A stretch of 64,000 nucleotides of DNA, from contig NC_135550.1 of assembly GCF_964340395.1 (NCBI RefSeq), positions 18,399,484 through 18,463,483 on the forward strand, given 5' to 3'. The notes below the pieces were generated by a model. That model did not search any database. It had not been told where the DNA came from and was given only the letters and a program-made list of their open reading frames with translations. Positions 1 to 64,000 of the stretch are shown piece after piece. Position numbers and translations under genes: made by a program. Position 1 is the first letter of the stretch; each line of letters opens with the position of its first letter. This DNA comes from Glandiceps talaboti. Taxonomy: Eukaryota > Hemichordata > Enteropneusta > Spengelidae.

Positions 1-9
1 ACATGTATC

Positions 10-440
10 CCTGATATCCAATCATGTCAATATTTTTCCCAAATCCTAAATTTGTGTTCAGTCTGTGCTGTCCAAATCAGTTATTTGATCATATCCCTGA
101 TATCCAATATCATGTCAATATTTTTCCCAATCTTAAATTTGTGTTCAGTCTATGCTGTCCAAATCAGTTATTTGATCATATCCCTGATATCCAATATCAT
201 GTCAATATTTTTCCCAATCCTAAATTTATGTTCAGTCTATGCTGTCCAAATCAGTTCTTTTAATAATATCCCTGATATCCAATTCCATGTGAATGCCAAT
301 GTAGTATTTTCCCTAATCCTTCTTAATTTGCGTTCAGTCTATGCTGTCCGAATCAATTCTTTTTATAATATCCCTGATATCCAATTCCATAGTAATATTT
401 TTCCTGATCTGTTCAGTGTTAATGTTGTCCAAACCCTTGT
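10..440. repeat. 87-88 bp minisatellite, about five copies
   Basis: Consecutive units begin near 24, 112, 199 and 287, each with the phrase TGTCAATATTTTTCCCAA or a decayed form, and each also carries TCCCTGATATCCAAT and CAAATCAGTT. Spacing is 87-88 bp and the last copies are diverged. The array lies in the SNAP-25 intron just upstream of the first visible exon. The open frames through it are repeat translations, not a gene. Confidence 0.9.
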
Positions 441-506
441 TGTCCGATGTGTTCCCCAGTGCTTGTGGTTTGTTTTTGTTATCATGATTTGTTTTTACAA
501 TTGTAG

Positions 507-555
507 AGTCAGGATCTTGGTATCAAGACAATAGTGATGTTGGACGAACAAGGAG
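507..555 (+). CDS. SNAP25: SNAP-25 alternative exon, copy A (first SNARE helix)
   Basis: The acceptor is TTGTAG and the donor GGAG/GTAAGG. It reads [16 protein letters not shown] in phase 0 and ends in phase 1. It matches the vertebrate segment [16 protein letters not shown], including the zero-layer Gln of helix 1. The length of 49 bp equals that of copy B. Using both copies would break the frame, so they should be mutually exclusive. Confidence 0.9.
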
Positions 556-3500
556 GTAAGGTTAAGGGTTTGGCATGAACCAAGTTTATGTCATTGAAAG
601 TAATTACTGCACAAACTTACCCCCAAAAAAACACCTCAACAACACAAAAGCAATATTTTAACAACAAAACCTCAGATTTTCAGTTTGTACAGTAATTACT
701 AATGATATTAACATTTTGACCATTTTTCCTAAACATTGTCTATCTTTTTTTCTTTCTCTCTCTCTCTTGATATCTTCCTTCTTCTCGTACTTGCCGCAAT
801 CATTTTCTCCATCAGAGCAAGGAAGCAGGGATCAACACACTTGTAATGTTGGATGAGCAAGGAGGTGACAGATCAAACCGTTTCTTTGTTGTTTTTCCTA
901 AGTGTTCTAGAAAGTAGACCGGTGGAACAAAATTAACTTTCTTTGCGTTAATAAATCAGACAATATCCCTTTTAATTTAACATAACCAATTCCGTTTTAA
1001 TAATTAACACCTTCTTGAATGTGCTCTTTGTTATTTACCCATATGATGTAGACCTTTATCCCTTTCTAATTAATTGCTATGTGAGTGTTTTTTTTAAAAG
1101 CATAACACAAAGAACTAAGTGAAAGTCTTTCAACAAAATTAAGTGTAATTCGTTTTGCAATTTGAATTGTCGTATTTGTTGTCCTTGAAACGTCAGAGTA
1201 TGCTGTGCTGATAATTTCATTGACATTGTAATGCATGTACGAACAGTCAAGTCTTGGGTTTTGTGACTATGTGTCTGCCTCTAGTTTGTATGTGTTCAAT
1301 CCCACTTGCATGAAAGCTTATTTATACTGGTGTTTTTTATTGTCTGCCTTGTACAACAACACTGTCCATATGCATGATTACTTTCTTTCCATTGAAGATG
1401 TGATATTAGAACTCATTTCATGTGGAAACAGTAGTCATAGTGGGGACATATCAACCAAGTTTTGATGGACAAAGGTCTAACAGACAAATGATGTCATCAT
1501 TGAAACATATCACTTGCATGCCCCATGTGTTCCCATACTCTTTCTCATTCACGTCATGTATCTGGAACGATATCACAGTTTGTCATGCATCAACATCACC
1601 ACTGAGTCTATACATTGTACAATGTAATTCTTTAATACCTGCAACGATAATCATCTTTAGTAGTCTGTGGAATGACTTTGTTTGAAATTACCAACTTTTT
1701 TACATCAAGGGCACACACTTGCAAGATAAACAGATTTCTCTAATCATACGCTTCCAACTGTGTTCTTTAAATGGCATGGCTGAGTAAACAACATACTTAT
1801 CTCTTTTTTTTCCCCTATTTTTTTGTAATTTCTTCAAAATAATGGCTAGCAAAATAATGGTATGATTATAAGGCATGTCAGCTTTGTACCACTGGGATGA
1901 AAGGTTTACACACAAGCACAGCAAACTCCGAATTCGTATTTGCGATAAAAGACTTTGTATTATCCGTAAAGTACTCATCATTTTCTCCTCAATAATCATG
2001 CTGAATGCCACCACTCGCAATCAAAATATTTATCTTTACCAACAAAGCAGAATAAAGATAACAGCTGATGGCATCGTATGCAATAATGCTTTGAATTGAA
2101 ATATCCTTAATCCAGAGCACATCTGGTTACTTAAATGTTAAATTAAATGACATTCAACCCCGTAACTTATCCCACTAAGATTAAGATAACGTCCATCGGT
2201 CAGGTACCAGCCAAACCCTAAGGATGCTTCCATATGATAATAACACAGGAATGTAGTTATAGTCAAATGGAAAAAGCTGTAGTTCCTGAATACCCAATCC
2301 ACCCACCTGCACAAGGAGAATTGAATTCAAAGTCTAATTTACTTTGAAATTTAATAAAATCATTACAATATGTATTATTATGTAATATGTAATTTTGAAG
2401 GCTTTGTGTACTGTGTGTTTAAGAAAATGAATTTGTATTGCATCGGTGTTCCTTAGAATAGGTATGGTTGTCATAATTGAAAGTAAGATTTGGAGAATAG
2501 CAAATAGCAAAATCCCTAGATATATTGATAAGGTTAATATTAGATAAATGTATGAAATCTTGTAGTTTAGTACCTTAGTTTAAAGTACGACAATGTAGTT
2601 AGATTACCAGCGATACATGGAATGGTTTGGTGATAAATTGGAGTTTATTTAGAGTTACTTCCACATGGAACATAACTAACCCACCCTCACATTTTGTAGT
2701 TGAGAATTAGCCATAACCACACCCCTCATTTCATACTGTAGCTGAGAATGAGCCGTAGCCCCTTCTGAGAATGAGATGTAGCCCTGTCCAAGAATTAGTT
2801 GTAGCCCCATTCCCTATGCTGTCACATCAAACTGTCCTGTGATGAGAGAAAGCACGCTGACGGAGATTACTACCATTTATGCATGCTGAAGTACAACATA
2901 AGAAATGGGTAGTTTTGTTTTGCCATTTCAGAGCAACTGGATCGTATTGAGGAAGGTATGGACCAGATTAATACTGACATGAGAGAGGCTGAGAAGAACT
3001 TAACTGGTCTTGAGAAATGCTGTGGTATTTGTGTCTGTCCATGCAAGAAGTAAGCATAGTTATAATCACTAACATTACAGAAAACAACAGCTAATAGTAA
3101 GGAAAAGTATTCAATATTAGGGTTGATGATGACCAACAGTACAATGTGTCTGTACTAATTGATCGTGCCTTCTTACAAGAGTCAACATTTTTGCTGTGAA
3201 TCAAAATGGTAAAACTAGGTTTGCATGTGAGTTACCTCATAGTAAAGGATAGGGGAAGGAGAAGCATTGTGTATCAGTGGCTTGTAATTTGGCACGCTGG
3301 TGTCCATCATTTAGGTTTTGCTAGCACAACTGAACTGAAGTTCAGTAGTTTACTACTTGCTCTATGATAAGTTCACCATAGCTACTGTATATTAGAAGAG
3401 TGACTAGCCATAGACTATGGAGTGACCCACCCAAGTAAATTGCAAAATTTCTTCTGAATACTCACAGTGAATCACCTACAGTTGTCTTGAAGTATACAGT

Positions 3501-5418
3501 CAATTCATACTACTCCTTCAAGTCCTGGCATTCTGTTCTTGAAAAGTCCTGGAAAGATGACATTTACTCTTGAAACATAAATTATGTCAAGAAACTCTTT
3601 TATTTTAATTGACAATGAGACTGTTCATCTTGACATTGCATGTTGCTGTCTGTTTGTTTGTGAGATGTACCACAAACGTACTTCCAGGAAATGGCATGGA
3701 AATATGGAAGTCATGGAAATAAATGTAATGTGAACTCTGAATTGGAGAAGTTCCGTGTTCCATGCATTGTTACTGATATTTTGTGATAAATACAACATGA
3801 TAGTATTAAAACTAGGTCTGAATGTTGAAACCACTAAAAACTAAATGACATTTGATTGTTTAAGTGATGGACTATAATGAAATTACTACTGTACATGACG
3901 TGATAGTTTACACTACTTCACTATATGTGAACAGTCATAAAAGTTGATGTGCAACATCATCCATTTTGCCTAATCCAGTCACCTGTAAAGCTCTTTTAAT
4001 GTCATGTATTCGTCAACAGAAACAAATCTATATTAAGACCAGGTAATAAATTAGCAAAAAAGGTCCTCTATCACAAAGGATCTTGTGTGGCGACTAATCA
4101 TGATAGATCATGATGTGTAACTGAGATGGGAAACCATTAGGTATGATCTATGTGTTTTGATTGTGTAGCAACAGTAATGATACTTATCAAACATTAAACT
4201 TACTTTACATTTGGCAAATAAAGCACAAAACAAGGTAGTAAAGCACCAATGTTAGATTAGGATTAAAATGTGGGTGTGAAAACAACTAGTCTGACACAGT
4301 TATAGAAATTTTTGGTCAAGAATGATATTTTAATTCCTATGGCTCCACTGATAAGGCCAAATAAAAAAAAGTTGTTTGGTTCCGGTTACCTGACCCCACC
4401 TAGTTTTCACGCCGAAATATAATAATAAAATAAATAATAAAATTGCGAAAATCATGAAGTCTCGCAAGAAATAGTGGGTGCGGAAACTGACATCAACTTA
4501 AAAAGACAATATAAAACTATTCTTCCAATCTGTAATGGCTTTACATCTGAAGGGAAGAAATAAACAACACAGAGAACATTTGGAAAACAATGGAAAACCT
4601 GAACTAGACACTCACACATGAAAAAAAATATGATAAAATAAAATAAAAAATCTACCTACCCCACCTATTTTAAAATTGAATGTAAGCGGAACCACACAAT
4701 TTTTTTTACACCTCTTAGATAATAGTGTATAGGATTTAAACACATCAAGAAGTGATTAGATTGAGATCCTAGGCTATCCAGCAGGCAGCCACACCTATTC
4801 AACAGTATGACATATGCAAGGCCAGTACATACACTACAATTATTTCTTGCCGAGCACAAAATGGAGAAATATATGGATAGGAATTAATTGGTCAAATGCC
4901 AGCCGAAGGGCTTCCAAAGTTGTCATCTTGCTTGAGTGCATACATCATAATCATTCCCAACACACCAAGCAGTGGCAGAGTGATATTTAATTATGCATGA
5001 ATATCATGTTGTTCACATTCAAAGCAAAGTCAGGTGTAATCATAGTAATGACACTGATACAGACGGAATGGATTGAGAGAGCTAGAGCAGAACTTTTATT
5101 GCGTTCAGTTTCTGTGATTGAAATGTGTTTGATAAGAGCCCGGCAAATTCAGCCAAGAAACATTGAATAAATAGTGAGATAAGCAAGCTCTGTCCAATTA
5201 CTATAAGTGATACACTGTTATGGATGGGTGCAAATAGATCTATATATGAAAACAGTGAACATGAAATTCAAAGACACAGCTCAAGTTTATTATACCGTAG
5301 TATAGATCTGATTGTATCCACCCACTCTGGTCTGTTACCTATTAGTTGGGCATGGCACAGATGTCACTTACTTATAAGCTTTTAGCTCCCAAAGAAGGAG
5401 CTTGAGAGATACCGAGCA

Positions 5419-5475
<57 letters not shown>

Positions 5476-8400
5476 ATCATCAATATCTCAAGAACCAGTG
5501 GCTTGTTTGAAATTAGATTTAGTTTTATAGAGATTCTATAAGACAATGCACAAGCAATGATTAAGTTTTGATAAACATCCTATGAATATTAAATGATGTA
5601 TTTGCATAAATACTGATTTTTGGTATTTACCGGTACATGTAGGCAATACCTTGAGAATACAAGGCAATACCTTGAGAATACAAACTTCAAATTTCGCATA
5701 ATTTGGTGTATACATTGATGATGATAACTAAGCACACATATCCCACAAAGCTTAATAGTGTAGCTTGTAATTTGAACAATTCATTTGCAAAATTAATGAT
5801 TTTCCCAATTCATTTGCAAAATTAATGATTTTCGGTAAATAGGCAATATCGAAAGTACAAGCAAAGAACAGAATTGTCAATGTTGCATCATACATATTAC
5901 ATGAAATGGGGGAGTTCAGATGCTATGCAGTCATATTATACACAAGATTTTATGGCTCTATACCTGTGATTTACATTTTTTATACATACAATTATACTGC
6001 CTTTGGTGATGAAAATAGCATAATGTATAAAAAGATTAAAGTCAGATAAATTTGCTGGAGGCCTTAAAAGGATATGAAGTATTGTATAAGACAATATAAA
6101 CAAAATCAGAAACAAGGCTGGAACATAAACTAATTCCGTGTGGTATAAATAATAGTGTTTTGTAGGAAACCTGAATAAGTTTATCTTATTATAACTGTTG
6201 TGTATGAGTTTGTTTGTTGATAACCCTTTTATTGTGTTGTATGATTGGTTGTTGAAGGTACCTTCAGTACAATTCAACACATTGTATCACAAGCAAGCCA
6301 AGTTGAACACATTAGAATAAAAAATATGGGGTTAATAGAATGGTCCATCTATGTTACAACAACACACTTCTACATCACTGGTTTTGCTGTGAGTCTAAGT
6401 ATGAATGAAAATGTTAAGAATCGCCCCCCCCCCCCCTCCCCTTTTTTTCCTGATTCATTTCTTGCTCTGGTTTGAAGCAAATCTGAGTGAACATTGTGAA
6501 AGGAAAGGATAACCTCTTAAATGTGTACATACGTGTGGTTTGTCCAGTGATATATAGCCAGATTGAGTTGACAAGCCATGTACACCTTCGCACACTACAT
6601 TTCAGTAACAGTTCACTCAAATGAACATTTTGAGCAACATGATATGACAGAACCCCATGATGTGTGAGAGTAAGCATGGCATACCCAGGTAGGGTATTTG
6701 CACAAAGGTTTGCAGTGTTCTCTGTGGCCATACTTTCATGTGCTTGAGAATATAAGTGCAGCAGAAAGCTCTACAAGACAAGTTAGTGCAAATACCACGA
6801 TTACCAACATACATGTATAGCACTCTTGCATCTTGGGTATCGTTATTATTACATTATGTTTAATATCGAAAAACAGCATAATTTAGTTACAAAATACAAC
6901 TGCATTGGCATGCTTTTTGAGCACCTCGTGGAATTAAGGTTGCTATTTTGATCCAAAAACTTAGTTATAATTAAATACAGTGTACAGGTTGGTATCAAGA
7001 GTAAAACAGATATATTTAGAGACAAGAGGAGGCTGAGAGGTGAAGATAGAAAGACAGATTACAATTGACTTTGAAGTACCCATTTCATTCCCAATTTCCC
7101 CTTGTGGGATCAATAAAGTATTTATTATTGTTATTATTATAACTATTATCTTACATAGCTACCCGTAAACAGAGATTAAAAAATGGCTTCATTATAGCAA
7201 ATATACCTGGTCCATTATTTTCCAGTCATATCTCCAACAACATAAATTTTGTCACCACCAGCTCAACATTCTTCGTATTTAAATTTCGTGAAATCTCAAA
7301 TGACCTTTGTGGAAACTCTGTCAGCCATAGTCAGTTTGATTCAATAATTAATAACACTGACTTTTTGTGTGTGTGATCTATTATGACAAGTTGGTGATAT
7401 GTCAACAATGCATGTTTCAATTATATGTGGCACAACATTAACAATTGATTGCATTGAGACGCAGGCATTCATCCGTTGGTAGCGACAAGCACTAAAGTTT
7501 AATCTAATCATTCACGTCATTGAACAAGGGGGCTGCACCTATTTGATTGGTTTCAAGCAAAGAAAACCTCTCAGTCTGACGGCTTTGTCTTCATAGATTT
7601 GTTCAGAGTCTGTGATAGCATATGATATTAATAACATGTTCATAGTCAGTCTGTGATAGCATATGATATATATATAGTGACATTATTTGACCATACGTTG
7701 CATTTGTGACGCCAACTCATTCAAATGTCATCCACATCACCCCCCATTCACAGTTTTCTCCTATGGGAGTGTAAAAAGTGTGGTTGGTGAAATTACGTCC
7801 ATCAAATTGTGTCAACGTCAAAGCCATGGAAATATGGATGTGCTCAAGGCAAGTGCACAGAGCCAAGTTGTTAGAAATTGTTGGCCATATCAATATACAC
7901 CAGGCAACAACTTGACCTGAAGAGGGTTATTAATGTATGGCTGTGCACTATAGTGTCATCTGTGTTTAAACATTGTGACATTTACCGATTTCAACCAAAC
8001 CTGGCACAAATGTCAGATCCTGTAGTTCAATATGTACATCACTTTATTGTGATGGCCACCGTATTTGTCATAAAATTCAGATTGTGAATAATAAATATAA
8101 GTTGAAATGTTGGGAGTATGCATTCAGCGAATCTCTGGTGCCCTTCTACCTTGTAATGACAAATGTGTATTAAAGTCAGGATTGTTGTAGCAACTATTCT
8201 ATCCAATGAGTTCAAAATTATGAAATGAAATTTGTTGGTGAAGTAGCTGACCAGACCTCAGTTACATAAAACTTCATGCAGCACACGTTGATAGATGGAT
8301 AACTGCTGTAAGACTGATTAATATGAAAGTCACGTCCACTTGATGATTACAGTCTCTTTCCCTATATTGTGAGTTTTCATGTCCCAACCAGATTACTGAA

Positions 8401-11400
8401 TTTTGATATTTAATTATAGCATTCAGACATTTGAATAGTAGAATGAGGGTAAACTTGAATTTCATGTAATCTTAATAGTGCAACAGTTGATCACACATTT
8501 AGATTAATATGTGGAACGCATTGTTGCCATGGTGTTGTCATAGTGAAGTAATTCAGGTAAATATTGACGTCAGATGATTAAACTGCAGTGTGTTTCTTTT
8601 AATCAAGGATGCATGTTTAGGATCCTGCAAATTCTACATTTGTCAGGTAGATGTATCATAAAATCCACTTAAAGGCTCAACGTGTCTTAACAACAACAAG
8701 TGTAATATATTGCCAACAGAGTCTGCCGATGTGATCGGTTTAGTTTAGAAATGTAGGTTGTACTGTATCTACATATTCTCAGCACCTATATATCACGTCT
8801 TTATCTTCTCTGACAGCTTTGGCAATTTTGAAAAGGGAGAAGACTACAAGAAGACCTGGAAATCGTCAGAAGATGGCAAAGTGGTATCTAGTCAGCCATC
8901 AAGGGTGTCAGATGATCGTAATGCATTGACTGGCCAAACTTCTTATGTTACAAGGTATATATATATATACCCCTCTCAGCTGTTAACAATCTAAATAAAA
9001 CTGACCTAAACTACTAGAAATCTTAGAATACATGGCTCTGTTCTGATATTTTGACAGTGAAAAAATAGCCTCAAGTGAGTCCTCATTCTATGACGTCATC
9101 AGAACTGTTATAAAATATATGTATCTGTTTGTCTTAAGCTAGCTACTGTCTTGTTATATATAGACATTAGATTGCAGGAATCACCTAAAAAGATGGTGTG
9201 ACACTGTTCTCATATTTTCAAGATGAAAAATGTTAAATTTCAAGAACTGTAAAGAGTTCATTAGCAGATATTGTACACTAAGAAATAGAACACAAAGTGC
9301 ATGCACCGTGTTGGATGGTCAAAGAATAGATCAGATTAACGTTAGTAAAAATGGAAAGACATAAATTATATTTTTGTTGCTTGATGGTGACAGGATAACG
9401 AATGATGCCAGAGAAGACGAGATGGATGAGAATCTTGGGCAAGTTAGTGGAATTGTGGGTAACCTGCGGCATATGGCAATTGATATGGGTAATGAAATAG
9501 AGGCACAGAATAGACAGGTTGATCGTGTAAACGAAAAGGTAGGTTTGGCTTGCCACCTAGTGTACCAGCTCTACCTGGCAACTACAAGAATTTATCTTTT
9601 TGTTGATATAATCTCAAGTTACTATATTCAATATTCCGTTATGTACAGTCTGAACAAGTATCTATGCGGCATTTTGCTTCAATGTATCTTTAACTTCTGC
9701 TATTTCTGATGTCTTCCAAATTATTTTCTCATATGGTAGTCTAAATATATTTTTTTCAGAAATTGAACTTCAAGCTGCAATTATTTTCACTCAGTGTTCA
9801 TTTTCGTAGTCTGAATAATTATCTGTCCAATATTTTTCCTGTTTCTTTAATCTATCATTGCTCATAATTTATTGCAATTTATTTTTCATACGATAATCTG
9901 AAATATTTATGCAGAAACAGCATTTCAAGCAGAGCTGCAATCTTGCTCACTGAAATGATATTGAAAATAGTATCACTTGTGATTTATGTGATTTGTCTGT
10001 CATGTGTTCAGGGATTTCCCCGTGACAAGCACAAACCTGATATGGCATTATCTGCAGACTAGATAACTTGTCACTTGGAGTATGTACATACATGGATTGA
10101 GAGACAAGGAATGCCAGATCATTCACACAATCCAACCTCTTACACCTGTCAGGAGTAGTCATTATACAGACTGTTGATGATAAACTTGTAAAAAGTCAGA
10201 GTTTGTTGACTCAAGCTTAGAGCGTGGAACTCTCTGAAGACATAGGTTTTATATTTGGGTGTATGTGTAATCCTTGTCAACATTGATTTTTCCCCTAGGT
10301 ATAATGAATGAAGTTGTCCCAGTGACTGCACCAGTGTGTTTATTCTAGTTCTATGTTTAACTGTACCTGTCTCTCTTTTCTCTCATCTGGAAGGTTTTAT
10401 AGGTCTTTTGCTTTACTAGTAGATTGATGGTTTGTGATAGATGGTGATTTAGCAGCGTAGTCAAGATGTCTTTCCTGTTTGTATTATCTCAGGTTTACTG
10501 TCCTCAATTGATATGCAGGTCACATCTGCTCGTTTAATTCCACTTGAACTGATGTGACCAGCAGATCAGTTAGTAGTGAATTCCCATCCACTAAGGGACG
10601 ATCGCGCAATGTCACACAAGCTCAGTAAGCGAACTTTGTTCATTTGGGGGAGGGAGTCTGGCATCAATGTGATTGCTGAAGTGCATTTTCGCACTTCTAT
10701 CCAAATTTCGATGGAAAACTTTCACCCTTCAATGGTAACAGCTTTTGTATTTATTACTGAAATATTGATAGGTGATAAAAATGTACTTCTCATGTAAGAT
10801 ATGGTGTTGGGTTTCTGGTAGGATTTTAATGTGTTTACAATCATGTTTTTACATTACCTAGATCGTAGTGGTGTGACTGATACAGTTTTCATCGTAGTTT
10901 ACATCATATATAAATGTTTGATTCACACTTGTGAATGTTCCTTTAGGGGGAGGTGGGGGGGGGGGGGGGGGGGTGTTTTGACCTAGCTTGTGCAACATTG
11001 TGCGATGATCCCTAGGATAAAGACATGTCAGCTTTACAATCATGACATTTTTACTCTGATCAGTGTGTGTAGACTTGAGATAGAGATACCAAAAACAGTA
11101 AATTTATAAATTAAAAGTCAGAGATCGTAATAAGACATGTCTTAACTAACTTTTAAGCACTTGTGTTTCTCCTCTATAGTTGCTGTGCCCAGTGCTGCAC
11201 ATAGTTCTCTGTATATCCTCCACCATTTTAGTGTCCCCCTTGTTTCCAGATAGAAATTGGAATCACTCTGTATTGTTGTGTGTCCTCCACCATTATAGTG
11301 TAAACTCTTTCACCTTGTTTTCAGATAGAAAATTGGAATCACCCTGTATTTTGTATGTCTCCTCCTCCTTAGTATAACCAATTCACCTTGTTTCCAGATA

Positions 11401-14400
11401 GAAATTGGAATCACTCTGTATTTCCATTTCAGCTGTTACTGATTATTTGATGTTTAGTTTCCAAGCGTGGTGCCATACTCCAGAGTAGTACTAGAGAATC
11501 CACTTTATACCTGATAGTACCTATATATATTAGCCATTCTTTAAACTCCCATCCATTTAGTTTTAAAAAGGTCCCACTAACTTCCACCTATAGCAACTGT
11601 GACTAACATGATCAGAGTATATGCCATGGTCAAAGAGATTTATAAAAAGAGTAAACAGGCACATATGTAATGCAGGGAGAAATATTGGGATACAATATAT
11701 AGACGGGTTTGATGAGTTTAGTGATAACGTGGCCTTACCATAAGTTCCCATTGACCATGGCAAATAGTTTGGGTTTGTGAGATTATTATGCACTTGTGTT
11801 ATCTTCTATCACTTACTGTAAGGCTATCTCCACTCCACCGAGGTACACTCCATGTCTGCTGTAGCATTGTGACTTTATAATGCACACATCATACCCACAA
11901 CTGGGTATGAGCCTCTGCTGCTCTCTTTCTCTCTATCTCTTTCTCTCTACCATTTCATCTCATTATTGTAATCCATCAACATAATCAGTTTTGATCAAAA
12001 TCTCTACTCTCTTTTTTTCTTGTAGTTTAATAACAAGAACTTTTTACAAAAATTTCTCAAATTTTTTATTCAACTTCATACATAATTAATCTCACATGAA
12101 TTTATTACTGACAAAATGTTTTATCATTTTTCTCTCTGCTTACCAAATTTTACGTTGGATTTAAACGTTATAATTTTTTTTTGGAATATTTTTGATGCGT
12201 AAACGCTCACTTATCAACCGTGCGTGGTTCAGGCTCTGTCCAATGTAGACCGTCTGTCAGCTGCAAATACTCGGGCAGCTAAACTACTCAAAGACTAGGC
12301 ATGTACTGTATAATCTACTCTTCAAGTGTGGCAATTTCTACCCAAAGCTTACATCAATCTGCATGAAGACAGGAAAACGCTGCAATTTCCATTTCTGCAC
12401 AACTATCAAGAGACTGTGGTATTTCAGGATTTGAAGCAATGCTAGCAGTTACCAGGCTTTTTTACTATTTAGCCACTTTTTAGATCTCTTTCTTTAACTC
12501 TGAAAACCCGAAATTCTTTCCTCCAAAAATAACTAATTCTATGCATAAGACACTAATCCTTGCTACTTTTTTTTGGCGTATTTACTCAAACCTGAAAACC
12601 CAGCATACTTTCCTGAGAACCGATCATCTTTCCACCTAAACATCGTCAACTAATTCAACACATCTTTTGATACAATCCTCTAGTACTCCATTGCTCAATT
12701 AATCATGTTTTCAGCTCGCTTTCTCTTGATTAACTTTATGACATGTTCGATCTTTCTTCTTTTTTTTGCCGTGAAATTGAGTGTCAAAAACTAATCAAGC
12801 ATTTCTCCATACACTAGCCATTTCATCTGTTTTTTCCCTTCATTCCCATTTTGCCATTACTCATTCCCAGTATTCCTGTTTGCTTCCATCCTTCTCTACT
12901 CCTTCTCGTCTCACCATTCTCTTGGTGGTTGATGCATCTGTGGTTGAGTCGTGGCGCTTGGAGCAAATTCTGTTTGCTAGCATGAACAAACTGCCATCCT
13001 GCATCATGTAATAACTGTTGCACCTAAATGTTCAAAGTGTGTGTATGTGTGTGTCTAAGTTCTAATTTGTGGTAGTTGTATTTTTTTTGTTATGTGGACT
13101 AACTTTATTAAAAATTTAGCATGATATGCAACATCTTTCCTTCTATGCTTTTTCTTCTTCTTCTTCTTCTTCTCCTTCTTCTTTTTTTATCTACTTCTAT
13201 CAGGCATCTTCAAATGTCTTACGAATTAAGGCAGCTAACACCCGAGCCAGTCAAATCCTCCACAAGGGAAAGGGTCAAAAGGGTGACACATAAACCAGAG
13301 TAGATCGTTGACACGGTCAATATCAAGTTCACTTCTTGCCAGAAGTCTCAACTTTACAAATGAATCTAATATATGTGTGTGTGTGTGGACTTTTTGCTGT
13401 CAAAGTGGTTGATAGTATTGCTGTTGTGAGTGTGTGGTCACAGTTGATTCTAATATAATTAAATGTAGCAGGTTTTATAACAATTCTAAGTCTCTAATTA
13501 TTTAAGAATATTTTCTTTCATTTAGTTTTCTTATATTATGAATAACAAGAATTTTCCTGTATATTAGGAGGCACTCTCCTGGGAACTTCGGCAACTTTTA
13601 TATTGTCTAACTTATTTTGAGTTCAATAATCTCTTTATTATATTTTTACGGCAACGTATAGTATGATTGTTCTTACGGTTTGCAATATTTATGAACACAT
13701 CAGCTATACGTTTCCCAGTGTCATTGACAATCTGTTTCTGTTTTTTGAACTTGTAACAAGCAATACAATGAGGACATACAGATTAGTTTGTATTTTGGTT
13801 TCTATTTGCCAGTTTTATAATGCTGTGTTGTAGAATTTGTCAGCATAGAGTTAATAGTCTCACGTTGAGATCTTTACTTTTATAAACTTAGTGTGCATAT
13901 GTAAAGTAATAGAGTTTTTCTCTTTCTCTATATCTGTGTGTCTATCTGGTGGTTTCCTTCTTTTCTTTTTTGTCTTACCTTCGTTGTTTCCCATCGCTGG
14001 TCTCATCTTGTAATTTCCTTGTGTGGTTTCTGTACGTCTTATTCAGAGCCGGTTGAATGCTGCCCGTATTGGTCAGGCCAACACTCGGGCCACCAAGATC
14101 CTGAACCAAAGCTAAAAAGATTTGAAGTCGCTGCATGAGGCTGGGAAAAAAATACAATGCATGAAGCAGACATCTCAGCTCCTTTTATCACTCACTCATT
14201 CATTCACTAATTCCCCAATTTTGCAAAAGTTTTGGTTCGTTTCCTTCCATTTCCCAACACTTTGTAGTTTACTGCTCATTTTATATCAATAGTTTAGAAT
14301 ATCTAGATTGTGGTGTCATACTTTATTAGTTCAATTAGACTAGCGCAATAGTTGCCTATCTTCTTGCTTTGTTGTATCTTAACACATACATTAGATGACA

Positions 14401-15863
14401 GTAACACTCGACCTATATATGATGGCAAACATAGTGATGCACAACTAATTGAAAAAATCTTCTTTTAATAGTCCAATTTATTATTAACACCAAAAGTTCC
14501 CAGCTCATGCGATCTTCTTGCTTGTATAACACTTATCACATTGTCAGTGACACCAAAAGTTCCCAGCTCATACAATCTTCTTGCTTGTAAAACACTTATC
14601 ACATTGTCAGTGACACCAAAGTTACTTTTTCTCTCTCCACTCAAATTGCTTATTATATGGCCTACTGTTCTTCTATACTTGTACAAAAATGTTGACAGGT
14701 GCAACTATTCCTATATGATACAGGGAAAAATTCGTAAGCCATTACTAAAGACAGATCAGCCATGCTTTAAAAAAAGTAGAAGTGTAAAATGATACAAAAA
14801 CATTGATCTACTTGTACATCTCTAGTAATGTTTCTTTCATATCAGTATATAGTTGTTCAAAAGTGGCTTACATTTAAATAAGATGCTCTTTTTTTCCTCC
14901 TGTTTGTGTCTGCCTATCCTTCTTTCTCTTGGACAACTTCCAAATTTTAGTAGCTGTCTTTTTTTTTGTTAGGTCTATTTGATATTCATAGCTGGTTGCA
15001 TGTGATAAGAATCCTGTTTTAGCAACTTAACAGACTCAAAAAAGCTGTCGAAGGAATGAAAGTTGCTGCATGAGCCTGGGAAGATAAAGTGCAGTTCTTA
15101 CTTTGAAAAAAGAAATTACAGAAAAGGAGTAAATAATGAAGTTGTTTATCATTACATATTTCACACAAATACACAACATATGAACTACATGTATGCTTCA
15201 TTAACCCGAGTAATGTGTGAATTGTGTCATGGACATCATGCATCTTATAAAACCAAAACACACACATGACACTCCCCACCCCCATCTTCCCTTCAAAGTA
15301 CATTATTGGGGTAAGTGTCCACTACTTATTCCAAGCACACAGCACTTCCATATTTTGTTCACTCCACTCCACTCCATCCCTTATTAATCTCGGTGTTTCC
15401 CTTTCCTAAAGCTTCTTTTTTTTTTAAATTTTAAGTAAAACTGGTTTTGTAGTGTTGTATGTGTGTGTCGTTTTTTTTTTTGTGCCTTTCCTAGGTTGCC
15501 AGCCACAGCAGCAGTTGTTCAAGTTTGATAGGAAATAGCCATTTACCGTATTATAATTTGATTTTTTTTCTTACAGCTAATACCCCATTCTTGTTTCTTC
15601 AGTTATATTTCCACCCACTCCTATTGGTTTGCAGTTTTTAGTGTAAAAGTGTTAATATTTGTATAATGCATGATGGTGTCCTGATCATTTTTTACCCATT
15701 TGTCTTTTTTTATGATTTTGACACCCTGTAAATTTTATGATTTATGTTGACAGTACTGTTGATATGTTTTATCCCTGCTCTCCCTCCTCTCTAGGCCGAA
15801 TCCCTAGACAACCGTATCCAGGTTGCTGACAAAAGAGCTAAAGATATCCTCCGAAAGCAATAG
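507..15863 (+). CDS. SNAP25: SNAP-25/SNAP-23-type t-SNARE, partial at 5' end, with alternative exons
   Basis: This gene encodes a Qbc-SNARE that contributes two helices to the four-helix bundle driving vesicle fusion at the plasma membrane. Exons seen: two alternative 49-bp exons (507-555 or 816-864), 2932-3049, 8817-8954, 9394-9538, then one of four terminal exons (12233, 13204, 14047 or 15795). All phases agree: 1, then 2, then 2, then 0. Visible landmarks are DEQG with the first ionic-layer Gln, then [10 protein letters not shown], a palmitoylation-type cluster CCGICVCPC, the linker, and [14 protein letters not shown] with NEIEAQNRQ carrying the second ionic-layer Gln. Five cysteines and the word AREDEM resemble SNAP-23, while the rest resembles SNAP-25, which suits an unduplicated invertebrate orthologue. 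The N-terminal residues (about 38 in human) must lie upstream of the window. Identity is secure from family knowledge; isoform use is inferred. Confidence 0.95.
816..864 (+). CDS. SNAP25: SNAP-25 alternative exon, copy B (first SNARE helix)
   Basis: The acceptor is ATCAG and the donor GGAG/GTGACA, weaker than that of copy A. It reads [16 protein letters not shown], closer to vertebrate SNAP-25 than copy A is. It has the same length, phases and ending as copy A and lies 260 bp downstream of it. The four or five differences fall in the first part of the exon; the stretch VMLDEQG is identical. Confidence 0.9.
2932..3049 (+). CDS. SNAP25: SNAP-25 exon with end of helix 1 and cysteine cluster
   Basis: Starts after TTTCAG and ends at AAGAA/GTAAGC. 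It reads [14 protein letters not shown], then [11 protein letters not shown], then the cysteine cluster CCGICVCPC. The cluster is the S-palmitoylation region that anchors this otherwise soluble protein to the membrane. It has five cysteines, as in SNAP-23, not the four of vertebrate SNAP-25. It corresponds to vertebrate exon 5, which is itself duplicated as 5a/5b in vertebrates; I found only one copy here. Confidence 0.95.
5370..5620. repeat. Dispersed repeat carrying (GTCT)n
   Basis: Perfect GTCT repeats run from about 5422 to 5475. They are preceded by AGCTCCCAAAGAAGGAGCT and followed by ATCAATATCTCAAGAACCAG. Read on the minus strand, this resembles the layout at 22660-22880, where TTTTAGATATCGA runs into GACAGACA. 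The microsatellite therefore probably sits inside a mobile or dispersed repeat. Confidence 0.6.
7085..7150 (+). mobile_element. 3' tail of a retroposon (LINE/SINE-like)
   Basis: The phrase TTTCCCCTTGTGGGATCAAT, then AAAGTATT, runs directly into repeated ATT/GTT units. Tails of the form GGGATCAATAAAGT plus a short simple repeat are typical of non-LTR retrotransposon or SINE 3' ends in aquatic animals. The 5' extent is not clear and no reverse-transcriptase frame is visible. Confidence 0.5.
8817..8954 (+). CDS. SNAP25: SNAP-25 exon, inter-helix linker
   Basis: Starts after CTGACAG with the third base of a split codon and ends at ACAAG/GTATAT in phase 2. It reads [14 protein letters not shown], then SSQPSRV and LTGQTSYVT. 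This matches the flexible linker between the palmitoylated cysteines and helix 2 (YKKAW and SQPARV in vertebrates). The linker is the least conserved part of the protein. Confidence 0.95.
9394..9538 (+). CDS. SNAP25: SNAP-25 exon, N-terminal half of second SNARE helix
   Basis: Starts after GACAG, completing an Arg codon, and ends at GAAAAG/GTAGGT in phase 0. It reads [19 protein letters not shown], then [20 protein letters not shown]. The Gln of NEIEAQN is the ionic zero layer of helix 2. The exon ends just before layer +3, so the alternative terminal exons supply layers +3 to +8. Confidence 0.97.
9539..12232 (+). other. SNAP25: SNAP-25 intron before the terminal-exon cluster
   Basis: No further exon is recognised. 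Contents: a diverged local duplication at about 9715-9950, a G-run at 10945-10974, and a 76-bp tandem repeat at 11193-11420. Confidence 0.7.
11193..11420. repeat. 76-bp tandem repeat, three copies
   Basis: Three units each contain CAGATAGAAATTGGAATCAC (middle copy with one extra A) and a CTCCACC/CTCCTCC phrase, spaced about 76 bp apart within a SNAP-25 intron. Confidence 0.8.
12233..12298 (+). CDS. SNAP25: SNAP-25 alternative terminal exon T1
   Basis: Starts after GGTTCAG in phase 0. It reads [19 protein letters not shown] plus KD and a TAG stop, 21 residues. Layer positions +3 to +8 fall on A, N, L, A, A, L, matching the spacing of vertebrate SNAP-25 (A, N, I, A, A, M). No AATAAA signal was seen before the next exon; ATTAAA occurs near 13107. 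Confidence 0.9.
   Translation, partial: ALSNVDRLSAANTRAAKLLKD
13145..13185. repeat. (TTC)n pyrimidine tract upstream of exon T2
   Basis: About a dozen TTC/CTT units sit 20 to 60 bp upstream of the T2 acceptor. The tract may act as a long polypyrimidine tract or a splicing-factor binding site for alternative splicing; that role is inference. Confidence 0.7.
13204..13293 (+). CDS. SNAP25: SNAP-25 alternative terminal exon T2, with basic extension
   Basis: Starts after CTATCAG in phase 0. It reads [20 protein letters not shown], then a tail KGKGQKGDT and TAA, 29 residues. Layers +3 to +8 are A, N, I, A, A, I. The Lys/Gly-rich tail runs about seven residues past the usual end of SNAP-25, which is unusual for the family. 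Confidence 0.88.
   Translation, partial: ASSNVLRIKAANTRASQILHKGKGQKGDT
14047..14115 (+). CDS. SNAP25: SNAP-25 alternative terminal exon T3
   Basis: Starts after TTATTCAG in phase 0. It reads [19 protein letters not shown] plus NQS and TAA, 22 residues. Layers +3 to +8 are S, N, I, A, A, I. ANTRATK is very close to vertebrate ANQRATK. Another frame is open here but has no SNARE pattern. Confidence 0.9.
   Translation, partial: SRLNAARIGQANTRATKILNQS
14487..14625. repeat. 63-bp tandem repeat, about 2.2 copies
   Basis: ACACCAAAAGTTCCCAGCTC begins at 14487 and 14550, and a third partial copy starts at 14613. The array lies between terminal exons T3 and T5. Confidence 0.9.
14974..15085 (+). pseudogene. 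SNAP25: Possible relic of a further SNAP-25 terminal exon
   Basis: The segment GTTGCTGCATGAGCCTGGGA near 15062 closely matches the DNA just downstream of exon T3 (TCGCTGCATGAGGCTGGGA, near 14126). Upstream, AAGAATCCTGTTTTAGC resembles AAGATCCTGAACCAAAGC of T3. Stops interrupt every SNARE-like reading, so this looks like a duplicated and decayed T3 exon plus its flank. The call rests on short, gapped similarity. Confidence 0.35.
15795..15863 (+). CDS. SNAP25: SNAP-25 alternative terminal exon T5 (last)
   Basis: Starts after CCTCTCTAG in phase 0. It reads [19 protein letters not shown] plus RKQ and TAG, 22 residues. Layers +3 to +8 are A, L, I, A, A, I; layer +4 is Leu where the other copies have Asn. 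ADKRAKD is the most diverged version of the ANQRATK segment. Confidence 0.92.
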   Translation, partial: AESLDNRIQVADKRAKDILRKQ

Positions 15864-17160
15864 AACCACCTATGGACATGTAGCCTTAGTGCTGCTATCA
15901 ATTTTTTTTTTTTGTAAATATTTCTAGTGGATAAGTTTTTTGATTAGCAATTATTTTTTTAATTAATGAATACATGTTCCCAGGCGCTTGCAGGCAGCAT
16001 TTAATTCTTGTCATGAAGAGAAAAAAATGGAAATAGTCAGAGTCAAAACATTTTCAGGAGTTTGACTTCTAGTGGTAAACAGCTTCTCAATATTACAATT
16101 TATGGGTTTTTTTCGCTGTCTTTTCTATATCAAGCAGTGTTATCATAATTACAGACATGATTTTCAGGTATTTTGCCATGATAATAATTTTGGCAGTAAG
16201 TAGTGGTAGTGTAGATAGTTGTGCATTTCAGTCAACTTAAAATTATTCCTTTTGCAAAAATAAAGAGTAATAAATCAAATAGTAATTGAAATGAGTTTAA
16301 AAAAAACGACAAAAAATGAGATAAAAAGAAAGCCAGTGTAAAGATTCTCAAATGTATATAGACTGTAAAGGTTGACAAATATGTCAGTGAATGTAAATCT
16401 TGGCTGGTGAAAACTAACCAGAGAGACCAAATTCCTGTAGTCAAGTCATGGAATGGAGGCACGACTACAGTATCTTTTAAGATGTTACAAACTTAGACAA
16501 AGTAAAACAAGTCATAGAACGTATTTAAATGTACAGAATGTCACAATGTTTTATTAAGATTCTCTCTTTTCCTCTGTCACCGTGGTTACAAGGTGAAACT
16601 GATCGTGATGAGAACAAAGTAAATTATAGAATCCATTAAAAGCTAACTTAAAGTTAGTTGACTATAAGATCCCAATTTACTCTTAGACTTTGGAGTATTC
16701 AATTGAGAGATGTCTTGTTGTTTTTTTATTGTCTACTTCCTAAGAATCGGATTTACTTAATGTAGTCGGTGGTTAGTGTTACACATCAACAGTTTTTATT
16801 TCTACCTGTATGAAACTTTTCACGGTCTCAAACAGCAGAGAAATATGTATTCCATGGCTGACATTGTTCGGCATTTTTCGGGCTTATTTCAAAACATTTG
16901 TAGAGTAAACCTATACCTGTATATTCTCTAGAGGTTCGTGTACATTCCAAGAGAAACTCCTGAGTGATTAAACATTGCATCTGTTATCTTAGACCCTGAA
17001 CGGTTTCATATATCATCTTACTTTCTATGTCTATCCTTAAAACATTGACATTTCATGTTAATACCACCTGTTCAAGTTAATGCTTTCAGAAATTGGTTCT
17101 GCCTTCCGACATTGTACTATTTATAGAGGCAAGAGGAAATGGTCAATTATATGTAGACAT

Positions 17161-17194
<34 letters not shown>

Positions 17195-19100
17195 GCTATG
17201 ACTAAAGAGCATTATTTATGCAAGTTATTAATTAATTAATTCTGATATTAATTGAATTATAAAAAACAAAGAATATCACTTTAAGAGGAATCTTTTTACT
17301 ATCTTTTATGCTAAGATAAAGAATTGCAATAGAATTTTTGTCTTCTGGTTGACTACACCATTACATAATAGTTAAGCTATGTTCTAATATGGGGATTAAT
17401 ATTTCATTAATATTTCATCCCGCATAGTTCTTGATTTTGAATACAATTCATGTTCTTATCTTTGTCTAAATTTGAACGATTTCTTTAACTATTAAATTCT
17501 TTTTCATTTGCTGAAACATTTGTATCAATCTATGGCATATTTTAGGCAAGTCAGGTATAGTCATTTTTTCATAAAGACAAACTGCCCAGTGTTTTCATCA
17601 ATGTGCAATATCATCAATATATCTAGTCCAGTGTCATCTCTTGAGCCTAGCTATGAAAAAATACCTACCAAATTGGCGTAAAAAGTTTGGAAAGTTCAAT
17701 CTATGCACATATTATTGTAAGAATATATTTCTGTGAAGGTTTTTTTTCCCTTTTTTTTTGGGGGGGGGGGGTTAACTTCATATCTTTTGATTTGACCTTG
17801 TTTATTTATTTCCTCATTTTTTAATTTATTACTGTTATTGAAAGGCAAATATATGTATAGATGGTGTCCTCATCTTGGATGTATTCTTGTACCAAGGATC
17901 ATCCCGTAATAATGTTTTGGAAAGCATTGAAAGCTAGGCTCTATTCCAAATTCCACTTTGTCATTTAAACTAGTTGTATACCGCCCAAATATCTAATATT
18001 GTAGTCTTGGCTGACTGGTTGTCTTACAAGCTGACCTATTTGTTTCATAATTTGAGGGGGAGGGGGGGGGGGGGAAACAACAAAAGAAAAAAGTTTTTTT
18101 CAAAGTTACATTTACAATAAGTTAATTTGGCCCGAGAAGTACTTATAATATTGCTACTACTACCAGCCTGTAAGGGAAATCAGTAGCCGATGTGTAACAT
18201 GATAGTCAGTTGTGGTTTGCAATCTACTCTTTGTAATTAGATATATGTCAGGTACACTCTGCTTAATCAGTTTTAACTTGTTATGGTTGTATCGGACATC
18301 ATGTAAGAGAAGTCTGCAAGTATGAAGAGAACTCACTTACTGCTGAAGGAGTATTTTTGACTGCAGTGCATTGGAACATTGAACTGCTGAGGACTGCATT
18401 GTACAACAAAAACAAACAGAAGATAGTCTGGACATTGACTTCTATTATAGTTTCAAAGAAACTTTGAATAATGCTTCTGTTTGGAATAAACAGATGTGAA
18501 GAAGCCCCCAAAATGGGGAGTCGACCGACTTTGTTATTTTGTTAAACACAAGTACAACATGCATTGATCATGTGAAGCATAATAGGTGTGTTGTTGAAGG
18601 AAAATGATGAAAAGAATGCAAAAGTGTTTGATTTTTTGAGCGACCAATTTATGCATGTTTGGCAGAAGACGATGTCTGTATGATGCAATCTTAGTTTAGT
18701 TTAGTTTACAGAATTCTTGTACATAGAATAATGCAAAAAAAGAATTGTAACATAGAATGTATGAAGCTTTAAACAAGAAATTTGACAGTCAGCTTAAATT
18801 ACAAAATTTACTTTCTTGTTCATATCCTTCCGTTCCCACTCTCTAGCTTTCCTGTTATTATTACGACTTTTTTCACAACTCTTAACTGTTATATTAAATA
18901 TTGCCTCATTCTACACGTCACTTCCTGGTTAAGTTGCTAATGAATAAAACTAAAGAATTGGTGCAGGAAATGAACCTAATGTGGTGTGTCTTTAAATGGA
19001 ATGTATGGTACATACACACTCAAGACAAAGTGGCGACTTTTTTTCCTTGCATAATTCATGCACTGGTTCTTTTGAAGGCATACAGCAAATAAAGTAGTTT
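15864..19100 (+). other. SNAP25: Probable SNAP-25 3' UTR and flank
   Basis: No coding exon is seen. It is very AT-rich with runs of T, a (TTG)n at 17162-17197, and G-runs near 17760 and 18056-18073. AATAAA occurs near 18942 and 19089, both plausible poly(A) signals. Long 3' UTRs are usual for SNAP-25 genes; the true end is not visible. Confidence 0.5.
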
Positions 19101-19130
19101 TCCAAAGGCAGTACTGAATGTACCGTATCT

Positions 19131-19169
<39 letters not shown>

Positions 19170-20219
19170 ACAAGAAATACATATATTTTCTGGAGATTCA
19201 TTTCATGATTTCACATATATTATATATTATATTATAACTTTCGCTTGATTGCCAAGAAACACCAAATTAAAATTCACATTTCACCTCCATGTTCTTGCAC
19301 AAGACCACTGTTGTCTCATGGGATTAACATGTACATATTTATTAGATGCACATTGAATATTCATGAATATTTCTAGAAGTAATATAAGCGCTTGGCTTCA
19401 TGAATGGGGGGGGGGGGGGGGTTTGACATCAGTCCTGACAATATCAGTAATGCACCTTTCTAGTCATTGGGAGTTGTGGCCTTCAGCTATGCCAAGTAGA
19501 TCCAAACACAGGAATTCAATTAATGCAATTATGCCTTCACACAAATTCATTGTAGTGGTAGTAAAGTGGGAAACAACCAATACCTTTAACATTATAGATA
19601 TGGTGTGAGTGGTTGACTTTGCATCCCTTTTGATGTCTGACAGCATTTTAAACTAATGTTTTTGAAGTTATTAACTGGGAGAGCGTCATGTTTTAGAGAA
19701 AGGCTATTGAAGGTGGGGTACTTAGAAAACAATGAGGGAGGGCCACATTTTATGCAATGCCATGCTTGATTTCCCCCCCCCTTTTTGTTGTTGTTGTTGT
19801 TGTTGTTGTTATAGTTGTTATAATTACTAATGGTTCCATCATCAAGGTGTCCTAGCAAGTCTCTCCCAATAGCTCCAGAATTTTGTTTTACTGGCAGTGT
19901 CTGACCCAAGAAGATCTGGAGGTTTATTGCTCTATTAAGGATATTCATAGGTTAACCACAGGCTTTTAGGTATTGTGTGTAATTTCACAGCGTTGAAAAT
20001 CTAAATTTTATGTGTAAGTTTTAAGTCTTTACATGACATGTACAGTTACTAGTAATAGTAGTATGGTATGGATTACAGGTATATGTATTAAGCAACGATT
20101 CTCTAGGTGAAGTACGTCCACTACTTTGATAACACATTTTATGTTTTCTGTGTGTTCACTGGCCTATATTATGTACATGTGACTTTACCCATAACTTTTA
20201 GTGAAAAACACTCTACTTT

Positions 20220-20720
20220 AGTATCTGACCAGATATAAAATCAGTTCGATCCTTCCATACCTTTCTGTGGAGAGGGATTATAAGAGCGCCCACAACGGTC
20301 GATCTTTCAATCTAGTGCCACTGCTAAACAGTGTTAGAATAACAAATTACCCCCAAAAGCAATCTGACCACCGCTTTCAGAGAAGAAGTCGAAAATATCA
20401 GTATTTACCAGGTGTTCCCCAAAAATGTATTAAAATAGAGAATGACTCATATCAACTTGGCGTGATCAAACTTTAATAATAACTTTCTGAAGGGACATGC
20501 ACACCAAATATCAATTCAATCAGTCAACCCGTTTCAGAGAAGGACATGAAAATATAAAAAGTTGACGGACAATGGATGACGAACAAGAGGCGATGGACGA
20601 CGACGGACAATCACCCTACGTTCGTACTGTTGCTGACAGCTGATTTCAAATATACTCTACCATATACTGTAGTATCTGACCAGATAGTATAATTCGAGGT
20701 CGATCGGCTCCTGCTTACAT
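20220..20720. repeat. Dispersed repeat bounded by a direct repeat
   Basis: AGTATCTGACCAGATA occurs near 20219 and again near 20673, each followed by a diverged continuation containing TCGATC. Between them lies ATATCAATTCAATCAGTCAA, then CGTTTCAGAGAAGGACATG, then a run of GACGGAC-like units near 20560-20610. This layout recurs in many marine-invertebrate repeats. No coding capacity is visible. Confidence 0.5.
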
Positions 20721-21405
20721 TACTGTTTACAAGGAGAGTGGAGATCTTACATTGTAATGATGCCGACAACTATCAGCTTAATGCCATGGTGACTTTCGGC
20801 AAAATGAATAACACAAATGATTTCAATCAACTTTTAATAGCGTCTTTCAACCTTTTACAAAAACACAGAAGTGAAATCTCCAAAAACACATCACGAATAC
20901 GGATCGGCTGAGTAGAAAGCGAATAATGTATATGAATGATATATAGATCGTATGAATAGCAGATATATTTTGTATTCATTTATGTGTAGATGTAGATGTA
21001 AATACTTCCTCGATTAGGTTTCCAAAATTGAAGGCAATCTTTCCGAACTGCAGGAATGGGATTGGAGACAATGTGTCGCATGTCTGATAGCGTCATTGGT
21101 GTGTCTATCTAAGACTCCTCGCCACCCACATCATTTTCCCTCCCTTTTTTGTGGCTCTCACGGTAGCTTTAGAAATCTATCGTTATTTTATGACTGTTTA
21201 TACGCGTAGTACTATAAATTTATTAATATTTGTCAGTGATGACTCAATCGGCTGTTCTCTTCACACACCCGAAATGGCGCGAGATATACAAACAATACTC
21301 ATGCTAGTCAGAGTTAGTCTTTAATAGCCTAAGTTGAAAGTATATGCTGAAATACATAGATTTTCACTTTAGTAACGACAGAGAAAGTGAGAACCAAAGA
21401 CGGAG

Positions 21406-21588
<183 letters not shown>

Positions 21589-22212
21589 AACAAATAAACA
21601 AACAAACAGAGGGGTGGATGGCAGAGACGTGAGATCGAGAGATTTACAAACGGTATCAACTGTAACATGCCTAATATCCATAAAGTCCTTTTCCTACGAC
21701 AGACAGACAGTGGTAATCGGAATAAAAAATTACGAACGATAACCTAAAAACAGAAGCCTCGAGAGACATCTTCGATCGTTCATTCGTTCGAAAGGGTTAG
21801 TACAACGACATTAAATTACACGTATATTTATCACTTGCCGTTGTGGTGCAATGTCGTTTCCGTAGCTACAAACTTTCCGCCCATCAATATCCCACAGAAA
21901 TCACTTCTATTCCTATATATCTTTTAGATATGTAAGAACTGTCAGTGTTATTGAGACAAGTTTAAATCGGGGAAGTACGTGTATTAAAGAAATTGATATT
22001 GAAAAGTTGAACTGGGACAAGTTGAAATTAGGAGAACGTAAATCGCAGTGGATCGACAATAACTAATTTATATATAATCAATATTATTATTCAGTACTAT
22101 GTGTGACGTTGAGGGGGTTATTTATCAATTAACGACTCGAACAGAGTCTTTAAAATGTGCACGAATATATACAATCAATGACGAAAACTTTCACGCACTA
22201 AGTTATAGTTAG

Positions 22213-22228
22213 AGCGCCCTCTAGTGTT
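22213..22228 (-). promoter_or_regulatory. CTCF-like motif
   Basis: Minus strand reads ACACTAGAGGGCGC, one mismatch from the textbook CTCF core CCACTAGAGGGCGC. It lies in the SNAP-25/PPP5C intergenic region. Motif evidence only. Confidence 0.35.
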
Positions 22229-22659
22229 GAGATTTTAGTAATTTTACGACATGCACACCAAAAGATGTTGGGCTACATTTCCAAACAAATATAGTTTTTA
22301 GCTGGATATGTAGACTAAAATATTAAGAGATAACAATATAATAACTTTTATTTGGAAAGGAAAGTCTAAAGAGAAAAAATAGAGTAATTTAAATTGAAAA
22401 GTACTAGTACTTTGAAATCATTATTGTCCGTAAATTATATTAGATTGTAAGCTTGTATATTCTTAAGATATTGGCTAATTATCGAAAATCATTAATTATG
22501 CACATGACTTTTTGAAACTAAAAGCTACATACATCAGCAAGTTTTTAAATGACACTTGTGCTTTGTTCTCGTTGATATATGTACTAAATTATACACAATT
22601 TGAAACTTGAATTAAATACGATACGCATTATATTCCTATGAAGTTTACCAACATCTAAT

Positions 22660-22880
<221 letters not shown>

Positions 22881-23479
22881 TTCAGAACTACTGGGGAATT
22901 GACAATGCAGTAAGTTGATACAACCCTCCCAATCCAAAAATTAAATTGTCAAAGAATGAAATAAATATATAATAAATGCATATAAATTATAATTGATTTA
23001 CGTACTTACAGCAAATTTATATAAAACTCTACATATGGGGGCATAACTACATAACTTATGTGCACTGTTTCATACTGATGAAGATAATGCATATGATTTA
23101 TATCAAACAATTTATAAAAATATAGACAGGGAAATCAGTGAGGTATATCAGATCATTTTGTTGGTAAACAAAGTAATGGATGATTGTACGGTCTCTACAA
23201 CAAAGATATAAACATTTACCGAAAGGCAAGGAGTTGGTTATCATCCGCTGCATAAACTTTAATATCAGCTCCGGTAGGACTGCAAATCCTGCACATGTCA
23301 AACACTGAGTCAACATTTTGACAGCTAAAGGGCATAAAATAAAGATATAAACGTTTACTGAAAATCACTGGATTTGTTCTCTACTGATACATTTACAACG
23401 ATCTGCTACGATAAATTGAGAACATATTAAAACATTAAAGCATATATTGGATGGCTTGCGAGCTGTGAGAGTAAACGAG

Positions 23480-23569
23480 AGTATTTTCTCAAAATGTCGA
23501 AGATGGCGCCTGTTATGTGCGTAAATTCTGTGCGTGCGTTTCTCGTTTCTGAGTTCCTGTGTAATCAAA
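23480..23569 (+). promoter_or_regulatory. PPP5C: PPP5C proximal promoter / 5' UTR with YY1-like motif
   Basis: AAGATGGCGCC at 23500-23510 is one base off the YY1 motif AAGATGGCGGC, which is common just downstream of TATA-less start sites in housekeeping genes. No TATA box is seen. The exact start of transcription is not visible. Confidence 0.4.
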
Positions 23570-23708
23570 ATGGCCACCACCAGTAATTGTAACGATGTTG
23601 GAGCAGAAGAAACTAATCTCAACGGAAAAGTGCAAGATATGGTAATAAGTGAAGAAAACAAACAAAAAGCAGAAGATGTTAAAGAGAAAGCAAATGAATA
23701 TTTTAAAG
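23570..23708 (+). CDS. PPP5C: PPP5C exon 1
   Basis: The ATG context is AAAATGG. It reads [10 protein letters not shown], an acidic non-conserved leader, then [19 protein letters not shown], the first TPR helix. Donor AAAG/GTAACT, phase 1. The frame is open about 12 codons further upstream to another ATG, but the in-frame MATTSN start best fits family length. Confidence 0.9.
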
Positions 23709-26700
23709 GTAACTACATGACTGATCTGAATACTTCAGGAACGTTATGTTTGTGTTGGCTCGATGATCACCAATTTATCCGGCATGTCTTGTCGAGAGTG
23801 ACATGCATGTTAACGTGAACGTTCCAGTCCTTGGGTCAAAATGATTGCCCAGAGTCATTACAATTTGCAGTGCAATTAGTACACTTTTGAGTTTTTTCAT
23901 CGTGTCTTCCGTACGCTGGATACCCTGACTAGTCGACTCGACTCAACGTTGATGTTCGAAAGGTCATGATCCGATGTTTTCACTCACTGCTTTCACGAGA
24001 GTTGAGTGTATATAGGTCAAGCCCTTTCTGTGTGATTGACTTACGCCTTACATGTACAACAGTGAGATTTCGCAAGTCATGAGTTTCATAGATTGAATGC
24101 ATGATGTAAACTTGACTTGGGATGTAGGCCCGGTAGTGGTCGAGGTTTTCTCAAAACGATCCCCACCCCGGCCCACACCCCACCCCACCCCACCACCAAC
24201 CCATGCCCGCACCATACGGGACCACCACCTATAACACATATCTTCACATATCACTGACCACACAGTGTACTGGTATGTAAAATATAGAATCTGATTAAGA
24301 TAAAGTGATATGGTTATTATATCAGCTATAATTTACATATTGTACAGGAATGTAACAAAAGTTATAGTTTTGATACATATATTTTCTTGGTTTGTGTATC
24401 CATGGTGACTATTATTAGATATATTAATCAGAGCTTTATGAGAATGAGACGACAATCATTTGTGCTGTGTATCATCAAAACTCGCTACTTGCTGTGATAT
24501 ATGATGTTAGATTCTCGACAGTGAGCCATTTTTTTAAATGAGAAACCAGCAAATTTCTTGTGAGTGAATATGAGAGCATATTTTGGCAGAATTACCCTCA
24601 TGTTTGTCATCAAAATATACCAAGAATTAATTCCCAACTTGTACTATAGCTGATTTGTAAAGAACTAAGTGTGCTTGCACTGGGAACTACTAAAAATCTA
24701 CATTTGAAATACCTGTGGTATAGCAGATACAACTGTACTAGTAAGACATGAAGCTGTTATCGTCTCCAGCCACGTAAATGTTCTAAGTTAGACACTCCTC
24801 ACTCAGTGACCTAGAAGTCGCATTTTTCATAACATCACAGGTTGCCTTCAGTTTACAAATTCATGTTTTTTGTAAACACAGAATTGCAATATATACTATC
24901 AATTTTCTTACACCATCTGATTGAATGCTTGTACACAAAAGCAGCAGGTGCAAATTGCATAGGACTGTCAATCACCAGAGCCTTTTATTCCTCTGTGTAT
25001 GTAAATTACTTTGTTTTAGTTTTGAAGAGAGGAAATTACACAGAAATTATGACAGAGAATTGGGTCCATACAAAATTTGCCAAATTCGTCACTTGAAAAT
25101 AGTAATCAAAATCACCTGTCTTTGAAGTGTTGCTTAATCCACTTTTTGTTATACTGAGAATGAGATGCCAACCAGAAACCGTTTCTCATTGTAATCTCAT
25201 TCTTATATTAGCTCAACGTAATCTCTCTTATTACCATACATAGGTATCACAGGAAAAAAAAGCATGACTCAACAAGTGACCTATGACATCTAGAACTATT
25301 CTGAAATTTGTCACCAAGGAACCTGTCTTTCAATAATTTGATCTATTTACTCTGTTCCTACATAGTTTATGTTGTGATAGGTTGCTGTGTACAAAGTATT
25401 GACACAAGAATTAGATATTTAGTCCCTAGTATGTTTAACTTTGTTCAGTCAAGCAAAATACAAGTGACATAAGGGGCCCTGTCTGATGGGAAGTGACAAA
25501 ACCCTTGCATCATGAGTATTTTTTGGCTGAATGAGAGAACTAAAAACAGTATTTGAGATATGCAAGCTAAATTTAGCAGAAATAGCCTATTATACTACAG
25601 GTCTTGATATATATACAAATGATATGTTATTGACCTGGGTTGTGTTAGCCACTTTTACAACATGGAATTCATTTAAAAACATATATTTGTAGTCAGTTGT
25701 ATTACAATTATTGTGAACTATTGTAATGTTAAGCTTTATACTGCCATGTGATTAGTGTCCACAGACCATGACAACAGTGTAATAATTTTTCCGTAAACTG
25801 GGGTGTCCTTGAGCAATGCTTCTTACAATTTGAAGTGCAAAGTATTAGTATGGCGTCCTCCAGGTGTAAGGTTACAAATTTAACTATATATTGCCATGCT
25901 TTATATAACCAAAATCACCAAACACCCTGTCTTGCTTTAATGTATCACGAACACATTCAGCCCCCTCTTGTTCATGTTTGTTCATAGTGGTAGAAATGCT
26001 ATCATGACTGTAGCATGATTTAGTTCCAATATGGAATGGCTTCTCAACTATAACATCAATATATATCGGAAAACATACAAATATTATGTTGTATAAAATG
26101 AAGCAGGGAGAACATGACTAATTGTGTCTGTTTAGACATGCCAAGAATTCTATCTGATTATCTGTGAGTGTTCTTGCCATTCAGGTAATTTGCATAGATT
26201 TACATATTATCTTGTACTACAGTTTGATAGGGAACCACAATAACATACCCAGGAAACTTAGGGTAAATTTTACGTACTTGTTAGAACAAAAATGCTCACT
26301 GTGATGTTATTTTGTTTATTTGTGTAGGTAAAGAATACCAGGAAGCTATCACATACTATACCAAAGCTATCGATCTCAATCCATGTGTTGCTGCTTACTA
26401 CGGTAATAGAAGTTTTGCATATCTGAAAACTGAGTGTTTTGGATATGCATTGGAAGATGCCTCTAAAGCTTTAGAACTAGATAGGTCTTACGTCAAGGTA
26501 GGTTTATATATACTAAATTATGGTGTCTTAGATTCATCTTAATGGTGTGATTCAAAAACTGGTATCAGGAAAGTAAGGTGTCTTGTCGTAAAGAGTTGAT
26601 AGATAAGTCATGATAACATTCATAAGTCAGAAGTATTTTCCAGCTGAATGTAGACACATATTGGGGAATGATATAATTATACCCCTAACAAGTGTAATGT

Positions 26701-29700
26701 ATTTTAAAAATTGAGGAAAAATAATGGTGATGTTGAACATTTTCACTCATAGTTTGAGAACTGCAGACACAAATAGTACAATGACATAGTCATGACAGAC
26801 ATGCATTTTTTGTGAAATAGAATGACTTGGGTATCAATTCCATATTTTTTGTTTGAATGTGTTCAACTTTGCTTGTGTGTGATATAATTATTCTGATTTC
26901 ATTCTAAATTTTAACTTTTGTATGTGTTTCTTACTAGGGTTACTATAGAAGAGCGACTGCTAACATGGCATTGGGCAAATATAAACTTGCTCTCAGGGAT
27001 TATGAGACTGTAAGTACCTATTAGTATTAATGTTATTATTATTATTATTATTAATATTATTTAAAGGTGATTCAAAATGCTCACATTCACTATTGCTAAT
27101 TTGCTAGACGACATGTTTGTGAAATGCATTCTGGTTTTAAAACTTTTCAAAAGCGTCTGCAAACACCTTAAAATGACCCTTTTTCAGTCACTTCCCTTCG
27201 GATTTACTTCGAGAGTTTTCGGGTATTTCCGGTCCCACCTAGACCACGGGATTTTATGACGTCATAAAGAGACATGGATAGCACGTAGCCTATGGCGAGC
27301 GTAGTCACTAGGTGAACAAAACTCAACAGCATTGTGAAAAAATACATTGCTGGTGGTTGTAACAGACATCAGTAAACAAAAACTACACTCTACATGTCTT
27401 ATTAACCAACATTTACCGATATTTACTCACACTTTCTGACTAATTGGCAGTGTCTGTAGGTATAAATGCTAAAATATGATCTCCCCATATTATGGCAAAA
27501 TAAATCAAAACGGCTAGACTACAGTGTAGATATACATAAACACTTGTAATGTCGCTCGCGTGTTTCAATTTATTTATCTGATTTTTTTTATTATTTGCCG
27601 AGGAGAAGCATTACAATATCTTCGACAGGCATGACAGCCCACTATACTCGACTATACTCACTGATGTCGCCTTTTGAACGGCGCATTTAGCAACAAAGTA
27701 AACATATTTATCTTGAATAAATATACTAGCTATTAGATTGCCATATCATCAGCAATAAAATTGTAAAGAATTGAGGAAATTTCGTGAGTTTAGTGTTGTC
27801 ATTTACATGACTTTAGCAACTCGCATGGAAGAAAACTTGTATGGTTTCCCTTGTTGCGATATCACTTAATTTAATGCAACAATGCAATATGCCTATTTAA
27901 TATTCATTAGAAGAATTCTGTAACGAATCATGGTATTCGAAGTGTACAGTTTAGGAAACCAACAAATCAAATATGTGTTCATGATATCAAATACGATTGG
28001 ACATTATTGACGTCGGCAATCAAGGTCGTGACCCCAGCACATGGTTATGAAAGAAAGCCTGCAACTAGATACTTGGCTAGCCACGTCCGGTCCCGTTTCT
28101 CAGGGTTTGTTTTGAAGTTAGAGACGTTATTTCTGTACGACTTGAAGAATTTTACAATATATCTGATTGATAAATATGGATTACATCAACACGTGGATAA
28201 ATTTAACCCGACACGAATGTGCGCTGTGCTCTCCCGATTCCATACGTACATTGTACATACACTGCTTCAGCTTTGATCGGCGGCCTAGTATGAGCTTACT
28301 GCCGTGGCTGCGGTGACTGCACAAAACTTGACAACACTACCCCTCTACCGATATATAATAATCACCTGTATACCGTGATAAAAACAAGCAATAATTCGAG
28401 TCCCCAACAAGTCGATGAGACCTACTTCTGTTCTGTCCGATCCGAATGCGAGTTTCTTAGGTTTTATATGGGTTTCAGACTCGGACTAGAGTATTACGCC
28501 CTAGACAATAATAGATGTAAACTTGTGTTCACAAGCCAAACATGTGACAATACAAGACCACAACGAAAACTGTGAAAAATTTGCAGGTCAGTCTCATTTT
28601 ATATATGGACAACAAAATTAGGTCGGTCACAGTTCCATTTACATGTACATGATGCAATGACTCGGAGCGTACTTCCATATGCTCGGAGCAAATCGAATCA
28701 ATTAGTATATTATGGGACCAACAAATATATTGTGGCACATGTCCCGATACGCCTTCTTGAAGTTTCCCATTGGTATTCTAATAGCTAGTATATTTATTCG
28801 AGATGAAATATGTTTACTTTGTTGTTAAATGCACTGTTCAAAAGGCGACGCGAGTACGATTGGGCTAAAATATGCCGTCCTTGGCCCGGGGATGCCGTCA
28901 AACGTCACCACGGTATCGTAATGTTTCTCCTCGGCAAATAATAAAAAATCAGATAAATAAAAGTCAATGAATGTGAAACACGCGACATTACAAGTGTTTA
29001 TATATATCTAGTCTAGCCGTTTTTGATTTATTTTGCCATAATATGGGGAGATCATATTTTAGCATTTATACCTACAGACACTGCCAATTAGTCAGAAAGT
29101 GTGAGTAAATATCGGTAAATGTTGGTTAATAAGACATGTAGAGTGTAGTTTTTGTTTACTGATGTCTATTACAACCACTAGCAATGTATTTTTTCACAAT
29201 GCTGTTGAGTTTTGTTCACCTAGTGACTACGCTCACCATAGGCTACGTGCTATCCATGTCTCTTTATGACGTCATAAAATCCCGTGGTCTAGGTGGGACC
29301 GGAAATACCCGAAAACTCTCGAAGTAAATCCGAAGGGAAGTGACTGAAAAAGGGTCATTTTAAGGTGTTTGCAGACGCTTTTGAAAAGTTTTAAAACCAG
29401 AATGCATTTCACAAACATGTCGTCTAGCAAATTAGCGATAGTGAATGTGAGCATTTTGAATCACCTTTAACAAACAGATAATTTCAGCCACAGGTACATG
29501 TAATATCATAGATATCAATGTCATTTGAATCATCCAATGGATTTTGTGATGATGTCTGAATAAGACTAGCTCTCCATCTAAGCTATGATTACTATCTTGT
29601 TTTATTTTCCTTTCTCGTAAAATGTCCAGGTGACGAAAGCCAGGCCAAATGATAAAGATGCAAGAGCTAAATATATGGAATGCAGTAAAATAGTCAAGAG

Positions 29701-32700
29701 GCGAGCATTTGAACGAGCAATATCAGTGGATGACAGCAAGAAATCTATAGTTGAATCATTAGATCTAGAAGGCATGGGTAAGTTTAATAGTTGTGTTTTA
29801 CATAGACATGTATGATATTAACAATTGGAAGTAGTAGGTAACAGTAGTCAATTGTGTACAAGTCCCTAGTCACAGCCAAATAGCTGTTCTCTTTGTAGAA
29901 ATAACAACATCAAGTACATTGTACCAGAACAGCCATTCTTATCAACCTTCTAGACCAAGGTAGACTGAGTCAGCCGGGTCAGCTCAAGAACTAAACTCTA
30001 CCTGAGAAGTGTGCATGGTCACATTCCCTCTATCATAGTATCCAACCATGAACTAAACTCTAGCTGAGAAGTTTACATGGTCACATTCCCTCTATCAGAA
30101 TATCCCAATTGATTGCCCTGGGTAGATTTGGGCCCCTGGGTAGATTAGGCTGGTCCTAACAGGGTTACCCGTTTGTCGATGTGTATTTTAAAGCATTTTG
30201 ATAATAAAAGTCATTATTATTGCTCTGTGCAGTGTAAATTCATCGGCAGACTGGGTTACATTGTATTGTCATTGTATTGATAACTTGACAATGTTTCTGA
30301 GATTTTGGTCATCCACTTTCCTATAATTGCAATGTCATGGTGTGCCAGTATAAGGCAAAATGAGGATGAAAATTTTCAATATACATGTAAGTACTAATTA
30401 CATGGTTGTACATGCTTGTACACAAAGAAATCAACAAACTGCGTAAAAGAAGTTCCTTGACTGAATGCAAATGGCACTCCCAGTGGCCAAAGTAAACAAT
30501 CTTTTGTTTATTTCCAATGACCAAAATATGTATCTTGTATGATTTGTTTTTCCCATAGCTGAAAAGACAATCAAATTGTGTATTTTTGATTTGCAGCAAT
30601 AGAAGACAACTATGATGGTCCAAATATTGACAATGGAAAAGTTACCTTAGACTTTGTGAAAGGAATGATGGAAACATTCAAAAATCAAAAGAAGTTACAT
30701 AGAAAGTATGCATATATGGTGAGTAAGGGGTCTACCATGTTTCAGTTATCTACTGTGTACACATTTTCATGTGAAGGCACCCCAGATTGGGGGGAAATGG
30801 TTGAACTTTTTATGATGTATGCTGGATACATAACAGTGAAAAAAAAGCAAACAACAAAATCTCTGTAAGTGAATCTCATTTCTTTTTGATACTGAAATGA
30901 TTCGTTTTAGTTAAAGCTATAGTTTACATACTGGATGATTGCAACTTCTATTTTTTCTTGAGCAAAATTTCTCACATTTGAAAGTTTTGCGGCTTAGTTT
31001 ATTGTGCCATTTTCAGTTTTACATTGTAATTTACTTATTGTATAGTGTTCATTCCCCCATTGTCTTGACAGATTCTTATACAAATCAAAGAAGTGTTCAG
31101 CAAGTTACCGTCACTATGTGAGATCACCGTACCAGATGATGGCAAGTTTACAGTCTGTGGGGACATCCATGGCCAATTCTATGATCTTCTTAATATATTT
31201 GAAATTAATGGTCTACCTTCACCTACAAATCCATATGTATCCTTTAATGATAACATATTGACTACAGTACATGTAGGTGTAGAATTCTACATACAACACC
31301 AAAGCATATCAACTACAGCACATGATAGGTGTAGAATTCTACATACAACACCAAGGCATGCATCTCTAATTTTTAACCTGATGATTGAATGGTAACAAGT
31401 ACTGTCCTTGTGTAAAAGCTTATCATTTTATTGTTATTGTAGACATATGCAGTATAGCTCAGGAGTTGCTTTCTGATTGGGCTAGTGTCTGGGCAAGTTC
31501 AGTGCTAACACTGGGCTAGCTTTGGTAAGTTCAGTGCTAACGCTAGGCTAGCATTGGGTAAGTTCAGTTCTAACACTAGGCTAGCATTGGGTAAGTTCAG
31601 AGCTAACACTAGGACAGCATTGGCCAAGGTCAGTGTTAACACCGAAGGTTCAATTACCAGGGTAATAATATAGGGATCACATGATACTTGTTTTAGCATA
31701 CCAAACTTTGCATGACCAAAACATATCATCACCCAAGTTATTTTATTCAGTAACAGTTTTCATTTATTCAATGATGTTCTGTATTCTGTGTTGTAATCAA
31801 GCCATTTCTACCATTGTATGTTGCTGTTCCTTGACCTTTGACCTACCAGCTGTTTAATGGTGACTTTGTAGATAGGGGCTCATTTTCGGTAGAATGTATT
31901 CTTACATTGTTTGCTTTTAAACTTCTATATCCAGAACATTTCCACATGTCAAGGGGTAAGTTCAAAGTTCAAAGTTTAAAGCTCACTGAAATTTTACACT
32001 TTCTATTTGACTTTGAGACAAAAGAAATATTGAAGTTTACAATGACAAGTAATGATATAAAAGACACTATCCACCAAGGAAGGTTAGGTGATGGACAAAA
32101 TGTCACACCCAACACTTTTAGGCCAAAACAAGTGATCTGAACCTTTGTGAATTTATGTTGCTCAATAAAAACCGGGATGTTAAACAAGATAAAATGAGAT
32201 GAACTATAACAGTACAGTTGAGATTAGGATTGAACTTTAGGAGAGAGAAAAGTTGTTTGGCAGAGCTATAGAAAAAGTAGGACCAGAACAGAAGAATAAT
32301 CCCAATGTAATCCTTATGGATCCACTGATAAGATAACACTAATACGAGAACCTGGGATTGAAACCCTGGCCTTTAACTTATTGTGAAGATGTTTGTCAAC
32401 CATGGTGTATTGAAAGTTCAAGATTTGAATTGCTTGTTTTCAACGTAGCTGAGAAATACTATGGACAATTATTGAATGATAAATACTTGACTTTTGACAG
32501 GAAATCATGAAAGTGAAACAATGAATCAAATGTATGGCTTCTTTGGTGAAGTCAAGGCCAAGTATACCTCACAGATGGCTGATTTGTTTACAGAAGTTTA
32601 TAACTGGTTACCACTAGCACAAGTTATCAACAAGAAAGTACTAGTAAGTATACAGTTTTTATTGGTTACCATGGTTACTTGAGTATATGTAAACAGACTA

Positions 32701-34579
32701 GTTTTAAACTGTTTATAGCAATGATTTCACCACTTTAAATGTATGTATGTTTTCTATCTACAGGTAACCCATGGAGGGTTGTTTAGTCGTGATGATGTCA
32801 CACTGGAGGAAATCAAGAAAGTAGAAAGGAACCAACAACCACCAGACTCAGGTAATGTTCACTGACTGCTGACTGGGCGCTGGTCATCAACAACATATAG
32901 TTAGATTCTCTTTGCTGTGAAAATTATAAATCCTTTGAAAAGAGTATATGTCACAGTTGATTTATCACAACAGTAACTGTAGCAATGCTCATGGATTCTC
33001 TACTCAAGAAGGTGCATGTTTCATTGAAAAATATTGTACTAATTTAGTGATGACTCAGTGAAAATCATTGTACCCATTTAGTGATGACTCGGTGAACATG
33101 GCCGTACTCATTTAGTGATGACTAATTGAAAATGGTTGTACTCATTTAGTGATGACTCATTGAAAATGGTTGTACTCATTTAGTGATGACTCTGAAAACC
33201 GTTGTACTCAATTAATGACTCAGTGAAAATTGTTGTACTCATTGAGTGATGACTCAGTGAACATGGCCGTACTCATTTAGTGATGACTCAGTGAAAATGG
33301 TTGTACTCAATTAGTGATGACTCAGTGAAAATGGTTGTACTCAATTAGTGATGACTCAGTAAAAATGACTACTCATTGAGTGATGACTCAGTGAACATGG
33401 CCGTACTCATTTAGTGATGACTCAGTGAAAATGGTTGTACTCATTGAGTAATATTTCAGTGAAAATGGTTGTAGCATGGTTCTGAACACAGTCTTAGATC
33501 TAACCATTTCATTTACCCTCCAGGAATAATGTGTGAACTATTATGGTCAGATCCTCAACCTCAGTACGGCAGAGCACCAAGCAAAAGAGGTGTTGGGGTC
33601 ATGTTTGGTCCTGATGTCACCAAGAAATTTCTAGAAAGAAACAATTTAGAGTATGTTATACGAAGTCATGAAGTAAAATCAGAGGGCTATGAAGTTACAC
33701 ACGATGGCAAATGTATCACAGTATTTTCAGCACCCAACTATTGGTAAGGAACTTATCTCCTGTTTTACAAAGAAAGGAAGGTCTAAAAAACTAAACTTTG
33801 AGATTTTCAGACAAATTTATTCGACTGGCAAGTAGAGGTTTCTCTTTACAATGTTGGTATGCTAGACTCTAATGTTTTCAGAATTGTATAGAGACTTTGT
33901 ATCATGAAAAATCATAAGCGAGGTGGTTCTATATTGAAGGAATTCTGTAGTTTGGCTGATGTTAGTCATAAAACAATCTTGGCTTGAATTGCAGTTAGAA
34001 TGTGTTTACCAGTGTTACTAAAAGCCAAGACCCGACATAGGATTTTTTTATAGTTACAATATGTTGACCAGGGTTTAATACTCAAATCCAAGACCTGACA
34101 CACACACACAAGTTTTGTTTTTCATTTGTTTTACAGTGATCAGATGGGTAATAAAGGTGCATTTATCACCATGGGATCTGATTTAAAACCAAATTTTACA
34201 ACATATGATGCCGTGGTAAGTTCAGTTATTTGTACATTTTCCATGAGCAGTCTGTTCAGAAGTCTCCCATGGTTAGTCAATCTAGAATTTGTCAGTTGGT
34301 TGACACTGTAGATCACACTTCTATAGGAAACCGTTGGCATCATTGAACCAATGGTTAACAGCACTATCATAACCTTTCTGTAATATAGTACAAAATAAAA
34401 CCATTTTTAGTTGAATTGTCACATTTCTTGAAATCTGGAATGAATTTCTACACAAATTTGTCACTTGTTTATATACAGCTTCCTTCTCTCAATAAAATTT
34501 GAATTTTTTTTTTTTTTTGCAGCCACATCCGGATGTGAGACCTATGGCCTATGCAAGCTCGTTGTTTGGCTTTATGTAA
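23570..34579 (+). CDS. PPP5C: Serine/threonine protein phosphatase 5, 12 coding exons, 502 aa
   Basis: PP5 is a PPP-family phosphatase whose N-terminal TPR domain binds the Hsp90 C-terminus and inhibits the active site until ligand binding; it dephosphorylates Hsp90 clients and co-chaperones. Exons: 23570-23708, 26328-26497, 26938-27009, 29630-29777, 30597-30718, 31072-31236, 31850-31955, 32501-32643, 32764-32851, 33524-33743, 34137-34215, 34523-34579. They sum to 1509 bp and all phases match. TPRs cover about residues 26-140, with [12 protein letters not shown] and VKGYYRRA. Metal and catalytic motifs are in order: GDIHGQF, GDFVDRG, RGNHE, HGGLF and SAPNYCD. The start is the ATG in AAAATGGCC; 502 aa compares with 499 in human. 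The last residues, SSLFGFM, differ from the vertebrate tail. The identification is secure. Confidence 0.98.
23709..26327 (+). other. PPP5C: PPP5C intron 1, 2.6 kb
   Basis: No exon or recognisable mobile element seen. It contains a short CCCCACCC-rich stretch near 24160-24200 and is otherwise plain AT-rich intron. Confidence 0.7.
26328..26497 (+). CDS. PPP5C: PPP5C exon 2 (TPR)
   Basis: Acceptor GTGTAG, donor TCAAG/GTAGGT. It reads [19 protein letters not shown], then [20 protein letters not shown], the core of TPR1-2. Confidence 0.97.
26938..27009 (+). CDS. PPP5C: PPP5C exon 3 (TPR)
   Basis: Acceptor TTACTAG, donor GAGACT/GTAAGT; 24 codons. It reads [20 protein letters not shown] and then DYET. 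The Lys before GYYRRA and the Arg within it correspond to the Hsp90-clamp residues of the family. Confidence 0.97.
27061..29470. mobile_element. 2.4-kb foldback (long-TIR) DNA transposon in PPP5C intron 3
   Basis: The two ends are near-perfect inverted copies of about 670-690 bp (27061-27735 and 28778-29470), with occasional mismatches. The outermost bases are TTAAAGGTGATTCAAAATG and its complement, so TTAA flanks both ends. The piggyBac superfamily duplicates TTAA, but the inner terminus AGGTG is not the usual CCC start, so the family is uncertain. The middle about 1 kb has only short open frames that I cannot identify, so the element looks non-autonomous. Each arm carries a perfect CRE palindrome TGACGTCA (27257-27264, 29267-29274). 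Confidence 0.85.
29630..29777 (+). CDS. PPP5C: PPP5C exon 4 (TPR end and linker)
   Basis: Acceptor GTCCAG, donor ATGG/GTAAGT, phase 1. It reads [20 protein letters not shown], then [11 protein letters not shown] and SLDLEGM, corresponding to the PP5 helix linking the TPR and phosphatase domains. Confidence 0.97.
30597..30718 (+). CDS. PPP5C: PPP5C exon 5
   Basis: Acceptor TTTGCAG, donor ATATG/GTGAGT. It reads [19 protein letters not shown], then [12 protein letters not shown], the start of the catalytic domain. Confidence 0.97.
31072..31236 (+). CDS. PPP5C: PPP5C exon 6 (metal site GDIHG)
   Basis: Acceptor TTGACAG, donor CCATAT/GTATCC. It contains [16 protein letters not shown] and [10 protein letters not shown]. 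Asp and His of GDIHG bind the first metal; vertebrate PP5 has GDTHG. Confidence 0.97.
31493..31645. repeat. 33-bp minisatellite in PPP5C intron 6
   Basis: Four to five units of the form GGTAAGTTCAGTGCTAACAC then TAGGCTAGCATTG. The minus strand therefore gives a repeating Leu/Ala/Asn-rich translation, which is not a gene. Confidence 0.9.
31850..31955 (+). CDS. PPP5C: PPP5C exon 7 (GDFVDRG)
   Basis: Acceptor CTACCAG, donor AGGG/GTAAGT. It reads [20 protein letters not shown], then [21 protein letters not shown] is the second PPP signature. Confidence 0.97.
32225..32390. repeat. Dispersed repeat fragment in PPP5C intron 7
   Basis: GAGCTATAGAAAAAG, GGATCCACTGATAAGATAAC and GGGATTGAAACCCTGGCCTT match, with changes, a copy at 63375-63530. 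A shorter match lies at 4290-4370 (GGCTCCACTGATAAGGCCAA). Confidence 0.7.
32501..32643 (+). CDS. PPP5C: PPP5C exon 8 (RGNHE)
   Basis: Acceptor TTGACAG, donor GTACTA/GTAAGT. It completes RGNHESE and reads [15 protein letters not shown]. His of GNHE is the catalytic acid. FFGEVK has Phe where vertebrate PP5 has Glu. Confidence 0.97.
32764..32851 (+). CDS. PPP5C: PPP5C exon 9 (HGG)
   Basis: Acceptor TCTACAG, donor TCAG/GTAATG. It reads [19 protein letters not shown] and NQQPPDSG. The His of HGGLF is a metal ligand. Confidence 0.97.
33037..33473. repeat. 34-bp minisatellite with embedded AP-1 motifs, PPP5C intron 9
   Basis: About 13 units resembling TACTCATTTAGTGATGACTC then AGTGAAAATGGTTG. Nine units keep the exact AP-1 heptamer TGACTCA; the others are mutated (for example TGACTCG, TGACTAA). 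Confidence 0.92.
33524..33743 (+). CDS. PPP5C: PPP5C exon 10
   Basis: Acceptor CTCCAG, donor TATTG/GTAAGG, phase 2. It reads [39 protein letters not shown] and [12 protein letters not shown], ending in SAPNY; the Cys codon is split across the intron. Confidence 0.97.
34137..34215 (+). CDS. PPP5C: PPP5C exon 11
   Basis: Acceptor TTTACAG, donor GCCGTG/GTAAGT. It completes [15 protein letters not shown] and continues [16 protein letters not shown]. Confidence 0.96.
34523..34579 (+). CDS. PPP5C: PPP5C exon 12 and stop
   Basis: Acceptor is a long T-run then GCAG. It reads [18 protein letters not shown] and TAA. PHPNVKPMAYAN is the vertebrate equivalent. The final helix that in vertebrates helps hold the TPR domain on the active site is shorter and different here. 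Confidence 0.95.
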   Translation, partial: PHPDVRPMAYASSLFGFM

Positions 34580-34607
34580 TGTCATGTCCATGGAGGAAAT
34601 CAAGGAA

Positions 34608-35255
34608 ATGTCCAGCAACATACTATTTACACTGTAGTCTGTGAGATCCAATACAGATGTATAATCAGGGCCTCACACAGTGAAATGGCTGGCCATATAC
34701 TGTTCACATCAAAATATGTGAGACCCAACATATGTATATCTGTGAGATCAAATACATGTATAACCTTGGCCTTATTCAAGGAAATGGTCAGCCATAATAC
34801 TGTTCACACCAAAATCTGTGAGACCCAATACAAATGTATATTGTATATCTAAGATCAAATATTATCAGAGCCTCAATCAATGAAAAGTCCAGCAATGTTG
34901 TTATAACCAGGGCCTCACACAGTTAACTGGCCTGGCTAGTCATATACTGTTCACACCACAATATGTGAGACCCAATATATGCATAACCAGTGGCTCACTC
35001 GGTGAAATTTATGGCTGACCATATACTGTTGACACTAAAATCTGTGAGACCCAATACATGTATTAACAGAATATCCATGAGATCAAATACAGGTATAACA
35101 AGGGCCTCACACAGTGAAATGACTAGCCATATACTGTGTACACCGTAATCTGAGACCCAGTATATATATATCTATGAAATCAAATACAGGTATAATCAAA
35201 TGTCTGGCAACATGTACTATGTATATCAGAATCTCTGAGATCCATCCAATACATG
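34608..35255. repeat. Degenerate 75-100 bp tandem repeat in PPP5C 3' UTR
   Basis: About seven units built from CCATATACTGTTCACACC, then AAAATCTGTGAGACCCAATA, then GGCCTCACACAGTGAAATGG, with insertions and deletions. Confidence 0.85.
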
Positions 35256-35656
35256 CATTTGATACCTGGGTGTCACACATGCTGTTTACAATGCTGTATT
35301 TCAGGACAAAAAAAATGTTGTATTTACAATCACCACATCACTGCATACCCTGATGAACTACCACATAACCCATAGTCTATCAAACTCTTATCTTATGTAT
35401 TTACACTACGAGGGTAGTGTCTATGAATTTCAAAGCAAAGTCATGATAATACCAGTCAAAGAGACTCTGTACATGTAGTTACAATCACTAAAGCCGTGTG
35501 TGGAAGTCTACAATAAACCTTGACATGTTTTACAACACTTCATTTGTTGTGAAGGAATGCTGACATCTGGTCATGGTCTGTATTTGCAACCATAACATCA
35601 CATCACTCAGTGAGCTGTATTTACTACTCTGGCTTCTCACTAATATATACGACTTG

Positions 35657-35930
35657 CAGCTGTATTTCCAACCATAGGATCACACCAGTCTGTGAGATCC
35701 AGAGCTGTATTTTCAACCATACGATCACACCAGTCTCTGAGATCCAGAGCTGTATTTCCAACCATACGATCACACCAGTCTCTGAGATCCAGAGCTGTAT
35801 TTTCAACCATACGATCACACCAGTCTGTGAGATCCAGAACTGTATTTACATCCATGGCTTCACATAATCTCTGAGACCCACAGCTGTATTTACAATCTAT
35901 GGCTTCCCACCAGTTTCTGTAGTGTTTACA
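35657..35930. repeat. 45-bp tandem repeat in PPP5C 3' flank
   Basis: Five to six units of CCAACCATACGATCACACCA then GTCTCTGAGATCCAGAGCTG. CTGTGAGATCC is shared with the preceding longer array, so the two probably share an origin. Confidence 0.92.
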
Positions 35931-36837
35931 ATCTCTTAGACTGAGATGACGAAGAGATAATTTTGCAAACTTCTGGAATCGACTTTGGGGACTAAACAAT
36001 TTCTCTTTCGCACATAATGCTGTGAGAATATACAACATCTTTGGACCAATAGAATAAAAATCCTTATATGCAGAATGTAATATCTAGATTATCTCCACTC
36101 TTTGTAATTATGCCATCCGGTAAATTTTCCTTCCAGAAACAAGGTATAAGTACTGGTTATTTGACTCCTTGATTGGCAAGGCACTTGCTCTCGAAGGTTT
36201 TGCCAAAATTTTACTTCTTGAATTGTCAGTTTGAAATAAAATGTTCAATTTTGTTGTCTTCCATTTTGAAGTCCAAGAGTAGCATAGTGTGTCATGTTGT
36301 ATACACATAAAAGAATGTATACATGGTGATAACAATGTATTATGCTATGCATTTTTATTTTGGTAATTTCCTGAAGCGCAGTGGTGCATAAATAACTTCG
36401 TAGGTGTGAATTTGTGTTAAAACTTCATTTTCTTTTCTCAAGTGTGGCCATTTTTTGTCCGTAGTGTAGAGACTACTGTACAATTCAGGTTCTGTAATTT
36501 TTGGTCAGTTTTTCAGTATTGTAAATGTTTGTGAAAAGGGTAGGAAATACATGAATGTTGTATTTTGCCAACAAGGTGCAATGCCATGTTTTCAAAATGT
36601 GAAATCAGCCCCCCCCCCCCCCCATCCAACCAGTTGATTAACAACATTAGCATACTTGACAATAAACATTGTTGTGTACATTCCTTTCATAAACAATTGT
36701 TAACAGAAGCACCAACAATGACAAGTGTATTCAAGTTGACTGAAATACTAGTATATATTATTTTCTCAGTTCACATTTTTGAATAAAATGGCTCACAAGT
36801 CAAGTTTAATGTATCAATAACATTAAGGATGGATATA

Positions 36838-37213
36838 GACTCTCTTACAGCCCTCGGAGCTTCGCTTTACTAAAATTAAAGCTAAACGAATTATTTTGCA
36901 TGTACCGATGCCAGCTAATTAACCGTACTCGAATATCCTTGTACTGTGCGCCCTCATCGACCATGATAGAGATAACCATTCGTTGATGTGTGACTGCGAC
37001 GCTCCGTGTTATCGCGAAGCGGACTTCGCGAAAATATGGAGCGTCGCAGTCACACGTCAACGAACATATATCTCTATGTGGTCGATGAGGGCGCACAGTA
37101 CAAGGTTGTTCGAGTACGGTGGAGTACGTTATGTAGATGGTATCGGTACATACAAAATAATTCATTTAGCGTCTATTTTAGTAAAGCGAAGTTCCGAGGA
37201 CTGTGAGAGAGTC
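36838..37213. mobile_element. 376-bp palindromic MITE with 12-bp target duplication
   Basis: The two halves are near-perfect reverse complements (GACTCTCTTACAG to CTGTGAGAGAGTC) meeting near 37017 at TATCGCGAAGCGGACTTCGC. AGGATGGATATA lies immediately outside both ends (36826-36837 and 37215-37226), giving an apparent 12-bp duplication. There is no real coding capacity; open frames on both strands simply mirror each other. Confidence 0.9.
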
Positions 37214-37771
37214 TAGGATGGATATAGCTACCCTAAGACTTGTATTCCCATGATGCAACAGTGACTGCCCAAGCAAATTCATCTCTGGCCTGGGTATACA
37301 GTTGCATTCTGGGAACAACACAGACATAGCCTTCTAGGGGTAATTATTTGTTTTTTTTCAGGATGTCAGGATTGAATTGAATTGAGTTTCAAGTTTTTAC
37401 CAGTAGTTTGTTGCCTATGCAACTCATAAGTCCATAATTTAAATTTTTTTTAAAAAGTATTTTTCAGTTCTTGTATGTCATAAAAGAATTCCATTGACAA
37501 AATGTTGAGGTAATGTGATGACTGAAATAGATGGAGACAGTACATGATGAAAATTGTATTTTAATAGAATAATTTATTTTGATGATGTTTAACAGTTTTC
37601 AGACACTTTTCTTTCAGATGACAAAAGTTTGTTATTGAATAAAATGAAGAAAATTGGAGAAAAAAACCCTTTGCGTGGCGAGTAAAATTGTGTTAAAAGT
37701 CATTGAGGCATGTTTCCCTTAGTGATACTAGTGAAGAAAATTTGCCTAAACTGAACATTTCTGTTTTCACT

Positions 37772-37784
37772 AATAAAGTTTATT
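37772..37784. terminator. Overlapping convergent poly(A) signals
   Basis: AATAAAGTTTATT gives AATAAA on the plus strand and AATAAA on the minus strand one base apart. It is 274 bp beyond the NTPCR stop and lies between convergent PPP5C and NTPCR. It is likely the NTPCR poly(A) signal and possibly a distal PPP5C one. Confidence 0.5.
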
Positions 37785-38057
37785 TGGCCGCATAAATAGG
37801 CCAAAGGCCTGTTATTTTTTTATTTTTTTTAAACAAAAGAATGTTTAGTTTGGCCACTAGGAGTGCTATATTCTCTAATCTTTCATGTCCTTACAAGTCT
37901 TTTGCAAAAACAGCTGCACTGGAATAGGACATTGCATTATACAGGAAAATAAAAGGAAAAGAACTTGGGGAACAGGTGAACCATGGGTAATAGGGTCAAT
38001 GTTTACTCTAGTTTGAATGTTGGTTGTCATAGCTACAGTCATACTTTTATCTCTATA

Positions 38058-38129
38058 TCATCTACAGGTTGCTTGCATGACAGCATCCACTATATCGACC
38101 AGAAGATTATCTCTGTTTTCTCTTGTCAC
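38058..38129 (-). CDS. NTPCR: NTPCR exon 5 and stop
   Basis: Minus strand: acceptor GTTTCAG, then VTRENRDNLLVDIVDAVMQA, TCR and TGA. Human NTPCR has a matching C-terminal KENRNHLLPDIV segment. No open frame long enough to be obvious; found by splice logic. Confidence 0.92.
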   Translation of the reverse strand: MTRENRDNLLVDIVDAVMQATCR

Positions 38130-40583
38130 CTGAAACAATATACAAAGAATTGATAACAAAACAATAATGACAAACTAAATATTTTGAATTTTTGATCGCA
38201 ATATCAGATAGCAAAACTTCAAATGAATAATAACAGAATATGGTCCATTCTATATGAGATACTATCTTAAAATTTAAAACTATTACATTAAGTTTGAATC
38301 TAGTTTCCTCAAAAAAGTTTGCGTAGATGTAACACTAGCTGTTTTTGTTCTCAAATCATGATCACTGTACAGAGATCAAAATAATGACTTGGCAAAATAC
38401 TGTAACGTTGAATACACACTGTATTTAACTACAGTGTGGGGACAACTCTGAATTTCCTAACAAGACTGCATCATTTTGTTTATTAGTTTTTCTCCAACAT
38501 CAATGTGTTCTTTTTGAGTGTGATGTGGTTAGTGTTGCTGGCTTTGATATGCATTTGTTGTCCCAATTTTGACAAAATTTGTACTGTATTCTGTCAATTC
38601 TACTGTTCTTTATTAAAGTCCCATATGAATATTACATGTGTGAGTTATCATTTGGAAAATATGAAAATATATTGATCAGTAAACGTTTGTTGACTTCAGT
38701 AGCATTATATATACTCACGGTAATAACATTGACATCTGTTCTGTTCCGTATCTCTTCCACAAATGGTATTGGTCTTCCTTTGGGCATAGGTATTGTTGCC
38801 AGAACAGTACTTCCAGATTTATTGAGTAAACTTTTCACCTCATGTTTGAAACTATCACTAAACATTTCCATTTTGCCAATTTCATCTATAACATACACTG
38901 GTAGGTTGATGTTTGAACTCTGAGAATAGTGAACAGAAAACGTTAGAAATACCGCCCTCTAGTGGTGAAAACTGAAAATATCAAGAATCTGTATCAGTAT
39001 GTTTTTCATGTGATCTGGACATAGAAATGTTCTGGTCAAATTGCATGTGGCATTTACAAAAAAAATCGCTGAACTACAAAATTTTAATAAAACTGCTATG
39101 TGGTAGTCCATTCACAAATTAGTTACCTGGAGGCTGCCTTATAAAAAGCATGGATTCATGTACACATGAGTGACATTTTCCAATTCAATACTAAGCTGAA
39201 ATACATATATTCTAAACTATACTTGTTAGTATTCTGCTTATTACTCTCTATAAAACATACGACTAAATCTAAAATCTTGAGTCAGAATTTGACATAGTTT
39301 CAGTTTCTTGTAGACATAAATGTTAAGAAGCGATGGCCTCGAAGTAATAAAAAGATATGTGACTTGTATTGCGATCTGTATGAGTCATAGTGTGTCATGC
39401 TGACATAATTAAAATAATGTAATTACCAAGTACATGTATGGCATCCCTACTATCTTATCAGACATCCAAACGTCAGTATTTTCTATAACCCAATTTGTTG
39501 GATGATCAACATCTTATTTTCGTTTCTAATCCTGGTCTATTACTCATAGCGGTATCGAAAATCAAGAAGACGTGCATTGAGTTACAATCATTTTACTTTA
39601 TCCCTACCTTTGTACGTAGTACTGGGAGAGCAACTTCTTCAAATGATAATAAATCTACAATATATTGGCCTACTCGATATTCACGTCTTCTGCCTCCATA
39701 ATCCCCCTTTTCCTGGCTAGTATGAGAGATGATAAGGAAAGTGTAGATGATGAGTGTCATGTCATTGATAAAAGTCCACTTTTGGTGCCAATCTAGGTGA
39801 ACATTCCTGTCTTGTTTAAACTGAATTACTACTGACATTATAAAGGTTCTGTCCTTTTAATTTACAAGTATTTTAATCTGGCCAAAATGATAGCATTTTC
39901 ATTAATCTTTAGTCTTGTTATCACCAGTATTAAAAACTGTCTAAAAAAATTTATCTTCCTGGAGTCCATGAAAGTAACATTATTCTGTTGGCTATGATGA
40001 ATGATTTAGTTTCTCATTACTAGACAGGAGTAACGTTTAGTGCTTGTGTTACACTGAAATGTGGTATCAGCAAATACTTGCATGAAAGTTGATATTGAAC
40101 ATTTCCCATTAATGAATGTATTTTGGATACGGTATTACTTCCCAAATTTTATTTTCAACCCTTGTCTTCAAACTTGCATGCTAACATAAACATTGCAGAC
40201 ATACAGTCATGACACATTCCACAGTAAAGAATTTATTTCCTATAAAAAAAAATCTCTCCTGGTGAGATGACATAGATAATTTTGTGTGCATATTACATTC
40301 ATTTTCCCATGCCACTCACAGACACATACCTGACCGTGGCCAGTGTCCCCTTTTTACCATCTAAGGTGATGACATCAAAGCCAACTCTTTTACCATGTTG
40401 ACCTCTTACTTCCTCAGTGTAAAATCCTTGTACGTTAATTGAATCGGATGTCAACTTTTCAACTGTTTTTCTAATGAGTGTTGTCTTACCAATACCTGTA
40501 TTGAAAATCAAAAGATAAGAAAATAAAACCGAACTTACTCATATTTGCTATAAACTCTAATGATCTTGTCAACCCAACCTAGG

Positions 40584-40618
<35 letters not shown>

Positions 40619-42492
40619 TGAACTCATTTCTAGTTTAAACCTTGAGATTTCAATTTTGATCTACAATCGTGAGTGATGACAAAAGTTACATCAGGACTTA
40701 ATTGTCCTGACACTTTGGGTAAGTTGAACTATTTCAAACTATCCAAGCAATACTAAGACCATGTTAAATCTTTGGACTAAATCAAGACTATACTTGATAT
40801 TACTGATGTACTTTAATTTGTTTACTTTCCATAATATTCTTGGTGACACAATATCCCACATTAAACTGCAGAATTTCTAGAAAGAAATTTGCCAAGTTTT
40901 ATAAGTCCCCCAGCTACCATAAGATGAAATGTCTTCAGAGGATTCAATCATTTTCAAAGTCTTTTGTTTCTATTTCTACAAAGTTCTTTCCTTCACAGGC
41001 ACAAGGTATCTATGCAAAAACATTCACACTGTCACATATAACACTTTGGCAGTACACATAGTAACACTTTGGCAGTACAATTAGCAACACTTTGGCAGTA
41101 CACATAGCAACACTTCGGCAGTACACATACCAACACTTTGGCAGTACACATAGAAACACTTTGGCAGTATAATTAGCAACACTTTGGCAGTACACATAGC
41201 AACACTTTGGCAGTACAATTAGCATCACTTTGGCAGTACACATAGCAACACTTTGGCAGTACAATTAGCAACACTTTGGCAGTACACATAGCAACACTTC
41301 GGCAGTACACATACCAACACTTTGGCAGTACACATAGAAACACTTTGGCAGTACAATTAGCAACACTTTGGCAGGACACAGAGTAACACTTTGGCAGTAC
41401 AATTAGCAACACTTTGGCAGAACATGCAGTTGGCAGTACAAGTACCAAAACATCCAATGTTGAGATTAGCATTGGCCAGTTTAAATATGTACATCAAATA
41501 TACTCTGATTTCTATGTGCAGCAATAAATCTCATACGGAATCCAGAAAAATGTTGAAATCTCTAGATCTACATATTATGTCATTTATACATTTAGAATAC
41601 TATAATGTATGAAATATAAAGATTATTCGAAATGTATGTTATTGGTATATTTTAGCAAAATTTGGCATGTTATTTAATTGTCATCACTGTTACTACATAC
41701 ATGTGAGATTTAAGTATTACTTTCTTCTCAGTGTACGGCTGTCATAGTAAGTGTTATCATCGCAGTCACCTAGCTGTTGGCTGTTTCTTACACTGTAAAT
41801 AACTAACATAAATTTAGCATTTACACTCAATTTTAGACATATTCCTATAAACTTCAATTTTAATACAGACATAAATTATACATGTATAGTGAACAGACTT
41901 GTTTTCATAACTATATCTCTAGGTATGGATATAGCTATAGATATAGTACCACCACAAATCTCTATGGTATAGATATTAACATATACGTACAGATCTACTG
42001 GGGAACTATAGATTAGTGGTGCTTGCAGACGGAATAAGTTGGGACTTAATACTGACTTTCCCACTTTAATACAAAGGAAGGGACAATGTCAGAATTGAGG
42101 CTCATTACAACTTATTGTAACGTACTTCGTCTGCAAGCAAGACTTGGCTGGTGAAGATTTAAGATAAATTTCAAATGAATAATTTAACATTGTATGTAGG
42201 AGCCAATAAAGACATATAACATAGTTTTGCTAACTATTGGTATACTAAAAAAAAACACAAATGATTGTGGTTCTTGTCTGCACATTCATTTGTACATACT
42301 TAATACTTTGAAAACATAAACATAAAAATATACAAATGAGAAGATATGCATTCAGTCAAAACTTTACAAGTTTTGTTCAAATTTGTTGTTCTTTCATGTT
42401 TATTTATTCTATCAAATCTCAACAAATATAAAATATATACCTGGGGGTCCTGTTAAAAGGATATGCCTAATGGGTCCTACAGCAGTTGCCAT
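38058..42492 (-). CDS. NTPCR: Nucleoside-triphosphatase, THEP1/NTPCR family, 5 exons, 199 aa
   Basis: THEP1/NTPCR proteins are small P-loop NTPases that slowly hydrolyse ATP, GTP and other nucleoside triphosphates; their cellular role is poorly known. Minus-strand exons in order: 42492-42441, 40495-40330, 39716-39608, 38919-38719, 38129-38058, total 600 bp with all phases matching. The Walker A motif GPPGIGKTT (about residues 15-23) is split by intron 1. Then come GFYTEEVRG and GFDVITLDGKKG, then YRVGQYIVDLLSFEEVALPV, then the Walker-B-like VIDEIGKMEMFS and ATIPMPKGRPIPFVEEIRNR. The start MATAVGPIRHILLTG is a few residues longer than human (190 aa). It is tail-to-tail with PPP5C and head-to-head with LRRC57. 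Confidence in the family is very high. Confidence 0.97.
38719..38919 (-). CDS. NTPCR: NTPCR exon 4 (Walker B region)
   Basis: Minus strand: acceptor TTCTCAG, donor ATTACC/GTGAGT; 67 codons. Contains VYVIDEIGKMEMFSDSF, STVLATIPMPKGRPIPFVEE and IRNRTDVNVIT. Confidence 0.96.
38952..38966 (-). promoter_or_regulatory. CTCF-like motif
   Basis: Minus strand reads ACCACTAGAGGGCGGT, a full match to the CTCF core CCASYAGRKGGCR. It lies in NTPCR intron 3. Motif evidence only. Confidence 0.45.
39608..39716 (-). CDS. NTPCR: NTPCR exon 3
   Basis: Minus strand: acceptor ATACTAG, donor ACAAAG/GTAGGG. Contains QEKGDYGGRRREYRVGQYIV and DLLSFEEVALPVLRTK. Confidence 0.96.
40330..40495 (-). CDS. NTPCR: NTPCR exon 2 (end of P-loop)
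   Basis: Minus strand: acceptor AATACAG, donor GTCAG/GTATGT. Reads IGKTTLIRKTVEKLTSDS, then GFYTEEVRGQHGKRVGFDVI. The preceding Gly codon is split with exon 1. Confidence 0.97.
40587..40618. repeat. (TG)n microsatellite
   Basis: About 16 TG units in NTPCR intron 1. Confidence 0.95.
41040..41430. repeat. 23-bp minisatellite with higher-order structure, NTPCR intron 1
   Basis: About 17 units of CAGTACACATAGCAACACTT then TGG. Variant order repeats: the TTCGG variant recurs 184 bp later (41113 and 41297, exactly eight units), followed both times by CATACCAAC and CATAGAAAC variants. An eight-unit block was therefore duplicated. The repeating Cys/Val/Leu-rich minus-strand translation is not a gene. 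Confidence 0.95.
42441..42492 (-). CDS. NTPCR: NTPCR exon 1 with start codon
   Basis: Minus strand: ATG then ATAVGPIRHILLTGPP and the first base of a Gly codon, donor CCAG/GTATAT. It supplies the first part of the Walker A motif, GPPG. Too short for a simple open-frame search. Confidence 0.93.
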
Positions 42493-42770
42493 GACTACAC
42501 AAACAGTGCTAGTGATGGTGCAAGTGATGACTACATCCACCACATAATCTCATCTCCGCATCCTGTGTTTAAGGACAGGCAGATGCATTCTGGGATATCT
42601 GGCAATCACTGACCATGCGCAGAACGATTTTCAGGGAATCCGGAAGTAGACGGCCCAAAGTCAATAATGAATGTTGTCTTGTAAATATTGTCGAGTTTTC
42701 AACCTGTTTAATGGAATTTTAGGAATTTAAGCTATTTTCTATTATCTTAGTATCGCTGAGAATATCAAGT
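42493..42770. promoter_or_regulatory. Bidirectional promoter, NTPCR (-) / LRRC57 (+)
   Basis: Only 278 bp separate the two start codons. Motifs seen: TGCATTCTGGGA (42584-42595), the complement of the ZNF143/THAP11-type TCCCAGAATGCA; CATGCGCA (42614-42621), an NRF1-like half-site; CCGGAAGT (42640-42647), a perfect ETS/GABP site. No TATA box is seen. This combination is typical of housekeeping divergent promoters. Confidence 0.75.
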
Positions 42771-57518
<14,748 letters not shown>

Positions 57519-60150
57519 CACAATCACACGTCAGACTGTGATGGAAATAGTATGTAAGTATGCAGTTGTCATCTCTAGAAGTATCTGTGCAATGTGGAAA
57601 CTCATCACTCGTTGGGGTTGACAGACTTTTATAGAAAAACTGAGTGAGCGTGCTCCAGTTATTTATTAAAAACTTCCTGACATGTCAGCTGACATGCATT
57701 TGGAAGAAAGAAATGTGTAATCAGCCACCAAACTGACAGCCGAAAGGAGATTTCTATGAAGAAATGATCAACTATTTTAAAAGATTTGTTCCATAAAAAG
57801 TGGATGATATAGTGGTATAGGATAGGGGCTGTCAATGAAGAACGGGAAATGATGTCATTATGGATTGAAAGTAGAACAGGTACATGGGAGACATATCAAG
57901 TGAACTAAATGTGGCTGGCTTTGTAAATTATTGCACTGACGTCAGTCTTATTAATTGTGTCAACCAGCTACATACACACGCATTATGTCTGACGTAAATG
58001 TTTCAACAAGTGGGCACGGTGTCTTATTTTAGATCTTGAGAAGGAAAAGTACTATTATTCCAGGAATCAGACTCTTTGCATGCTGTAATTCGTACTCAAA
58101 CTTTATTCAGTAAACTCAATATTTATTCTTGCATTTTAGGATGTGTTAGTACTCGTTTGACATTCTGTCTAATATATTTAGTATGCATGTGAAGTCTTAA
58201 TCAGATTATGTGATCTGTGTTGTAATGGCAAAAAAAATAGGCCAGTCTGTATTAGGTATTTGATATGTCAGCCTGCTCTCAACTGTCTCCGATCTTAGTT
58301 CATTAATCATGCGCCATGACAAGTCTAGTAAAAGACCTTATTTGTATGCGTCACCACAGTCGAAGGTTGGTCTAGTTTCCTCTCATATCTCACTTGTAGT
58401 AGCGGGTGTTACGTAAGCCGACAACGTTTCAGAATGTGACTCACCATGGCGGTTCCTGTCATATTGCATCATTGATTCTGAGTCATTCCCTATCGTTAGA
58501 AGTTTTCCATCATTTATACGCCACTTTAGTCATTCTGAACTTTAGAAGTTTTCCGGTGTTGCGTCACTGAGTCACTATGATGAGTAGACTTGTGTTACTG
58601 GTCACAAACCGAAGGAAATTTGATTACATAACATGGAAGGGTTTTTCATTTCCACATCCTCCCATAGGATTTGATACATTTGCTGTATTGTGTTCTGCAG
58701 ACTGAACGTCTGAATTCAAGTTCAATTATTCAACCGAAAACATAATACAAGAATTTTCCAACTCCCTGAGTGCTTGTTACACAAAATTTATGTTCTTTCA
58801 TGTCATGTAGCATGTGGATCCAATGCCAATGGACTCAACACTTGTCCACTATGGAGTGTAGTGGAGTCAAAGATCCAAAGAGTATATATGCAACATATCA
58901 TGTGACTTCACATGAATTTAAATTCTCGCCTATATTTACCGCAGTGAAATGCCCTCTTTCCAAAAAAATAAAAAAATGAATAGTTGTTCATGACAGCATA
59001 AAATCTTATCTTATACCATGCACGAGCCATTTAGTACAAAAAAATATGGAATATATACTCTGGTCGTTCTACATCACAACAGCACGTGTCTATGTCATGA
59101 CAACGCATGTCTACATCACTGGTTCTGCTGTGTTCAAAATATGAGTCAAAATGTTCAAAATTACCATTACTTTCACTGATTTTTCTTTGATATTACTGGC
59201 GCTGGTATAGCGACTCATAGCGACAAAGGCCCCTTATGTCACTCATATTTTCCTTGGACAAACAAAGCAAAAAATTGGGGAGTAGCATCTAAATAAACAC
59301 TGTGATATGGACATTGCACACAGAATATTTTATAGTGTATCATGCATGTTAATTAGGTAGTTTGCATATTTGGTGATATCTATCTGTCAGCTATTTTTGT
59401 TCACTCATATGACTAATATACCACAGATGTTTTACTCCTTTGACAAATACTTGTCATCAAATGTATATAATGAGGTTGAAATAAAATTGCATAAAGCAAG
59501 ATGCCATATGCATGTATTCTAAATTTTAAGAAATTGTCAGCACAATATGATAGGTAGTTAAGTACACACAATAGACTTGTTAGATTCCATATAAACTACC
59601 ACAGTTAAATAATTTTGCTATGCATTTGTACACATTCAAAATGACACTTTTTTCCTCACAAGTTAGAATTCTTGTAAAATTTCATGAATTTCCTGCAGGT
59701 AGTAACTTAGGTTGGATAAAAGATGTATACATTTGACAGGTGACGAGATCCAGAGCTGCAATTTGACATGGTATACTATTCTGAAGTGAAACCTTCACCT
59801 TAATATCCCAGACAACAGACTTATTGAGTGTGCTACTACTAGCTAGATGAAAACATTTGATTGGAAATATTAGTACTTTATTAATAGATCATGACTTTCT
59901 TTAAATGTAAATACAAAATCTGACCTGTCCGAGATGAGACATGAGGCATTCCATGCAAATGACATAAAAGTGATAACGGAATCTTGAAATACTATGTCTT
60001 AGTAGTCCTGGTATGTGTCTTTCAACACAATTATTAATATGGATTCTTGTACAAAAATGACTCATTTTACGATATTCTCTTGCCAGCATTCTCTTTATTG
60101 TGACTTTTTTTCATCTTAGAATGTGGTTGCAATTGAAATAAAACTGTTAC
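57519..60150 (+). other. LRRC57: LRRC57 3' UTR and flank
   Basis: No coding sequence seen. AATAAA signals are near 59480 and 60137. It contains a dispersed-repeat copy at 59020-59290. The UTR end is not determined. Confidence 0.5.
59020..59290. repeat. Dispersed repeat copy
   Basis: TCTACATCACTGGTTCTGCT and AAAGGCCCCTTATGTCACTC match 6360-6400 (CTACATCACTGGTTTTGCTG) and 49920-50410 (AAGGCCCCTTAGGTCACTC), giving three copies in the window. Confidence 0.75.
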
Positions 60151-60203
60151 AGTATCATATTGCATAAAGGAAAAAATGTTTTCAAAACTGTTTCCTTTAT
60201 TTC

Positions 60204-60205
<2 letters not shown>

Positions 60206-60246
<41 letters not shown>

Positions 60247-60440
60247 TGTGTGTGTGAGTGTGTCTGTGTCTGTGTTTGTTTGTGTGTGTGTGTGTCTGTC
60301 TTTCTGTCACCTTTAATGTCATCCTTGTATGTGTATTTGTGTGTATGTTTGCATATGTAAGTGTGTGTATGTATTTGCATGCTTGTGTGTGTGTGTGTGT
60401 GTGTTTATGCATGTGTGTGTGTGCATGCATGCATACATAT
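60206..60440. repeat. (GT)n-rich microsatellite cluster
   Basis: Long GT runs with GTCTGT, GTATGT and GCATGC interruptions. All frames across it are simple-repeat translations. Confidence 0.95.
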
Positions 60441-61034
60441 GTGCATGTGTGCGTATGTGACCTGTAGTATCATCCTTGTCTTTGACTTGACCAGGAGTAC
60501 CAGCAAAGTTCACTACAGCTTAGCTTGATGAGTCATAGTCGTCTGGTATCAGATGTGAACATCTAACCAGCACATTTTAGGATGTTTAAATTGTCTTACA
60601 TGAATACAATTTTACACTTTCATATATTAATGAGAGCCAGTAAACTTTGCCCTATATATACAACACAAAGCAACTGTTACTCAACAGCAGTTTTGCTGAC
60701 TAAGGGAGGTGTCACTGGGTCAGTGTGTCAGCAAGAAATAGATCTCCCATACATCAAATAGAGTGAATCTGAAAGGGAAGAGTAGAGTGTATAGTTAAGG
60801 CTTGGTTACCGTGGTAGCAGAGGAGGGAAATCTAATAAAAACTTAAAATTAAATTAAAACATAAATTTCTCTACCATGACTTACGATAATTTTTGTAGGT
60901 AATCATGGTGTACTTTGATGCCGTGAATGAAGTAGATTTGATTTGACCTACTTTAATACCAACCTTACCAAAAACATTGGCATGTATCCGTAGATTTATG
61001 TTATGTGAGTGTGGCTTTAATACTCAGTAGGGTG

Positions 61035-61185
61035 GAATATCTGAATATCTGATGACTTCCATGATCTTGCAGTGTACATTTGGGGACTTCCATTGTTTAC
61101 ACTTTATTATAGTATATTGATTATAGAGTGATTAGATTCATGCAACAGAGGCACAAGATCCCCCACGTGTGTAATCCAGCACATC
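61035..61185. repeat. Dispersed repeat related to 47410-47570
   Basis: Shares GATGACTTCCATGATC, TGGACTTC/GGGACTTCCA, TTGATTATAG and TGTGTAAT words in the same order as the copy in LRRC57 intron 2. Confidence 0.65.
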
Positions 61186-61229
61186 CAACAACAATTTTGT
61201 GTGTATCTGTTTAAGCAGAGAGAGATGAG

Positions 61230-61230
<1 letters not shown>

Positions 61231-61314
<84 letters not shown>
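61231..61314. repeat. Compound microsatellite (GA)n(GACA)n
   Basis: About 21 GA units run into about 10 GACA units, the fourth GACA/GTCT array in the window. Confidence 0.95.
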
Positions 61315-62560
61315 GATTCATTAATCAAATTTAATGATTGATCTCTATTAAGTACTCATGTTGATTTTTACACCTGATAACAGTTAATGTTGCTCCATGG
61401 GATGGAATCTTATCAAGGAGTAACAGGAAGTTGATAGCTATCTTTCCAAGTCTCAATTGATTTATACCTATGATAATTAAGAAGGAATGTTTCAGAATTG
61501 TAGATAACAGCTGTCACCCACTATGAAATGTTTCCGGAGTCACTAATTTTTTTTATTGTTTCCCCTTGTCAAAAATCCTATTCATGTTGTGCCAAGTGAT
61601 GTCTCCTGTACAGAGAGGCTGAGATACAATGAACAATTGTATATTTTATGTCATGTAATCCCTTACATGTACAGACATGTAATTTATTGTCATAGAAGAC
61701 TTTTGAAATTATCCATCTACAAGTCACATTTTCTCTGGACATTTTGTCAATGACAGTTTCTTCATTTTAGCATAACTCATGAAACTTAATGAAGCATGGT
61801 AGGGATCATAAATTGATGATAAAAAGTCTAGCAGTTGAGATTCAAAATGTAAAAAAGCTAATGAATTTATTTCCAAAACCAAATTTAATCTGTATACATA
61901 ATGTACCTCACTATATAATGGGGTTTTCAGAAAGGTTTGGGTTTCAGTGCCATTGTCATTACATCTGTCAAATATTGTGTGACATTATCAAGTGTACTAC
62001 AAGTTGAAAACCGTAAAAAAAAAAAATACTAGACATTTAGAAAATGAATAATCAATTTTCTCTTTGAAAAAAAGAATGGAAGAGATTTGAGTTGTGTTGA
62101 TTTATACAGATGACATATCTGAAGTTATGATATTTACACAACTCAAAATATTTTAAATTTTCCTTTTTGGGTTGTCATGTTGAGTGTGTGACCGGATTTA
62201 TAATTTTGTACACACTTAAGTGTAGCACATAGAAGTTCATGTCTATATATACCCACCTTCAAGAGAAACAATGTAAAGGAGATAGTAACAGTTGTGTTTG
62301 CAGTAAATATGTTACCATGACAGCAATTCCAAACTTGCTAATTTGATGCTTTTTGACATTGCTATATCCATAAAGTGTAGTGTTATATGTATGTAAATAC
62401 TAAGTTTTGATTGTTATGTAATTTGTAGAACCTATATTAATACACACTGTACCAACAGCTACTATTTTATTTTAATACATTGATGTATTTTGCAACAAGC
62501 GAAATTTACACACAAAAATTACTAGTTGGTGACTTAATTCACAGACACCAAAGATTATAC

Positions 62561-62679
62561 TATAAAAGGCACCAATTAATAGTCTAAGAGTAAGTCGTGA
62601 CTCATCTACAAGATATTGGGAAGATCCGTCCGCAGAGTCTGTAGGGATTGTTGGACGGAATTCCATCACAATTACACAG
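62561..62679 (+). promoter_or_regulatory. Possible TATA promoter and first exon of another gene
   Basis: TATAAAAGGC at 62561-62570 is a consensus TATA box. About 30 bp downstream a GC-richer block begins and ends with ACACAG/GTGAGT at 62679/62680, a perfect splice donor. This may be a non-coding first exon of a gene continuing to the right. No protein is recognised, so this is a weak call. Confidence 0.25.
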
Positions 62680-63374
62680 GTGAGTCTGTTGAGACTTGTA
62701 GGAATTCAGGCAATGAGGTCAGTGTGTCTGTCTGAACAAATTCCACAAATTTCCATTAGATACAGTTACCGGCAGGCACAAAGACATAGGCATGCACTAT
62801 ATCGTCATTATAGAGGTACTCAGCTTGCTAATATTAGCTTATCTGTCATGTACCATCTCAAAATCTAAATATAGGCATGTATATAGTTTTGAAAGTTAAA
62901 ACAAATATGTGTATGTACTGATAGATAAATGGAAGATAAAGTAGGTTGGCTTACTCAATGTCTGACTTCAATCTTTCAAATAAACAAAAAACGTGCCGTG
63001 TCTACTAATATGATGAGACCTATTTTATGTCCGTTTTTACTGTCGGTGATGACAATAAAAAAATTGACAGCAATCAAATGTCACCTTTAATGCAGTGATA
63101 AAATGTGGTTTTTATTGGCTTCCGAAATGACTATCTGTGACTCAACACTCTCACTAATAAGGGGATAAGGACGGCCGGGGTGTTAGCCAAAAACATGAAA
63201 GGTTTAAACTAAGGGTGAGAGCCTAAGTTTCTTATTGATATGTTATTTTGTTGAGAGCTCTTGATCATTCTTCTTGTACTTCGTTCACATCACAAGTATT
63301 GCTGATAATGGTATCAAGTTGTTTCCTGGTGCAATACAAAGTTATTGGTCTGGTTGAAATTCAGGTTCAAACTG
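62680..63374. other. Unassigned DNA near the right edge
   Basis: One plus-strand frame stays open to 62868 without an ATG start or a recognisable family. No other feature seen. Confidence 0.5.
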
Positions 63375-63530
63375 TAGATGTCAGTTTTGTGGCACAGCTA
63401 TAGAAAAGGGTGTCCTATAAAACAAAGCAAAAAATAACTACATGTACGGTAATCCTTTATGGCTCTACCAATAAGATAACATTAATGCAAATATATGGGA
63501 TTGAACCCCTAGCCTTTAAGTAACCTGTGT
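63375..63530. repeat. Dispersed repeat related to 32225-32390
   Basis: CACAGCTATAGAAAAGG, GGCTCTACCAATAAGATAAC and GGGATTGAACCCCTAGCCTT align with the PPP5C intron 7 copy. Confidence 0.75.
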
Positions 63531-63531
63531 T

Positions 63532-63638
63532 CTGCGCTGTTGAGATACATTGTTAGGTGGTCGTACCTCCTAGCCCTCATAATCAACATTACGAGGGCTA
63601 GGAGGTACGACCAGCTAATGATTATCTCAACAGCGCAG
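63532..63638. mobile_element. Hairpin MITE, near-complete copy
   Basis: CTGCGCTGTTGAGATACATT, then GGTCGTACCTCCTAGCCCTC, is inverted as GAGGGCTAGGAGGTACGACC, then ATTATCTCAACAGCGCAG. The loop is about 13 bp. A second copy is at 55486. Confidence 0.88.
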
Positions 63639-64000
63639 TAAACTGGCTTGACTTTACGTTAAAAGAAAAAGCACTTAAGAAAAGTTAAAACCTGGAAAAG
63701 CTCTTCACGAAATTTACACAGAACAGATTAAATATGAAATTACATTTTATGTATCTGCAAAAAGAATATTATCATTTATTAGCACAATCCAATCATACTT
63801 GGCAGGTTTTTATTGTCACTTCTCAAAGTTCATATTTCAACCATGCGTTGTAACTTTTATGTATACAGCAGATTAAATTATATGCCTTTCGATATGAACT
63901 TTAATATTTCTGAATTAGAATTTGAAGACTTCTAATTGCAGCTCTTTGTCACATATTACCTCATTAGTATTTTTATGACTTGAGCTCACATGGGAATTTT

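What the first reader, a model, noticed from the sequence alone, without database searches (positions are those of the whole stretch)
12233..15863. Tandem cluster of four intact alternative terminal exons in a SNAP-25 gene
Four separate exons (12233-12298, 13204-13293, 14047-14115, 15795-15863) all start in phase 0 after an AG acceptor, encode the same C-terminal half of SNARE helix 2 and carry their own stop. Hydrophobic layers +3 to +8 are kept in all four (A/S, N/L, I/L, A, A, I/L), while surface residues differ strongly, as expected if all are functional and selected. Vertebrate SNAP25 has a single terminal coding exon. I know of no described SNAP-25 gene with a four-way choice here, but I could not search for one. 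Changing this segment could tune bundle stability or complexin/synaptotagmin binding.
Basis: partly seen in the sequence, partly recalled or inferred. Interest (0 to 1): 0.88.

Follow-up and report, generated by a model that had tools for sequence, protein, structure and literature searches.

The report
SNAP-25 gene with four alternative endings
An animal SNAP-25 gene, which makes a protein that fuses vesicles with the cell membrane at nerve endings, carries four different versions of its last coding exon and two interchangeable versions of an earlier one, so one gene could build up to eight variants of a core part of the release machine; RNA evidence is still needed.

Summary
Four exons (T1 12233-12298, T2 13204-13293, T3 14047-14115, T4 15795-15863) each start in phase 0 after AG, encode layers +3 to +8 of the second SNARE helix of SNAP-25 and end in their own stop. 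They are the four best of 1,067 open AG sites on that strand. Codon positions 1 and 2 differ in 0.39 and 0.38 of comparisons, third positions in 0.72, about as much as flanking DNA, so the four look selected. A decayed fifth copy (about 14963-15093) shows what loss of constraint does here.

Using both or neither breaks the frame. All eight combinations are open from an ATG 32 kb upstream of the window. The searches run found one SNAP-25-class gene.

Likely mechanism: four acceptors compete for one donor at 9538, perhaps sharing one poly(A) site, since the first AATAAA after exon 7 lies at 16259. Usage is inferred; no RNA or related species could be examined. New variant of a known kind (vertebrate SNAP-25a/b exon switching).

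The parts
507..555 (+). Exon 4x, first copy of the duplicated exon 4 ([16 protein letters not shown], 49 nt)
   Evidence: donor GAG|gtaagg in the top 0.1% of GT; acceptor weaker (top 13.6% of AG)
599..700 (+). Inverted repeat (19-nt arms, 95% complementary, 64 nt between) in the intron between exons 4x and 4y; one match in the genome search; possible splicing hairpin (lead only)
   Evidence: (whole intron: z -1.88, 11 of 200 shuffles as stable)
816..864 (+). Exon 4y, second copy of the duplicated exon 4 ([16 protein letters not shown], 49 nt)
2932..3049 (+). Exon 5 (end of SNARE helix 1 and the cysteine cluster); one copy found
8817..8954 (+). Exon 6 (linker)
9394..9538 (+). Exon 7 (SNARE helix 2, up to layer +2); last shared coding exon, phase-0 donor
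12233..12298 (+). Terminal exon T1 with TAG stop
13204..13293 (+). Terminal exon T2 with a C-terminal extension (GKGQKGDT) and TAA stop
14047..14115 (+). Terminal exon T3 with TAA stop
14963..15093 (+). Relic R: decayed fifth copy related to T3 (acceptor changed, coding part broken by gaps)
   Evidence: alignment to 14027-14161, 0 of 200 shuffle pairs as good; family D4; (the acceptor CAG of T3 reads CAT in R)
15795..15863 (+). Terminal exon T4 with TAG stop; best-scoring acceptor of the exons scored
16259..16274 (+). Two AATAAA poly(A) signals, the first ones downstream of exon 7; probable shared 3' end

Best explanation
This is a complete SNAP-25 gene, the only one found in its genome, in which tandem exon duplication created two splicing choices. 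At exon 4 the frame allows only 4x or 4y. At the 3' end the donor of exon 7 (9538) is joined to one of four acceptors (T1-T4). The first one joined supplies layers +3 to +8 of the Qc SNARE helix plus the C-terminal tail and ends translation. Transcription most likely runs on to the AATAAA pair at 16259/16269 in every case, so isoforms differ by acceptor choice, and downstream copies are 3' UTR or intron. The four ends keep the core of the bundle and vary the surface and the tail, so they would tune late zippering and the contacts made by the SNAP-25 C-terminus (for example G beta-gamma). Shown: anatomy, frame logic, coding selection. Inferred: use of all four in mRNA, the shared poly(A) site, the functional consequences.
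For: Exon anatomy, phases and splice signals. Open frame from the ATG at L019:8228 to the stop in 8 of 8 exon combinations, 208-216 aa; PF00835 at 1.1e-21 in 2 of 2 isoforms scanned. Exon 4: 49 nt each; both included gives a stop at codon 44, neither at codon 31, counted from exon 3. Selection: mean difference at codon positions 1/2/3 is 0.39/0.38/0.72, intron flank 0.67, 3' flank 0.74; permutation P 0.00015. The decayed copy R still aligns with T3 through its flanks, so it is probably younger than the T1-T4 splits, yet has lost acceptor and frame: copies here do decay when unconstrained. The AATAAA gap 8994-16259 is the longest in the window (7,265 nt); the chance of none in 9539-16250 given local composition is 0.035 or 0.020. 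Vertebrate Snap25 is also regulated by mutually exclusive exon choice, in part through RBFOX2 (PMC10676425, passages).
Against: No RNA evidence at all, and no related species to show that each exon is kept. Only 19 codons align, and synonymous change is saturated in 4 of 6 pairs, so dN/dS cannot be estimated well. T4 is the most divergent (L at layer +4, D at the K201 position). The AATAAA deficit is partly a matter of composition: ATAAAA (3 against 10.9 expected from the rest of the window) and AAAATA (3 against 8.7) are also rare in 9539-16250, and the deficit is not significant for the cluster alone (P 0.11 or 0.07). GCATG enrichment is not significant (P 0.095). The genome searches with single T exons did not even return the sister exons, so 'no copies elsewhere' holds for close copies only.
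Confidence: 0.75

Rival explanations
1. Four classical alternative last exons, each with its own cleavage and poly(A) site, so that choice is made by 3'-end processing as much as by splicing.
For: Each exon has its own stop; ATTAAA lies at 13458 (165 nt after the T2 stop) and at 13107 (809 nt after the T1 stop), and weaker variant hexamers are scattered through the region. Homologous 3'-terminal exons with several poly(A) sites exist, e.g. human CapZ beta (PMC3228551, passages).
Against: No AATAAA between 8994 and 16259 against 8.6 expected in 9539-16250 at the window's rate, or 3.4-4.1 with local composition; between the T3 stop and T4 neither AATAAA nor ATTAAA occurs, only weaker variants.
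Confidence: 0.3
2. T4 (or another one) is the working end and the others are minor or fading duplicates, kept open by chance or used as stop exons that lower expression.
For: T4 has by far the best acceptor (top 0.1%) and the canonical poly(A) signals behind it; a decayed copy (R) shows that duplicates die here.
Against: Third positions are saturated while positions 1 and 2 and the layers are kept; T1-T3 resemble rat exon 8 more than T4 does (42-45 against 31). Neutral copies at saturation should have lost frame and layers (inference).
Confidence: 0.15
3. The T exons are internal cassettes that carry stops and are spliced onward through their own donors to a common 3' UTR exon.
For: A usable donor lies 27 nt after the T1 stop (12325, 6.1 bits, top 3.2% of GT), close enough to escape decay by the usual 50-nt rule (recalled).
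Against: In the 200 nt after the T3 stop the best donor-like site scores 1.9 bits; for T2 the best is 132 nt after the stop (5.9 bits) or lies inside the reading frame (5.4 bits).
Confidence: 0.12

Closest known systems
Vertebrate SNAP25 exon 5a/5b (SNAP-25a/SNAP-25b)
   Same: Tandemly duplicated exon of a single-copy SNAP-25 gene, one copy per mRNA (PMC2581893, abstract and passages; RBFOX2 control in PMC10676425, passages).
   Different: There exon 5 is duplicated (9 of 39 residues differ); here one exon 5 was found, and exon 4 (two copies) and the terminal exon (four copies) are duplicated. The authors of PMC2581893 place the exon 5 duplication in early bony fish, so the cases are independent.
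Homologous alternative 3'-terminal exons (human CapZ beta; Drosophila muscle myosin heavy chain has differentially included stop-bearing exons)
   Same: Alternative coding ends, for CapZ beta of similar sequence (PMC3228551, passages). [quoted passage not shown]
   Different: Those are not SNAREs, and four homologous copies inside a SNARE helix were not among the passages I read.
Alternative C-termini of other SNAREs and partners (C. elegans UNC-64 syntaxin, mammalian syntaxin 3 and VAMP1, Drosophila complexin); recalled, not looked up
   Same: C-terminal diversity of a fusion protein by alternative 3' exons.
   Different: As recalled, those mainly change the membrane anchor or an accessory tail; here the SNARE helix itself (layers +3 to +8) is exchanged.

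Membership tests
SNAP-25 family (Qbc SNARE) | SNAP-25 family Pfam profile | tested here: met
   PF00835, E 1.1e-21, 77 bits, cut-off 25, 2 of 2 isoforms scanned; DUF5089 also listed, below its cut-off
SNAP-25 family (Qbc SNARE) | Two SNARE helices joined by a linker with a cysteine cluster; alignment to solved SNAP-25 over its length | tested here: met
SNAP-25 family (Qbc SNARE) | Layers +3 to +8 of helix 2 kept in each alternative end | tested here: met
   +4 is Leu instead of Asn in T4 and +3 is Ser in T3
Mutually exclusive exons (exon 4x/4y) | Homologous neighbours of equal length and phase; both or neither breaks the frame | tested here: met
   49 nt each; 11 of 16 residues identical by inspection of the translations; frame logic
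Mutually exclusive exons (exon 4x/4y) | Exactly one copy in each mRNA | not testable with these tools
   no RNA data
Alternative last exons with separate poly(A) sites | A poly(A) signal behind each exon | tested here: inconclusive
   AATAAA only behind T4; ATTAAA or weaker variants behind the others
Vertebrate-type exon 5a/5b duplication | Two copies of exon 5 | tested here: not met
   one copy of exon 5 found by tblastn in the window's first 20 kb plus 20 kb upstream and in the whole window with rat SNAP-25

The most novel reading that the evidence does not exclude
One invertebrate SNAP-25 gene works as a combinatorial 2 x 4 switch. Exon 4 changes the helix-1 stretch that holds primary synaptotagmin contacts (the K40 position is K in 4y and Q in 4x; D51 and E52 are kept), and the terminal exon changes the last six layers and the C-terminal tail. 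Neurons or secretory cells could then set clamping and triggering separately from late zippering and G beta-gamma inhibition, by splicing, without SNAP-25 paralogues.
Probability: 0.3. Interest if true: 0.8.

Novelty: new variant of a known kind. Interest (0 to 1): 0.62.

Why it matters
SNAP-25 is among the most conserved parts of the release machine, and its last layers are usually studied by artificial mutation. Here evolution offers four apparently working versions of exactly that segment on one backbone, plus two of the helix-1 centre: a natural structure-function series for late SNARE zippering, synaptotagmin contact and G beta-gamma braking. It also indicates that exon duplication in SNAP-25 arose more than once, at different exons, which makes it testable whether splicing replaces the gene duplications (SNAP-25/SNAP-23) that vertebrates use.

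Tried and rejected
Chance or low-complexity origin of the four exons: rejected. Recent assembly duplication: rejected, third positions are saturated. Copies elsewhere in the genome or retrocopies: none found, but the single-exon queries returned only their own exon and not even the sister exons, so diverged copies would be missed; T1 was searched only joined to exon 7. RBFOX-type GCATG sites as the regulator: suggestive only (9 in 12233-15863, circular-shift P 0.095; TGCATG 6, P 0.074; within 300 nt downstream of the six alternative exons 5 GCATG, P 0.095, and 3 TGCATG, P 0.143), so not claimed. Paired docking/selector RNA in the terminal cluster: I looked over the 18 inverted repeats listed for 9539-15863 and saw none that joins all four acceptors to one site; not tested further. 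Rfam: no match in 1-17000 at gathering scores. dN/dS by YN00 failed in 6 of 6 pairs; NG86 gave dN 0.38-0.87 with dS saturated in 4 of 6 pairs and 1.78 and 1.27 in the other two. The first two searches for exon 2 by tblastn gave nothing because I used an option that tblastn does not have; one search is the valid one. I did not predict a structure: a lone SNARE chain would say little.

Full report
WHAT WAS CHECKED. Scored without gaps against rat SNAP-25 residues 185-203, they take ranks 1 to 4 (45, 43, 42, 31) among 1,067 AG sites followed by 19 open codons on the plus strand; the fifth scores 9. On the minus strand the best of 1,028 scores 18, and the best in 20 first-order Markov sequences of 64 kb, one strand each, is 19. 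Acceptor scores are in the top 1.8% (T1), 2.2% (T2), 6.7% (T3) and 0.1% (T4) of 3,642 AG sites, by a simple weight matrix whose frequencies are recalled general values.

THE GENE. The window lies at C2:18399484-18463483 of a 590-Mb genome in 47 contigs. Searches with rat SNAP-25 and with the window's helix 2 find one SNAP-25-class gene, plus weaker matches on C19 (39% and 51% identity), C5 (30% and 32%) and elsewhere on C2 (33%); by recall these look like SNAP-29/SNAP-47-type or other SNARE genes, which I did not test. Exon 2 with the start ATG is at L019:8228 (MEDDDMRTELEILQQKSDQVTDE) and exon 3 about 3 kb upstream of the window. Exons 4x, 4y, 5, 6 and 7 are at 507-555, 816-864, 2932-3049, 8817-8954 and 9394-9538. 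Joined, 8 of 8 combinations of one exon 4 and one T exon are open from ATG to stop, 208-216 residues. Two of the eight were scanned: Pfam PF00835 matches at 1.1e-21 in both. One was compared with solved structures: the best relative is SNAP-25 in 6mdm at 2.4e-77.

Exon 4 is present twice, 49 nt each, [16 protein letters not shown] and [16 protein letters not shown]; they are the two best plus-strand open AG sites against rat exon 4 (64 and 69, next 14). Because 49 is not a multiple of three, including both or neither shifts the frame and gives an early stop. The two differ at codon positions 1/2/3 in 0.19/0.06/0.56 of 16 codons (NG86 dN 0.17, dS 3.03). Two times four gives eight possible proteins. 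The intron between them holds an inverted repeat of 19-nt arms (599-700) with no other match in the genome search; the whole intron folds only moderately better than shuffles (z -1.88, 11 of 200). This is a lead, not a finding.

SELECTION. Over 19 aligned codons and all six pairs of T exons, mean differences are 0.39 (position 1), 0.38 (position 2) and 0.72 (position 3). The intron 21-80 nt upstream differs in 0.67 and the 60 nt after the stop in 0.74 of sites, compared without gaps. Permuting positions within codons, the same way for all pairs, gives P 0.00015 in 20,000 permutations. Third positions are thus about as different as flanking DNA, while the protein is kept: invariant R7, A11, R14, A15, L19 and the layers. 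An internal control is relic R (about 14963-15093). It aligns with T3 and its flanks (score 50, 0 of 200 shuffle pairs as good), so it is probably a younger copy. The acceptor CAG of T3 reads CAT in R, the next AG is out of phase by two bases, and the coding part is broken by gaps. By this local DNA alignment T1-T3 (1 of 200) and T3-R (0 of 200) are clearly related, T2-T3 weakly (15 of 200), and the other seven pairs of segments not (60 to 198 of 200). The T exons are therefore old duplicates related through their protein.

HOW IT PROBABLY WORKS. The donor at 9538 is strong (top 0.4% of GT), and whichever acceptor it meets fixes the C-terminus. I favour a shared 3' end. The first AATAAA downstream of exon 7 are at 16259 and 16269, the next at 18485, and the gap 8994-16259 is the longest in the window. 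At the window's rate 8.6 would be expected in 9539-16250; with local composition 3.4-4.1, and none then has a chance of 0.035 (first order) or 0.020 (second order). For 12299-16250 alone it is 0.11 or 0.07. Other A-rich hexamers are also rare in 9539-16250 (ATAAAA 3 against 10.9, AAAATA 3 against 8.7 expected from the rest of the window), while TAAAAA and AAAAAT are not. So this is suggestive only, and ATTAAA at 13107 and 13458 leaves separate ends for T1 and T2 possible. RBFOX2 controls the vertebrate exon 5a/5b choice and binds downstream of the second exon, with GCAUG in two of three peaks (PMC10676425, passages). Here GCATG occurs nine times in the terminal cluster, which is not significant (P 0.095).

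CONSEQUENCES (INFERRED). The terminal exon covers layers +3 to +8 (layer numbers recalled) and the tail. The last three residues of mouse SNAP25 are needed for G beta-gamma binding to SNAREs and inhibition (PMC10541194, one passage), and a peptide of residues 189-206 competes for G beta-gamma binding (PMC12302718, passages). The tails here are [15 protein letters not shown] and RKQ, and the position of K201 is K, Q, K, D. In exon 4 the position of K40, mutated together with D51, E52, E55 and D166 to disrupt the primary synaptotagmin interface (PMC9811660, passages), is K in 4y but Q in 4x. All of this is transfer from mammals.

ORGANISM. COX1 lies on C40 in three copies spaced 15,435 bases. 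The order around it is ND2, tRNA-Asn, Trp, Ala, Tyr, COX1, tRNA-Ser, COX2 (gene names by my reading of the frames, Trp from the anticodon tca), and 3 of the 4 ATA codons in COX1 fall at places that, as recalled, are usually isoleucine. From recall this fits an enteropneust hemichordate; no call names the species.

PRIOR ART. Searches of open-licence full text: SNAP-25, alternative splicing, terminal exon, invertebrate; 2 papers; SNAP25, mutually exclusive exons, mollusc; 0; SNAP-25, echinoderm, isoforms, SNARE; 6; SNAP25, alternative last exon; 6; SNAP-25, exon duplication; 3; SNAP25, hemichordate; 4; at least three of five terms; 70 papers, 20 listed, so 50 not seen. By titles and abstract beginnings, none of those listed describes alternative SNAP-25 ends or an exon 4 duplication. 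I read passages of six papers and none in full. Gene annotations of hemichordates may already list such isoforms; I could not look.

VERDICT. It is a new variant of a known kind, tandem exon switching in SNAP-25, at new exons and with more copies, inside the SNARE helices themselves.

Noticed in passing
window 599-700: Inverted repeat (19-nt arms, 95% complementary) in the intron between the two exon 4 copies, with no other match in the genome search; could be a hairpin that controls their choice.
   Followed up: partly
window 12360, 14132, 14158, 15067, 15667: TGCATGA occurs 5 times in the terminal exon cluster out of 12 in the window; the stretch around it is shared by T3 and relic R (14116-14152 and 15051-15087).
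   Followed up: partly
window 8994-16259: Longest stretch of the window without AATAAA (7,265 nt), from before exon 7 to behind T4.
   Followed up: yes
window 23525-33747: Plus-strand frames downstream that by recall look like serine/threonine protein phosphatase 5.
   Followed up: no
window 14478-14603: Two tandem copies of a 63-nt unit (89% alike) downstream of T3.
   Followed up: no
G000:C40 (L014-L016): Mitochondrial contig with COX1 three times at a spacing of 15,435 bases, probably an assembly effect of a circular molecule.
   Followed up: partly
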